The notes under the pieces were generated by a model. The model saw nothing but the letters and a program-made list of their open reading frames with translations, made no database searches and was not told the DNA's origin. The translations under genes were made by a program, and so were the position numbers. Positions 1-64,000 of a DNA stretch of 64,000 nt are shown here, in pieces. This stretch comes from Siniperca chuatsi (taxonomy: Eukaryota; Chordata; Actinopteri; Centrarchiformes; Sinipercidae), in the NCBI RefSeq assembly GCF_020085105.1, contig NC_058044.1, forward strand, positions 29,144,206-29,208,205, read 5' to 3'. Within the stretch, counting starts at the first letter, position 1; every line of letters starts with the position of its first letter.

Positions 1-107
1 ACACACAGAACAAAACCAAACATTTTCTCTGCATTTTAAAAATATTATTTACTACCATTGTATATTTCATGTTCAGTATTCACAAGAAATGCTTTTTACA
101 TCCTCAG

Positions 108-2257
108 TGATAATGCAAACTTCACCAGGACCAATTCCCTGACCAAAAGCATCCCAGTACAATTTGAAATAAAAATGGCATCAACAGTGTAAGTGGCACT
201 ATTGACATAAATGGTATTTTGTAACTGTATTCTTATATGTGCCTAGTCATTTTTATTATTTGAATCATTACATTTTTTTTCATCCAGTCAGTAGTTATCT
301 TATCCCACAGCTACTTTCATATTGTGATCATCCTGTATTATTTTCAGAAATGAAGAAACCATCACCTATCTGAACTTCACAGCAGAGGATGCTGCACCTA
401 AAAAAATGCTTAATACATATAAGGTGAGGCAATATTCACTCTGCTTTGTGCTCTGTTTCGGTCTTCACTAAATCCAGGGTGCGTTATCTGGCTCTTTAGT
501 TGCTAAAAGCTCTACTATGTTTACTAGTTAGTGGTGGTGGGCAGGCAGTGTACAAAAACCAAAGTTTAACATGTTGTGTTTTTAGTTTTAGTATGGACTA
601 AAGAAACATAATGTGCTACCTATTGAGCTTTAGAGGTGCTTGTAGAGTGGATTTTGTTACCTTTGGCCTCAGCCAGGCTAGCCATTTCCCCGTTTAAAGT
701 GTTTATGCTAAGCTAAACTAACTGGCTGCTGGCTGTCAATCTTCTCATTTCCCCAAATGTCGAACTGTTCTTTTAAAGTGGACCAACTGTCTCTCACTAT
801 TCGCAGATAGATAATCCTGGTTTGAAGCCTTTTCCTGTCAACGTGTCCCTGTTCTTCCCAACTAAACTGGAATATAACTTTGAAATGACGAACTATCAGG
901 TCCTTGTCCAGCAGGTAACTTAGAGACTGCCAGAACACTACTACCTATACTTAAACTGCTGTTGTGTATGGAAATAGAAGTCCTTAATGTTTACCAATTA
1001 CTTTTTCATTTTTAAGAACAAAACACAATGCACAGAGGGTCCTGACATGAAATCTGAAGTAAGTGGAACATATTTTGTATCAAAATATTCTAAGTGAACG
1101 TGTCGTGAAATTACAAATCCCTTAATAAAATAAACTGTTGCTGTGTTACAGTACTGCTCAGCAGAAAAATACTGCAAAAGCATAGTGTGTGACAGTTTCA
1201 TCCTGGACAAACAATCAGCAACTGAGTTTGCATTGTTGGGAGAAGTAGAGTTTAGGGATCTCAAACAGTATGCAGCGGTACGTAATAACAACACACACAA
1301 ACAACATACAGACACAGACAGAATACACACCACACATACCATTGAAAGTGGTGAATATATCATTAATTGATATGCTCTTACTTTGCAGAATATTGCCTTT
1401 CTTAAACGATATACTGGAGACAGTGCAGAGGTTAAATTTAAAAGCTTTATACATGTTAGTTATGATAAGCAACAATATGTGCTGGATTCTCATAAACGAG
1501 AGGTATGTTGAAGTTTGATCACAGTAATACCATTTCAAAGATATTGCTGTTAATGCTTTTCAGTATACCTAATTTATCATATTTATTAACCACAGAATAA
1601 AGATGGTGTCAAGCAGGAGAAGTCTGATGAAAGTGGCTTGTGGAAAGACCTTGATCCAACAAATAAATGGGTACATTCAGTCTACACATGAACAGCCAAA
1701 ACTACTTTATCTGCAAGAAATTTTACATCTTCATTCAAATAAGTTTTGAAAACTTGTATTTTCTCTGCCCGCAGATTGAAGTTCGGGTTGAGATCATAAT
1801 CCTTCCAAATCGACAGCTGATCATTTTGACTGGAGTTGTAGTGGGATTATTGCTTCTGCTCATAATCACAGTCATCATGATTAAGGTGAGAGTCAATTTC
1901 CAAATGATAGAGTTTCATTCCAAACCACAATCCTACCACATAAAATACAAGTTAAAGACTATCTTTATATTCAGAGCTGCTGCTTGAATAACGGAATTAA
2001 AAACATTTCAATGATGCTTTTCTACTGTACAATCTCCATGGCCTTGGTCTAATGATTTTTCTTGTGTCTGTCACAAGTTGGGTTGCTTTAAGAGGAAACA
2101 TCCAGAACAGGAGAAAGAACTTGCTCTTCAGGCTGATACCCCTGCTGAGCTCAAGATCACAGCCAGCCAATCAGAGACTGACAACAATGAGGCAAAAAAG
2201 CTTCTTGATGGTGGCAGCAGCACCCCGCCAGCTAAACCACAGGAGGAACTGAATTGA
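108..2257 (+). CDS. Integrin alpha chain, leukocyte (I-domain) type, C-terminal part; 5' end outside window
   Basis: Nine exons with consistent phase: 108-188, 348-423, 807-914, 1017-1058, 1152-1277, 1389-1502, 1596-1670, 1775-1885 and 2078-2257, about 303 residues to a TGA. Integrin alpha chains pair with a beta subunit at the cell surface for adhesion. The visible part is the calf-2 ectodomain, with a Cys cluster (C-X5-C-X4-C at 1155-1190) resembling the alphaX/alphaM pattern. A hydrophobic membrane segment follows (LIILTGVVVGLLLLLIITVI, within 1775-1885), then a cytoplasmic tail of about 60 residues. The membrane-proximal clasp, normally GFFKR, reads GCFKR. The tail is long and acidic/Pro-rich for this class. 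Calling it the leukocyte subclass rests on resemblance and on the linked I-domain gene downstream; the I domain of this gene is not in view. A poly(A) signal may lie at 3070-3075, but a dispersed repeat occupies part of the presumed 3' UTR. Confidence 0.85.
640..775 (-). repeat. Dispersed teleost repeat fragment (minus-strand copy)
   Basis: This intronic stretch is, in reverse complement, similar to parts of 2365-2510 and 7421-7570. It shares the GTTAGCTTAGCTTAGCATAA-like segment and the text around it. It is an interspersed repeat; the family was not identified. Confidence 0.5.
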
Positions 2258-2357
2258 ACTACGAACCTACCACTATCAAAGTGGGCTGACATATTATGTT
2301 ATAAAGTTAAGTTATAAAGCATGGAGCATACACAGGAGGTCATTGTTAGTGAGCAAC

Positions 2358-2790
2358 GTTGTTAAAGGAATAGTTTGACACTTTTGGAAATACACTTATT
2401 CTCTTTTATGCTGAGAGTTATATGAGAAGATTAATACCACTCATGTCTGTCCATTAAATATGAAGCTGGAGCCAGGAGATGATTAGCTTAGCTTAGCATA
2501 AAGACAATAAAACAATAAAAACAATGGGACACTACTAGCTGTGTCTCTCTAAAGCTAACAAAGTCCACCTACCAGACCCTCTAAAGCTCACTTTATATCA
2601 CAAGTTATATCGTTTGTTTAAAAAAAAACCAAAAAAACACAAATTGCAAGTTTTGGTTTTACGAGGGGTTATGTGTCGGGCTATTTTCTGCTGGTGGGCA
2701 GATTTTTGGCTGGACCACAGCCAGTCGGGGCCAAAACACGAAAGTCAGCCCCTGACTTACTGTTCTTCACAGAATGTTTTGTTTGTACGC
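2358..2790 (+). repeat. Dispersed teleost repeat in the 3' flank or 3' UTR of the upstream integrin
   Basis: The sequence is similar to 7421-7700, and in inverse orientation to 640-775. It includes 'aaggaatagtttgacacttt', a direction to TTAGCTTAGCTTAGCATAAA, and a later purine-rich stretch. It carries no coding capacity and looks like a non-autonomous mobile repeat common in fish genomes. Confidence 0.5.
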
Positions 2791-3289
2791 CCCCTGGTGT
2801 TTTGGTGTTTTGGAGAATACTGCAATGGATAGCGTGTTGAGCATAAATGCTTCTGTGCGCTCATGTGCCATCTGTGAAGGCCCTCGCCACGGTGTTTTGC
2901 GTGAGCATAAACAAAAGCTTCAGGAGGCTTTTACAGGGAGGCAGACGGTCCTCAATTACGTCCTCAGGGGGCCTTTACAGCGGTTACACTCATTGACTGC
3001 CGCTCTTTCCAAATCTAGCGCATGTTAAGAACGGAAGATTCTGCTGGTCTTGCATTCTACTATCTTTCAAATAAAACATCTTAAGATATTAGTGGAAAGT
3101 ACTGTTCTTGCAACTGCATTTATAAATAGTTTTGAGTCAAAGGTAGCTTAATCATGTCATGTGATATGTCACTTCAGTTCACTTTGATATCCAGGAATGT
3201 ACATTATAGACACTTCCACTGACTCTCCGTGTAACAATTTGGCCACAATTTAGCACATTGACCATACACATTCTTAACTATTCCATTAT

Positions 3290-3417
3290 TAGCTTTTTCC
3301 GGAGATTTCAACAACATCTCAGTCTTCCTCAGCGAGGAAGGACCAAAGTTCCGTACTGTGCCATCACGACACAAATTCCATATGCTAAGGAAGACAGTGA
3401 AATCTCTAGGAAAAGCT
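3290..3417. repeat. Imperfect palindrome, MITE-like hairpin
   Basis: The ends are inverted copies of one another: AGCTTTTTCCGGAGATTTCA at the left and TGAAATCTCTAGGAAAAGCT at the right. Inner arms also pair, with AGTCTTCCTC against AAGGAAGAC. The whole 128 bp could fold back on itself. This is typical of a short foldback MITE. No transposase is present and no target-site duplication was established. Confidence 0.5.
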
Positions 3418-3419
3418 GA

Positions 3420-5285
3420 GTCAAGATTTTTTTGTCAAATCATAATGGTAAAGTCTTTTTTCAGAGCCTTGATATTGAATTAACTGGTATGTTAAGGTTG
3501 CATTAGGACATTTTTTACGTAAAAATCCACCCATATAGAGGTACTCTAGTGGTGCGGGTGCAAAATTCTCCCCTAACACAGAGACCCACGTGTTACATCC
3601 GGCTTGGTGTGATCCCCTTAACACAACTGGTTGTGTTCGTTGGTGGAAGCCGGTCCTCTTCACTGTACTAGCATCTCCTACTTTTATCCATCAGTATTAT
3701 TGATGTATGTATTATATTCATTGTAATATACTGTAACATTACGACTAGACAGTCTAGTCATAATTTAGTTTAGTCTTATTTCTGATCTTCTGCATGGTAT
3801 TTATTGAGCGAGCAGTTCATGTTCTTCTTGTATTATAGCTGACTGCTTGTTAAAATGTATAACTTTTTTGTTATGGTCATTTGAGCGAATGCAATGGTAC
3901 ATTTGATGAATCGTTTATTGATTAGTGAGCTTGCAAAACATTGTCTTTGTGAGCAGCAGTCCTTGGGTTGGTTGTGAGTAGTTACTAAGGAACGAGTGAG
4001 GAACAAATCAATGGTAGAAAGCATTGAGTCTGTCCTGAGGAGGAGCTGCTTTGGTGGTTTCTTCAAGCCTGAAATGCGGTCACCTTACAATATTTGAGCC
4101 TCACCTGGCACAGTTGACATTTAACTGTCTCCTTTTCCTCCTCTGAATCAAAATAACGGCACGCGAGTTTTTTGTTTAGTCCTCGATGCCACTATTTTTC
4201 TGTTAAGCTTGCTTTTGCCCTTTAAAAATATGACCACAAGGCACATAGGGTTTGTTTTGTCAGTGTTGCTATGGTGGCGCTTGACTAAGACCTTTACGTA
4301 CTTGTAACATGTGTGGATATTAAATGAGTTTCTAAATGACATTCTACGTTTCAGGCCAGAGGTAAAATAACAAGTACACTTTTTTTCCACACATGTACAC
4401 AAGAGGCCTCATTTTAAATGACACTGTCTGTTAAGCTTAACACTCATATATTAACAATAATAAAATAATGCACCTGGGCAAGCTGGAGGAACTTGGAGGC
4501 ATGGTGAATGGGGGCAGAGAGATAAATACCTTTTTAGAAGGCTGTTGATGGCTGGCAATATTAATAATAAAAGTCTTTTACTACGGCATGGCTTAAGAAC
4601 ATACCCATTGTTGATGCATGGATTGACCTGGTACACAGTATTTATGTAATGGAGATGATTACTTGTAACTTTAGATCCCAGTAGGATTCATTTGTTCATA
4701 AGATCATATTTTGTATAAACATGCACAGTATTATAAACATACCTTCCACTGTATTTTTTGGCCTTCCATTGTTTGTGTGTGTATATTTTTTTTTCTTTTG
4801 CTCTTAGGTTTTAAAGGTCTGCTTGTTTGTGCAGTGTTGTGTGTTAATTTTGTTACATGCTCTCTCTCAATAAAAACACTTTGCCGGTCGTTTTGGTGAG
4901 TGCTTGAATTTCCAAGTATCCAAGTATTATCTTGCCACCTTTGTATTTGCAAGAAACGAATTCTGTTTTCACTTAAAACCTGTCCGGAGAGATGGCTTTG
5001 CCCAACAATTGTACACATAGCTGTAGGGTGATGTGTATGTAATACTGCAGTTTGTAATTTCCATGATATTTCCTGGCCGAAAACCAAAAGTTTATGTTAG
5101 AGAAAATCGTTCCATTCATTTAAACTAACAAAACAATATGTATCCCATATCTCCCTTCCTTTTTATACAAAAAGGCACAGTGCAAAAAAAACATTTGTCA
5201 TAAAAACTGCATTAAAATGGCAAATAAATGTAAGGAAGCCTTTAGGTTTTACATAGATTTAAATGTGTTTGTGAGGTTTGCTTTA
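3420..5285. other. Intergenic DNA between the two integrin genes, no gene seen
   Basis: Open frames here are short, lack splice context and do not resemble known proteins. The stretch is AT-rich, with scattered repeat-like text. No promoter or RNA gene could be supported. Confidence 0.5.
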
Positions 5286-5289
5286 GTGT

Positions 5290-5570
5290 CAGTTAGGTGT
5301 GGTTTGTCTTATAAAGCATGGCAAAGCATCAAGGCCATTGCACACTGGCATTAGTGAGTATCGCAGCAACATCAGAACTGCAGATGAACGTAGCCCCATA
5401 GCAGCTCATTTCAAACATGCTGGCCATGCCATCAGTTGCCTAAGATACACTGACATTGAGAAAGTTCAAAAATGTTTCAGGGATGGTGATTCTGAGAAAA
5501 AAAATGTTATCCTATGGTTAAAAGCCATAGAGCTAAAGTCCTGAGAGAAAGCAGGGTCTTTGTTGACAAA
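5290..5570 (+). mobile_element. Penelope-like element fragment (GIY-YIG endonuclease region)
   Basis: A short open stretch encodes residues such as RPLHTGISEYRSNIR followed by SPIAAHFKHAGH and IEKV. This matches the GIY-YIG endonuclease C-terminal part of Penelope-like retroelement proteins (TxRPLxxRxxEHxxxI...S.vaxHfxxxgH). The catalytic N-terminal half and the reverse transcriptase are absent and the frame ends soon after, so this is a dead fragment. Confidence 0.6.
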
Positions 5571-5924
5571 CCACTGGGTTCAGACTATGTACCGAACACT
5601 GTGTTTCGGGTGCGACTGGTCAAGTGGAACCAGGTGGTGGTGGTCCGCTGTGACGAGAGTTGGGCACCAAGGATTAGTCCCATACTACCACTCAATCTTC
5701 AGTCAACCAGAAAGAGTCCCCAAGGCCGGCTTAGCGACAGCATCAACTTCCCTGACACCTTTGAGACTTTCACATGGACACATAGTTGCTTGGGACAGCT
5801 AACCGTGTAGCTGGGGGCTATATAGCTATATAGTCGTGTGTTGTCACACTCATCAAAAGACCCCATAAAGGCTTCCATATGATCACTGCTAGATACCTGC
5901 AGGGTTCATGGTTGGACAGTCCAT

Positions 5925-6330
5925 CACTTTGGTCCTGACTGTAATGTCTGAACTAATATTGGATGCATTGCCATGGAATTTGGTAGATATCTGTGGTGTA
6001 AGAATGAATCCTAATAACTTTCATAATCCACTGACTTTTCATGTAGCACCACCAGCAGGTTAAAATTTTCACTTATCCAGTGAAATATGTCAACATCTAC
6101 TTGATGGATTGGCACCAAATTTTGTACAGACAATCATGGTTCACAGAGGATAAACCCTAAGTAGACATTTGTGGTTTTATCTCAACAACTAGGGATGGAC
6201 TGCCATGAAATTAGTACATTAGTTTGCAAATTAGAAAATCTTAGCATGCTAACACACTAAACTAAGATGGTGAACATCTGAATTGTCATTGTGCGCATGT
6301 TAGCATGCTGATGCACTGCTGTGCCTAAAT
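5925..6330. repeat. Dispersed fish repeat
   Basis: The text (ATTGCCATGGAATTTGGTA..., 'accaccagcaggttaaaatt', 'gttagcatgctgatg') is a pattern I recognise as highly repeated in percomorph genomes. It carries no open frame. The family assignment was not checked. Confidence 0.45.
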
Positions 6331-7094
6331 AGTCTTGTAACACACTTGTTACCATAAATGTAATTTTATTCTTTTATTTGCATTCACTACTGTATCAAAT
6401 AGGCTATGCAATCTTTATAAAGTCCTAATAATAATATATCAGTTTATAATATCATGCAGTAAGCTACTGTATGTATTTGCTTTTTCCTGTAAAGATTCAG
6501 GTTTTTGGCAACAGGGAAGAGGACCTGACACACGTAGGCAGAGCAGGTTGAATTAAGGCAATGGTCAAAAACTGTTCTGCAACTTGAAGTCAGTCCAAGT
6601 AGGCAAACAAATCCAAAATCAGGTACAGACTCCAGGCAGAATTTGTGGAGCAGAAACAGAGTACAGGGTAACGGATCAGTATCAGGATCTAGGTCTGGAA
6701 GCAATGGCTGGACTGTAATGGCATTGATGCAACTTTGAAATCTGGGACACAGACATATTAATCTTGTTGTGTGGTCCTTTTTCAGAGTCATTGGCAGGTT
6801 TGCCAGTATGAAAGAGAAAGGGGTGGACACACACATACCAGGTATTTCCCTGTTTGTGCGAGATTGACCAGAAGTGACCTAAACTGCATTTTAATGTGGT
6901 ATATTTGTGGCTCTCAAAATGTTCTGTATAATCTTAGCTTCAAGGGTGAGGCGGCAGTATTGCTGACATAATTGATGCTGTATGGTCTAAATGTTGACCG
7001 TGAGGATCCTGTTTTTTGTTGATGGCTTTACAGTTGACTCAATTTGATCAATGCATTCACCTTGGTTCTGAAGTGATGTACCTGATATGGAATT

Positions 7095-7250
7095 AGGGAT
7101 ATAAATACAGGATACGAAAAAAAGTTAAGGGCCCTCCTCTGCTCTCCCAAAAAAGTCAGACTCGCCTTCGTTAAGCAAACAAAATTACAGTTCCCTCCCC
7201 CTTTCCTTTTCTGACCACTCCTCCCCCTGTAATCATTTTTATATAGTCCC
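7095..7250. repeat. Dispersed C-rich repeat, copy A
   Basis: It shares 'cctgctctccca' and 'ttttctgacc' blocks, and an end resembling TTTATATAGTCCCT, with 54370-54510. A weaker match lies near 36,740-36,780. It sits directly upstream of the proposed first exon of the double-I-domain integrin, so it may form part of that promoter region; this is inference. Confidence 0.5.
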
Positions 7251-7268
7251 TCAGCCTGGACAAGACTA

Positions 7269-10200
7269 ATGGAAAAGATGCATGCAAAGAATCACATTGT
7301 CTGGCTCACATACACGATGGCTGTTGGTAAGATCTAAAACAATATGTATCTATAAAAGCAAATAGATAGGGATGCTTTATGTGTCTGGGGAAAGGGTGGT
7401 CTTGAGGCTGAGAGGTTGAAGGAATAATTAAATGGTTTGGGAAATATGCTTATTGACTTTTTATCAGAGAGTGAGATGAGAAGGCCGATACATATCTCAT
7501 GTCTGTGCTTTGAGTACGGAGCTGGAGTCAGGGTGTGTTTAGCCTAACTTAATGTAACGACTGGAAGCAGGAGGAATAAGCAAACCCGTGTCTGTCCAAA
7601 GATCAAACCCGTACACAAACAGAAATGTAGAAACGTCACATTTGTGGCTTCGTGGGGAGTTACATGCTAACATCAAGGTCACAAACAGGATTTTAGGAAC
7701 ACTGAGTCAAAGTCCTATTTTTTATTCATCCTGCTTTTTTTTTTTATGTCAGATGTGTCTTAACTTCTAGTCTATGTAATGTAATGATGAAATCTTTTAT
7801 CCTGAAGATTAATATCCATGTGCCAATCTTTTTCAAGTGTTTGTTATTTTTCCTTTTTTGTCTTTCACTCTGCCATTCTTAACCATTCATTTTACACTTA
7901 TCACTCACCAATTGTCCAAGGTGTAATGAGACAGCAGTTTAATAAGAGCTCTGAGGTCTGGTTGTTTTGTCCAAATGGCCTTGTGTCTTATCACTTCCTA
8001 CTCACAGTATTTGCTTCAAGTCACATATACACACATTTTGCAATAACTACTGGCAAGGATACCTGCTTGAATGAGGGTGAGTAGTTGGGCAGCTTGTGCT
8101 GAGAGATGACTTGGAAGTTTAGCACTGTCCACAACACCATGTGCAGTAGGCGTCAAATACTGACCTTTTGTCACGCCATATACCTTGTGCTACCCTTTAG
8201 TGTCTGTATTAGATGCACAGGGCTGCCAGAAAGCCTTTAGGCTTGTTTGAGATGAACTGCGCCTTGCCTGGAAAGCGGATGAGATCAGGCGGCGGCAGCA
8301 GGGGGCTGTGACAAAAAATGGCAGTCAAGTTGAACAGTTTCCAGCAGCCTTCAAAGAATATACAGGAAGTCCCAGAAATATTAACGTCCTGTTAGATCCA
8401 TCTGTAGGCTACCTGTGGTTTGCTAACCACGTTCGGATTATGGCTGAAGAAATCACGTATATGTGTTCTTGATCGCTGATGAAGTTGAAGCAGAAGAGAT
8501 CCCCGTACTTTTCCATGAAGATGAACAATAGACAATAGTAATTCATATACTTTTCACAGTCGTCTTAGTTTGTCATAACTTTTTATTTGTTTAACGATGC
8601 CACTGTTATAACTGAGGAGAGAATCAGAGAAAGGTTGGTCAGATTTTAGTCCTTGGAAGTCATATTTATTGAATAATTATAGCCTGTAAAGTCATTTAAA
8701 AATCATATGATCCTAAATTTATGAAATTGAACTACTCAAACTTTCTCACAGCTACATACAGTACATAGACTGCACACGGGGAGGAAAAGCAACAATTATG
8801 ACATAAGTTTCCTTTGGTGATGAACATAATTAGATTCAGTTCGCTTCACAATAGTTATAACCTGGAATTCTTGGACTAAACATATTCCACTTCTCTGGCT
8901 GACAAACAGTGTCATCAAGTTGTAATTAGGCTTTCTTATAATCTTTATTTATTGATTTATTTATATTTAAGCATCCCCCCTCATATCGCCTACTGCCTAC
9001 TCACTTGAGAGCCATTTCCTGTATCTGTGTCACTTGGGTTTCACCACTGCCCCGCCCCTTTCGGAGACTAGCAGCAGGTCCTGAGTCTATTCAATTCAAT
9101 GGGAGAAGTGAACACGAGCACAGATTATGACAGATTCATTCACCCCATAGTCACCAAAGTAAATATTGGACCCATTTTTCACAAGCCACATGTCTTCCGA
9201 ATATTAACTAAAATGCTAAACACTAAAATAGCATTTTTCAGACAGACAAATCAGGAGAAAATTTACTTTGATCAAGACCTGTCTTTGTCTCAACCACACA
9301 CTCTCATGAGATCTGACAAAATCTGTTCTCTAAGCGTCGGTCTGGTTTCACTGCAGTGCTGCCGATGTCGCTTTCCAACCGGATAAATAATTAATCTAAA
9401 GGGACTTATACAAACAACCATGAATTAAAAGTTTAAACTGAAATAAAACTTGTGTTTCTTTGCTTAATAATACTATTATATTTATTATTATTTAACTGTG
9501 GAGAGTCCACCACGCCCACTTAGGAGACAGGAAGTGTATACCATTTCATACCATTGGCACTGCCTGTAATGCATTATCTTTGTTATAGAGTTACATTACA
9601 TTGCTATGGTTTCCGGGTTGAATGACATGTTTTCTTCAAACAGTGTGCAACAGGCTTTTAGGCACATTTTCTCTAGTTTAGTGGGTGTGTCAGAGGTGTT
9701 CACAGCAATGTGTATATAAACCCCGCCGTATTATAAAGGCAGTGCGTTTGCAGGGTGTTCAAGGCACCACCATTTCCGTTTAAATTTGCTACATTTTGTC
9801 GGGGCTGAACGCACCCCTGACCACACTTTTAAGTGACACTACATTGTTTCTGAAGGCGTCTTCTAACGCTAAAGGGTACCTTGAGTGTGTTTATACAACA
9901 CCGAGATCCACTGATAAAGAAAACAGAGTTTTGGTTTTCCAGAGCAACAGCCATAGGATTAGGGAAGAGTTTAGTGGCGAATCAACATGTATACAAGAGG
10001 ATCATCAACTATTGTTGTCAGGAGAAGAGTGGCAGTCATGAGATGTGATAAATGGGACATTCTGGTAATGAAGGTGGGCAGGAGTCAGATGAACAGTTAA
10101 AGCAGGTTTAGCGAGTTCAGCTAAATCTCTGATCCAACGGCAGCAGCAGCCAACCAAGAAGCACATCATTTGCTGTTTGGTGTTGGTTTTGGGACATCCA

Positions 10201-13200
10201 GAATTGCTTGGATGCATTCATTAAACAATTTTCTACCCTCCAAAGTTACAATAAAGCCAAGGTGTTAACTGAAATAAGTTGCTTTTGAGGCCTTATAACC
10301 ACTCTCTGCCAAGAAGTGGAGAAGAAATTTTTATTATGCTTGTTTTGAAGGGGAGCAAAGTAGGAGACTCTTCACAAACTGATTCACTTCAGAGAAAGGG
10401 GCAAAACCCTCAAGATTTTCTGCAATAGCTTTTGAGTAAAACCCTGTCAAGGGGGCAAAACCCTGTCAAGGGGGCAAAACCCTGCAGGACAACAGATGTA
10501 GGCTTTCCATTTAAATGTGAACTTAAAAACTAATATCGGAATTTGGATAGAGTGGAATGCTGAAAAATGTGTTGGCAAAATCAATGACAGTGAACAAAGT
10601 GTTGGAATTGGATGGCACTTGACACATAATAGTGGCTGTTGTGTATGAGCCACGTCTGTGGCTGTAGTTTTACGATTATGGTGATAAGTGAGGTTGTTTT
10701 TGTTAAAGCTAGGCTTGGTCTGTACAGCACACAGACAGACAAACTGTCAAACTGACAAACTGCCGCTGTCTGCAAGTTGTTAAACGTAACAGTGCCTAAG
10801 TTGGGAATGACTGGAGTGGATTGATAGACGTCATTAAATGTGCTGAAACCTTGAACAAAACACCATCCACAACTGGCTTTACAAATAGGCATAATGATCT
10901 GAAGATTCATGGCACCTTTAGCTAAAAGCCAAGGTTGTAAATGCAATAACATATGCACATATGCGATTGTTACCAACAATTGATGGAGCACACGAGCCAG
11001 TGAGAAGCAAGGGGACACTGAAGGCCCACCCACCAATGAAAACAAAACATTGAGTGTATTTATTTTGTCAGTAAGAACGGAACAAGAAATCAAGCTGAAT
11101 TTGTGCTTTTTGTTGTGTTTCTGGTTTCTGCCCGCACGGTTCAAACAGGTTTCACCTGTGATTAATGGTACACTACATTTCTGAGATGTTTATGGTCCAC
11201 TTGGCTTTCTATACAATTGTTTCTAGAACAGGGCAAAGCCAGAACATATGAGCCAGGGTGCATGGTGAGTGCTTGCATCTACCGCAAGCAGGGTCGACAT
11301 CTGGATAGATCCTAGCTAACTTAGAATTAGTAATGTGAAGTTGATGTAAGACCTTCAACTAGATAAGTCCATGTCTAGCACAAGGAGAGGAGGTGTCCAT
11401 TCAACCTTCGAGAAGTGCACGTCCAGGTCCTGCTCCCACGCTTTCCTTCAGTGGTCCAGCGTTTGGGGATTTATAGAGCTAATCATTGTGTTGATAAGGG
11501 ACTAGGACCTTAGTATTGGTATTGACATCTAGAAGGCAGTCAATTGGAGATGTTGGTGGTAAATTTGGGAAGGAACAGAAACTTTTCTGAGTAAAATCTC
11601 TTATCCGGAGGTATCGAAAGAAGTCCTGGGTAGGTTGAACCGCTGTCAAAGTTGTCAAAAGAAAGGAAAATGTTGTTAGAAGCTAAGTCTTTTATACATC
11701 TGATTCCATTTCTATGCCACAGTTGAAATGCTGTATCTGTATAAGAAGGAGTAAAGGCAGGGTTAGAAGTGATGGGACTTAAGTTCGATGCTTTCTGTAA
11801 TCCGAAATGTTTCCTAAATTGGGACCAAATTTTTATTGTATGAGAAACAATGGGATTTGGACATGGTGAGTTTTCCATTCATAGGGAGAGATGAACATAC
11901 AATAGAACAAGGAGACAACTGGCTGTAAGATTTCTCTTCCTGTATCCAAATAGGACTGCGATCAGCTTCAGGCTGGTTGGCCCAAAAATGATCTTTTGTA
12001 TGTTACTTGCCCAATAATAGTAAAGGACATTAAGGAGAGCCATTCCCAGTTTGTTTTTTTGGGGGGGCGGGGTCTTTGTAGGAAAGCTTTCCTGATGCGG
12101 TTATTTTCACATATACAAGATAAGATTAACTTGCCCAAATTGTTGAAGAAGTATTTTTTAATAAATATCGGTATATTCAAAAATAAATGAGGAAAGTGGG
12201 GGAGGACAATCATTTTAATTAAGTTAATCTGACCTGCAAGGGATAAGGGAAGAACTGACCATCTTTAAAATCTTCCTTGCAGTGGTCCATTAATAGGCCG
12301 AAGTTGGATTTAAAGGTCCAGTATGTAGGATTTAGTGGCATCTATTGGTGAAATTGCAGTTTGCAACCATTTGAATACCGCTCGTCTCACCCTCCGTTCC
12401 AAACGTGTAGGAAAAACTATGGTGGCACAAAAAACGTGAAAGGCCCAATCTAGAGCCAGTGATTGGTTTGTCCGTTCTGGGCTACTGTAGAAACATGGCG
12501 GTGCAACATGGCGACCTCAGTGGAAGATGACCCGCTCCCTATGTAGATAAAAACGGCTCATTCTAAGGTAACGAAAGCACAACGATTATTATTTCCAGGT
12601 GATTATACACTAATGAAAACATACTTATAAATATTATATTCCATTTCTGCCCATAGCTCCTCCTAAATGTTACATACTGGACCTTTAAAGAGCACATTGA
12701 GAGATCGTGTGACCATTATTCCTAGGTATTTAAACCCATTATACATTTTCCTAAATGGAGAGGGAGGGTTAACTGATGGATTGATAGGAAAGTGTTAAAT
12801 AGGTAAAGTTTGGTTGATTATATTTAAATGGTTTATAACCTGAACATTGATAAATGTTCAGGTTACAAACCATTTAAATATAATCAACCCTAAACCTAAA
12901 CTAAATTATAAATCATTTGAAAGCCTTGTTCTTAGTCTTTCACACCCAACCTGGAAAACACGACAGCCAATTCTATTTGTTATAATGTACCGCGCTCCTG
13001 GTCCTTATTCTCTATTTTTATCTGAATTCTCAGAGTTTTTATCAAGTTTAGTCCTTAAAACAGATAAAGTAATTATTGTAGGGGAATTCAATATTCATAT
13101 GGATGTTGAAAATGATAGCCTTAGTACTGCGTTTATCTCATTATTAGAGTTGATTGGCTTTGAGTATGTATGAAGCCACTCACTGTTTTAACCACACCCT

Positions 13201-16200
13201 CGACCTTGTTTTGGTATACGGCATTGAAATTGAACGTTTAATAGTCTTTCCACAGAATCCTTCTTTATCGGACCATTATTTAAAACTTTTGAACTGCTAT
13301 TACTGGACTACACGCCATTAGGCAAAAACTCCTACTCTAGATGTCTGATATCTGATATTGCTGTGGCTAGATTCAAGGAAGCGATCCCATCTGCATTTAA
13401 TTCAATGTTATGTCTCAATATAACAGAGAACTCCTATGCAAATTGCAGCCCCTCCCAAATTGACCATGTAGTTGATAGTGCTGCAGGCTCACTGCGAATG
13501 ACACTCGATTTTATCGGTCCTCTAAAAAAGATGATAATAAAACAAAGAAGGTTAGCATCGTGATATAACTCCCAAACCCACAAATTAAAGCAAACATCAC
13601 GAAAACTTGAAAGGAAATGGCGTTCCAAGAACCTGGAAGAATCTCGTTTAGTCTGGCAAGATAGTCTTAAAACATACAGGAAGGCCCTCTGTAATGCCAG
13701 AGCAGCTTACTACTCATCATTAATAGAGGAAAATAAAAACAACCCCAGGCTTCTTTTCAGCACTGTGGCCAGGCTGACAGAGTCATAGCTCTATTGAACC
13801 ATGTATTCCTATAGCCCTCAGTAGTAACGACTTCATGAGCTTCTTCAATAATAAAATTTTAACTATTAGAGAAAAAATTCATCAAGTCCTGCCCTCAACC
13901 GGTACCGACTTATCTTCAAACACAGGAACCATAGAAACAGCTGTAAAACCTGATATATATTTTGACTGCTTTGCTCCTATCGACCTTCTTCAACTAACTT
14001 CGAAGATTAATTCATCTAAGCCATCAACCTGTCTCTTAGACTAACAATAGTTAATTAGAGGATTTTCAGTCAGGATTTAGAGTGAATCATAGCACAAAGA
14101 GAGCACTGGTGAAAATTACAAATTACCTTTTAATTGCATCAGACAATGGACTTGTCTCTGTACTTGTCTTGTTAGATCTTGGTGCTGCGTTTGACACCAT
14201 TGACCATCTCAACCTCTTACAGAGACTGGAACATGTAATTGACATTAAAGGAGCCACACTAGGCTGGTTTGAATCCTATCTATCAGATAAATCTCAGTTT
14301 GTACATGTTAACGGTGAGTCCTCCATGCACGCCAAAGTTAGTCAGGATTTATCTTTTAACTCCCACATGAAACAAACTTCAAGGACTGCCTTCTTTCACC
14401 TACGCAATGTTGCAAAAATCAGGCACATCCTGTCTCAAAATGATGGGACAGGACGAATGCAGGGTTACTTGTGGTTTCTAGAGTCTCCAAAAGTAGAATG
14501 GGAGCCAGAGCCTTCAGTTATCAAGCTCCTCTTCTGTGGAATCAGGTCCCAGTTTGGGTTCGGGAGGCACATTTAAGAGTAGGCTTAAGACTTTCCTCTT
14601 TGATAAAGCTTATAGTTAGGGCTGGCTTGGGTGAGCCCTGAATCATCCCTTAGTTATGCTGCTATAGGCCTAGACTGCCGGGACACTTCCCATGATGCAC
14701 CTCTTTCCTCTCTCCTTCTCTCCCTCTCCATATGTATGGATTTTTATCCCATTACTGCATGTTACTAACTCGACATCTTCTCTCTCCCATAGTTCTGTGC
14801 TTTCTTGTTTCTCTCCTCTCTCCTTCTGTCACTTTCAGCAGGTATTTCTGCCTCCGGAGCTGCAGAGTCTGGATCTGTGGTTGTGGGCCACTTGCCGCCC
14901 CCGTGTTCCTGCTTGACAACTGCTACTACAGTTGTTGTTATTGGCTCTGTTACTAATACTGATGTTATTTTTCCTATAGCTGTCATTCCTATTATTATTA
15001 ATTTAATAATATTAACACTACAATCACATTTCTACTATTTTAAAAAACCTTTCTCTCTCTAAACCTCTCCTCTCCCTCTCTCTCTCCAAACCTATCTCTC
15101 TCTCTTTCTCTCTCAAAACCAACTTCAAGTGGCCTCATAAAGAGTTCACTCTAACACCCTGCTGACAACAGCAAAGGAGTTTTCTTTTGGTTAAAACTGT
15201 GCTACTCATGTCAGCCTGGCCACTGGTTAAGATTATTATTATTGTCATGGTTGATGACCATGATCTCCCCCGAAACCTCTCTCTCTATCTCTCAAAACCT
15301 AACACAGCAGCGGCAGATGGCCGCCCACCATTGAGTCTGGTTCTGTCCAAGGTTTCTGCCTCATAAAGGAAGTTTTTTCTTGCCACTGTCGCCAAATGCT
15401 TGCTCATAGTGGAATTTGTTGGGTCTTTGTAAATAATATTATAAAGAGTACAGTCTAGACCTGCTATATAGGAAAAGTGCAATGAGATAACTTCTGTTAT
15501 GAATTGGCGCTATATAAATAAAATTGAATTGAATTGAATTGAATATTTACCAAAATTCTGCAGAATAGAAAGTGGAAAAGAAGAGTTGAAAGGGTTGGAA
15601 ATGAACTTAAGTAAATCATCCGCATATAATGAGACGTATGCACAGTGTCTTTCCGAATAAGTGTGTATAAGTATGGGCAGTGTAGCAAGAATATAACTAG
15701 CAGCTCAATAGCTGTTACAAATAAAAGAGGGGAGCGTGGGCAGCCCTGTCTCATGTCCAACGTTGTTGGAGCAGACAGAGGCTACAGGTGAAGAGTACAA
15801 CAGCTTCACCCAGGACACAAAGTCAGGTGAAAGGCCAAATTTTTGCATAATGACAAAGAGGTATTCCCACTCAACCCAGTTGAATGCTTTCTCAGTATCT
15901 AAAGACACAATTATTTCTTGAGTTTCGGGTGGGAAGGGTGTATAAATGATATTAAATCGCTGTTGCAGATTATGAAAACAATTGTGCCCCTGAATACAAC
16001 CAGTTTGAACCTTGGCTAAGACTTTGAAATCTACATTGAGTTGTGGGCAGATAGCCACTGTCAAAGGATTCGGTAACATGGCTAGGGGTAGAGGTGATAG
16101 TAATGTGGAAAACTTCTAAAAAAAATTCAACAGTGAATCCATCAGGACCCAGAGATGTCCTGCTCTGCATAGACTGTGACTGAACATGTTAAACATGTGG

Positions 16201-19200
16201 TAATTTCTTTTCACAAATTGCAGCCATCTCTGTATCTTTCACTTTCAACATTGATACGACAACCCCCCACATCTATACAACAGAACAAAAAGATTTCTTT
16301 GGAAACAAGATGCTTCAAATCATGTTTGGCAAGAACAAAGGGTAAGTACTATGTTTCAGTCGAAAATTTTTGCTGGTAATTGAAAGAGCCACCTATTATT
16401 ACTCATATCGTTAAACACTTGATGTTGATCATTTAGTAGTAGTAGTACAGTAGAAATTACATTTAACACTAAGGCATGAATTTGGAAGAAATGTACATCT
16501 CTGTCCAACTCAGCACATGGTTCCTAATTGTTTTCTCAATGTGGTTCGCTTGCAATATGATCAGAGCTCATAAAGGCAATCTATAAAGTTGCGCCATACT
16601 CTCAAGAAAAAAATCAGCCTAATAAATTCAAAGGCCACTTAACTTCTCCTCTACTTGCTATCTCAAGCAAGCAAGAAGGTAAAGATAATCCCCTTCCTCA
16701 GCAAAGAAAAAGAATAAGCAGAGCCCATGCAGCAGCTTTGTTTCTCTTGACCTGGGACTCACCATGATTGTTGTCCACCAGTCTCAATCGTTGTGGAAGT
16801 GGGTGCACATGCAGAGGCCCAATTTCTACTTCCACAGTTAGCCATAAATGGATGTCGAAATGCCCTTAATCACACGTCTGCATATCAATACAGTGTGAGT
16901 ACAATTTTACCATTTGTGTCACATCAGTGCCAGAGCTACTGTCATTACGTACAGCTGTGGCTTTTCATAGTGCCTGTACCATTCATTCATCACCTGTAAA
17001 CCATCCTTGGTTGTGATATTTACCTCATCATTATTAAATGTCAGAGATGATCAATTATTAATTTATAGCGCTCATATGTGTGCCTCACAATTGAGGATAA
17101 ACTGAAAAGATCATTAACTGCCTCATAAATGGCGTATGCATGTTTTTTGTGCATATGCATTGTTTACACATCTGGACCCTGCTATAAATGAGGTCCAGAA
17201 GATTACTATCATCATGGTTGTTGACCTCATCCACAGGATACTTGTCACAGCATCCCAGCAGCTAAATGGATCTGATGAAATATGCAAATCTGACCATATC
17301 CAAACCCACCAGTGCCTCATTATTCCAGGTACTTAAATATGTTTTGTGAAATAAATATTACACAACAACAATGTAGAAATACTGTATAAAATATAAAATT
17401 AAAACATAGGCTAAATCCAAATATCCACCCTCTGGACTTGCAGACTTTGGTCATACAAACTGTGACATGTCGGACGTGCTCACCATCATCACATCAAGTC
17501 TGCAAAGGCACTATGACTATGACTATGAGGGGATAAAATGCACTATGAGGGGGAATTCAGACCTTAATCACTGCCATAGAACCAGTGCTGGGGGGCTGAT
17601 CCTATAATTAATCTCAGCATGTTTTTCTTGACGGTTCACAACAACAGACTTCACAATGGCAATTCATGTGCAATAACAGTTACTCTACTCAGATACATTT
17701 ATATGGTACAAGTAAATACAAATATGCTATATATCTAAATTGTGTCTAATTTATTGGCAATTTGATACTCATTATTTATATCTCTTATCATTATTAATAT
17801 TAGCCTAGCTGTAGTAAAGGTAGTAGTTGTAGTTTCATTGCAACATCCATCATTTTTGACAATCTGCATTGGCAATCGGGACCTCATAGCCTGTTAAGTC
17901 CACAACTATGCATGTGCAGGGGAAGTCTGGACATTTGGATTCAGCCATGTTTATTACTGTAGCTGAATGATGGTATTTTTTATGAATAGTACTAATCAGA
18001 TGCTATTATCACAGACATTTCTCTCACAAACAAAACAATACCCATCAAGCACATTGGACTGTCGATAGCTGAAGACGCCACACACTCCCAATTCACTGTA
18101 AGAAAATCACAAAGCTCAATAAGTTAGATAAAATGGAAAATACGCTTTTTCTGTGACATTTCTTCAAAGTTCTGAGCAAAAAAATTCAATATGATGAATC
18201 AAATTTCTTTCCCCTCTTATGTTCTGATCTAGGTTTGCAGTCCAAATGTAGTCCATGAATGTTATGAGAACTCCTATCTGAACAACGTGTGTTACGAAAT
18301 CTCCTCTTTCAAACCTGCTTTCCAAGGTAAAAGACATTTAGAGAGTGTAAACGTCTCCTATTCTGTGGTTATAACATCTTGTCCTTTTTGCAGTAAAATG
18401 TTATTCTCAATGTTTTGGTCCAGACTGAATATTCTTTACAAATTTTAACTGTATTGTTTTTCAGAATGCCCAAAAAAGACAGTGGACCTTGTCTTTCTAT
18501 TTGATGGATCAGCGAGTATGACCAAAGCAGAGTTCAACAAAAATAAAGATTTCATAGTGGATATAATGGCCAGCCTTACAAACACATCAATCAAGGTCAC
18601 TGCCACATAATAGCATTCATAGCATACATGAATTTGTTAAATCATATACATAATATATAATCATGACCTTGTCTGTTTTTTTAAGTTTTCAGCAGTTCAG
18701 TTCTCAGAAGATCTAAGTAAAGTTTTTGACTTCAATGACTATCAAGAGGGTAGAGCTCTCAACAATCTTAAGAAAGAACACCATATGAGGAGTCTCACCA
18801 ACACACACAATGCCCTCAGATTTGTGCTGTAAGTTAAATTAAGTGAACAATTCTAAAAATTCTTGAAGAACTGAGTAACACTGAAATAACAGCTGTGTTT
18901 GAGGAGAAAATCCACCCTTGGCCATGTCGTGGTATATTTTTCAGATTTCCACAAAGAAGTGGCCAATAGGAATTGAGGTGTCAAAATAAGATGTTTCCAA
19001 TGTAGTTTAAATAAAGTTTGGCAGCAGGAAATGTTTCAGTTATCAGTTATCATTTTAGTGTCATCCCTCAGAGCAAAGGCTGTAATCAAGACTCAATTTT
19101 CTCGATACTGACCATTATAAATTAAAAAGATTATCAGCATCGTGGAGTAAGAAAGATGACTGAATTACATTTTGATGATTCTAAAAATGGCTTTTACATT

Positions 19201-22200
19201 TGTTTCAGGGAAGAAATCTTAGAAAACCCAGGGGCAGGTGCCTCTCCTGATGCAACTAAAGTTCTGGTACTAATCACAAATGGAGATCCCAGTGATACAG
19301 ACAGAGATGGGATTATTAAAAGATATAATGACAAAAACATCATTTGCTTTGTCATTGGGGTAAGCTGTGATGCAAAGATATATGTATATATATATACTGT
19401 CCCAAGAAGCCTTTTGGAGCCACTGATTTAGGTTAATGAGTATATATCTCTGGTGCAATGATATTCCATTTATGCTTTTACTGTATATACAGCACTGTAG
19501 AAAGACTTGCCCAACTGATCCTAAACCCAACTTTTTCTCCACCCTTTCCACAATCAATTGTAGGAGATAAAATAACCAGTCTGGAAACACTGAAAATAAC
19601 AGTGTCACATCTTCATTTGAATTCTGAAGGGGAAATAAAGCAGCCCTCAATCTAGCTAACAGAAAATAAATTCTGTGTTGAGAAAAAACTAGATTTGGCT
19701 TATGTACAAATAAATCCTGCTATAGGGAAATAAATTCTGAGATGACTGTAAAAGATAAACCAATATGTAACTACACAGTTGCACATTTCTTTTTCAAGTT
19801 GTTTATGCAATTAATAATAACTTTCTGAAAAAAAAAACATTGAATGATTTAGTTAATTCTTTCAGTTTATAAAAATTTAAGTTTAGGATTCTCTGGCTCT
19901 GTTGAATTGCATTGGTGGAGTCAGAATTTCAAGCAGCATTCTGGTTTCAGGTCAGAGATGCTGAGCTGGATAGAGTGAAGGCCATTGCTTCAGAACCTAC
20001 AGACAAATATGTCTTCAAAATTGAGAACTATGACGGACTCACAGGAATACTGGAAAACTTTCAGAAACAGATGTGTAACATGGAAGGTGATGTTTACTTT
20101 ACTTTTTTCCATCTCTGTGCAATAATGTTGCTACAAAAATCCATTTTATCTTCCTGATGTCCTCCTGCAATATAAACATGAACTACTTTTGTCTCATATT
20201 TAGGCTCCAAAGTGGCTCGGTCCAGAGAAATGCCTCAGGGTGGATTCAGTGCTGTCTTGAGTAAGGTGAGTAAAGTCATTGTTATCAGCTGATGACATTC
20301 TTAACACAATTGAAAAGTAAATTTTTTACCCATAATAACACAGTATAGTCAATCATCAAAGTGTCCAGAGTGGAGGTAAACATTAGTATCCTTAGATAGA
20401 AAAGCGAATTGATCATGTTCATAAAAAGATTCAGGACATGCTCATTGAACATAAAATATGATTTAATCAGGCCACGCCATGCACCACACCTTGCTGGACC
20501 ATTATGCCATGGCTTGAATTAAAAACTTATATTAAAACTTCTCATCACCTCTGCAATATCTTTCAGTCTTCATTCTGTGTATAATACTTTGTGCCTTGAC
20601 AAACCGCTCATCTGAAACAAATAAATGATGCAGGTATACCTGGAAAAACTGAAAAAGTTTGATCAGTTTGTTGTGTCCCCTTTTCCAATGTTTGTACTTT
20701 GCAAGGACGACTCATCATAAAGTGTTTAGCCTGGAGGGGATCATGCGTGTGGTCGTGTGTGTGTGCGTGAGCGTGTTCAGCTAATCTCGCATACTACTGA
20801 ATAGCCTAATATTTTTTTGTGCACATTTAGGACTATAAGCTCATTGCTAAAGGACCTCTCGTGGTTTTGGTGATTCACATATTTTTCCTTGCTTTGCTTC
20901 ACCTGTTGCCATGTCGGTATTTTTTTCTTCTTCATGTAATGCGCTATAAATTAAAAAAAGCACTTAAAAGTCTCAGTAATGTAGCTCAACAGCAAGGATT
21001 TAAACAAAACAGTTTATTGACTGCTCTGTTTTATCCCGCCAGTGACTGCTGACTCCTCACGCCTCTTAGATGGCTGGTAGGGGCCGCAAGTGATCAACAA
21101 CTGCTTCAGTTTAGAATCTTGTTCCACTAGGGACAACGTACAGGGTGTTCATAAATGATCTCGAGACTATCTCGCCACTCCTTTACGTATTTCAATTAAA
21201 TTAAATTCCATATTTTTTTATATAGCTCCAATTCATAACAGAAGTTATCTCATTGTACTTTTCCTATAGAGCAGGTCTAGACCGTAACCCACCATGAGCA
21301 AGCAAGCGACAGTGGCAAGGAAAAACTTCCTTTTAACAGGCAGAAACCTCGGGCAGAACCAGACTCAATGGTGGGTGGCCATCTGCCACTGCCGTGTAAA
21401 GTTTAGAGAGAGAGAGAGAGAGAGAGAGAGAAGGGGAAAGGAAAGCACAATGCAAATACCACCTGGTATTTTAAAATAGTAATAATGTAATGGTAGTGGT
21501 AATATTAATATCAATAAGTTAATAATAATAGGAATGACAGTCATAGGAATAATAATGCTAATAATAGTAACAGAGCCAATAACAACAACTGTAGCAGTTG
21601 TCGAGCAGGGACACAGGGGCAACAGGTGGCCCACAACCACAGATCCAGTCTCTGCAGCTCCTGAGGTAGAAATACCTGCTGAAAGCAACAGAAGGAGAGA
21701 GGAGAGAAACGAGAAAGCACAAAACTACGGGAGAGAGAAGCAAAACATTTCTAGGTATGTTTCTGGACTACAGGAGGGCGACCATTGTAATGACTCCGGA
21801 GGGGCATCAGGCCTTCTAAACCTGCCTCGGGCACTTCCAGATTCCTTCTCGGGTTGACTGGGGACTCTGTCTTTATCTCATGGGCCTAATGGCAGCCATG
21901 GTGCAAGAAGTCCCTCTTGCCCTCCTGTACATGCAACCTGTCCAAAGGTGCCTGCTGAGCTTGGTGGAGGGACTCAGCCAACATAGAAAATGGGAGTACT
22001 CTAGGACCGGTGGTCTTTCACCAGCTGGTCTGCTCAGACACATCCTTTGTAGGCTGGGGTGCTGTCCACGAAGGCTGTGGGGTCAACGGACAATGGGCCA
22101 GTCATTGGGTGGCCCAGCACATAAAGGTCCTGGAGCTGAGAGCTCTTCTCCTCACACTCCAGCACAAGGAAGAGGAGACAGGGGGGGCCTAGGCTCCCCC

Positions 22201-25200
22201 ATCTTATGCAAGCTGGCAACTGAACCATGGCAGCGGGCTCACCCCCTTTTCTGCTCAGCTGTAGGATTATAGTGGAAGGGGTGAGGCGGATTTTGGTGGC
22301 TCCTCTTTTGCCACATGCCATGGTTTTCCACCTTTCCTGGACGGAACGTCATGGGAGCTCCCACTTCAGAGAGACCTGCTGTCTCAGGCGAGTGGGACCC
22401 TGTTCAACACCTTTCTGGTGGGGTTCAGATTGGTGGCCTGACCCCTGAGAGGGACAGACTTCTCTAGGCTTGCCAGAGCCTGTATTGAGGCACGGGGTGT
22501 CTTAAAGAGTTACCCTGTACATGTGAAATATGTAATGGAGTGGAGAGATAGTCTCGAGACAATAGTATGGTTACATTGTAACCTTGGTTTACTGAGTGAA
22601 GAGTCTTATCTCTCCAGCTTTTAGGCCACTCTGAGACACGTGTCAATCAAACTATCAGTGATTCCATGCCAGAACAGGTGCCGTGGACAGGCAAGTCGGT
22701 GTGTCTTAAAGGGACAGGTTACCCCAAAATCTTACCTGTAGTGCTATTTATCCATCTAGATTGTTTTGGTGTGAGTTGCTAAGTTTTGGAGATATCAACT
22801 ATAGAGATGTTTGCATTTTTTGAATGTAAAGGGACTATATGCCACTTGGCTCGTGGTGCTCAAAGCACCAAAAAAATACATTTGAAAAACTCAATAGCAA
22901 TGTCTCTTTCCAGAAATCCTCTTTTCCAGATTTGTTGTGAGTAGTTTCATGCAGGGACTCTTTTCTTTCTACTGTGTTTTGTGCTAATTAGCAAATGCTA
23001 CTAACATGCTTAGGTTAACTGGCCTCTATTATGTTCTGATCTAGGTTTGCAGTCCAAGTGTAGTCCATGAATGTTACGAGAACTCCTATCTGAACAGCGT
23101 GTGTTACAAGATCTCAGATCATCCTCAAGAAATCTCCTCTTTCAAACCTGCTTTCCAAGGTAAAAGACATTTAGAGCATGTAAACGTCTACCATTCTGTG
23201 GTTATAACATCTTGTCCTTTCTGCAATAAAATATTATTCTCAATGTTTTAGTCCAGACTGAATATTCTTTACAAATTTTAACTCTTTTAATACTTTTTTC
23301 AGACTGCACAAAAAAGACAGTGGACCTTGTCTTTCTATTTGATGGATCAGTGAGTATGACCGAAGCAGAGTTCAACAAAAATAAAGATTTCATAGTGGAT
23401 ATAATGAAAAGCCTTAACGACACGTCAATCAAGGTAACTGCACTACTGCAACGTAAAGCATTCATAAGACTTATTTGTTAAATTATATATACATAATGTA
23501 TATATACACATATTCATTATGTTACGTATTCATTATGTACATAATGAATACTGTATTATGTTGTCTGCTTTTTTCAGTTTGCAGCAGTTCAGTTCTCCTT
23601 AGACTGCAGGAAAGTTTTTGACTTCAGTGACTATCAAGCTGGTAGAGCGCTCAATAAACTTAAGAAAGAAGTCCATATGAGGAGTCTCACCAACACACAC
23701 AGAGCCCTCAAATTTGTGTTGTAAGTTCAGTTACATTACACAAACAGTTCTCAAACTCTTGAACAACTGAATAACATTAAAATAACAGCTGTTGTTGAGG
23801 AAAAACACTCAAGAACTGGCACAGTACAACTGTAAGATTATAAGCATCTTAAAGCATCTCTAAAACATGTTAATTTATTATTATATTATTATTTATAGAT
23901 GAAGTTTTGTATATTCTGAACATTAAAAATGATACTTTTACATCTGTTTCAGGGAAGAAATCTTAGAAAACTCAGGTGCAGGTGCCTCTCCTGATGCAAC
24001 TAAAGTTCTGGTACTAATCACAGATGGAGATCCCAGTGATGCAGACAGAGATGATATTATTAAAAGATATAATGACAAAAACATCATTCGCTTTGTCATT
24101 GGGGTAAGCTGTGATGTGATATGACATGTCTCATTATTCTTATTCTTATAGTCTTATTTGTCCAATAGATAAATCTCTGTTGATTAATTTATTTATTCAG
24201 TTAAAACAATCACATGTGGTATACCTCAGGGATCAGTTCTCAGAACTGATCTGTTCACTTCGGATGATACACAGTCATACTTATGGAAGCGTATTCGGGA
24301 CTATATTCAAATGATAATGTAAACGTCAATGATGAAATGAAAATGTCATTCCACAATAGCATTATAATTTTCCACATGTGTATGTGTTATTTGAGTAAAA
24401 ATGAAAATGCAGAAATCCAATTTTCACATACTTGTATGTATGTATCATAGAGCTCCCATAGAAGTATGTGAAACTGAAAATGATCATTGGATTATTGCAT
24501 TTTCATTAAAAATTTTTCTCAAATAACACATACACGTGTGGAAAATTATAATGCTATTGTGGAATTATTTTACATTTTCATCAAACAAGTTTGCATTATC
24601 ATTTGAATATAGTCCCGTTTACGCTTCCATACATACTTCTCAGAAAAAAATAATAGTTCAGACGTACATTTAGCAACATGGGAACATTTTAAGTTTGTCT
24701 ATAAGGGTGATCTCAACCTTAAATTGTGAAACTTTTATTGACTCTAGTTTTGAGTCCGTTATTGTGCAAAATTGTGTTGTTTATCTTGCTGACATCAGAC
24801 TTGGAGGTATTTCATAATTTCAAGCAGCATTCTGGTTTCAGGTCAGAGATGCTACATTGGATAAATTTACAGCCATTGCTTCAGATCCAACAGACAAATA
24901 TGCCTTCAAAATTGAGAACTATGACGGACTCACAGGAATACTGGAAAACTTTCAAATAAAGATCTTTAACATGGAAGGTGATGTTCAATTGTTTTTCCCT
25001 CTTCGTGCAATAATGTTACAAAAATCCATTTTATCGTCCTGGTGTGCCCCTGCAATTGTAACATGAAACGCTGTCTTTATATTTAGGTACCAAAGTGGCT
25101 CGGGCAGAAGAAATGACTAATGAAATGTCTCAGAGTGGATTCAGTGCTGTCTTCTACAAGGTGAGTAAAGTCAAAAAGAACAAATCTGGACACATTCAAA

Positions 25201-28200
25201 ATCTACATCTTTTACCCATAACTATAGTCAATCATCACAGTGCTTGCTAACCATTCGTACAGGTGCAGGTAAACAGTACCCTTAGACAGAAAAGTATTTG
25301 ATCATGTTCATAAAAAGTATGCATGCAGTTAACAACAGTTTCATAAAATATTAATTAAGTCAGGTTATGTGGTAGACGACACCCTTGTTGGACTTGTCAT
25401 ACTTATCTGCCATGGCATGATTGAAGAACTTACCTCAGCAATATCTTCAGGTCTTAAATGGGTTAAAAACTTTGCGCCCTGACAAACTGCTCAACTGAAA
25501 CAATCTGTTCACACTGGAGAATTATCTCACTTCTCTGATACACTTGCTGTTCCTCAAGCATTTGTTTTTTTAATAACCCATTTTTTAAACAGCCAGACCC
25601 ACAAACTGGGTAAAGAGTGATGGGGCTGCCACACAGTCAGGCGCCCCAAGCAGTTAAGGGTTCTGTGCCTTGCTCAAGGGCACCTCAGCAGCACCCAGGG
25701 TGGTGAACTGGCACCTTTCCAGCTACCAGTCCACCCTCCGTACTTACTGGTCCATGCTGGACTTGATCCAGCCACCCTCTGGTTCCCAAGCGAAGTCCCC
25801 ATGGACTGAGAAGGTATAGAATGGCCTGAGAGTGGCGCAAGTTACCTAAATCAAAAGGACTGTTTGCTAATTTATCATAGTAATTTAACTGCGATACTGA
25901 AACAAACAAAAGAATCCCATGCAGCCCAAAAAGCATTTTCCCAGAAGACCGCCATTATAAACCCATTTACATGTTAACAGTTAAAATGTACAGTTAGCAT
26001 GTACACATATATCAGAGGAAAGGAAAATTCAACATCTCTTCTTGTCTGGACTATTTCTCCTAGACATAACTGAGCTCAATTTAACATCAATATGAGATTT
26101 TCACCATTGTCTCATACTTCTTAAATTCACCTCCTGAGAAATAGCCTTCCTCTTCTCTCAGTCCAATCCTAATTTAAGATATTAAAATGCACTTTTTTTC
26201 TCTCTCACTGCACTGATCTTGTCTGAAATAATCAGCTCTTGAGATAACAGTAAGATCCAAAAGAAAACTCAACTGGCTTATAAATGAGCCTGCACAATAT
26301 CAGAAATTTGTCTAAATGATCAAATTCAAGTCTCAACTCAACTACAAGCACAGCAAAAGATATCCTGCTTTTCTTGTGTTTCTGTTTTCTCAAATAACAG
26401 GATAGGATCATTTGTCTTGGATTGATTTATTCTTTTGCTCCTTATTTCTCCAAAAGGGTTTTAGGAGAAACAGGTCAGAATTCAGTAAGCTCTAAATAAG
26501 ACTGTTGTGAGCAGAAAAAATTTCCTTTGGGATATGCGCAGTCTGCTCAAAGACTAAACTGCAGATTATATGATTTTTTGTTGTTATTATAGGACTATTT
26601 ATTTGTCTAACATACATGTTATATGTAAACTATTTTATGTTTCGAGTGTTACACATTGCTCTTGTTCATAAAAAGAGATGTGTAACTAAAACATGTCTTA
26701 TTTCACTTTGTTGACAGTGAACTTTACTATAAATGGACACCTCAACACCTCAATGCATCATCAGGGTTCCCACGCATCCTGGAAAACCTGGAAATTGATT
26801 AAAATGACCAGTATATATACTGGAAATAATCTGTTATCCAGGAAATTTTTAATTGTATATTATCCCGTCACTCAGATCGCCTCTGTAGCCTATAGCATAT
26901 TTTATTTGAAACTGGACTCTTGGTAAAATAAGCTGTAATATGAAGTATGACACTTCAAAGTGACTTTACTAGACGCCAAGCAGAAACTTTGTGAAACTAT
27001 GTGAAACTTTGCCATGGCAATAGAAAATGTAGTAGAAAATATATGATAGTATAATGGTTAATTTAGATGATATATTTCTAATTACAGAAGTAAGTGAGGC
27101 AGGGCAGAATGTCAAGGAGGTGTATGTTTAAAGATAAATAGAAGGACAATCCTGAGTTCAGGGACTGGATAGGACATTTGGCAGGTCATGTACACCGGGC
27201 ATACTGCAAGACATGCAAGAAAACATTTGATGTAGGCAACATGGGCATGTCTGCTGTTAAAAGTTCACAAGGTCACGTCAAGTCAAGTCAGTGGGCCACG
27301 AATGACTGATTTCATCAATCAACCTCCCACCCCAAATTCTGAAGCTGGCAGGCAGGCAACAGTGGCAGAGACAGAGTCAAGGGAGCAGAGAGGTTCAACC
27401 GTCAACTTCTGAGAGTGTGACTCCACCCCATGTTGCACCCAACTTGGAACTAATTTCTTAAGTGAAGCTGTTTTAGTTACAGAGATCTGCTTGGTGCTAA
27501 AAATGACCCTTTCCCATTTTTAGCCCAGATTTGGCTACATTGTTTCCTGACAGTGAGATTGCCAAAAAAATTCATGTGTCCAACAAAAGCAGCGTATCTG
27601 ACTGAACCTAGTGAAAGACATCAGACAGTCACACTGCTACATCATCTCATTTGATGAATGTCTCAATAAAGTTACTCAGACCAGGCAGATTGATGTAGTT
27701 GTTCGTTACTGGAGTGAGAGAGAAAAGAAGGTGGTCGTGGATTACCTGGACTCCCAGTTTATGGGACACACCCAAGCACAGAAGCTTGTTGAGAGAATGA
27801 AGAATTCTCTACCTCTACTTGATCCAAACAAGCTCCTACATACAGTATATCCATGGATGGCCCAAGTGTAAACTGGACGTTTTTGAGATTATTTGAGGAG
27901 GACAGGAGCAAGGAGGACCAAAATGCATACCATTTCTTAAAGCCTTTCAAACCGATGCCCCTATGGTGCCTTTTTTGGCAAAAGAGCTTTAAGCCATTCT
28001 GAGGAGCTTGCTTTCATGCTTCATGACTCTAAAAGAGTTTGACATGGGCTTTGCCACCAAACAAGCTCTGGACAAAGGCTCTGGGAAAAGGTCTGCTGCA
28101 TGAAGCTTACCAGTCAAATTTTAACTCTTGAGTTGTGCTGTTTTTTGTTGTTGTTGTGTCAGTGGTTATTTATTTGACAAAAGTAAATTTAACTAAAATT

Positions 28201-31200
28201 GAGATTTTATTCATCTACATTAACACAGCTATAGGCTACTAGGGGTGCATGTAACAACCATTTACAATACCACCTGTTAAACAATGCTTTGACAATAATA
28301 CACACCTTCAAGTGAACATTATGGTGTGATTTACTACTTTATTACATTTTGAAATTGTTACAGAAGTAGAACAGTGAGTTTTTGTCCAGGTTTGAAGTTC
28401 ATATGAGTGACCTAGTGTATAAGCCCTTGTTTGGAGAGAGTATTGTAACAGCTTTGTAAGTAAAAAACAACAACATACCAGTGCTGATCACGTCTAACAA
28501 AAAGAGGAGGCCAGACGACCTTATTGTACAGTTAGCAGTATTGGTGTAGCTGTCACCTGTAATGAACCCGAGACACTTCATCATAAACCCTGCATCATTA
28601 AAAAAGGAGGAATAAAATTGGGGTTAAATGTGTCAATACTAGGATTACAGATAAAATATATGAGCGTTTGTGAGCAAGTGCTGTCCTGTATTGTCAAGAA
28701 AAACTCCTGGACAATGTCCTGGAAAATGATTTCTTTGGGAACCTTGATGGCAATTGGATGTCAACATGCTAATGTAATATTTAGCACTTTAGCATGGGGA
28801 CAACATGGTCTCTGCTTGATCTTCTTGATTTTTGCAAGTCTGTTCAATGATATCCTCTCTGCTGCCTCACTGGACCAATCAGCCACGATCAAAGTAGTCT
28901 GACTGCAGCAAGTCAGACTAGTCAGTTGATCTGTTGACCTCCTAACTACTGTTGGTAGCTCCACTCCTTTCTGTGCTCTGACCAGACCTGCACATTTCTG
29001 TCAACAGGATACCTTGATCCTGGGTTCAGTGGGATCAAACAGCTGGCGTGGTTCTTTCCAAGACCTTCATGAACAAAACAAACACAAAAAAGATCCACAC
29101 ATGCAGATGGACTCCTACATGGGTATTGTACATAAAGTTATTTCTTTCTTTTCTGATTATGTGCTTCTTTATTAAACTTTTTTTATTTTGCTTGAGATAT
29201 TGGTATATTATTTTATTTTATTCTAGGTGATGCTTGACAAGTCAAGTCAAGTCAATTTTATTTATATAGCCCAATATCACAAATCACAAATTTACCTAGG
29301 GGGGCTAATAGGTGAGACTAAACAGCCACTTCACAAAAGACTTTATCAGCACAGACGACACGCTAACTCAGGATTGCATCTAAAAGCTACAAACCACACA
29401 TTTGAAGACAGCAAGGTGAAGATTCTAAGTAGAGAGAAGAGTTGGTTTGAACGGGGTGTCAAGGAAGCCATTTTTGTGAAAAAAGAAAACCCCTCTTTGA
29501 ACAGAAATGGTGGTCTGAGATTCAATCTGCCCAAAGTTTACCACAGTGTATTGGCACCTTGGTCACGCCAATCATATGCTAATCAGGTACTTAGCAGTGA
29601 TGAGGGAGGTGCAGCCAGAAAACAATAGGCCTGATTACTGATTACTGGGCCATCATGGAAACAATTAGGTCAGTTTCAGGTGAAACTAGCTAATCAACAG
29701 ATACTCACGTAGACTCCTTCCTGAGGGCAGGGCTTATGTAACACAGAGTAGCTTAAATTTCTGAGTTCCCGTTCCATTTTTTCACAATTGAGAATGACAT
29801 CCGGATGGGAGCCGAAACGTCTTGATTCTGAAAACAGTGTCCAGATGACTACGACTGAAACCTTTTCTACAATATATGTCATGAACACACCAACATAATA
29901 AAATTACAGTATTGACAATCATGATGACAAAATCATATATTGTAAACATATATGAAGAATTGATCAAGGAGGTCATCAAGCAACTTCAGGTGTTGCCAAA
30001 CAGACCTGAGCCACACAACCTCTTTCCACCAAAACAAATATAAAAAACATATGCCTCAGTAAATCACCTCTTTCAATTTCCAACCTAAAGCACGGGATTA
30101 AGATTTCTATTGTAAATGTAGTAAATAGATGGGATCATAAACTGAGTCTACATACAACCCCTTCATAATAAGACAATAGCATTAGGTTTCTTAAAACTGA
30201 ACATGATTTTAGAAACTGAAAACTTCCTTCACTGCATTTTAACTCTTATATACATATATATTATATACTATTTGATGTGAGTGAACATTTCAATTGTAAT
30301 ATGTGACTGACACTGTTGCAGGATACTCCATTTCTGTTGGAGAGAAGAATAAAGCTCCTCTGTATTTCACGGGTGCACCAAGATTTGAGCATGTGGGACA
30401 GGTCATACTTTTCACACAAGATTCTAAGAACTGGACCGCAGCCCAAAGAATAAATGGGGATCAGGTTGGTAACAGTCTTGAGAAAGTTTGATCTGCTTTA
30501 TCATACATATTCTGAAAAGAATTATTTCTTGTACTTGAATGACTGAGATGGTTTGAAACGCAAAAAGTAGTATACACCATTTTGGCTCCATTATGGGAAA
30601 TTAATAGTTCTATTTCATTTATCTGTCTAGCGCACACGCAGGTTGAGTATTTAATATCAACAAAGTCACATGTGACCTGGGATGACGTAGGGTGTAGCGT
30701 ATATAAGCCCACGTCATCATGAAAAATGTCCCTTGTATCTTCTCACAGGTAATCTGCAAATGCAGGTTGAACTGAAGGAAGATGATAGCCAACTTACTTT
30801 TTGCTAGAAGCCCTGCAACCGCATGGTTGGAGCTACGGTTTCGTCCTCCAAGGGCTGCAATTAGAAAATCACGGTTACACTTCTAACTCCTAGCTATTAG
30901 TGTTTTCACAGCACCTAATGTTACAGATAGGCTAAAGCAGGTATCTGGCCAGCTCTGAAGCTAGGCTGGCGAGGTAAGTGCTCTCCCTTTGTTAGAGTTA
31001 AAGAGTTAAGTTGCTTTTATAAGAACAGCCTGTTTTCGGGTCTCCTTTAAAACCTTTTGTGTTTGCGCTGGCAGTGATCAGCAAGCTTGCATTGGAGTAG
31101 TCAATGCCATTTTCTCGATAGTGGAAGACATACTTCTTAGTTGTAGTTAATTTATTGCTCCCTGACGCTTGATGAAGCGTTTAAGTTACCTCCTTAGTTT

Positions 31201-34200
31201 TGATAAAAGAGCGACGGCTCCCCAGTAAGTGGCTTCACTTGTGGGTAAAACTTCCTTTGTTGTGATTGCTGTAGAGGTGCTTCGTTGCCTTTACGGTAAA
31301 GAGGCAAATTATTCGCTCCCCATTTTTGAGTTAGCAGTACTAGTTCACTAATGTCTTGTTATTAAGAGAGGGAGTGGTTTTCACCCTGATCTCTGTTACT
31401 AACGAGTGCTTCCACTCCCAAGTAACCTATTTGTAAATTAAATTAACAAACGTGAAAGTAAGTAAAGCCCCACCATGTTATTGACACGTTTGTCACTCCT
31501 GCATGGCTCTACTGCTAGCTACCGATGGCCATGATGAATGCCACACATGCCTCAGTGTTACACACCTGGTGGAGGGGCTGTCTGACAGTCAATGCATAAA
31601 TTGCAGTTTCATGCAGCTGGAACTGAAGCTAGCCCGACTAGCTGAGGTGGAAGGACTGCAGCTTGAAGGCCAGCTGGCTCCATCTGGTGTAGCTTCTAGT
31701 GCGCGGAGTAGGCATAGTCGCTCCCCACTGGAAGGTGCCCCTCCTAGGAAAAAGGCCAAGAAAGTAGATTGTTTGGCAGCTAAAGTCGACACACTAGCCT
31801 CAGAGTTTGCTGACATTAAAGATCTGCTCCTTAACCTTCAGCCAGGCAGGGGGGCTCCAACCCAGCCCGCTACCCCACCAGGATGGAATGAGGATGCCCT
31901 GTCTACGAGGGCTTCTTGTAGCCAGTTGTGCAAGCACAGACCTGGACAGGGAGAAGTAAAGGATTCCACCCAAGCAGGTCGTCTGGCCTCCTGTTTTTGT
32001 TAGACGCTGACACCTGTTCCCAGCAAACGGAAAGCGGGTCCGGGCCAGGCTTGGAGGCTGCTCAAGCCACTGTTAAGCCAGTGGTCCGTATGGCGCTGGC
32101 ACGCTTAGGCTTGGACGAGGCACCAACGGCAGGCACTCCAGCTAGTGCATTCTTTAGGTGGGTCCAGCTAGTGCATTCTTTAGGTGGGTCCCGCTGCAGG
32201 CTGCTTTTTCTGTGCCACCCTCCCAGCCATACATTGAAGAGCTCCACAAGTGCTGGCTAGACCCCAAATCTCGTTCTCACCACACAACTGACGGCAGAAC
32301 CTTAGCTTCCATGCAGAATGTCAGCATTTACGGACTGGGACAGATGCTGGAAGCATACATGGGTGTACAGCGAACAGGAGAGGGCTGAGCACACAGCCCT
32401 GGGGGCTCCAGTGTTGAGCACTAGAGTGGAGGAGGTGTGACCACCAATCTGAACTGTCTGGGGTCAGTTTGTAAGGAAGTTCAATATCCAATTACAGAGT
32501 GTGGTACTCAAGCCCAGAGTGCCCAAGTTTTCCAATCAGTTTCATGGGGGAGATTGTGTTGAATGCTGAGCTGAAATCAACAAACAACATAAAATATGTT
32601 TAGCTCATCTGGTAACATGGTCTCACACACTCCTGCTTTTGTAGCCTATGATGTTTTTGATCGCCTGTCACATATCTTTGGTTGAGGTCTCTCTTCAGTC
32701 TCTCCTGATGTCTCAGCTTTGCTTTGCTCCTCAAACAGCTTTTTTGGCTCTGAGTAGAGCCCTCACCTCTCCATTCATCCAGGCTTTCTGGTTGGGGAAT
32801 GATTTTATTGTCTTTGTCATCATCAACACATTTGCTGATGTATGATGTCCCTGATGATGTATATTCCTCAAGATTGATGTGGTTCTCCTGGGTGGCGGCA
32901 TCTCTGAACATGAGCCAGTCTGCATTCAAAACAGTCCTGAGCTGCTGTAGCTTCATCTGTCCACACTTACTACAACAGTTTTTACTGATGGTTTGACCCT
33001 TTTTATCAGCTGGGTGTAAGTAGGCAGGAGAAGCAGGGAAATATGGTCTGATTAACCAAAATGGGGGCAAGGGAGAGCTTTGTAGCTGCCAGAAATGTTT
33101 GTGTACACAAGGTCCAGTGTATTTGTTCCCCTGGTGGGGATGTGGACATGCTGGTGGATTTTAGGTAAAATAGTTCTGAGGTCTGTTTGATTAAAATCAC
33201 CAGCTACAATAAAAATACCATCCGGTTGTTTTGTCATGTGACTGCTGAGGACCTCATACAGTTCCTGAAGTGCTTTTTTTAAAATTTGCATCTGGAGGAA
33301 TGTAAACAGCAGCAATAAAAACACTGGTGAATTCTCTGGGCAGATAATATGGTTGACATCTTAACAATAAAAATTCCACATCTGGGGAACAATGTCCATC
33401 CAGTTTAACTGCGTTTGAGCACCAAGCATCATTGATGTAAACACAGAGATCGCCTCTTCTCGTTTTACTGGAGTCTTGTGTTCTGTCAGCACGCATCAAG
33501 ATCCGCCCGTCGAGTGCGATAGCTTCATCTGGGATGTTGTGATGCAGCCAGGTCTCAGTAAAGATGAGCAGTCTCTGATATCCCATTGTTGAGTTAGCCT
33601 GAGTCTTGTCTCATCCATTTTATTTTCCTGCGACCATACATTAGACAGGAGTAGACTGGGTAGTGGAATAACTTTAGGTCCGACCTGGGTTAGCTTAACC
33701 CTTATCTCTTTCCTCTCTTCCTGTTTTGGTCACACCACTTGTGGTGACATTTGGCCCGGCTGATCTGGTTGTCAGGACGGGAGATGCCGTGAGCAGTGAT
33801 CATCTCAAGGTCCACTGCACTTACTTTTCCAATGTTGATGAGTGTATTACTGTCACAAGTAATATGTGCTTTAGTAAGAGAGTAAAAGAAAATAACAAAA
33901 CAAAATTTGCAAAGTTTGAGGGAGAGGGCCCCAAACAAATGTCTCTAGGCTGGAAGTCGAACCGTAGACATTGCGATTATGTGGTCTACTGAGTTTTCTT
34001 CAATTTTATGCCAAGCAGCTCTAGAGCCTGGATTCAGCCATGTTTGCCATGGGAAGAGGAAAAAGAACCTGGAATACCACTCAGAATTTGTCAGATTAAT
34101 CCCTGAAATTTGAAACTGTTGGGATATTATCTGAGGTGTGACCACTCAATTCATGTAGGGGTAGTAATGCTGACTTACACCAGGTAATATTATATGCTGA

Positions 34201-37200
34201 AATACTTCAAAACCTGTCAAATAGTCTTAACAAAGGGGGAATTCAACTTGGCAGATTACAAAAAAAAATTAAAATATCATCCGCATAAAACAATAATAAA
34301 ATGGGATGTGTCGTTGATGTTGACTGGTTCATGATCCTGTATGCGGCTTCCTTTATTGTGGCTCCAGCGATAAAAGAAATAGTAAGGGGGACAGAGGACA
34401 ACCCTGACTGAAGACAGGAAATCTTGCTGAGAACATACTGCTTGTCAAGACCAATGCAGTGGGATTAGCACAGAGCACTTTTATCTTGGATATAAAATAC
34501 TATACATGGGGGTTTTTCGTCATGGTTAAGTTAGTGTATCTTTTTTTCAATTTAAATTATGTAAATCCTCATTTGTAACCCACACAATTTCAGACTGGTT
34601 CCTACTTTGGTGCCGAGCTGTGCTCAGTAGATGTCAACTCAGATGGCAACACTGACTTCCTGCTGGTAGGAGCTCCACTGTTTTACCAGCCTCAGGAGAA
34701 GAGAAAAGGACAGATCTACGTCTTTACACTGACTGATGAGGTGGGCTGTGATAAAGGCTCAGATTCAGTGTGACACACTAAGCTCTCGTGAAGCTAGTGA
34801 GAGAAAATGAATGCATTTATTTTCTTAATCAATTAACTTGATTAACCTATGTTCTTATTTCCCACAGATGCAACTGAAAAGTGAACTGAATGTGACTGCA
34901 CCATCTATGGGGAGATTTGGCACCACCATATCCAGTCTTGCAGATCTGAATGGAGATGGACTCCGAGACGTCGCTGTTGGAGCCCCCTTTGAGGATGATA
35001 ACAGGGGGGCTGTGTACATCTACCTTGGTGACAGAGACAGAGGGATATGCAGCTATTTCAGCCAGGTGAGACAGAGAAAAAAAAAACCCTGACACACTAT
35101 CAAATTTTTCAGAGAAATAAAGATTGCTATCCTTCTAGATGAGAAAACAGCTGCAGATTTCCTGACTGTTCACCATGCAGCAGGCGAGTGAAAAGGATAC
35201 ATTTCCACATCAATCAGTAGAGCATCAACATCATCAGGCTTAGACATATGTCCTTATTTGCCAATTTGTCAAATGGCTATAGACTAAACCTTGGAAGCCA
35301 TCCTGTTGATATGACTGAGGTGAGGATATGACTATCATCAGGAGTGATAATCTGTAAAAACCTCTAGAGGAAACCTGCACAAAAACTAAAAATATTAAAT
35401 ACTAGCACTTAATATTGGCTATTGTTCAGCTTTTAATAATGCTTAAAACATGCACCATTTGCCTCCACCTCATCTCTAATAAGTACCTTCTAATATGTGT
35501 GCAAATCATGCACTGTTTCAGTTGTCTTAACTTCTGTTATTCCAGAGAATCATGGGACAGAAAATAAAACCTGAGCTGAGATTCTTTGGACAGGCCATTG
35601 ATGGGGACATCGACCTCGGAGAGGACGGACTCCCAGATATTGTGGTCGGATCACAGGGCATGGCTGTTGTCTTGAGGTATGAATATTTATATGAATGTAG
35701 GTAAGTAGTGTATGTACAAAACAAACTGAAAATGGCGTCCATCTCAAACTAATTCATCCATGGATTTGCCAGAACACAGTGAGTAAAGTGAAATCATGGG
35801 CTGATGTTGTGAGGCTTGTTTCCCCTTTATTCAATTTATGCATTAGTATACCGTCACCCTGTGTCTTAATAATCAATTCCTAATCAATTTAATCAATGTC
35901 TTTCAGGTCCAGGCCAGTCTTTAATGTCTTGGCTCATCTGTCTTTTCAACCTGAGAACATAAGCACTGATAAAATTGTCTGCCCGGGCACAGATGAAAAT
36001 TTACCATTGGTTACCTTAACAGCCTGCTTTGAAATGGTAGAAACAACAAAGAGCAAAGAAGGTAGGGACCTGACCCAATAAGGGACTGTACGAATATTAT
36101 GTGGGAGTGGTTAGGGGTGAGAAAAGGGGGCTCTCTGGAACAAGAGTCTCCAACACTCCTGGCCATGTTGGTTTCATTATGAAGGACAGTCAGACATCTG
36201 GTCTCATTCAGTTTGTATAATGCTATATCAGCATCATCTGATCTAATTCACATTTATTTTTATTATTTGTAATCTGGAGGTGTGGCAAAAATATTGGAGG
36301 GCTCAAATTCATCAATAGCCACAAAGCTGTTCACTCATTTGGTTGCTGTAATAACCATTTATTTGGCAGCTCTTTATAAAAAAATACAGAGTGGTTGGAA
36401 TAATCACCAATTTTGTTATGTTTGCTATTATGTTGTGATATTTGGGGGGTTCTAAGATAAGGGGAGGGGCAAAAAATATTAATTAGTAATTAACACCCCC
36501 TGAAAATCTTTTTTCTGCTGACCTCCAGTGGTTTAATTTCTCACCTTGCTGCAGTGATGTACAGGTGTACTCCAGTAATCCATGACATCACAAAGTACAC
36601 TTGGTACAGGTGGAACAGGTTTTAAACCTCCAACAAGAGGGCAGCAAAACACTGCTTTTCAGCCTGGTGTTAAGTTACTCTTTATAATGCTGGGCAGGGC
36701 CTTGGTTTTTTTTTTTTATAAAATGAAATATAAGATTCAGCTGCCCCTCCCCACCCCAATCATTTTCATAAAGTCCCAAATCTGATTCCTTAACAGTTGA
36801 TGTTGCTGCTCATCTCATCAGTTTGTGTCTCTGGCTAATTGGATGCCTTTGCAGGGGCAATGAACTCAGGACTAAACATCTCGTACACGCTCGACGTGGA
36901 TCCGATGAGACAAACACATCGAGCTTTCTTCAGTCCAACTGATAAGACAGCTAGGAATCTTACTTCTACCTTAGAGCTGAGGGATAAAGACACCTGCTTC
37001 AACTGCTCCATCTACATGCCAGTATGGAGATCAGAGGAATATATTCACCTACTTGTCTGTCTGTCTGTCTATCCATCTATCCATCCATCCATCCACCTAC
37101 ACACTTCAATCCACAATCCACACTCCACCAATTTAAGGTTAAAGCCATTTGACTATCCTGCCTAGGATCTATGGTTAAAGCTCCCCATCTGCTTTCCCTC

Positions 37201-37893
37201 CCCACACAATTGAAATTCTCCTAAAATATACACGTATAGCAAATAGTTTAAAAGGTGTGCTTCACTTCAAAATGAGAGCATGCATAAACTCAAATTTGAA
37301 TTTGGATCTCTTCTAAGTCGTCAAGTTAATATTTGGGTCAAAAATAATAAACTGCTGATGATTTCCATTCAAACTTAAATGCTTGTTAAAAAAGTATGGA
37401 CATCTGCTGGAACTGATGTGTATTTCCTTTTCTGTCACATTATTAGAAATTTAAAACTACATTGTTACCTACAAATCAGCAAAATACTGATAGTATTAAT
37501 AATCCTAACAAGTTTATTCATTTTGCAGTAATTTTGCCTAATGTTTCTTCAAGAATATGCAGATGATTCTTTTTTTCTTGCAGAAATGTGTGGATGACAC
37601 ATCATCACCGATCAGCATCAGACTAAACTTCTTCCAAGTTGACAGTGAGAGAGCGAGTGCCGTCCTGAACGTGGACAGCAAAAGGCAGGCTGTTGCTGAG
37701 GTGTGTACAGTGCCTACAGCAGAAGGCAGTCTATGTCTGTATTCAGTATTTGTATCTTCAAAATCAGTGTGCCATTTACCAACAACAATCACTTTCTTTG
37801 TTCAGTCTGCATGGTCAACTATTTGACTTGCTCTGTTTTCAAGTGACCTGAATAGAACCTATAACTGTTTTACAGGTTCCCTTTCAGAACTGA
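7269..37893 (+). CDS. Integrin alpha-like chain with two tandem I (VWA) domains, truncated before the calf domains
   Basis: Proposed exons: 7269-7326, 16224-16341, 17237-17328, 18015-18097, 18233-18326, 18465-18595, 18686-18828, 19209-19359, 19951-20086, 20204-20265, 23045-23159, 23303-23433, 23578-23720, 23953-24103, 24842-24977, 25087-25160, 29008-29122, 30322-30464, 34594-34740, 34868-35065, 35546-35676, 35907-36061, 36855-37021, 37584-37700 and 37876-37893. All phases match, giving about 1,002 residues. Order: tentative signal peptide; propeller blades 1-2 ([24 protein letters not shown]); I domain 1 (DGSAS); I domain 2 (DGSVS); blades 3-7 with Ca-binding loops ([27 protein letters not shown]); thigh start. 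The reading then runs VPFQN and stop. Family members bind ligands through the metal site (MIDAS) of the I domain and pair with a beta chain. No membrane segment follows. Exon 1 is the weakest call. The product could be soluble, or the gene a recent pseudogene. A poly(A) signal is at 38436-38441. Confidence 0.75.
7421..7790 (+). repeat. Dispersed teleost repeat, second plus-strand copy
   Basis: The sequence aligns by eye with 2365-2650: 'gagagtgagatgagaaggcc', 'ggagctggagtcagg', then a run of T. It lies in intron 1 of the double-I-domain integrin. Confidence 0.5.
7800..10230. other. Intron 1 sequence, no gene recognised
   Basis: Long intronic sequence with short unconvincing frames. Segments near 8,230-8,330 and 9,050-9,150 read like interspersed fish repeats, but I could not name them. 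No structured RNA was recognised. Confidence 0.4.
10395..10486. repeat. Short tandem repeat, 19-bp unit
   Basis: The unit ACCCTGTCAAGGGGGCAAA occurs twice in full (10441-10459 and 10460-10478) with partial copies on both sides. Copies are contiguous without spacers, so this is a minisatellite and not a CRISPR array. Confidence 0.7.
11165..12307 (-). mobile_element. L1-like LINE, 3' part (reverse transcriptase C-terminal region), decayed
   Basis: Read on the minus strand, frames resemble the C-terminal region of fish L1/Tx1-type ORF2. Examples are [32 protein letters not shown], and a terminal Cys motif near 11,250-11,290 ([19 protein letters not shown], from memory of the family). Several stops interrupt it. 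It continues at 12,690-12,795 and 15,546-16,170, so a MITE and an L2 element are inserted into it. Confidence 0.7.
12307..12690. mobile_element. Non-autonomous DNA transposon (MITE) inserted in the L1 element
   Basis: The terminal inverted repeats are clear: TTAAAGGTCCAGTATGTAGG at the left and the reverse complement of the same at the right, ending in ACATACTGGACCTTTAA near 12,688. The element is about 380 bp with no open frame. Flanking L1 coding sequence resumes on either side (SNFGLL on one side, [15 protein letters not shown] on the other), which shows the insertion boundary. The superfamily was not assigned. Confidence 0.75.
12690..12795 (-). mobile_element. L1-like LINE, middle fragment
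   Basis: The minus-strand reading gives [12 protein letters not shown] and [11 protein letters not shown], the segment just after the YADD-containing palm in L1-type reverse transcriptases. It joins the flanking pieces at 11,165-12,307 and 15,546-16,170 into one element. Confidence 0.65.
12811..12889. repeat. Near-perfect palindrome at the L1/L2 junction
   Basis: The left arm GGTTGATTATATTTAAATGG, continuing to CCTGAACA, is mirrored by TGTTCAGG and CCATTTAAATATAATCAACC. The loop is about 7 bp and the arms about 36 bp. The right arm is the start of the readable L2 sequence, so the left arm looks like an inverted duplicate of the 5' end of that element. Confidence 0.75.
12845..15545 (+). mobile_element. 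L2/Maui-like LINE, 5'-truncated and internally deleted
   Basis: The apurinic endonuclease-like part is at 12,847-13,260 ([28 protein letters not shown]). A reverse-transcriptase piece is at 14,065-14,330 ([33 protein letters not shown]). A C-terminal remnant follows ([17 protein letters not shown]). The 3' UTR has a CT-rich tract and ends with GGCGCTATATAAATAAAATT plus (GAATT)n, the hallmark tail of fish L2/Maui elements. Stops at about 13,171 and 14,041 and a deletion around 14,335 mean it is inactive. It is inserted into the L1 element. Confidence 0.8.
15546..16170 (-). mobile_element. L1-like LINE, reverse-transcriptase fragment
   Basis: The minus-strand frame 15,705-16,170 encodes [14 protein letters not shown], then QTGCIQGHN and [19 protein letters not shown] (the palm Asp motif of L1-type reverse transcriptase). 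Further on come a degraded GCPRSPLLF motif and [10 protein letters not shown] in place of YADD. It stops abruptly about 50 bp upstream of integrin exon 2 (16,224), so the insertion nearly abuts the splice acceptor. Confidence 0.75.
18210..20620 (+). repeat. Tandem duplication, unit 1 (I domain 1 exon block)
   Basis: Exons and introns are similar to 23,020-25,510. The match starts at 'tatgttctgatctag' before exon 18233. It continues about 350 bp past the last I-domain exon (20,265), with 'agtcaatcatca', 'ttgatcatgttcataaaaag' and 'ccatggc' shared. Six exons are duplicated: 18233-18326 through 20204-20265. The unit encodes one I domain with its short upstream Cys-containing linker ([15 protein letters not shown]). 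Confidence 0.85.
20266..21185. other. Intron between I domain blocks, with a GT-rich tract
   Basis: The first 350 bp are the 3' flank of duplication unit 1. A GT-rich low-complexity stretch is at about 20,745-20,775. Nothing coding was recognised. Confidence 0.5.
21190..21745 (-). mobile_element. L2/Maui-like LINE 3' end (minus orientation)
   Basis: The reverse complement matches the 3' UTR of the L2 copy at 14,700-15,540. It has the ATATAGCTCCAATTCATAAC tail, the GCAAGGAAAAACTTCC and CAGAACCAGACTCAATGG blocks, a GA/CT tract (21,401-21,432) and the short protein-like stretch [17 protein letters not shown]. Only the last 550 bp is present. Confidence 0.75.
21745..22665 (+). mobile_element. 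DIRS-like retrotransposon fragment (RNase H region)
   Basis: A frame at 22,010-22,190 reads [20 protein letters not shown] then [14 protein letters not shown]. This fits the RNase H domain of DIRS1-type elements (TDAS..GWGAV...HIN.LEL.A...AL). The 3' portion has the 'gagacaatagtatggttaca' type terminal text. Frameshifts break it up. It separates the two I-domain exon blocks. Confidence 0.6.
24205..24275 (+). mobile_element. Short LINE reverse-transcriptase remnant
   Basis: The translation contains [20 protein letters not shown]-like text, matching the G-V-P-Q-G-S-V-L motif of L2/CR1-type reverse transcriptases. It is only about 70 bp and lies directly against the hairpin element. Confidence 0.45.
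24277..24636. repeat. Long foldback MITE (about 360 bp hairpin)
   Basis: The left half (GGAAGCGTATTCGGGACTAT, ...CACAATAGCATTATAATTTT, ...CACATACTT) is almost the exact reverse complement of the right half. The centre is near 24,445-24,455 and the arms about 165-175 bp. It carries no open frame. It sits in the intron between 24103 and 24842, within I domain 2, and has no counterpart in I-domain unit 1. Confidence 0.8.
25580..25815. repeat. Dispersed fish repeat (SINE-like text)
   Basis: It contains 'ctgtgccttgctcaagggca', 'cctcagcag' and 'ccaccctctggttccc', a block I recognise as recurring in many teleost introns. It has no open frame of interest. The family was not assigned. Confidence 0.5.
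27110..28135 (+). pseudogene. hAT-like transposase-derived gene fragment (BED-like finger plus catalytic-domain remnant)
   Basis: A zinc-finger-like segment at 27,150-27,260 ([11 protein letters not shown], then [10 protein letters not shown]) is followed by a frame at 27,611-27,871 reading [20 protein letters not shown] and [20 protein letters not shown]. That frame resembles the hAT-derived protein family of fish in which SFDESLN..TQ..Q.D is conserved. The downstream text ([16 protein letters not shown]) is in a shifted frame. Stops and shifts are numerous, so this is a dead copy in an integrin intron. Confidence 0.6.
28480..28525 (-). mobile_element. Short DIRS-related fragment
   Basis: The reverse complement of this stretch (AGGTCGTCTGGCCTCCTCTT) closely matches 31,975-32,010 inside the DIRS-like element. 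Confidence 0.5.
29236..29640 (+). mobile_element. Penelope-like element fragment with a fish 3'-end repeat upstream
   Basis: 29,236-29,300 is the AAGTCAATTTTATTTATATA-type repeat seen at many fish loci. The frame then reads [38 protein letters not shown] and [20 protein letters not shown]. This is the GIY-YIG endonuclease C-terminus of a Penelope-like protein; the first half is missing. Downstream, 29,790-29,835 carries the GCCGAAACGTCTTGATTC-type tail. Confidence 0.7.
30640..32395 (+). mobile_element. DIRS-like retrotransposon, 5' region and ORF1 (gag-like)
   Basis: The frame 31,503-32,003 (166 residues) starts [18 protein letters not shown] and includes [13 protein letters not shown], a Cys-containing N-terminus typical of DIRS1 ORF1. 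A basic SRHSRS...PPRKKAKK stretch follows. The gag-like reading continues in shifted frames to about 32,390 ([31 protein letters not shown]). 30,640-31,500 should be its left terminal and leader region, though I could not define the repeat ends. Reverse transcriptase and tyrosine recombinase are absent. Confidence 0.6.
32360..33620 (-). mobile_element. Rex/L2-like LINE fragment (endonuclease and part of RT)
   Basis: The minus-strand frames give the endonuclease domain ([71 protein letters not shown]). Then come a linker ([39 protein letters not shown]) and, at 32,360-32,590, a piece of reverse transcriptase ([13 protein letters not shown] region, in broken frames). It is the same broad family as the plus-strand element at 39,840-42,045. 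It is inactive. Confidence 0.7.
33945..34500 (-). mobile_element. L1-like LINE fragment
   Basis: In reverse complement, 34,260-34,420 shows a decayed CPLSPLLF-like motif (CPPYYFF) followed by text matching the segment before YADD in L1-type reverse transcriptase. 33,945-34,145 keeps a 66-residue frame of similar origin. Short and broken. Confidence 0.45.
36421..36790. repeat. Dispersed C/G-rich repeat, probable relative of copies at 7.1 and 54.4 kb
   Basis: It has 'ttggggggttctaagataag' at one end and CCCCTCCCCACCCCAATCAT followed by TTTTCATAAAGTCCC at the other. The right end matches the right end of the 7,095-7,250 and 54,370-54,510 repeats. Confidence 0.45.
37059..37101. repeat. Tetranucleotide microsatellite
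   Basis: Tandem CTGT then CTAT/CCAT units, starting 38 bp after the splice donor of exon 36855-37021. Confidence 0.9.
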
Positions 37894-38872
37894 ACTTGAG
37901 ATGGATTTCAAGTATGCACATCTGAGAAACAGCAAGAAAGAAGCGTGCATCAAGACAAGAACTGAAATTAATCAGCAAAACCATAATTGTATTTAAAAAT
38001 GAAGTGAAAATAATGAGTATATTGCTATTCCACCGTACTGATCTAGGCAATTGTTTGTGTATTCCTACATATACAGTACAATACACGCTCCTGTCTCACA
38101 TGTTGAGGCCACTCACTACTTACAACATATTCATGTCAACAAATTGTAATCATGTATAATCAGTGTATATCACTAACGTTCCAATATATATGCATATTTT
38201 GTGGTGTAGTGTTGATGAAATGTACTCATTTGCCATTGTCCAAGTTGTAACTTCTGTACTGTACAATAGATGGCATCAAAAGGACAATCTTTGAAATTGT
38301 GAGTGCTCTTTTTTCCTTTTAGTGCACTTTATAAACCAGCACACATCCTGATTTAAACCTAGATATTTTAGTTGTTGCCTGAAATATTTGTTTTCAATCG
38401 AACGGTAATGTCTGGGAAAATCTTCAAATTAAACTAATAAAATAATTTTTATGCACATTGAAAACAAAAACAAGTTGAACAATTCGCCATCAATTTGTGG
38501 TGCAACTGCAAAATTTAGAACACAATTCAGAAAGCAAGTTCATTTATGCAGCATCAGTGTAAAATATTTTCTGAAGATTTTCTAGGATACATAGATCAGT
38601 GTTTTGGGACATTATTTTTTTATACCAAAGAACAAAGACTTGTAAAATATATGTAAAACATTTTAATGTTCAATTAATTTCAAAAAATGTTGACAGTGCA
38701 GAAATGAAGTCACAGAAACTGCACAAAAAATGACAAATACAGAGAAGTCTGTAGGTTTGAAATATAAAACAAGATTTAAATATGTGCACCCTCATAATAT
38801 GGGTACAATGGCTGACCACAAGGCAAGATTAATCAAGATTATCAGTGTTTTCACACAAGAGTAATTCCAAAG

Positions 38873-41800
38873 TTAATGTCCAAAGTGGAAAACAGTGGTG
38901 TCTAAAGTCTTAAAAAGGTCCTTGAGCGGTGTTGCTGCCACGTTCCCATTCACCCACTTTCCTTCCTCCGATGTGTGCTTCAGTCTTGGTCGGGTGTGAT
39001 GCTGCATCAGCGGCACCACCGGTTTGAATGGCAAATTGTGTGTGCCAGAGTTTCTCACCTGAGATTCAGTCATTCCTGGACTGCTGAGAGTCGACCCACC
39101 TGTTGCCTCCAAGGAGATTTGATGAGTTTGAAGCATGAGCTGGTGTTCTGTTGAGTGTGCAACTGTTTTCTCAGTGGACTTTTTGTGGGAATCTTGAGTC
39201 TGAGGAGATTACAAACAATAAAAAGAAAACAGGAGAAAGAGGCAGAAAGTTATCAGTGGCCACAAACTAACCACAGAAAGGTAGGATACAACACAACTTG
39301 GACTATGGAGCTTGACAGTCTCATCCAGCCGATGGAAATTCCAAAAATCAACCTCAACAGCATCCAAAGTCTGTGTTTGAATTATACTGGCATATGAGGC
39401 TGATTGATTAAAAGAATTGAGAGCAGCAGATCTGCAGTTTTCTGGGAGGATGTTCCAGATATGTGGTGCATAAAAACTGAACTCCGCTTTTCCATGTTTA
39501 GTTTTGACTCTGGGGACAGAAAGCAGACCTGTCCTAGACGACCTGAGGGGTCTGGATGGTTCATAACATAGCAGAAGATCACAAATGTACTTTGGCCCTA
39601 AACCATTCAGTGCTTTATAAACCAACAGTAGTATTTTAAAAGCAATTATTTGACAGACAGGAAGCCAGTGTAAATACTTCAGAACTGGAGTGATGTGATC
39701 CAATTTCTCGGTCTTAGTGAGGACACCAGGAGTAGCATGCTGAATCGGCTGCAGCTGTCTGATCGATTTTTTTTCAAAGAGACCTCTATATGGTCTCTCT
39801 AAAAAAGACACTGTCTAAGTACAGTGGTGCTTTGAGCTAAATACTAACTTGGCTCACAGACCAGTTATCCTGATGCTGCGCTCATTGTTGCTGGAGACTT
39901 CAATCAGGCTAACCTTAAGAAGGTTAAGCCTGACTTCCATCAATATAGTGACAGTGCCACAAGAGGAATAAACACTCTGGATCACTGCTACATGCCATTC
40001 AAAAACGGCTACAGAGAGGAATCACTACCCGCATTCGGAAAGAGCGACCATCTGGCTGAGGTCAGAGTATATAAACAAACTACAACGCATGAGGTCAGGA
40101 AATGGTCAGGCAAATCAGAGGCCGCCCACCACCACTGACATCACCAATGACGTCAATGGATTTACTGAGTCTGTGATGGATTTAATTTGTAAAACAACAG
40201 AATCAACTGTACCCAAAACCACAGTTAAAACATTCCAAAACCAGAAACCATGGATTACCAGAACCATCCAGGATGCCATGAACACAGGCACTACAGCCTA
40301 CAACTTAGGGCTGCAGTCTGGAAACATGGACAATTATAAAGCAGCAGCCTACAATGTAAGAAGAGCAGTAAAGAAGTCAAAAAGGGACTACAGGAAAAAA
40401 GTGGAACTACAATTCCAGGAGGGCAATCCCAGAAGCATGTGGCAAGGTCTAAGAACTATGACTAGCCCACCCCCCCTCCTTGTCAAGTGCTGATGCGTCT
40501 CTATCAAGTGAGCTAAACAACTTTTATGCTCGCTTTGAGGCCATCAGCAGCCAACAAGCAAAAACAAATGAAGCAGAGGTTAATGGATGGGTGGGTGCAC
40601 CTTTCACACCTGTTACCCTTTCTGAGCATGACATCAGGAGGGCTTTCAAGCGTGTGAACACCAAGAAAGAAGCAGGACCAGACGGTATGAGTGGACTGGT
40701 CCACAAACTATTTGCTGACCAACTAGCGCCAGTGTTCACAATGATATTCAACCTGTCCCTGGCTCAGTCTGTCATACCCATGTGCTTAAAGAGGTCCACC
40801 ATCATTCTTGTGCCAAAGAAAACAAGACCAGCCTGCCTGAATGACTACCGCCCAGTGACACTCACCTCTGTAGTGATGAAGTGCTTTGAACGGCTGGTCA
40901 AGGATTACATCTGCTCCCCACAACCCAGCACACTGGACCCACTACAGTTTGCCTACCATCCCAACCGATCAACGGAAGACGCCATAGCACACATCTTCCA
41001 CACCACCCTCTCTCACCTGGACAAGAAAGGAAGCTATGTGAGATTGCTGTTCATTGACTACAGTTCAGAGTTTAACACCACAGTTTCCTCCAGACTCATC
41101 ACAAAGCTCAAGAAGCTGGGATTAAACAACTCACTGTGCATGTGGATTCTTGACTTCCAGACAAGCAGACTCCAGGTGGTGAGGGTCGGTGGACACACCT
41201 CTTCCACCCTCATCCTATAACACTGGAGCACCCCAGGGCTACATTTTGAGCCCTCTGCTGTACTCCCTGTACACACACGACTGTGTAGCCATTTTCGACT
41301 CCAATATCATCAAGTTTGCGGATGACACAGCTGTGGTGGGCCTGATCACAGATAACAATGAAAAGGCCTACCTGAAGGAAGCACCTGACCCACTGGTATC
41401 AGGACAACAACCTACTCCTGAACGTCAGCAAGACTAAAGGAGCTGATAGTGGACTTTGGGAAGAAGCAGGGAAGGAACTACGTCCCCCTTAATATCAACG
41501 GGTCCTCGGTGGAGAAGGTGGACAGCTTCAAATACCCTGGTGTCCACATCACCGAGGGCCTGACCTGGGCGCTGCATACTGACTCAATGGTGAGAAAGGC
41601 AAGACAGAGACTGTTTCACCTCAGACACTTGAGGAAATTCCAGGTAACCCTTCAAATGCTAAGGAATTTATACTCCTGAGAGCGCCCTGACGGGTAACAT
41701 CACTGCCTGGTAGGTGGTGCTCTAAGTGCCTAAAGGATATTTACACCAAGAAATGAAAGAATAAGGCTAGGCATTAAGGATCCCAACCACCTGGATAACA

Positions 41801-44800
41801 CCCTTTTCTCCCTGCTGCGGTCGGGAAGAAGGTATCAGATACACCAGGCCAGCACTGAGGAAGGACCACTAGGATCCTAAATGAGGTCACTGCCTAAGAC
41901 TGCCCCCCATCATACACATATATTTATTACTATTCCTATTCTATTTAAACTCCTTTTAATGCACAAATTGAAGGAACTGGAATAACATTTCACTATGATT
42001 GTACCTTATATGATTACATGTGACAAGTCAACATGATTGATTGATTTGTTAAAATTTTCCAACCGGCCACCGCCAGCCCAACTGGGTAAGCTTGCTGAAT
42101 GAGAATCTGTTGCTGAGCAGCGGCTCTCACTCGTTCTTCAGAGGCAGACCATTGAATTAGCAAAATAAAAAGACAAAGGTCAAAGTAGAAGTGAAAATGT
42201 ATTATCATTCCTTGGCAACAAGTTTCAAAATTGGTGAGGCACTTTGGGAACCATTGTATGTCTCATGGGTATAAAAAGTTGCCCTGTCCTTCTTACAGTA
42301 AAATGCCTACCTTGAGCTTCTTCTTTCGGCTACCCTTTTTTTTACCCTTTCGCTGTTGCTTCACAAAGACACACCCTGTGCTGCTTTTGTCCTGCTTTTC
42401 ACTTTCTGAAATGCAATCAAAACAATAACAGATTATTGTTCAATTCTACCAGGATGACACAATTTTATACATGTATATGAATATAAATGTCTTTAACAGG
42501 AATGAATAAACAGAATGAACACCTGAAGGGACAATGATCTGAATACTGTCCTGGTGCTCTCCATCCTGTTGGTACGGGCTCAGGCACAGAAAGAGTGTCT
42601 TCAGAACTGAATTTGCAGTGGCTGCTACTGCAGATCCCACAAAATAAACAAAGGATTAATAACATATTTCAGTAGTGAAAATCAGCATTTCACACTAGTA
42701 TTCAAGTGTGCAGCATGTCCTTACCTTTGTGGGATGAGATGTCAGGCAACGTCTGATAAGCATGGGTTGTAGATGGACTGTTACCACAAGGAGTTGGACT
42801 AGTAGACCTCTCACTCAGAGAATTGGACACAAGGCTACATACGGGATTCACCAGCTGCTTTGTAGGTTGATTTATATGCTCAGTTGAACTGTCTTCATTT
42901 CCTATTTCAGGATTAGGAAAGAAATTAGGGGATCTTGGCACATGAGAGATTTCTTTCACATCAGTTAGGGCCTGGTGGGGGAGAGGTGTCTCTAAATTAG
43001 AAGCTCTTTGTTTGGAGTCTGATAAATGAGATGTATTATCAACTGACTGGTTTGACTGTTGAGAACAAGAGGAAGTCCTTGAATAATCTGGTTGAGACTG
43101 CATGCATGGGAGAGGAGCAGCACTGAGAGGGGCAGCAAAAAGGCTGAGGACGGACCTGGCAGAGGTTTTGTCAGGTTCAAGCACAGTTTTAACATCAGTA
43201 CTTCTGCAATCTGAAGACTGTGGAGCAGGACAGGAAGATTGAATTAAACCTTGAGGACAAGAGGAACTTGTTACAGAATCGTCTAAAGGCTGCAGAGTGT
43301 CAGCGATGGGGCTTGCAAAAAGGCTATGAAAGGGTCTTTTCACTGTCTTTTTACATCCAACTGCCAAATCACCACAATGTGCCATTTTCCTGCTGTAATC
43401 TGCTGTGGTTTCAGTTGAATAATGTTGTTTTGTGCCAAGTTTGTGGCCAGATTGTGTCTTTTTGGAGTGCAGGTGGATCTCAATGGGTTGACTGACAGAG
43501 TTTGTAAAATCACTTGTCTTAATGGAGCTGGTGGCAGGTTCAACAGGAACAATAGCTCTACCTTTAAATTCTGTGAAACCCGAAGAGGGACAAAAAGGCT
43601 TTATTGAGGTTTGTGAGTCAGATGTCAGAAGAGAGAGATGTGGCTTCAACTGTGTAGGATGTTTAGAAGATGTCTGACTAGGGGGCCTTGAACAGATGCT
43701 CTTACGCTTACTGAGTCCAAAAGGAAGAACACCATCACTTTTACAGTTTATAGAGCATGAAATATCAGTAGGCAGGTGCGTGCTTCCTTTCATATCTCCT
43801 TTGCTTTTGGAGGATGCAGACTTCTCTGCCACAGTGACAGGAGAATGCAACAATCCCAACTTGACTTCATGAGAACCTCTTTGAGCAGGTTTAAGGGATT
43901 CTGGCATATTCCCACCTTGTTTTATGTGATCCCCAGAGGACAGAGTAAGATTAGGGCAGGTCTTTGAAATCCAGCCGGTGTGCATTTGGAGGGATAACTG
44001 GCTCTTGAACATTTTTGTTGTTTGGGATTTGTTATTTTCATTTCTAGTATTTACCGAATACAAGACCTTCTCATTTTGGGTTTCTGAGTTTAGCAGAGGA
44101 TCAGTGTTCTCTTCAAAGTAACTTTTGGGGGTATAGGATACAGTTTGTGCAGTAGGAGGGGTACATGTGTGCCCAACGGTAGAATTTCCCACTGATTTAC
44201 AAGACCTGAGGACAGCATCTACAGAGTAGGGAACCTCGCTTTGGTATGCAGAGCCTGGTGTGCAATCAGAGGAAGAGAGAGGGGCAGATTCTTGACTTCC
44301 TGGAGTTGTGAAGAAACTAGGGAAAGGTTTGGATAGTTGAGGTCCAAGCACTGCTTCAACGGAATAACAAACTGGCTCCTCATGATTAAGGTTAGTTGAC
44401 GGGGTGCCGTGAGGTTGGACAGCATTTGATGCATGTGATGGGACAGCTCCCTCCATGATATCAGCCAGTTCTTCAGTTTGACATAAGGCTTCCTCAGCAT
44501 TTGTGTCTGTGCTTTTGTAAAAGTTAGGCCTGAAAAATTTAAACATCAGGTTAATCCCAAATGTCACTACTTGTATGGATGATTCATTATAAGATAAATT
44601 CCTATGCAAGAATTACACAGATATATTGACAGAATCACAATGATAGGTTTAAGTTTGTATGTGCTTACCTGAGAGGTTGTATAAGTATATCAGGGGTTGT
44701 ATTTGCGTTTATAATTTCTGACTCATCTGTGTTCGCTGGCTGTCCTGATGACTCTTGTTCAGCTTTTTTTGCAAGTTCATAGAGGTCATTTTCCCGTTTT

Positions 44801-47719
44801 AGTGCCTGCAGTGAGAAGAAGCACATGCATTTTTCAGCACACAGCAATGCATATAAAACATCTTGAGAACATTTTCATGACTGGACTTTTACATACACAC
44901 CTCATCCAACAGTTGGTTAGTGACGTCATTAAGTGGCTCATGTGAAAACCTGCAATCTGCCCCTTGAGAACATTTTCCTTTTCTATGGAAGAACTTGCAG
45001 GGGAAGGACTGTGCAGTTTAGTTTAAGGAAATATTAGATATTCAACAGCCTCCAGTTTCTAACAATTAGCAGTACAATACTCATCACTGCAATGAGTTTA
45101 TGACAGAAAGATGTACAGATTATTGCTGTTGAACCAAAGGATATTGTGCATGTATGGGCAGCTCTCTCCTTTTGTGCAGAGTCCTTGGACATAAAATTTG
45201 CACACTTCTTTGACAAGATTGTTGTATCCCTGAATATGTTCCAGTTGGCAGTCGTCACCCTGCATACAGGAAAGGGAAGAAAGCAATGTTAGGACACTAG
45301 AGAGTGAATTATAACAGTGGTCAACAAAAGCTGAGGCCAGAATAATAATACATAATTCTATCCTACAAGTCACTTTGGCTTGTCAATTTTGGTGTCATAT
45401 CACTTTTAAAAAATATATATTAATACACAAAATAAACATAACCTGCCTTGATGCACCTTCCCCAAATGAAATGTCGACAAAGTAACCGCCCATCCACCAA
45501 CAAAGCATTCTGGTCCTTGAACTCCTGTGTCATGAACCTCGTACGTTTCACTTGGAAGTCCTAAGAGGAACGATGAGCATAACAAGAAGATTCACGTTAA
45601 CGTTTTCATTAATACATGATTAATACATTTAAGTATTTCTTTTGCCCCCTGAATTACTTCTTAAGGAGCATTCTGAGCTTTTGTTAGGGGCAGTTATTTA
45701 CTTACATTTTGTGGATTGATTTGTGTAAATTAGGAATGTCTCATTTCTGATGTTGCTATGGGGGACTGCCCTCAGTCAGTACACAAATCCTTTTTTTAAT
45801 TTAGAAAATGTTTTGAATGCCTCTTCATGCAAGTGTCCTTTCATTCAGACTGCAGTAGATAACAGGCTGATGGTGGTTAATATCTATCCTGACTGGCCCA
45901 ACCAAGGTTCTTGCTTACCTGCTTATCATTTTTATTTTTACTGCCCCATCCACTGTTTCTCGTAGGTCTAGTCTGATGGCTCCCACCTCTATTGGCAGGT
46001 CTGCATCTATCCTTCTGTTGATGCTGATTTTTCTGCCTCTCCGTCTCCTTTTTCTGCTGTTGTTGCTTGTTCACATTACGGTTATTTTTAGTTTTGCAAT
46101 TCTGACCTTTGTGACACATGTTATTGTAGCCAGCTTTATTTCTGTGGTTATGTTTCACTTCTTTGGTGAAGCCATCACTTGCATGTTCGCTATCAGTGTT
46201 CTGCATATGGCAGTGTATGGCCTCGGAGTCATCGTCTTTGAAGGATGTAGCATTATAAGTTCTGGTTGTCTGGGCTTGGTAACATCGCTTCTGTGGAAAG
46301 AAAATACATAGACATTAAATTTCAAGGAAATGTTGATGTCACGTAATATTGTAAGATTTATCATAACCTTTGCAAGTCCATAAATAACAATTCATGTTGT
46401 GCAGACAAGCAGCACAAACCCCATAGAACTTCATTACACAGAGTTGCAGGTGGACCTAGATCAAATGAATGGAGTCTAATACAACATTCCTGCAATAAAA
46501 GTTATATTGTTCAGTTTTTGTTGAAACTCTTTTAGAGAGGTACAGATTAAACCTTATGGTAATTTGAAGGCTGTAATTTGTGGTGGTGTTGAACTGTAAT
46601 GCACTGTGTTATACTAAGAGGTGTTTCTAAGTTGTGTGTAATATTAGACTATTTACATCATATTAATAGTAATTGATTCTATTTTCTTCATCTTCATTAA
46701 TAGACTTCTGAAACATTGAGTTTATGATAGGATTTATTTTTCTTAAAAGGTTATGACGATATCTACAATTTAGACATGACACCTGGAATGCTTATTGTCC
46801 GATCTGCTTCCCCTATGCCCCATTTGAACTTCTCTTGTTGATAAAAATCACCATTTAAAATTGGCCATCTAATCTTTATTCTTTTTTCAATTTCACTCGA
46901 TGGACCTTGACATATGTTGTTTGTCTCATTTTATCAATTATTGATGTTGCAATTGTCTCATGTATTTTAGATTGGGCTTTAGTATGTAGATGTGATTGTT
47001 TCATATTTTGAATCTGATGCCTGACAAAAATGTCCATGACCGAAGTGTTGTGTCTCTAATGAACTGCAGTGTCAGTGTGCAGGAAATCAACTCTTGTGCA
47101 TTATTTCATTTTCCTATGCATCTGTCTACCAGGTGTGCATTAGAAAAGACTCAGTTTAACAAATAAAAAACTGAACACTACAAACTTCACAAGGGTATGG
47201 TTTATTGCAGGGTTATATTAAACTGTATTAGTATTAGCTATGTGTACCACAGAAACTGGAAACTGAGTGTATCTAAATGATGCAGAAACCTAAAGCTTTC
47301 CATCTGATGTCGTGGTGCAGCCAGAAAAATCTTTCACCAAATGTGACATGTGAGATAAATATTCAACAACGTTCCAGAACAAGGACACAAAGATTAAATA
47401 TGTGATGTTAACTTTACGATGTAAAAACGTTAACATTATAGTTCAAGTTCAACTCACCTTTTTATAAGAGCCAGCCTGCTCACCCTGGGTTTTCCTCTTT
47501 CTGCCATTGCCTCTTTTACCATTATCAGTCTCGTTCCTATAAAAACAAAAAAAGAGTGAGTATGTAGATGAAGGCCATTTAAACAGAACTGGTCCTTCAA
47601 ACACATCAAAGCTAATGGCTATCTATAGTTAAATACCTGTGTGTAAAGGCTGGTTTACCAGGACTCTTGACATCTTCTTCAACAACAGATAGTCTCGTGA
47701 ACAGGTTTGCAAAAGCCAT
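38873..47719 (-). CDS. CCCH zinc-finger protein of the ZC3H4/6/8 family
   Basis: Eleven exons on the minus strand: 47637-47719, 47458-47536, 45919-46290, 45447-45560, 45145-45259, 44901-45010, 44669-44805, 42725-44529, 42523-42627, 42311-42405 and 38873-39199. All phases fit, giving about 1,113 residues. Start ATG at 47719 (MAFANLFTRL), resembling the MDFENLF start of ZC3H8. A basic Gln/Lys-rich stretch follows. Three fingers come next: C-X7-C-X5-C-X3-H (CRHFIWGRCIKGDDCQLEH), C-X7-C-X5-C-X3-H (CKFYVQGLCTKGESCPYMH) and C-X8-C-X5-C-X3-H (CKFFHRKGKCSQGADCRFSH). After that lies a Ser/Pro-rich exon of about 600 residues. The C-terminus (LKDLFKTLD) resembles ZC3H4/ZC3H6. Family members bind RNA in the nucleus; ZC3H8 belongs to the little elongation complex for snRNA transcription. 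Which paralog this is stays open. Join to the last exon is phase-consistent but crosses about 3 kb of LINE insertions. Confidence 0.8.
39209..39830 (-). mobile_element. L2-like LINE C-terminal fragment
   Basis: A 200-residue minus frame contains LDHITPVLKYLHWLPVCQII, FKILLLVYKALNGLGPKYI, PSRPLRSSRTGLLSVPRVKT and FYAPHIWNILPENCRSA. This is the conserved C-terminal region of L2/CR1-type fish LINE proteins, shared with 49,476-50,042. It ends about 10 bp from the acceptor of the last exon of the CCCH gene (39,199). Confidence 0.75.
39840..42045 (+). mobile_element. Rex/L2-like LINE with near-complete but broken ORF2
   Basis: 39,885-40,060 encodes the endonuclease end ([24 protein letters not shown]). 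40,089-40,493 is the linker. 40,480-41,220 is the reverse transcriptase (SEHDIRRAFKRVNTKKEAGP, LKRSTIILVPKK, YRPVTLTSVVMKCFERLV, LLFIDYSSEFNTTVSSRL). 41,221-41,437 continues in another frame (NTGAPQGYILSPLLYSLYTH, KFADDTAVV) and 41,449-41,679 holds the C-terminal part. Frameshifts near 40,490, 41,218 and 41,430 disable it. The 3' end is AT-rich with TTGATTGATT near 42,035. Confidence 0.8.
45011..45144 (-). other. Probable U12-type AT-AC intron in the CCCH zinc-finger gene
   Basis: On the minus strand the exon ends ...TACATGCACA and the intron begins ATATCCTTTGG, the U12-type 5' splice consensus. It ends ...ACTGCAC before AGTCCTTCCCC. About 13 bases upstream lies TTTCCTTAAAC, which fits the U12 branch-point consensus. 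Joining here keeps the frame (MH-K-SFPC). No phase-compatible GT-AG join was found. Confidence 0.85.
45260..45446 (-). other. Probable GC-AG intron inside the first CCCH finger
   Basis: The minus-strand donor reads AAG|GCAGGT and the acceptor GTATGCAG|GGTGAC. This gives the expected CIK-GDDC sequence. Using the adjacent GT (GCAG|GTTATG) would shift the frame into a TGA. Confidence 0.75.
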
Positions 47720-47759
47720 TTTATTTTGCTCGTCATTAGTTCATTGTTTCTCCCTGTGG

Positions 47760-48820
47760 AAAGAATAGCAGGCCACTCATAGCAGCGGAGGATGTGACCG
47801 ATCAGTCTTAAGCTATTAACGTAAAAAACAAACTTAAAACAGCCACCTGCACGCGGGGGATGGTCGTGATAACAAACGCTGCCTCGAGCACATAAATAAT
47901 GTACATAAATAGTGTTCTCCGGATATTATCTATCTATACCTGCTTTTCTGTTTAGGTATGAGGTGCCAAAATATATTCGAGTTTCGAGTCCAGTAAGTTG
48001 TGGTTTACGGCTCCGTTAGCTAGATACATCACTCCATCGTTTACCTCTTCTTCCGTGTTTGAGGCCAACGTCACCTCCGTGGGCTCTACCAAATATGGAC
48101 GGGGGCGGATACCCATGGATGTATTATCAGAACTGGATACGGAATCCCAAAATGGCGCCCATTCATTCCAATGAGAATAGCTGAGTACGGTATCTCTGCA
48201 CACTGAGACTTTGAGAGGGCGTGGTTACTTTCAATCATTTTTTTAATTTGGCCAATCAGAGGCTTACAATCCACTGTCAGTCAAAAACTAATTTCACCAA
48301 TACGCCTGAACCAGTTGTCTATCATTTTTTAACTAAGCGAATCACTTCACAGTATTATAAGGCGTAAGTTTATTCCTGACACATCCCACTTTTTAACCAT
48401 CGGTATGACAGAATATTTCAATGTATTGCAGATGAAGAATCTTGCATGTTTATTTGCAACAAATAAGAAAGTAACTTAGGCAGTGACCAACAGAAGTGGT
48501 ACTAAATGAAGACATGTTTTTTTCCAAAATAAGGTCCCATGGGGGACACCGGAAGGGGAAGGATTTCGCCTCTCTATACAACGTTGGTGACAGGGTTTCG
48601 TTCATTCCTATGAGAGCAGCTCAGTGGTGAATGAAGCCAAAAAAGTTCAACTTCCCAACATAAAATTACCCGGATCTTCCTATAGCTTCCGTATTGTGCG
48701 GCCCCACAGGTGCAAGCGCACTAGCGTTTCCCTTAACGTTAAAGGCTAACTTCTGGTTTAGCTCTCCACTAACTTGAATGGGGATCAATTGATTTAATCC
48801 TTTCCAAGTGTTATTGGGCC
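47760..48820. other. Upstream region of the CCCH gene, repeat-rich
   Basis: On the minus strand an acceptor-like CCACAG at about 47,755 suggests a 5' non-coding exon joined to the ATG exon, with the first exon somewhere in 47,820-48,080. 48,090-48,260 and 48,540-48,670 look like interspersed repeats ('caaaatggcgcccattcatt'). No promoter element was pinned down. Confidence 0.35.
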
Positions 48821-48822
48821 GA

Positions 48823-49311
48823 ATGGATCAAATTCTGATAGTGAAACGAGTCATTTCGCGAGGTGCCGTTAATTACGTCATTGCTGTCGCACAATTAAAA
48901 CGTGCCAGATCAACATTGTCGTTTTTCTTTCTTTCACTTGGTTAATGACCATCGGTTGTACACTACTTTTCACAATGCATTCTGGGATGCTTTGAGTCCA
49001 CTATATAGGGTATAATAATTCTCACTATATATTCGGACAGCACTACAAAATGGCGAACTCACTATATAATGGACTATATAGAGAGTAGTGAGTGATTCCG
49101 GACACACTGTGTCAAATTGGCTTCAAAGCACAGCACACTTCCTGGGAGCTTGTGGCCCGACCGTGGTCCGTCACGTGATGCTCAGGGGCCCAAAATGACT
49201 TTTTTCCATAGACTTATATTGTCAAAGAAGTGGCTATAAAATGGTGGATAAATTTTTTTGAGCATCACAACCCCCGCAAAATGACTCGTTTCACCATCAG
49301 AATTTGATCCT
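48823..49311. repeat. Inverted-repeat-bounded element, about 490 bp
   Basis: The left end TGGATCAAATTCTGATAGTG plus AAACGAGTCATTTCGCG is mirrored at the right by CGCAAAATGACTCGTTTCAC plus CATCAGAATTTGATCC. The arms are about 37 bp with few mismatches. An inner portion (48,990-49,115, 'ccactatatagggtataata') is itself a known-looking fish repeat, so insertions may be nested. Confidence 0.6.
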
Positions 49312-49409
49312 TTGGATCATGAGTGGTGTGCCAGTAGAAATCAGTTTATGCTGCTGGATTATGAGCAGTATGCCTGATTATATTATATACTGTATTTTGT
49401 GTCCGACTG

Positions 49410-51150
49410 ATAATAATAAAATAAATAATACAACTTTATTTATAGAGCACTTATCAAAACAAAGTACAAAGTGCTTCACAACAAGATAAACAAAATACCA
49501 CAGTGAATGATGACTATAAAGAAATAAAATACACAAAAGCAATAAAATAAACAGCCAGTCCAGGTAAAATCAGGATATGCTTTCTGATAAAAATGTGTTT
49601 TGAGAAGAGACTTAAAAGAAGACACTGACTCAGACAACCTCATTTCTTTGTGCAAGTTGTTCCAGAGCCTCGGGGCACTGATGGCAAAAGCTCTGTCCCC
49701 CTTAGTTTTCATCCTGGACTCAGGAACAGACAGAAGACCCCTGCCCGAAGATCTCAAACTACGTGAAGGTTCATAAGGGATTACAAGGTCTAAAATATAG
49801 TCTGGAGCCAGGCCATGGAGAGCCTTAAAAATAATAAACAAGATCTTAAAATCAATCCTAAAACAAACAGGGAGCCAATGTAAAGAGGCTAAAGCAGGTG
49901 TGATGTGGTCGTACCTCTTGGTCCTGGTTAACAGCCAAGCAGCTGAGTTCTGTACAGTCTGCAGTCGTTTCAAAGTTTTTTGATTAAGACAATTGAACAG
50001 GCTGTTACAATAACCAAGGCGTGAGGAGATAAAAGCATGCACAACAGTTTCTGCATCACTAAGATTTAAAATAGATCGTATTTTGGCAATGTTTCTGAGG
50101 TGATAAAAACATGATTGGACAAGTTTAGTGATATGTTGCTCAAAACATAAATTGCTATCAAACAGGACACCAAAATTTCTTGCAACCGGCTTGATATGTT
50201 GTGACAGGTTACCAGTAGATGGCAGTATTTGTTTAGTGATGTGTTGGGGCCCAATAACAAGGATTTTATTGCATTGAGCTTAAGAAAATTTATAGTCATC
50301 CAATTTTTTATGTCGGACAGGCAGTCCTGCAGAGAACTCAGCGTACTCAGGTCAGTGGGCTTGACTGGGAGGTACAGCTGAGTGTCATCCGCATAACAAT
50401 GAAAAGAAATACCATGTCTGCGGATGACCTCACCCAAGGGAAGCATGTAGGAGGAGTACAGTATTGGTCCCAGAATTGAACCTTGAGGCACACCATAGTT
50501 GATATGGGTAAAGGATGACATGAAGTTATTAATGCTAACACTCAATTTTTTGACTTTGAGAAGGGCTGTCTCAGTGCTGTGGTGCTGACGAAAGCCAGAT
50601 TGGAACTTTTCAAAGGTATTATTGTTTTCCACAGCAGCAAGAAGCTGCTTAGATACAAGTTTTTCGAGAATCTTCTAAATAAAAGGCAGTTTGGAGATTG
50701 GACGATAGTTATCCAGGAGGGTGGGATCAAGCCCAGGTTTTTTTAGGACTGGCTGGACACAAGCAGTTTTAAAGTAATCTGGGATGCAGCCAGTAGACAG
50801 TGAGCTGTTAAAAATAATTTGTAAAAGGGGCGCAATACAATCCATAAATTCCAATAAAAACCTAGTTGGGTTTTTGTCCAGAGGGCTGGAGGATACTCTC
50901 ATAAGAGACATGATGTCTGTGAGTTCAGGCAGAGTAATAGCAGAAAAATTGCTCAAAGAATCCCTGAGCAGGTGATCCACATCTAAAAAGGCAGGATTGG
51001 GGGTGATATCAGATCTTATTAACTCCACCTTTCCAGCAAAGTGCAAAAGAAACTTTTCCCAATCAGCATCACAATCAGCAGGGGCACAAGGAGAGGCAGG
51101 GTTAACTAACTGATCCCAACTTGCTCTTAGTGGTAGAACAGGTCGTCCAC
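49410..51150 (-). mobile_element. L2-like LINE, 5'-truncated
   Basis: Minus-strand frames in order: 51,046-50,675 (DYFKTACVQPVLKKPGLDPT, LLDNYRPISKLPF), 50,632-50,066 (FQSGFRQHHSTETALLKV, INYGVPQGSILGPILYSSYM, FHCYADDTQLYLPV) and 50,042-49,476 (SSRLGYCNSLFNCLNQKTLK, HITPALASLHWLPV, APRLWNNLHKEM). The RT catalytic YADD is intact. The 3' end has the TTTGTACTTTGTTTTG...AAATAAAGTTG tail at 49,410-49,475. A stop at about 50,676, a gap between the first two frames (the F-DTVDH motif is missing) and a break at 50,281 show it is inactive. Confidence 0.8.
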
Positions 51151-51159
51151 CAATCGTAA

Positions 51160-52200
51160 GGTAATGTTATTAGTAATACCTGTGCTTTTCCCACTATGAC
51201 AAGTCAATGTCATGTGCAATGTCTGCTGTGAAAAAGGCCAATAATATAACTTGGTAAATACATCCATGTACACAAATGTAAACGACTCAACCAACTTTTA
51301 CTCACTTTAACAATGACTTTAAATTACATATTTAATTCCTTTCAGTGTAATAATTAAACAAAAATGCCAAGAAACTACATTGCCTCATATCTCAGCCACT
51401 GTTATTTTTAAGGGTATTTTCAATGTTATTTTATCTGTGCCTTGTGGTTCTGTAGCCTTTACTTGACTCTCTTACCTGTCTTTGACTCTCCACCTGTGTT
51501 AAGGGATTCTATTGTTATTCTTATTGTTTATTATTATTATATTATGAAATAAATGTATCTGGATGTTCTGTTTTGTCCCATGATTTGTCACATTATAATG
51601 GGGCAGAAAAGTTCCATAAGCACCCGAGACAAGCTCTATCCCCTCTGACCTAAATACACTTGTATGATGAAAATGAATGAATCAATCAATGAAACTTTCA
51701 CACTGACACAAGCATGCACGCCAGCTAGCCTCAGAGAATCCAAATTTGGTCACGCTTTTGTGATAAGAAAAAGAAAAGAAAGGTCAGAAACATGCTTTTG
51801 AACGCCTACACACACACACACACACATACACACACACACTGAGGGAGTATTTAGATTCAGTTCTCATTGTGGTGACCCAATCATTTTATCACACTGACCA
51901 AACACCTTAATATTATGTGGTTATTCCTTAAAAAAAAATAGCTGTTATGACCTAGTTTGGAGGTTTCAGGAGCAAATGCTATCAGATGTGGGAGGTATCG
52001 TGTACAATTTGCACATGACTTTAATGACTTGAGAAACCAGGCAGCACGGCACAGAGGTGATGCTCTGTAATCTTAAAGCAAATCCACTCTATCCAGTTTG
52101 CTACTAGGTGTTACTGTCAAGAGAGATGAACTCTTAAATTAATAGGATTAAATTGTAATTGAATCACCTTGGCTGAACGGTGAACAAGCACACTCTCATC
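51160..52200. other. Intergenic DNA upstream of pla2g12b, with a CA repeat
   Basis: AT-rich unique-looking sequence. A (CA)n microsatellite is at 51,808-51,838. No gene or clear TATA box was recognised. Confidence 0.5.
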
Positions 52201-52407
52201 AATGAGCAAGAATGATAAAAGCTCAGACATGTCAAAAAGACGAGATAGAAGCTGGACTTTGTTCCTCCACATATGAGGCCGTCCCTGTGTCTGGCTCAAA
52301 GTTCAGGTCACACAGACAGTTTCAGTATTGCCTCTGTGAGCGTGTTTGTGTTTCCCCTGAGTCTCTGAACTCTAACTCTGTTCATACTGAGCTGTCTGAG
52401 CTACAGG

Positions 52408-55400
52408 ATGACCCGTTGGGCCCTTCTTGCGGCCCTCTTGCTCCTGCTGGGCCTGTTCCTCCACAGCGCCGTCAGTCAAGAGGCTGAGGACCCAGCTACA
52501 ACAGCACCACCACCACCACCACAAGGCCAGGCCTCTGATGGCACGCAGGAGGAGGACGAGAACAACGAGTGGGGACTAAACTCCCTCAGAGGTGGCTTTG
52601 AGTCAGTCGGCGGCTACTTTGACTCGATGCTGGAGTTCATGGGCGGACGTGATGGAGTGTGCCAATACCGCTGTCGATATGGTAAGTCAGTTACCATATT
52701 GATGTTCCACCACTGATATATCTTTTTGGTTAATTTTTTCCTCCAAAACATTTTAGAATTGAATCTTAACTGAAAGGAGGAAATGTATTACAGTTTCCCC
52801 TTAACACTGATTACATGCAAAAAGAGTTCCACAAGTGTAGGTTTTTTGGGAGGGTTTAGGTGTCCTGTGCTCCAGTTGATGCTGTTTTCACCCCGATAAC
52901 AATAAAGTTCTTGGGGAAAACACAAAATACTTAATCTTTTTTGGAATATTCAATATCTATAGATATTCAATATCTATAGATATAGATCATAAATTTAAAT
53001 GGTTATAGTCTGGAAATTGCCTGTATGGGACAACAAGGCAACAATTTAAACCCAATAACAATAATGCTCTGATACTTAACACATAGGACTTCTTCTTATA
53101 CTTATTACCTTTGTTATCATCTGGAAGAGGGCCTGGAAATGGACTGTGACCCCAGCATGATAGGAGAGGTTTCATGCAGTGATGAATATGATGTGAATAG
53201 ATATGAACCAAATAAGTAACCTTTGTTTATCTATGTGCAAACACGGATCTACTTTAAAACCCACATGGCTGTCAGAGTCCAACACATTTCCACTGGCCTG
53301 TTGTGAAACATGACCTACACCAGATATTTTGCTTTGCTTCCCCTCTCAGGTAAAGCTCCTCTTCCTCGTCCTGGCTACCAGATGCCAGAACCTGATGGAT
53401 GTAGCTCTTACTTCTTTGGTCTTCCTGTTCCAGATGGGGTATGCGTCTTCTGTCTATTCAGGGCAAATTCATGTAGATTTATCTAACTTGGAAAATTGAT
53501 ACTGATATAAAAAGCTGAATCTACATTCCTAAAGGACTCTTCCTAAACACTCTTGACGAAGGTCCAGAGGGGCCGAAACGTTAATAAATAGTGTGCGGGA
53601 TTCTTTCTTTTTTCTCATAAAGGACTGTACAAAAATGATTGGTGTGGGGAAGAGGGCCGAAACTTATGTTTGACATTTTAAAAAGCAGGACCCTCCCCAG
53701 AGTTATTAATATTTGCTTAGGACCCTCCCCTTAACTAAAAAAAAAAAAAAAACCTACAACACCCTCCGCCCTAATATCTCAACTTAGCCCTGCTTTCAAG
53801 CTGAACACGTTAATGGAACAATAATTTTTTCGTAGCCCAAATTACACATAAGAAGTGTAATTAACAATTGCCAAAATTATGGAAAACATAACAAACGGTG
53901 TGTCCTGTTTATCGAACATTCAAGCTGCCGTCTATTTTTGAACTAAGTGCTACTAAATGAACAGTTATTACCACTGACACTGAAGAAGCATACAGGGGCA
54001 CGGAGGTTCTGAGCACTAATATTTTTGCTTCACCGATTAGCAGAACAGGTTGGGTTGTGCTGAAATAGTATTATATTTTAGGTTAACTCTATAGCATATA
54101 TTTAACTTTACTGGAGGTGTGTTTTGATGCATAGTCAAGTTAAGGCGACTGTTGGCTTGTCAAATAATTGCCTGCTTCTTAGAAAGATAATGTTTAATCC
54201 CTACTAAATAGTAAGATCCATGTCTAATGTTTCTCAAAACTGACATTATGGTTTTACCAGCCTAAATTTGAAGTGTAAAATAAAGCCCCAATAATAACTT
54301 AATTTTTTTGGACGTAACTATTTTAAAGTAATTCTTCTAAATATCACGAGAAAAAGATGAAATAAAATAGAAATCTGGGGCTATAAAGACCCTGCCCCTG
54401 CTCTCCCACAACAATCAAACTACCCTCCCTTCAGCAAAAAGTAAATAACATATAACCCTCACCCTTTTCTGACCCCCCTTCAAATAATTTTCGAACAGTC
54501 CCTAAATGTCAGGAGAAGTCTACATTTGACGGAATAATGGAAGCAAAACTAACCACCTATGAACCCCCCACCCTTGCATACAAACACATTAATCACCTTT
54601 GTTGTGTGCCAGATGGACATGGGCATCCCTGCCATGACCAAGTGTTGCAATCAGCTGGATATGTGTTACGACACCTGCGGCTCCAACAAGTACCGCTGCG
54701 ACTCCAAGTTCCGCTGGTGCCTCCACAGCATCTGTTCTGACCTCAAGAAGAGCCTTGGCTTTGTGTCAAAAGTTGAAGGTCGGTAACCTTTTAACCTTCA
54801 TTTCATCTAGGGCAGGGTTACCGAGCCCATCCCCATTTTTCAGCATAATTCTGCCATAACTTCATCTTTAATAATTCAACAGCTGGAATAAAATTAGAAC
54901 TGGTTTGGGAACACACTTTACTTGCATTCAATACTTGCTACTGTGGGCTTGGCCTGAGTTGACTTACACTGACCCAGTATGTGACAGCTGAAAACGATGT
55001 CACGATGACTAGTTGTGATACTTAGTCATTTTTTAAATTTCCCTCCTTGAAAAAAGCAGGTGGGATAGGAAAAGGTCACAGCTGGTCTGGGCAGAAGCCT
55101 GCTTCTCCATCACATTTTAAAAGTTATGAATGTGGGTTTAATGTAATGTATAAAACCCTTGTGAAGAGAGCCAAATGTCTCAAAAAATTAGGCTCATATT
55201 TTAAAAAAATGTTCCTGAGATCTCAATACAAAATATTAAAATGCTCAAGTCACGTACTGATAATTCAGTGTACTATGACATTAACTGAGTAAATCTCAGA
55301 TTACAGGAAAATGTTGAACATTACCTTCTTTTGTACATACTGCTCTGTACCGACTGCCATTCCTGTTTCTGTTTCTGTCATTTTCTCTCCTCAGCATGTG

Positions 55401-55513
55401 AGACGGTAGCAGACACCTTGTTCAACACAGTGTGGACTCTGGGCTGCAGACCCTACATGAACAGCCAGAGAGCAGCGTGCTATTGTCAAGGAGAGGAGAA
55501 AGACGAACTTTAG
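52408..55513 (+). CDS. pla2g12b: Group XIIB secretory phospholipase A2-like protein (catalytically inactive)
   Basis: Four exons, 52408-52681, 53350-53438, 54613-54778 and 55395-55513, give 215 residues. The start ATG opens a signal peptide ([20 protein letters not shown]). Next come a Pro-rich acidic spacer, then NGVCQ/RYG-type group XII sequence, [20 protein letters not shown], the Cys-rich core ([20 protein letters not shown]) and [15 protein letters not shown]. The position of the catalytic His in the CCxxHDxCY motif is Leu (CCNQLDMCY), the hallmark of group XIIB, so it should lack esterase activity. The protein ends GEEKDEL, an ER-retrieval signal; the human protein, as I recall it, ends KEEL. 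Family knowledge places it in the ER of liver and intestine, promoting lipidation of apoB lipoproteins. A poly(A) signal lies at 55900-55905. Confidence 0.95.
53550..53625 (+). mobile_element. Penelope-like element 3' tail fragment with a hammerhead-like core
   Basis: In intron 2 of pla2g12b, the text CTTGACGAAGGTCCAGAGGG followed by GCCGAAACGTTAATAAATAG resembles the 3' tail of Penelope-like elements (GACGAAGG...CCGAAACGTT). It has TGACGA, a 5-bp stem (GGTCC/GGGCC) closed by AGAG, and GAAAC, the arrangement of a hammerhead ribozyme core. The conserved C before TGA is T. Confidence 0.5.
54370..54510. repeat. Dispersed C-rich repeat, copy B
   Basis: It shares 'cctgctctccca', 'ttttctgacc' and the C-rich spacing of 7,095-7,250. 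It lies in intron 2 of pla2g12b, just before exon 3. Confidence 0.5.
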
Positions 55514-55929
55514 ATTAAAACATGAACCACTCTCCTATTTATAACAGTATCAACTAGAGCTAGTCTTTGCAACCCGAGCTATGGTGTTGCAAAGACTGCT
55601 GTGTGACTACTTGAGTAATTTATTTGGAAGCTCTTGTTCTGGTTTTGTTCAAAGTCACTATTTTACTTCGCAAAAACATTTGGACGTTATTTTTAAAAGT
55701 TTAACTGCACACTGTGTTGCAAGCCAAAACTCTATTGGTTTGTTTTAGAGGTGCATCAATGCTGTCTGTAGAGGTATTAGCACCAATGGCATATGATTTT
55801 GGAAAAGCAAAATTAACCGTAACTCCACCTTATAATGCATTGATAGCCTCTTGTGCTTCATACATTGAGTGTGTTATGTCATACTTAGTCTACTGTATGA
55901 ATAAATATTATTGACACATATATGTATGT

Positions 55930-57480
55930 AATTATTTCATTTTATGGTATACTACTGACAGCATTCATTACCTTATTACCCAGTCCATTTATTAGAGTAT
56001 TTGGTACAGATATCAGTTTAAAAAACATAATGTAATGCTTATTTATGGTACGAAAGAAAATTGGAATGAATGAAAAATTGAGAGAAAACTATGCTATTAT
56101 TACCACCAGCGGACAGGGCCATAGCTACCATCAACTAGTTAAAAATCTACACATTTTTAAGGCTGATCCTAGTGTTTTCATACAGTTTTTCTTCAGCAGG
56201 ATTCAGTATTTCTTGAACAGAAATGTATTCCTGACGCTTTGAGTTTTGTTAGTTGATATAATAAGAAGCAATTGATTGTCAGAGGAATTGAACAGCTAAC
56301 GAGGCATCCAAATAATAATGTTATGTGTCTAAATCTGAGCTACAGCCCTAATAGGGAAAAAAAAAAAAACAACCCAAAAAACGTAGTGGTGCCAAAGGCA
56401 AGGCTGTGCTGACTCAAAAGGGTCTATCTACTGTACACTGACCATTTTACAACATCTAAGACTTTTCTGGTTCAGCTCTTCATTGTCAAATGTGGCTCAG
56501 GTTACATCCATAAGCTCCACTTTTAAGGTATCTTGTTATGAACTAAAGAGTCAGACAAGTGGAAATTCTGACTCGCTGATAGCACTAGATCAAAAGTCAG
56601 GGGATCAATGAAAGTCATTAGGATTCATCCTCTCACTGGTGATGTGAGTGTTTGTGTCAAAAGCATACTCTTTTCTATTTTTTGAAAGACTTCTTCACTC
56701 AGTATGGGAACAGCCATTAGTGTGTGAATACAAAATGCCAAGACCTGACCATTTTTACAGACTTAACCCTTTGACTGAAAAATATGTTAGTCATCAACAA
56801 ATTAAACGGAGCCTACAAAACAGATTTTGCTTAATCAAATGTTTACAGTACCAAGAGAAAAAATAGAAACAGAGTTACAAAGTAGTTATATTTACAAAAA
56901 TGTAGAGCTGAAATGAGTAAAACCTGGCTTAACGCAAACCCGCCATTAATGGCAAAAAACTTTTTTTTGAAGAAGAAGATATCATTTATTTATTAGAGTT
57001 TGAGGAAGATTCAGTACAAACCTGGAAATATGACTAAAATACTAAATGGTCCTGTAACACTATGAACTGCATGTGTAAATAATGAATGTTAAACATGAGG
57101 TCCACATGGTCTGTCGGGGCTCACAGCAGGTTCAAATTAAAGACAGTCATGACACTCCACAGATCTACGGGAAAAAGGAGAAAAAAACTGATAAACACAC
57201 GAGACCTAACGACAGGCACTCAGCGCTTACACATTTCCATTTAAATCATCATACAGTTCATGAAGAGTTTAAAAACACTATCCATTTAGCATAATATAAC
57301 TATACAGAATACATGTTAAATGGGTATTATTATACATGGGTACTGATAAATTATTATACCATTTTTTTCATTTGATGAGTGCTTACAAAACAGAAACAGT
57401 CCCAAGCGGGAACATTTATCAAGTTTCCAATTCTTTAATGAAAACACACATTGTCATACATCAGTGTTCTCACACGCTAG
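55930..57480. other. Intergenic DNA between convergent pla2g12b and the ZNF318-related gene
   Basis: No coding exon was recognised. The 3' UTR of the minus-strand gene probably occupies the right part, with AATAAA (minus strand) at 56985-56990. Confidence 0.5.
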
Positions 57481-57490
57481 TCTACTTACT

Positions 57491-57742
57491 TTAACCAGTC
57501 TGAGGGGTTAGGGAGCTGGCTGGCTGTGTGACTTTTTGCTTCACCTTCTGGTTAAATGCTTCAAGCTAGAAAAAATTTAAGTGGTTGAGCAAGACAAAGA
57601 AAATCTTGGAATAGAGTGATTTATGATTATATAGGCAAGAAAAACAACCTTAACTGGAAAGCACTCCGAGCATAGGGCTGGACAGGGCAAAAATTCAATG
57701 TTATGACTGTCAGTGAAATTGTCTTGTGATTATGATCACATC

Positions 57743-57831
<89 letters not shown>

Positions 57832-60800
57832 ATTCTGTTATGGAATTGAATTGAAACATACTGCTCATGCCTAGGCTGGCCAATCCTCTAAGTCTGTTAT
57901 TTCAATAATAGAAAATATAGTGAAATTCTTAATCTGTAGCAGGGTCCGCATATGCCTCAAAACACAAATGGTGATAAACAATCAATGTATAATTAATTTA
58001 TACAATTATGTATAAAAACATTTAAATATATGTAGGTGCAGAAAATACTAAAAATGTTCAAAAATCCTGTCTGAAAATGTTGAGAAATCCTAAATACTGC
58101 TGGGCCTGTATTTAGCAGACTTTCCTGACTTTCAGTAAGGACTGTGACATCGCTTTTTTACAACACTTACAACTAAAATTAATAAATAGCTTAACTCTTA
58201 AAATCATATTTACCAAAAAGCCATTTGCATGAGGTTGCAAGTAATACTGGCAAGCCACTCGCATGAATTAAACAATAAATATATACCTGTATAAAATTTT
58301 AACTTGTAGACTAAATCTGCAAGCCCTATCCATCCGATTTACAGTGCCTATATTAGTATTGTGCATATTGCACACACAGCAGTGGTTTTGAACTGTGGAC
58401 ACATCTCCCTTAAAAACATTTATCATCTTTTCCACAGTCCAACTCGCCACTTCCTGTTAAGTTATGTAGCCTATCCTTACGGGTGGGGAAAATTAGCTAT
58501 TTCTGTAATGTTACAGTTGAGAAATACACTGTAACAATGTGGACATATCTCTTAAAACAGTCTAGTCCCCTTAAACAAAATGAATGATTAAATGAATAAA
58601 CCCATGATTTGAATGGATGCAGCTTGTTTTTCCATATCTTGACGCTGTGTTTTGGGGAAATGAATGAATCTGTGCTTTAACTGAGACGCCTGATTTAATA
58701 TTGCAGAAATGACTGAAATTGTTGGCTGTGACAAACCCAAATCATCACTGTTGCACAGTTGACATTTTCCCTGTCGCTGTGGGGCTCTCTTCCGTTTTTG
58801 TGAAGAGAGCATGCAATCTCTTTTGCATCCCACATTTTTGCTTAAACAGTATCTTTTAATAAGCTCATAATGAATGAACATTTCCCACAGAATGTGCGTG
58901 CGTATGTCCACCTGAATGTCATCTCCTGGCAACTCCTAACAGGTTAGGACACCTCTGGAGCTCTCCTAAATACTGGCCGAGATAGGAGTGATTTCCTAAG
59001 TTAAGGAAGCTGCTAAAATGCTTTTACTCCTGGTCGTTAAAGTAGGACAAAATTTGCGCCACTGAGAATTTCTGGTCAGATAAGAGTGCCTACTCTGAGA
59101 CATGTGACACAAATGAAATGTATCAAAAACTTAACCTCCTAAAATGACATGGATAAGGAAGCTGGTTAAACCAACACTCCACCAACCTTTTTCCTCAGGT
59201 TTGCCTTTATTTCCTCCTCTGTTGGCTGCTGCTTTTCCTCTTCTGACTGCTCAGCTTTGGAGTCACCTTCATTGCCCTGTGGAGCCTCCAACTTCTTCAC
59301 AGAATCTGCAGTCTGTTTCTCTGCCATTTTTTGTTGTCTCTTTATCTCTTTTTTCTTTTTCCACCGTAAACGACGTGTCTTTATGTACGTTTCCAACTTC
59401 CCCCTCCTCCTGCGGCCATTTGTGAGTTGCTTTAGACTGCTCTGAGTGGTTGGCTGCTTAGTGCTGATGACCTGCAGGCAGCGAAGGCCAGAAGCCGATC
59501 CAATTTGGCCTTCGCTTATAGACAGGTCTGGATTCACAAATAAGTTAATGTCAGGAGGATTGTCATGAGGGTAAACCATGTTAGGTTCCACTACAGAGCC
59601 AGGAAAGTGATGGTAGGTGTTCTGTGGAGAAGGATACCCGCTGGGATAAAGGGAGGGAGGAGTCGCACCCTGAGTATATGTCCAGTAAGAATTTGAAGCA
59701 GTGTTGTAAGTGCCGCTGTGGTAGGCATTGTACTGAGAGTACTGGGACAAACTGTAATCTGGAAATGCAGAAAAAGCAGCAGGATGGGGATACGTTTGGT
59801 TTTGTAGATATGGATGGTGATAAGTGGAGGTTTCTTTGGAGTCTTTTCCGTCTTCGTCTCCGTCCCCGTGCCTCTGTGCTTCTTTGCTGTCTTGGCATGT
59901 CAGTCCATCTCTGCTTCTGTCTCTCGAGCTGCTGCGCTCAGACGTTTGCCTTTGTTTCGAGTCTCTGCTGTGGGAGCGCTGATGGCGAGAGGGACTGGGA
60001 CTAACACTTCTAGAGGTCGACCTTGAAGAGGAGGAGGAGGAGGAGGAGGAGGAGGAGGAGGAAGAAGAAGAGGAGGAGGAGTTCCTGTATTGTCTGTTGG
60101 TTCCCTTCTGCCGACTCTCCTGCTCCTCTCTGCTGTCAGCCCTCATGCCTTCATGCTTCTTCCCATACAACCTCTCCTGAGTCCGGTCTGCTAATTTGCT
60201 CATCTCTTCCACTTCCAGGCTCAACCCCAAAGTTTTAAGAATGTTCTGGAGCTGTTCACGCTGCTCATCCACCTTTGGTTTTTCTTCTTCTTCTTCGTTC
60301 TTCTTCTTTACTGCCGAGGGAGACTTGGATTGACTACTAGAGCCCGAACAGCGGCCTCCTCTGTCATTCTTCTTCTTGTCAACATCAGGTAGGAAGAGTC
60401 TCTCATTGAGGCTTCTCTCTTGACTGGGCGGGTCAGTCTTCCTCTCTCCACTGTTGGTCCGACTGCGGCTCGGCAGTGAGGCTCCACTGTTCGATCGCCG
60501 GCTCCTGAAGGGCGGATCTGACTTGTTCTCCACGGCAGGGGCCTGAATGTTCAGGAGCTCCTCACTTGAAGGAAGATCCTCACTGTCATCATTGACAATC
60601 CTACTGAGCAAGTCCATGTCCACTCCTTTGTTGAGCACGCTGAGGAAGCGTTGGAAACCCTGGTTGACGCTGTTGTCCTCCTTGGCTGGTGAAGTAACGC
60701 TTTGGCCTGGAGGAGGCGGTGGGACATCAGGGAGCTGATGGGAAAGGTCAGATATACAGAAACATTGCTTATTGTCAAAACCAGACTACACACGTTTTTT

Positions 60801-63226
60801 TCACACTTACTTTCTCTACCTGGAGTAACAAAAGACAAAATTACTGTCAGAAAAGAGCATCAAGTCCTAAAGCCTGTGTTTATTCACTTCCTTCACGAGT
60901 TTCTAACCAAACGAAGATTTTAGACTGAAAAAAGAATAACCTTTTGTATGGTAGCACCATTTAAAAATCAACAACCCAATCACTTTTTTAAATTTATACA
61001 ACGGCTTATGAACTTTTAGAAGGAACTGTATGTAAAGAAATCTTGACTACAGTATTAGATTACATTATGACATCAGATCTCTTATTTTTTTTAAATTCTG
61101 CTTATCAAAATTTTATGATGTAGCTCAAATGTTCTTCTCTTCGTGTTTTTCCAGAGCTTATCTGACAGATGCTGGATTTTTTGAGGATGACGATATTTAA
61201 GTTTAAAAAATCTATTAATAATATATCAGCTGATATTCATTTTTTTTCAGAGAGAGGCTGCATCACTGATGCATCTGAAAACGTATTTTGCTGTCGAAGC
61301 CTTAACTAATGACAACTGGGAGCACGAGGGACGCTCGCCCCTGCTTCTCACAGTCAAGCCACTGATACATTTTCACATTTAAGTTATTAGAGAGCGAATT
61401 CAGCTGCCTGGCAGTGCTCAAGCAATGAATGACAGGACGTAAAGTAAGTAAGTCAATTCCTATTTGCTCACATGCTGTATGTAAAGCGTTTTACTGGATA
61501 TTCATTGATTTGGCCAAGAAGTTGGTATGAATAAAAAATGAAAATATAGGGAGAGACTGTTGGTCAGACTATTACTGTTGTTGTACGAGCGTTTTTTTCA
61601 CATTAAACTGATTTTATCCTCTTTGTGCAAAAGAGATGACGATTGAGATAATACATTTATTACAGTGATCTCAGAAGGCGGAACAAAATGCACATTTTAT
61701 TTCTCTCTCTCTCTCTGCACCTTGTGCTGCTGCACCCTTTACAGTGATCTGACGAAATTCAGTTCAGACTTGTGCCGTGTTGAAAGGGATACGAAAATGT
61801 TATTAGGTCCGAAGATTGTCATTGTGACTTTTACATAATTGTGACCATGGTGCTTATTCAGACATAAGACCAATATGTTAAATTGTCATCATGACTGAAG
61901 TGCATGACTGAAAAGGGCTCATGGCATTTCTGTGCTGAAATTTCTTGTTGCTTACTGGCTGACATGAACGCTGATACCAATATATCTGCAATAAGCTAAT
62001 ATCGGTCAATATTTAGGCCAGCTGATTTATCTGTCCAGCTCTATACAAAACCGCAATGATGGAGTTACTGAGGTAAGCACATTTTCATGTAAAATTTCAT
62101 TATACAACCCTGTGTTGTAAAATAATCAGAAATCTATCTTGTATCGCTTGTATTTTGAAAACAACCAATATTGCAATAATTATCACAGTATTATAAGTAT
62201 AAATAAAACAGTAAAAAGTTCAACCATGTCTGTCAAATCCCACCATTTTGCTTGGGTTTTACTTGGAAAAAATCTGTATTGTAGATCTTACACTGTGACA
62301 GATTTTGGTATGTATGTCAGTGTCTGCCTATTTCTGTATTAACTTGAACCAACATGAAATTATGTTCTTTTAAATGGGTTTAAATTTGATGACAAATGTG
62401 TCCATTTTCTATAAAGGAGGGGGCAATAAAATATTACAAACCTCCCCGTTTGTTGGAAAAACACAAGGATCACTACATCTCTGCTTCATTAGTGCCTTCA
62501 CTCTGAGCTTCAGCGGATGGTCTTCCTGCAGCAAACCGTCTTTGCTCGGGCTGGAGGAGTTCATTCTCTCTTTGGGAGACCTGACCTGAGCAGCAAAAGA
62601 GGACGCAACACAGTATAATACCTGAAAATCAGTTGGAAGTTCTCCAAGCTGAAAAGCACTGTATTCTCAAGGTAAATGAATGGTCTAAAACAGCTGATTG
62701 ATTATCTAATCTATCTATTACTCACCTTTGACCGAAAGCTGACAGGATGTCGTTGCTGAAAAATAACGTTCACCCTGTCTTTAAGAGTTGCACCTTTGCA
62801 TGTGGCTGATTTATCATTACAGGAAAAGCCAGGAGGAATCTCCTTCACAAATGGTTCAATTTTTTTCAGAGCAATAGCAACTTTCTTACGTATTATCTGC
62901 TCTTCTATCTCTTTAAGCTCTTTCCGCTTTCTTGTGAGTTCTGGATCCTCCTCGTCCATTTGAAGTGGTTCTCCATCTGGGTCCTCGACCTCTGACTCCT
63001 TGATGTAAAAGTTATGCGAGAGAGGACTGAGTCCCTTCCATTCCACATTCACTCCCATGCTGCCCTGTGGTTCATCAACAGTGTATCTTGAGTATTGGCA
63101 GTAAGTGTCCCAGTCATTTTTAGTTTTTGAGGCATTCTCCATGCTGTTATTAACACCACTCTGGTGATTTGGGTCCAAATGTCTCTGCTGTGTTCGAATA
63201 GCATCTCCCCAGTCAAGTGGATTCAT
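57491..63226 (-). CDS. ZNF318-related nuclear protein, Ser/Arg-rich and coiled coil, no zinc finger seen
   Basis: Four exons, 62726-63226, 62442-62585, 59187-60734 and 57491-57565, all phase 0, give about 755 residues. The ATG at 63226 opens MNPLDWGDAIRTQQ. Residues 100-145 are a charged helix (TRKRKELKEIEEQIIRKKVA). The third exon has a proline stretch, then FQRFLSVLNKGVDMDLLSRI, and a segment (ILKTLGLSLEVEEMSKLADR, then TQERLYGKKH) close to ZNF318's LLKTIGLDIG...LAARTQERLHGKKP as I remember it. A poly-Ser run and RS-like stretch come next, then a Tyr/Pro/Ser-rich part, then a Lys/Arg-rich helix (LRWKKKKEIKRQQKMAEKQ). The last exon encodes LEAFNQKVKQKVTQPASSL. ZNF318 itself carries two zinc fingers; none is in this model, so it may be a paralog or a related nuclear scaffold. 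The acceptor of exon 2 is CTCAG|GTCAGG; the alternative 5 bases on would cause a stop. Confidence 0.7.
57749..57827. repeat. (TA)n microsatellite
   Basis: About 39 perfect TA dinucleotides in the last intron of the ZNF318-related gene. Confidence 0.98.
60024..60078 (-). repeat. Coding trinucleotide repeat (poly-Ser)
   Basis: GAG/GAA repeats on the plus strand read as TCC/TCT on the minus strand and code for about 18-20 consecutive Ser residues of the ZNF318-related protein. Such tracts are prone to length polymorphism. Confidence 0.9.
60740..62440. other. Intron 2 of the ZNF318-related gene, no further gene seen
   Basis: AT-rich with short random frames. A CT tract is at about 61,702-61,718. 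No mobile element was recognised. Confidence 0.5.
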
Positions 63227-63229
63227 CCT

Positions 63230-63960
63230 TCAGCCAGTTTCTCTTGCAGTTTATAAAGTCACTACACGTTCTGTAAAATAGAAACAATGTGGAGAAATGA
63301 CTGCGGGCTGATTAGCACAGACCTGTATGCAGACTGTTACTTTACAAAGAGTATAGTAACTAACGTTACCTCCTTACTTAATAGAAAATGTAAACTGCAA
63401 TTTGGACACACAGTTAACACTAATATTTCAGTAGCGTTACCAAAGACATTAACTAATTTGCTTAAATATTGACTACTGTTGAGACAAAGCCTAATGTTTG
63501 AAAACACAACCTCTGAGGCGCTGTAACATGGTGTAATATAAGTGATTTGGCAAATGAAGGGCCGAACAGACAGCTAAACTGACTAACATGACAGCTAAAT
63601 CCTGTTTTAGATAGCTTAGCCTGGCAGTAAATAGACTGTTTACCTACTAACGTTATAGCTGCTCACAACCCTTCCTCTGTCGCATCGCGGAACAAATGTT
63701 ATTTTAAGGCTGTTACTTCGAAAACGAAGTACTTGGATAGTGAAATGCCGAAACTGAGCTTTATTAAACTCCAGCAGTAAGCAAAGACAACCATTAATGT
63801 TAAAAAAAAAAATAGCTTAACAAGAGGGGCCAAGACTGCTCCCAGTGCCTCGGTGGTGGTGAAAAATGTATATTAACAGCGCCACCTTCTGGGCGGAGTA
63901 CCAACACCCAGGAATAATTCTGCTAAATGTGTTATGTAGGACATGATTAAAGGCTTTGAC
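63230..63960. other. 5' region of the ZNF318-related gene, no coding exon seen
   Basis: On the minus strand an acceptor-like CTATTTTACAG precedes AACGTGTAGTG at about 63,270, implying a spliced 5' UTR. The first exon and promoter may be near 63,660-63,740, where CG-containing text clusters. This is inference. Confidence 0.35.
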
Positions 63961-63982
63961 TTCTTCTAATGTTCCACTCACC

Positions 63983-64000
63983 TTTGACAAAAATCTAATG
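63983..64000 (-). other. Possible exon end (splice donor) at the window edge
   Basis: In reverse complement the last bases read ATTTTTGTCAAAG|GTGAGTGGAAC, a strong GT donor. It could be an exon of a neighbouring minus-strand gene or an upstream 5' exon of the ZNF318-related gene. Only 18 exon bases are visible. Confidence 0.3.

What the first reader, a model, noticed from the sequence alone, without database searches (positions are those of the whole stretch)
18210..25510. Integrin alpha gene with two tandem I domains made by an in-frame exon-block duplication
Seen: six consecutive exons (18233-20265) are repeated at 23045-25160 with four exon lengths identical (131, 143, 151, 136), shared intron text and conserved phase. 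The first block ends in phase 0 and the second starts in phase 0, so a single transcript can encode both I domains in the propeller. Established: known integrin alpha chains with an I domain (alphaL, M, X, D, E, and the collagen-binding group) carry just one, inserted between blades 2 and 3. I know of no two-I-domain integrin. Inferred: a bivalent or mutually exclusive (alternatively spliced) ligand-binding head.
Basis: partly seen in the sequence, partly recalled or inferred. Interest (0 to 1): 0.85.

Follow-up and report, generated by a model that had tools for sequence, protein, structure and literature searches.

The report
Fish integrin head with doubled ligand-binding domain
A mandarin fish gene beside a normal white-blood-cell integrin gene appears to encode only the ligand-binding head of an integrin, with two ligand-binding domains in a row and no membrane anchor; similar predicted proteins turn up in other bony fish.

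Summary
All 12 exon coordinates of the two I-domain blocks are exact, and they join in one open frame of 25 exons (7269-37893, 1002 aa) with a signal-like first exon. NCBI's Siniperca chuatsi protein P0001 carries both blocks.

The interpretation needs two changes. First, this is not a complete integrin alpha chain: it stops at the end of the thigh domain, and no calf, membrane or tail exons follow in the window. Second, it is not unique. Among 245 homologues listed in three capped searches, 24 have two or more full I domains. Of these, 23 (from 20 teleost species) lack calf and membrane segment; the other is two whole genes fused in annotation.

Block A has lost a MIDAS aspartate (D to N). 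Block B is 94% identical to the I block of the neighbouring complete integrin gene but only 79% to A, so plain duplication of A is too simple.

Best reading: a secreted, tandem-I integrin head that binds ligand without signalling. The architecture is well supported; the function is inferred, with no transcript, protein or structure evidence. The main rival is a partial duplicate kept open by gene conversion. Ten searches of an open-access library found no description.

The parts
7269..7326 (+). E1: start codon and signal-like peptide exon (MEKMHAKNHIVWLTYTMAV), donor GT
   Evidence: tblastn of P0003 N-terminus, 63% over 19 columns, E 1.5, and of P0008, E 2.9, weak by themselves; donor and phase fit E2
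16224..16341 (+). E2: first propeller exon (FNIDTTTPHIYTTEQKDFFGNKMLQIMFGKNKG)
   Evidence: tblastn of P0003 and P0008; splice sites
17237..17328 (+). E3: propeller exon
   Evidence: 100% to P0001
18015..18097 (+). E4: propeller exon before the first I block, ends in phase 0
18233..18326 (+). A1: pre-I-domain exon of block A
18465..18595 (+). A2: I domain A with DGSAS of the MIDAS
18686..18828 (+). A3: I domain A; acceptor is AAG rather than CAG
19209..19359 (+). A4: I domain A; MIDAS Asp replaced by Asn (ITNG)
19951..20086 (+). A5: end of I domain A, internal-ligand Glu kept (NMEG)
20204..20265 (+). A6: post-I exon, 12 nt shorter than B6, ends in phase 0
21191..22500 (.). mobile-element-like sequence between the blocks: 21191-21740 is an inverted copy of 14777-15543; a stretch at about 21.8-22.5 kb resembles a DIRS1-like retrotransposon by recall
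   Evidence: inverted repeats; ORFs; element name recalled, not tested
23045..23159 (+). B1: pre-I-domain exon of block B
23303..23433 (+). B2: I domain B with DGSVS of the MIDAS
23578..23720 (+). B3: I domain B
23953..24103 (+). B4: I domain B, MIDAS Asp intact (ITDG)
24842..24977 (+). B5: end of I domain B, internal-ligand Glu kept
25087..25160 (+). B6: post-I exon, ends in phase 0
29008..29122 (+). C1: propeller exon after the I blocks
30322..30464 (+). C2: propeller exon (FTGAPRFEHVGQ)
34594..34740 (+). C3: propeller exon with a calcium-loop-like DVNSDGNTD
34868..35065 (+). C4: propeller exon with a calcium-loop-like DLNGDGLRD
35546..35676 (+). C5: propeller exon
35907..36061 (+). C6: thigh exon
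   Evidence: PF08441 match over the thigh
36855..37021 (+). C7: thigh exon
37584..37700 (+). C8: thigh exon
37876..37893 (+). T: last coding exon, VPFQN then TGA; lines up with the start of the first calf exon of P0008, whose reading frame is lost here
   Evidence: P0001 ends identically
52..2254 (+). last exons (calf-2, membrane segment, tail) of the upstream neighbour, the complete single-I integrin alpha P0008
   Evidence: tblastn of P0008

Best explanation
The gene is a head-only partial copy of the adjacent leukocyte (CD11/alphaL-type) integrin alpha gene. It encodes signal peptide, propeller and thigh, stops at the thigh/calf-1 boundary, and carries two tandem I-domain blocks in the single loop that normally holds one. 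Its product is most likely a soluble, secreted integrin alpha head that binds integrin ligands through block B, and perhaps weakly or differently through block A. Having no legs, membrane segment or tail it cannot signal, and so would act as a decoy or bridging molecule for ligands of the neighbouring membrane integrin. The block count varies between species (2 to 4 full domains), and the copies within a species resemble each other, through repeated block duplication or gene conversion. Shown: exon anatomy, open frame, truncation point, MIDAS states, recurrence in teleost gene predictions. Inferred: transcription, secretion, ligand binding, decoy role.
For: 25 exons in one frame, 3009 nt, all 24 introns GT-AG. 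Pfam on the product: two VWA, FG-GAP repeats, and the thigh model PF08441 matched 1-155 of 157 up to residue 1001 of 1002; no calf model, whereas P0008 has thigh, calf-1 and a third Ig model. By sequence the Trachinotus relative P0005 (1004 aa) aligns to solved alphaX up to its residue 1002. tblastn of P0008 found no convincing match to its calf or tail downstream of 37.7 kb in the window. In 245 listed homologues, 23 of 24 with two or more full I domains lack both calf and membrane segment; 198 proteins match calf, and one of them (P0122, a fusion of two whole genes) has two I domains. The five MIDAS residues are intact in 46 of 52 tandem copies with all five aligned (3 more have gaps). The internal-ligand Glu is E in 28 of 46 tandem copies with a letter there (9 more are gapped), against 185 of 194 single-I calf-bearing proteins (2 gapped) and 17 of 22 single-I calf-less ones (1 gapped); 14 of 14 complete proteins checked from tandem-I species have E. 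The body of this copy is as far from Salmo as its neighbour's (62.1% v 62.4% identity) and no further from Megalops (56.2% v 55.8%), so it does not evolve like free-running sequence.
Against: No transcript, protein or structure was available. The stop arises in a shifted version of a calf exon, as a decaying copy would also show. Block A has lost a MIDAS aspartate: N there is unique among the 55 tandem copies (one other has E). A v B dN/dS is 0.71 (dN 0.098, dS 0.137), weak constraint at best. In 13 of 16 pairs (15 of one species, one Labeo v Cirrhinus) the tail-less copy is the more diverged from Salmo, by up to 6.5 points, and in 14 of 16 from Megalops (1 equal), so constraint is generally somewhat relaxed. 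Both Siniperca blocks keep the internal-ligand Glu, which argues against loss of beta coupling here. Absence of calf and membrane segment in other species rests on gene models, some plainly partial: by the listed Pfam domains 22 of the 23 have FG-GAP and 13 of 23 the thigh model. Lone alpha heads may need a beta partner to leave the cell (recalled). The signal exon is 8.9 kb from E2 and weakly supported; the NCBI model P0001 starts instead at 16848 without it.
Confidence: 0.43

Rival explanations
1. Partial tandem duplicate on its way to becoming a pseudogene: the 5' two thirds of the neighbouring integrin gene were copied without the 3' end, and gene conversion from the intact neighbour keeps the frame open without any function of its own.
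For: Last exon is a frame-shifted calf exon; block B 94% identical to the neighbour; block A D to N in the MIDAS; AAG acceptor at A3; A v B dN/dS 0.71; the body groups with the neighbour of the same species (SH-aLRT 95); tail-less copies are the more diverged from Salmo in 13 of 16 pairs; tail-less models end in several different ways.
Against: No stop, frameshift or broken splice site in the first 24 exons; tandem-I tail-less models occur in Cypriniformes, Characiformes, Gadiformes and Percomorphaceae; 18 of 38 tail-less models printed end in V/I-P-F plus 2-5 residues, near one point; MIDAS residues mostly kept; in this species the body diverges no faster than the intact neighbour.
Confidence: 0.32
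2. The head pairs with the beta2 subunit inside the cell and reaches the surface held by beta2 alone, giving a short-legged or dominant-negative CD18 complex rather than a free soluble protein.
For: The propeller, where alpha chains meet beta (recalled), is complete by exon order; internal-ligand Glu kept in both Siniperca blocks; solved alphaM entries of about 763 residues resemble a propeller-plus-thigh head (that they are headpiece constructs is recalled).
Against: Internal-ligand Glu is missing from at least one tandem copy in 9 of 20 tandem-I species; two stacked I domains may hinder the relay to the beta I domain (inference); no interaction data.
Confidence: 0.18
3. Assembly artefact (uncollapsed haplotype or misjoin).
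For: None beyond the general possibility; repeat sequence flanks and separates the blocks.
Against: Blocks differ by 3-19% in exons and by 8 to about 50% in introns; gene predictions of 19 other species show tandem I domains.
Confidence: 0.04
4. Blocks A and B are mutually exclusive cassettes and no transcript holds both.
For: Both blocks are phase 0 at both ends, so skipping either keeps the frame. In Trachinotus (P0072 v P0005) and Dicentrarchus (P0022 v P0003) the shorter model lacks about one block's length, from the end of the first I domain to the end of the second, leaving one hybrid I domain.
Against: NCBI's model P0001 and models in 19 other species hold two or more I domains together; those models are predictions. 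The shorter models join the first domain to the end of the second instead of dropping a whole block.
Confidence: 0.08

Closest known systems
Leukocyte (CD11) integrin alpha chains alphaL, alphaM, alphaX, alphaD
   Same: Propeller, I domain inserted at the same place, thigh. Best integrin matches among solved structures: alphaL for block B (collagen VI alpha 3, with many VWA domains, scored higher in sum) and alphaM, alphaL, alphaX for P0005.
   Different: The known chains have one I domain, calf-1, calf-2, membrane segment and cytoplasmic tail (recalled; P0008); here two I blocks and none of the rest.
Neighbouring Siniperca integrin alpha, annotated alpha-D (P0008, 1188 aa)
   Same: 86% identical over the propeller-thigh body; its I block is 94% identical to block B; its last exons lie just upstream on the same strand.
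   Different: Complete single-I chain with legs, membrane segment and GCFKR tail motif.
Tail-less tandem-I proteins of 19 other teleosts (for example P0003, P0005, P0006, P0049, P0104), mostly auto-named integrin alpha-L-like
   Same: Two or more full I domains, no calf, no membrane segment found. Of 20 tandem models whose ends were printed, 9 end in V/I-P-F plus 2-4 residues and 3 cichlid ones in EIPI.
   Different: 2 to 4 full I domains; MIDAS and internal-ligand residues vary; the other 8 printed models end otherwise, some before the thigh (P0002, P0009, P0043), and P0228 has no FG-GAP match in the listing.
Soluble integrin heads made by shedding, and recombinant headpiece constructs
   Same: A ligand-binding head without membrane anchor.
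   Different: Those come from complete chains by cleavage or by design and have one I domain (recalled); here the gene itself stops at the thigh.

Membership tests
Integrin alpha chain with I domain | Seven-bladed FG-GAP propeller | tested here: met
   FG-GAP matches; exons E2-C5 align in order with the complete chain P0008; blades were not counted on a structure
Integrin alpha chain with I domain | I domain inserted between blades 2 and 3 | tested here: met
   Both blocks lie between E4 and C1, the place of the single I block in P0008; blade numbers recalled
Integrin alpha chain with I domain | Exactly one I domain | tested here: not met
   Two VWA domains
Integrin alpha chain with I domain | Intact MIDAS (DxSxS, T, D) | tested here: inconclusive
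   B intact; A has N for the second Asp
Integrin alpha chain with I domain | Internal-ligand Glu at the I domain end | tested here: met
   NMEG in A and B; motif meaning from passages of PMC12422189 and PMC7073085
Integrin alpha chain with I domain | Thigh, calf-1 and calf-2 legs | tested here: not met
   Thigh only
Integrin alpha chain with I domain | Membrane segment and GFFKR-type tail | tested here: not met
   None in P0001 by hydropathy; none downstream of 37.7 kb by tblastn of P0008
Integrin alpha chain with I domain | Pairs with a beta subunit | not testable with these tools
   Needs co-expression
Tail-less tandem-I integrin heads of teleosts | Two or more I domains, no calf, no membrane segment | tested here: met
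Tail-less tandem-I integrin heads of teleosts | End at the thigh/calf boundary | tested here: met
   VPFQN stop here; 18 of the 38 tail-less models printed end in V/I-P-F plus 2-5 residues, so the feature is common, not general
Tail-less tandem-I integrin heads of teleosts | Single common origin | tested here: inconclusive
   Body tree needs 14 changes of the tail label as set; I domains group mainly by species or close relatives; conversion and repeated origin cannot be told apart
Secreted protein | Signal peptide | tested here: inconclusive
   Signal-like E1 fits by phase and homology, weakly; NCBI model P0001 lacks it; no signal-peptide predictor was run

The most novel reading that the evidence does not exclude
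Teleosts carry a previously undescribed class of soluble, polyvalent integrin alpha heads with 2 to 4 full tandem I domains, encoded next to the membrane CD11-type gene, diversified by repeated I-block duplication and homogenised by conversion, and used as secreted decoys or opsonin-like bridges in innate immunity.
Probability: 0.38. Interest if true: 0.85.

Novelty: new variant of a known kind. Interest (0 to 1): 0.66.

Why it matters
Known I-domain integrins have one I domain per alpha chain and signal through legs and tails (recalled). A recurrent head-only form with tandem I domains would show that evolution has separated ligand binding from signalling in this family, offering natural tests of how the I domain works without its relay to the beta subunit, and possibly a new class of soluble immune molecule in farmed fish. 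In this capped list tandem I domains occur only where legs and membrane segment are missing (23 of 24 proteins, the other being a gene fusion); if that holds in complete surveys, it suggests that a signalling integrin does not tolerate a second I domain.

Tried and rejected
Gene missing its 5' end: my first tblastn with recalled human chains gave no clear exon before block A; fish homologues then showed E1-E4, so rejected. Gene continuing to calf and membrane exons: no convincing match to P0008 beyond the thigh downstream of 37.7 kb in the window, and a zinc-finger-like ORF lies on the other strand at 42.7-44.6 kb. Two separate genes: no N-terminal exons between the blocks. Fresh duplication of A into B: rejected by identities. 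The first I-domain counts (score threshold) counted fragments as domains, and the tail query included the membrane segment, so five calf-less cyprinid chains counted as tailed; one search used a length threshold of about 130 residues and calf alone. The tree still uses the labels, so those of the five that are in it (P0123, P0129, P0130, P0137, P0155) are marked as tailed there. P0122 (two whole genes fused) is left out of the tandem class. The 23 tandem proteins include two pairs of isoform models (P0002/P0009, P0005/P0010) and two Labeo records (P0049, P0121), and copies were counted one by one. For the body tree 69 proteins were chosen and one (P0160) gave no alignable body, leaving 68; for the I-domain tree 64 domains from 39 proteins were used. 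Both trees are quick searches with SH-aLRT only. The A1 alignment was replaced by A2, which could not be folded. NCBIfam gave nothing. Paper searches for tandem or multiple I domains in integrins gave no description: two papers with 'two I domains' concern separate domains in collagen or ion binding (passages only); 0 papers for 'tandem I domains' and 0 for the wordings; the other searches are (listings).
Full report
WHAT IS THERE. The window is from Siniperca chuatsi, mandarin fish (taxonomy): the NCBI protein P0001 of that species is 100% identical to the query region (residues 230-880) of my exon model, and its printed sequence shows both blocks. The repeat is real: three collinear pieces span 18211-20620 and 23023-25503, with ten direct-repeat families at spacings of 4744-4896.

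THE WHOLE GENE. With fish homologues as bait the gene extends on both sides: E1 at 7269 (start, signal-like peptide), E2-E4 at 16224-18097, blocks A and B, eight further exons C1-C8 to 37700, and a last coding exon at 37876-37893 reading VPFQN-stop. That is 25 exons, 3009 nt, 1002 aa, one frame, all 24 introns GT-AG. The 5'-most exon is the least secure: a match over 19 columns with E 1.5 that fits in phase; the NCBI model P0001 begins instead at 16848. An earlier search with recalled human chains had missed E1-E4.

WHAT IT LACKS. Pfam finds two VWA domains, FG-GAP repeats and a thigh domain matched to profile position 155 of 157 at residue 1001, and no calf model. The upstream neighbour P0008 has thigh, calf-1 and a third Ig model, and its last exons lie at 52-2254 of the window. 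The last exon here begins like the first calf exon of P0008 (VPFEKK...) but the frame is lost: TGA follows five codons, and a recognisable ELEMDF continues in another frame (P0008: AELEVDF). No calf or membrane exon was found downstream in the window. The product is thus an alpha head (propeller plus thigh) and not a complete chain.

IT IS NOT ALONE. Three homologue searches listed 245 different proteins. Each scored about 8000 candidates (7996, 7991, 7986), found 768, 668 and 565 proteins, and listed the best 120, so the set is capped and enriched for close relatives. With a full domain defined as about 130 residues or more, 24 have two or more I domains: 23 lack calf and membrane segment, and one (P0122) is two whole genes fused. 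Of 219 with one I domain, 196 have calf (170 with and 26 without a membrane segment found), 18 have neither and 5 have a membrane segment but no calf; 2 have only I fragments. The 23 come from 20 species (names from the listings) and include isoform pairs from Mugil and Trachinotus and two Labeo records. By the listed Pfam domains 22 of the 23 have FG-GAP (not P0228) and 13 of 23 the thigh model; some models are plainly partial. The 12 species looked up fall in Percomorphaceae (9), Gadiformes, Cypriniformes and Characiformes. In 8 of the 20 species a tail-less and a complete protein share the same longest-contig length in the listings (Siniperca, Mugil, Trachinotus, Dicentrarchus, Channa, Colossoma, Pelmatolapia, Metynnis), which suggests but does not prove that they are neighbours, as they are here; in 5 the lengths differ (Larimichthys, Centropristis, Cirrhinus, Labeo, Oreochromis), sometimes perhaps because the assemblies do, and for 7 the listings give no pair to compare.

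HOW THEY END. Of 38 proteins without calf or membrane segment, whose ends one search printed, 18 end in V/I-P-F plus 2-5 residues, that is at the thigh/calf boundary; among the 20 tandem models printed it is 9, and three cichlid models end in EIPI at about the same place. The others end otherwise, some before the thigh. So the end point seen in Siniperca is common but not general, and repeated truncation is possible.

ORIGIN OF THE BLOCKS. Block B is 94% identical to the I block of P0008 but only 79% to block A. In the I-domain tree B groups with P0008 (SH-aLRT 96) and A stands outside; elsewhere too the I domains group mainly by species or close relatives. In the body tree the Siniperca tail-less gene is sister to its neighbour (95), and the tail label, as set, needs 14 changes. 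Repeated partial duplication, or one old tail-less copy homogenised by gene conversion, would both give this; I cannot separate them. Patchy A/B identity (intron 1 92%, introns 2-4 49-62%, intron 5 82%) fits conversion or unequal insertion.

FUNCTIONAL RESIDUES. There are 55 tandem I-domain copies in the 23 proteins. The five MIDAS residues are intact in 46 of the 52 with all five aligned; the six exceptions are Siniperca A (D to N), three Mugil copies (T to I; two isoform models of one gene), Centropristis copy 1 (T to S) and Betta copy 1 (two D to E); 3 further copies have gaps. The internal-ligand Glu, through which an I domain engages the beta subunit (PMC12422189 and PMC7073085, passages), is E in 185 of 194 single-I calf-bearing proteins with a letter there (2 gapped), in 28 of 46 tandem copies with a letter (9 gapped), in 17 of 22 single-I calf-less proteins (1 gapped), and in 14 of 14 complete proteins checked from 13 of the tandem-I species. 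At least one copy lacks it in 9 of the 20 tandem-I species. Copies within a species or lineage are not independent (the carp K is one lineage), so this is suggestive only. Both Siniperca blocks keep the Glu.

CONSTRAINT. A v B gives dN 0.098, dS 0.137, ratio 0.71: weak constraint, or recent conversion, on the I blocks. The body of the tail-less gene is as far from Salmo as its neighbour's (62.1% v 62.4%) and no further from Megalops (56.2% v 55.8%). Across 16 pairs, chosen by me, 15 of them within one species, the tail-less copy is the more diverged from Salmo in 13 (by up to 6.5 points) and the less in 3 (by up to 1.3); from Megalops it is the more diverged in 14, equal in 1 and less in 1. 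So tail-less bodies in general evolve somewhat faster, but not like unconstrained sequence.

MECHANISM. Best reading: a secreted, tandem-I integrin head that binds ligand, mainly through block B, without signalling. Shown: anatomy, frame, truncation, residues, recurrence in gene models. Inferred: transcription, secretion, binding, role. Main rivals: a decaying partial duplicate refreshed by conversion; a beta2-held short form. One-I models in Trachinotus and Dicentrarchus, and a three-I beside a four-I model in Mugil, hint that block number may vary by splicing, but those are models too.

LIMITS. No transcript, coding DNA from other species, or structure was available; the own-genome search did not answer and structure prediction was not open. 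The literature statement rests on ten searches of an open-access library and on passages found by word in PMC4237329, PMC12422189, PMC3726769, PMC5811549, PMC10659397, PMC7073085 and PMC6362898; no paper was read whole, and most subscription journals are not in the library.

Noticed in passing
proteins P0129, P0130, P0137, P0155, P0123 (carps and relatives): Five cyprinid proteins look like legless integrins: propeller and thigh run straight into a membrane segment and GFFKR-type tail without calf domains. P0123 (Labeo) also has three thigh domains in a row. They are gene models.
   Followed up: partly
window 1-2254, + strand: Last exons of the complete neighbouring integrin alpha P0008, on the same strand upstream of the tail-less gene.
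   Followed up: yes
window 14777-15543 and 21191-21740: Inverted copies of one repeat lie on both sides of block A; they may have taken part in the rearrangement.
   Followed up: no
window 12844-14576, 39209-41679, 49476-51166: Open reading frames that look like LINE reverse transcriptase and endonuclease fragments (by eye).
   Followed up: no
window 42702-44612, - strand: Long open frame of 636 aa with further exon-like pieces to about 46 kb that resemble CCCH zinc fingers (by eye).
   Followed up: no
window about 52369-54786, + strand: Exon-like pieces that resemble a group XII phospholipase A2 gene (by eye).
   Followed up: no
window 24282-24631: Inverted repeat with 128-nt arms, 84% complementary, in the intron between B4 and B5; none was listed in the matching intron of block A, so perhaps a small insertion.
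   Followed up: no
window 59166-60785, - strand: Open frame of 539 aa rich in Ser, Arg and Glu with a long serine run.
   Followed up: no
protein P0049 C-terminus (Labeo): Its last about 60 residues do not resemble integrin and look like a transposase-derived piece (by eye).
   Followed up: no
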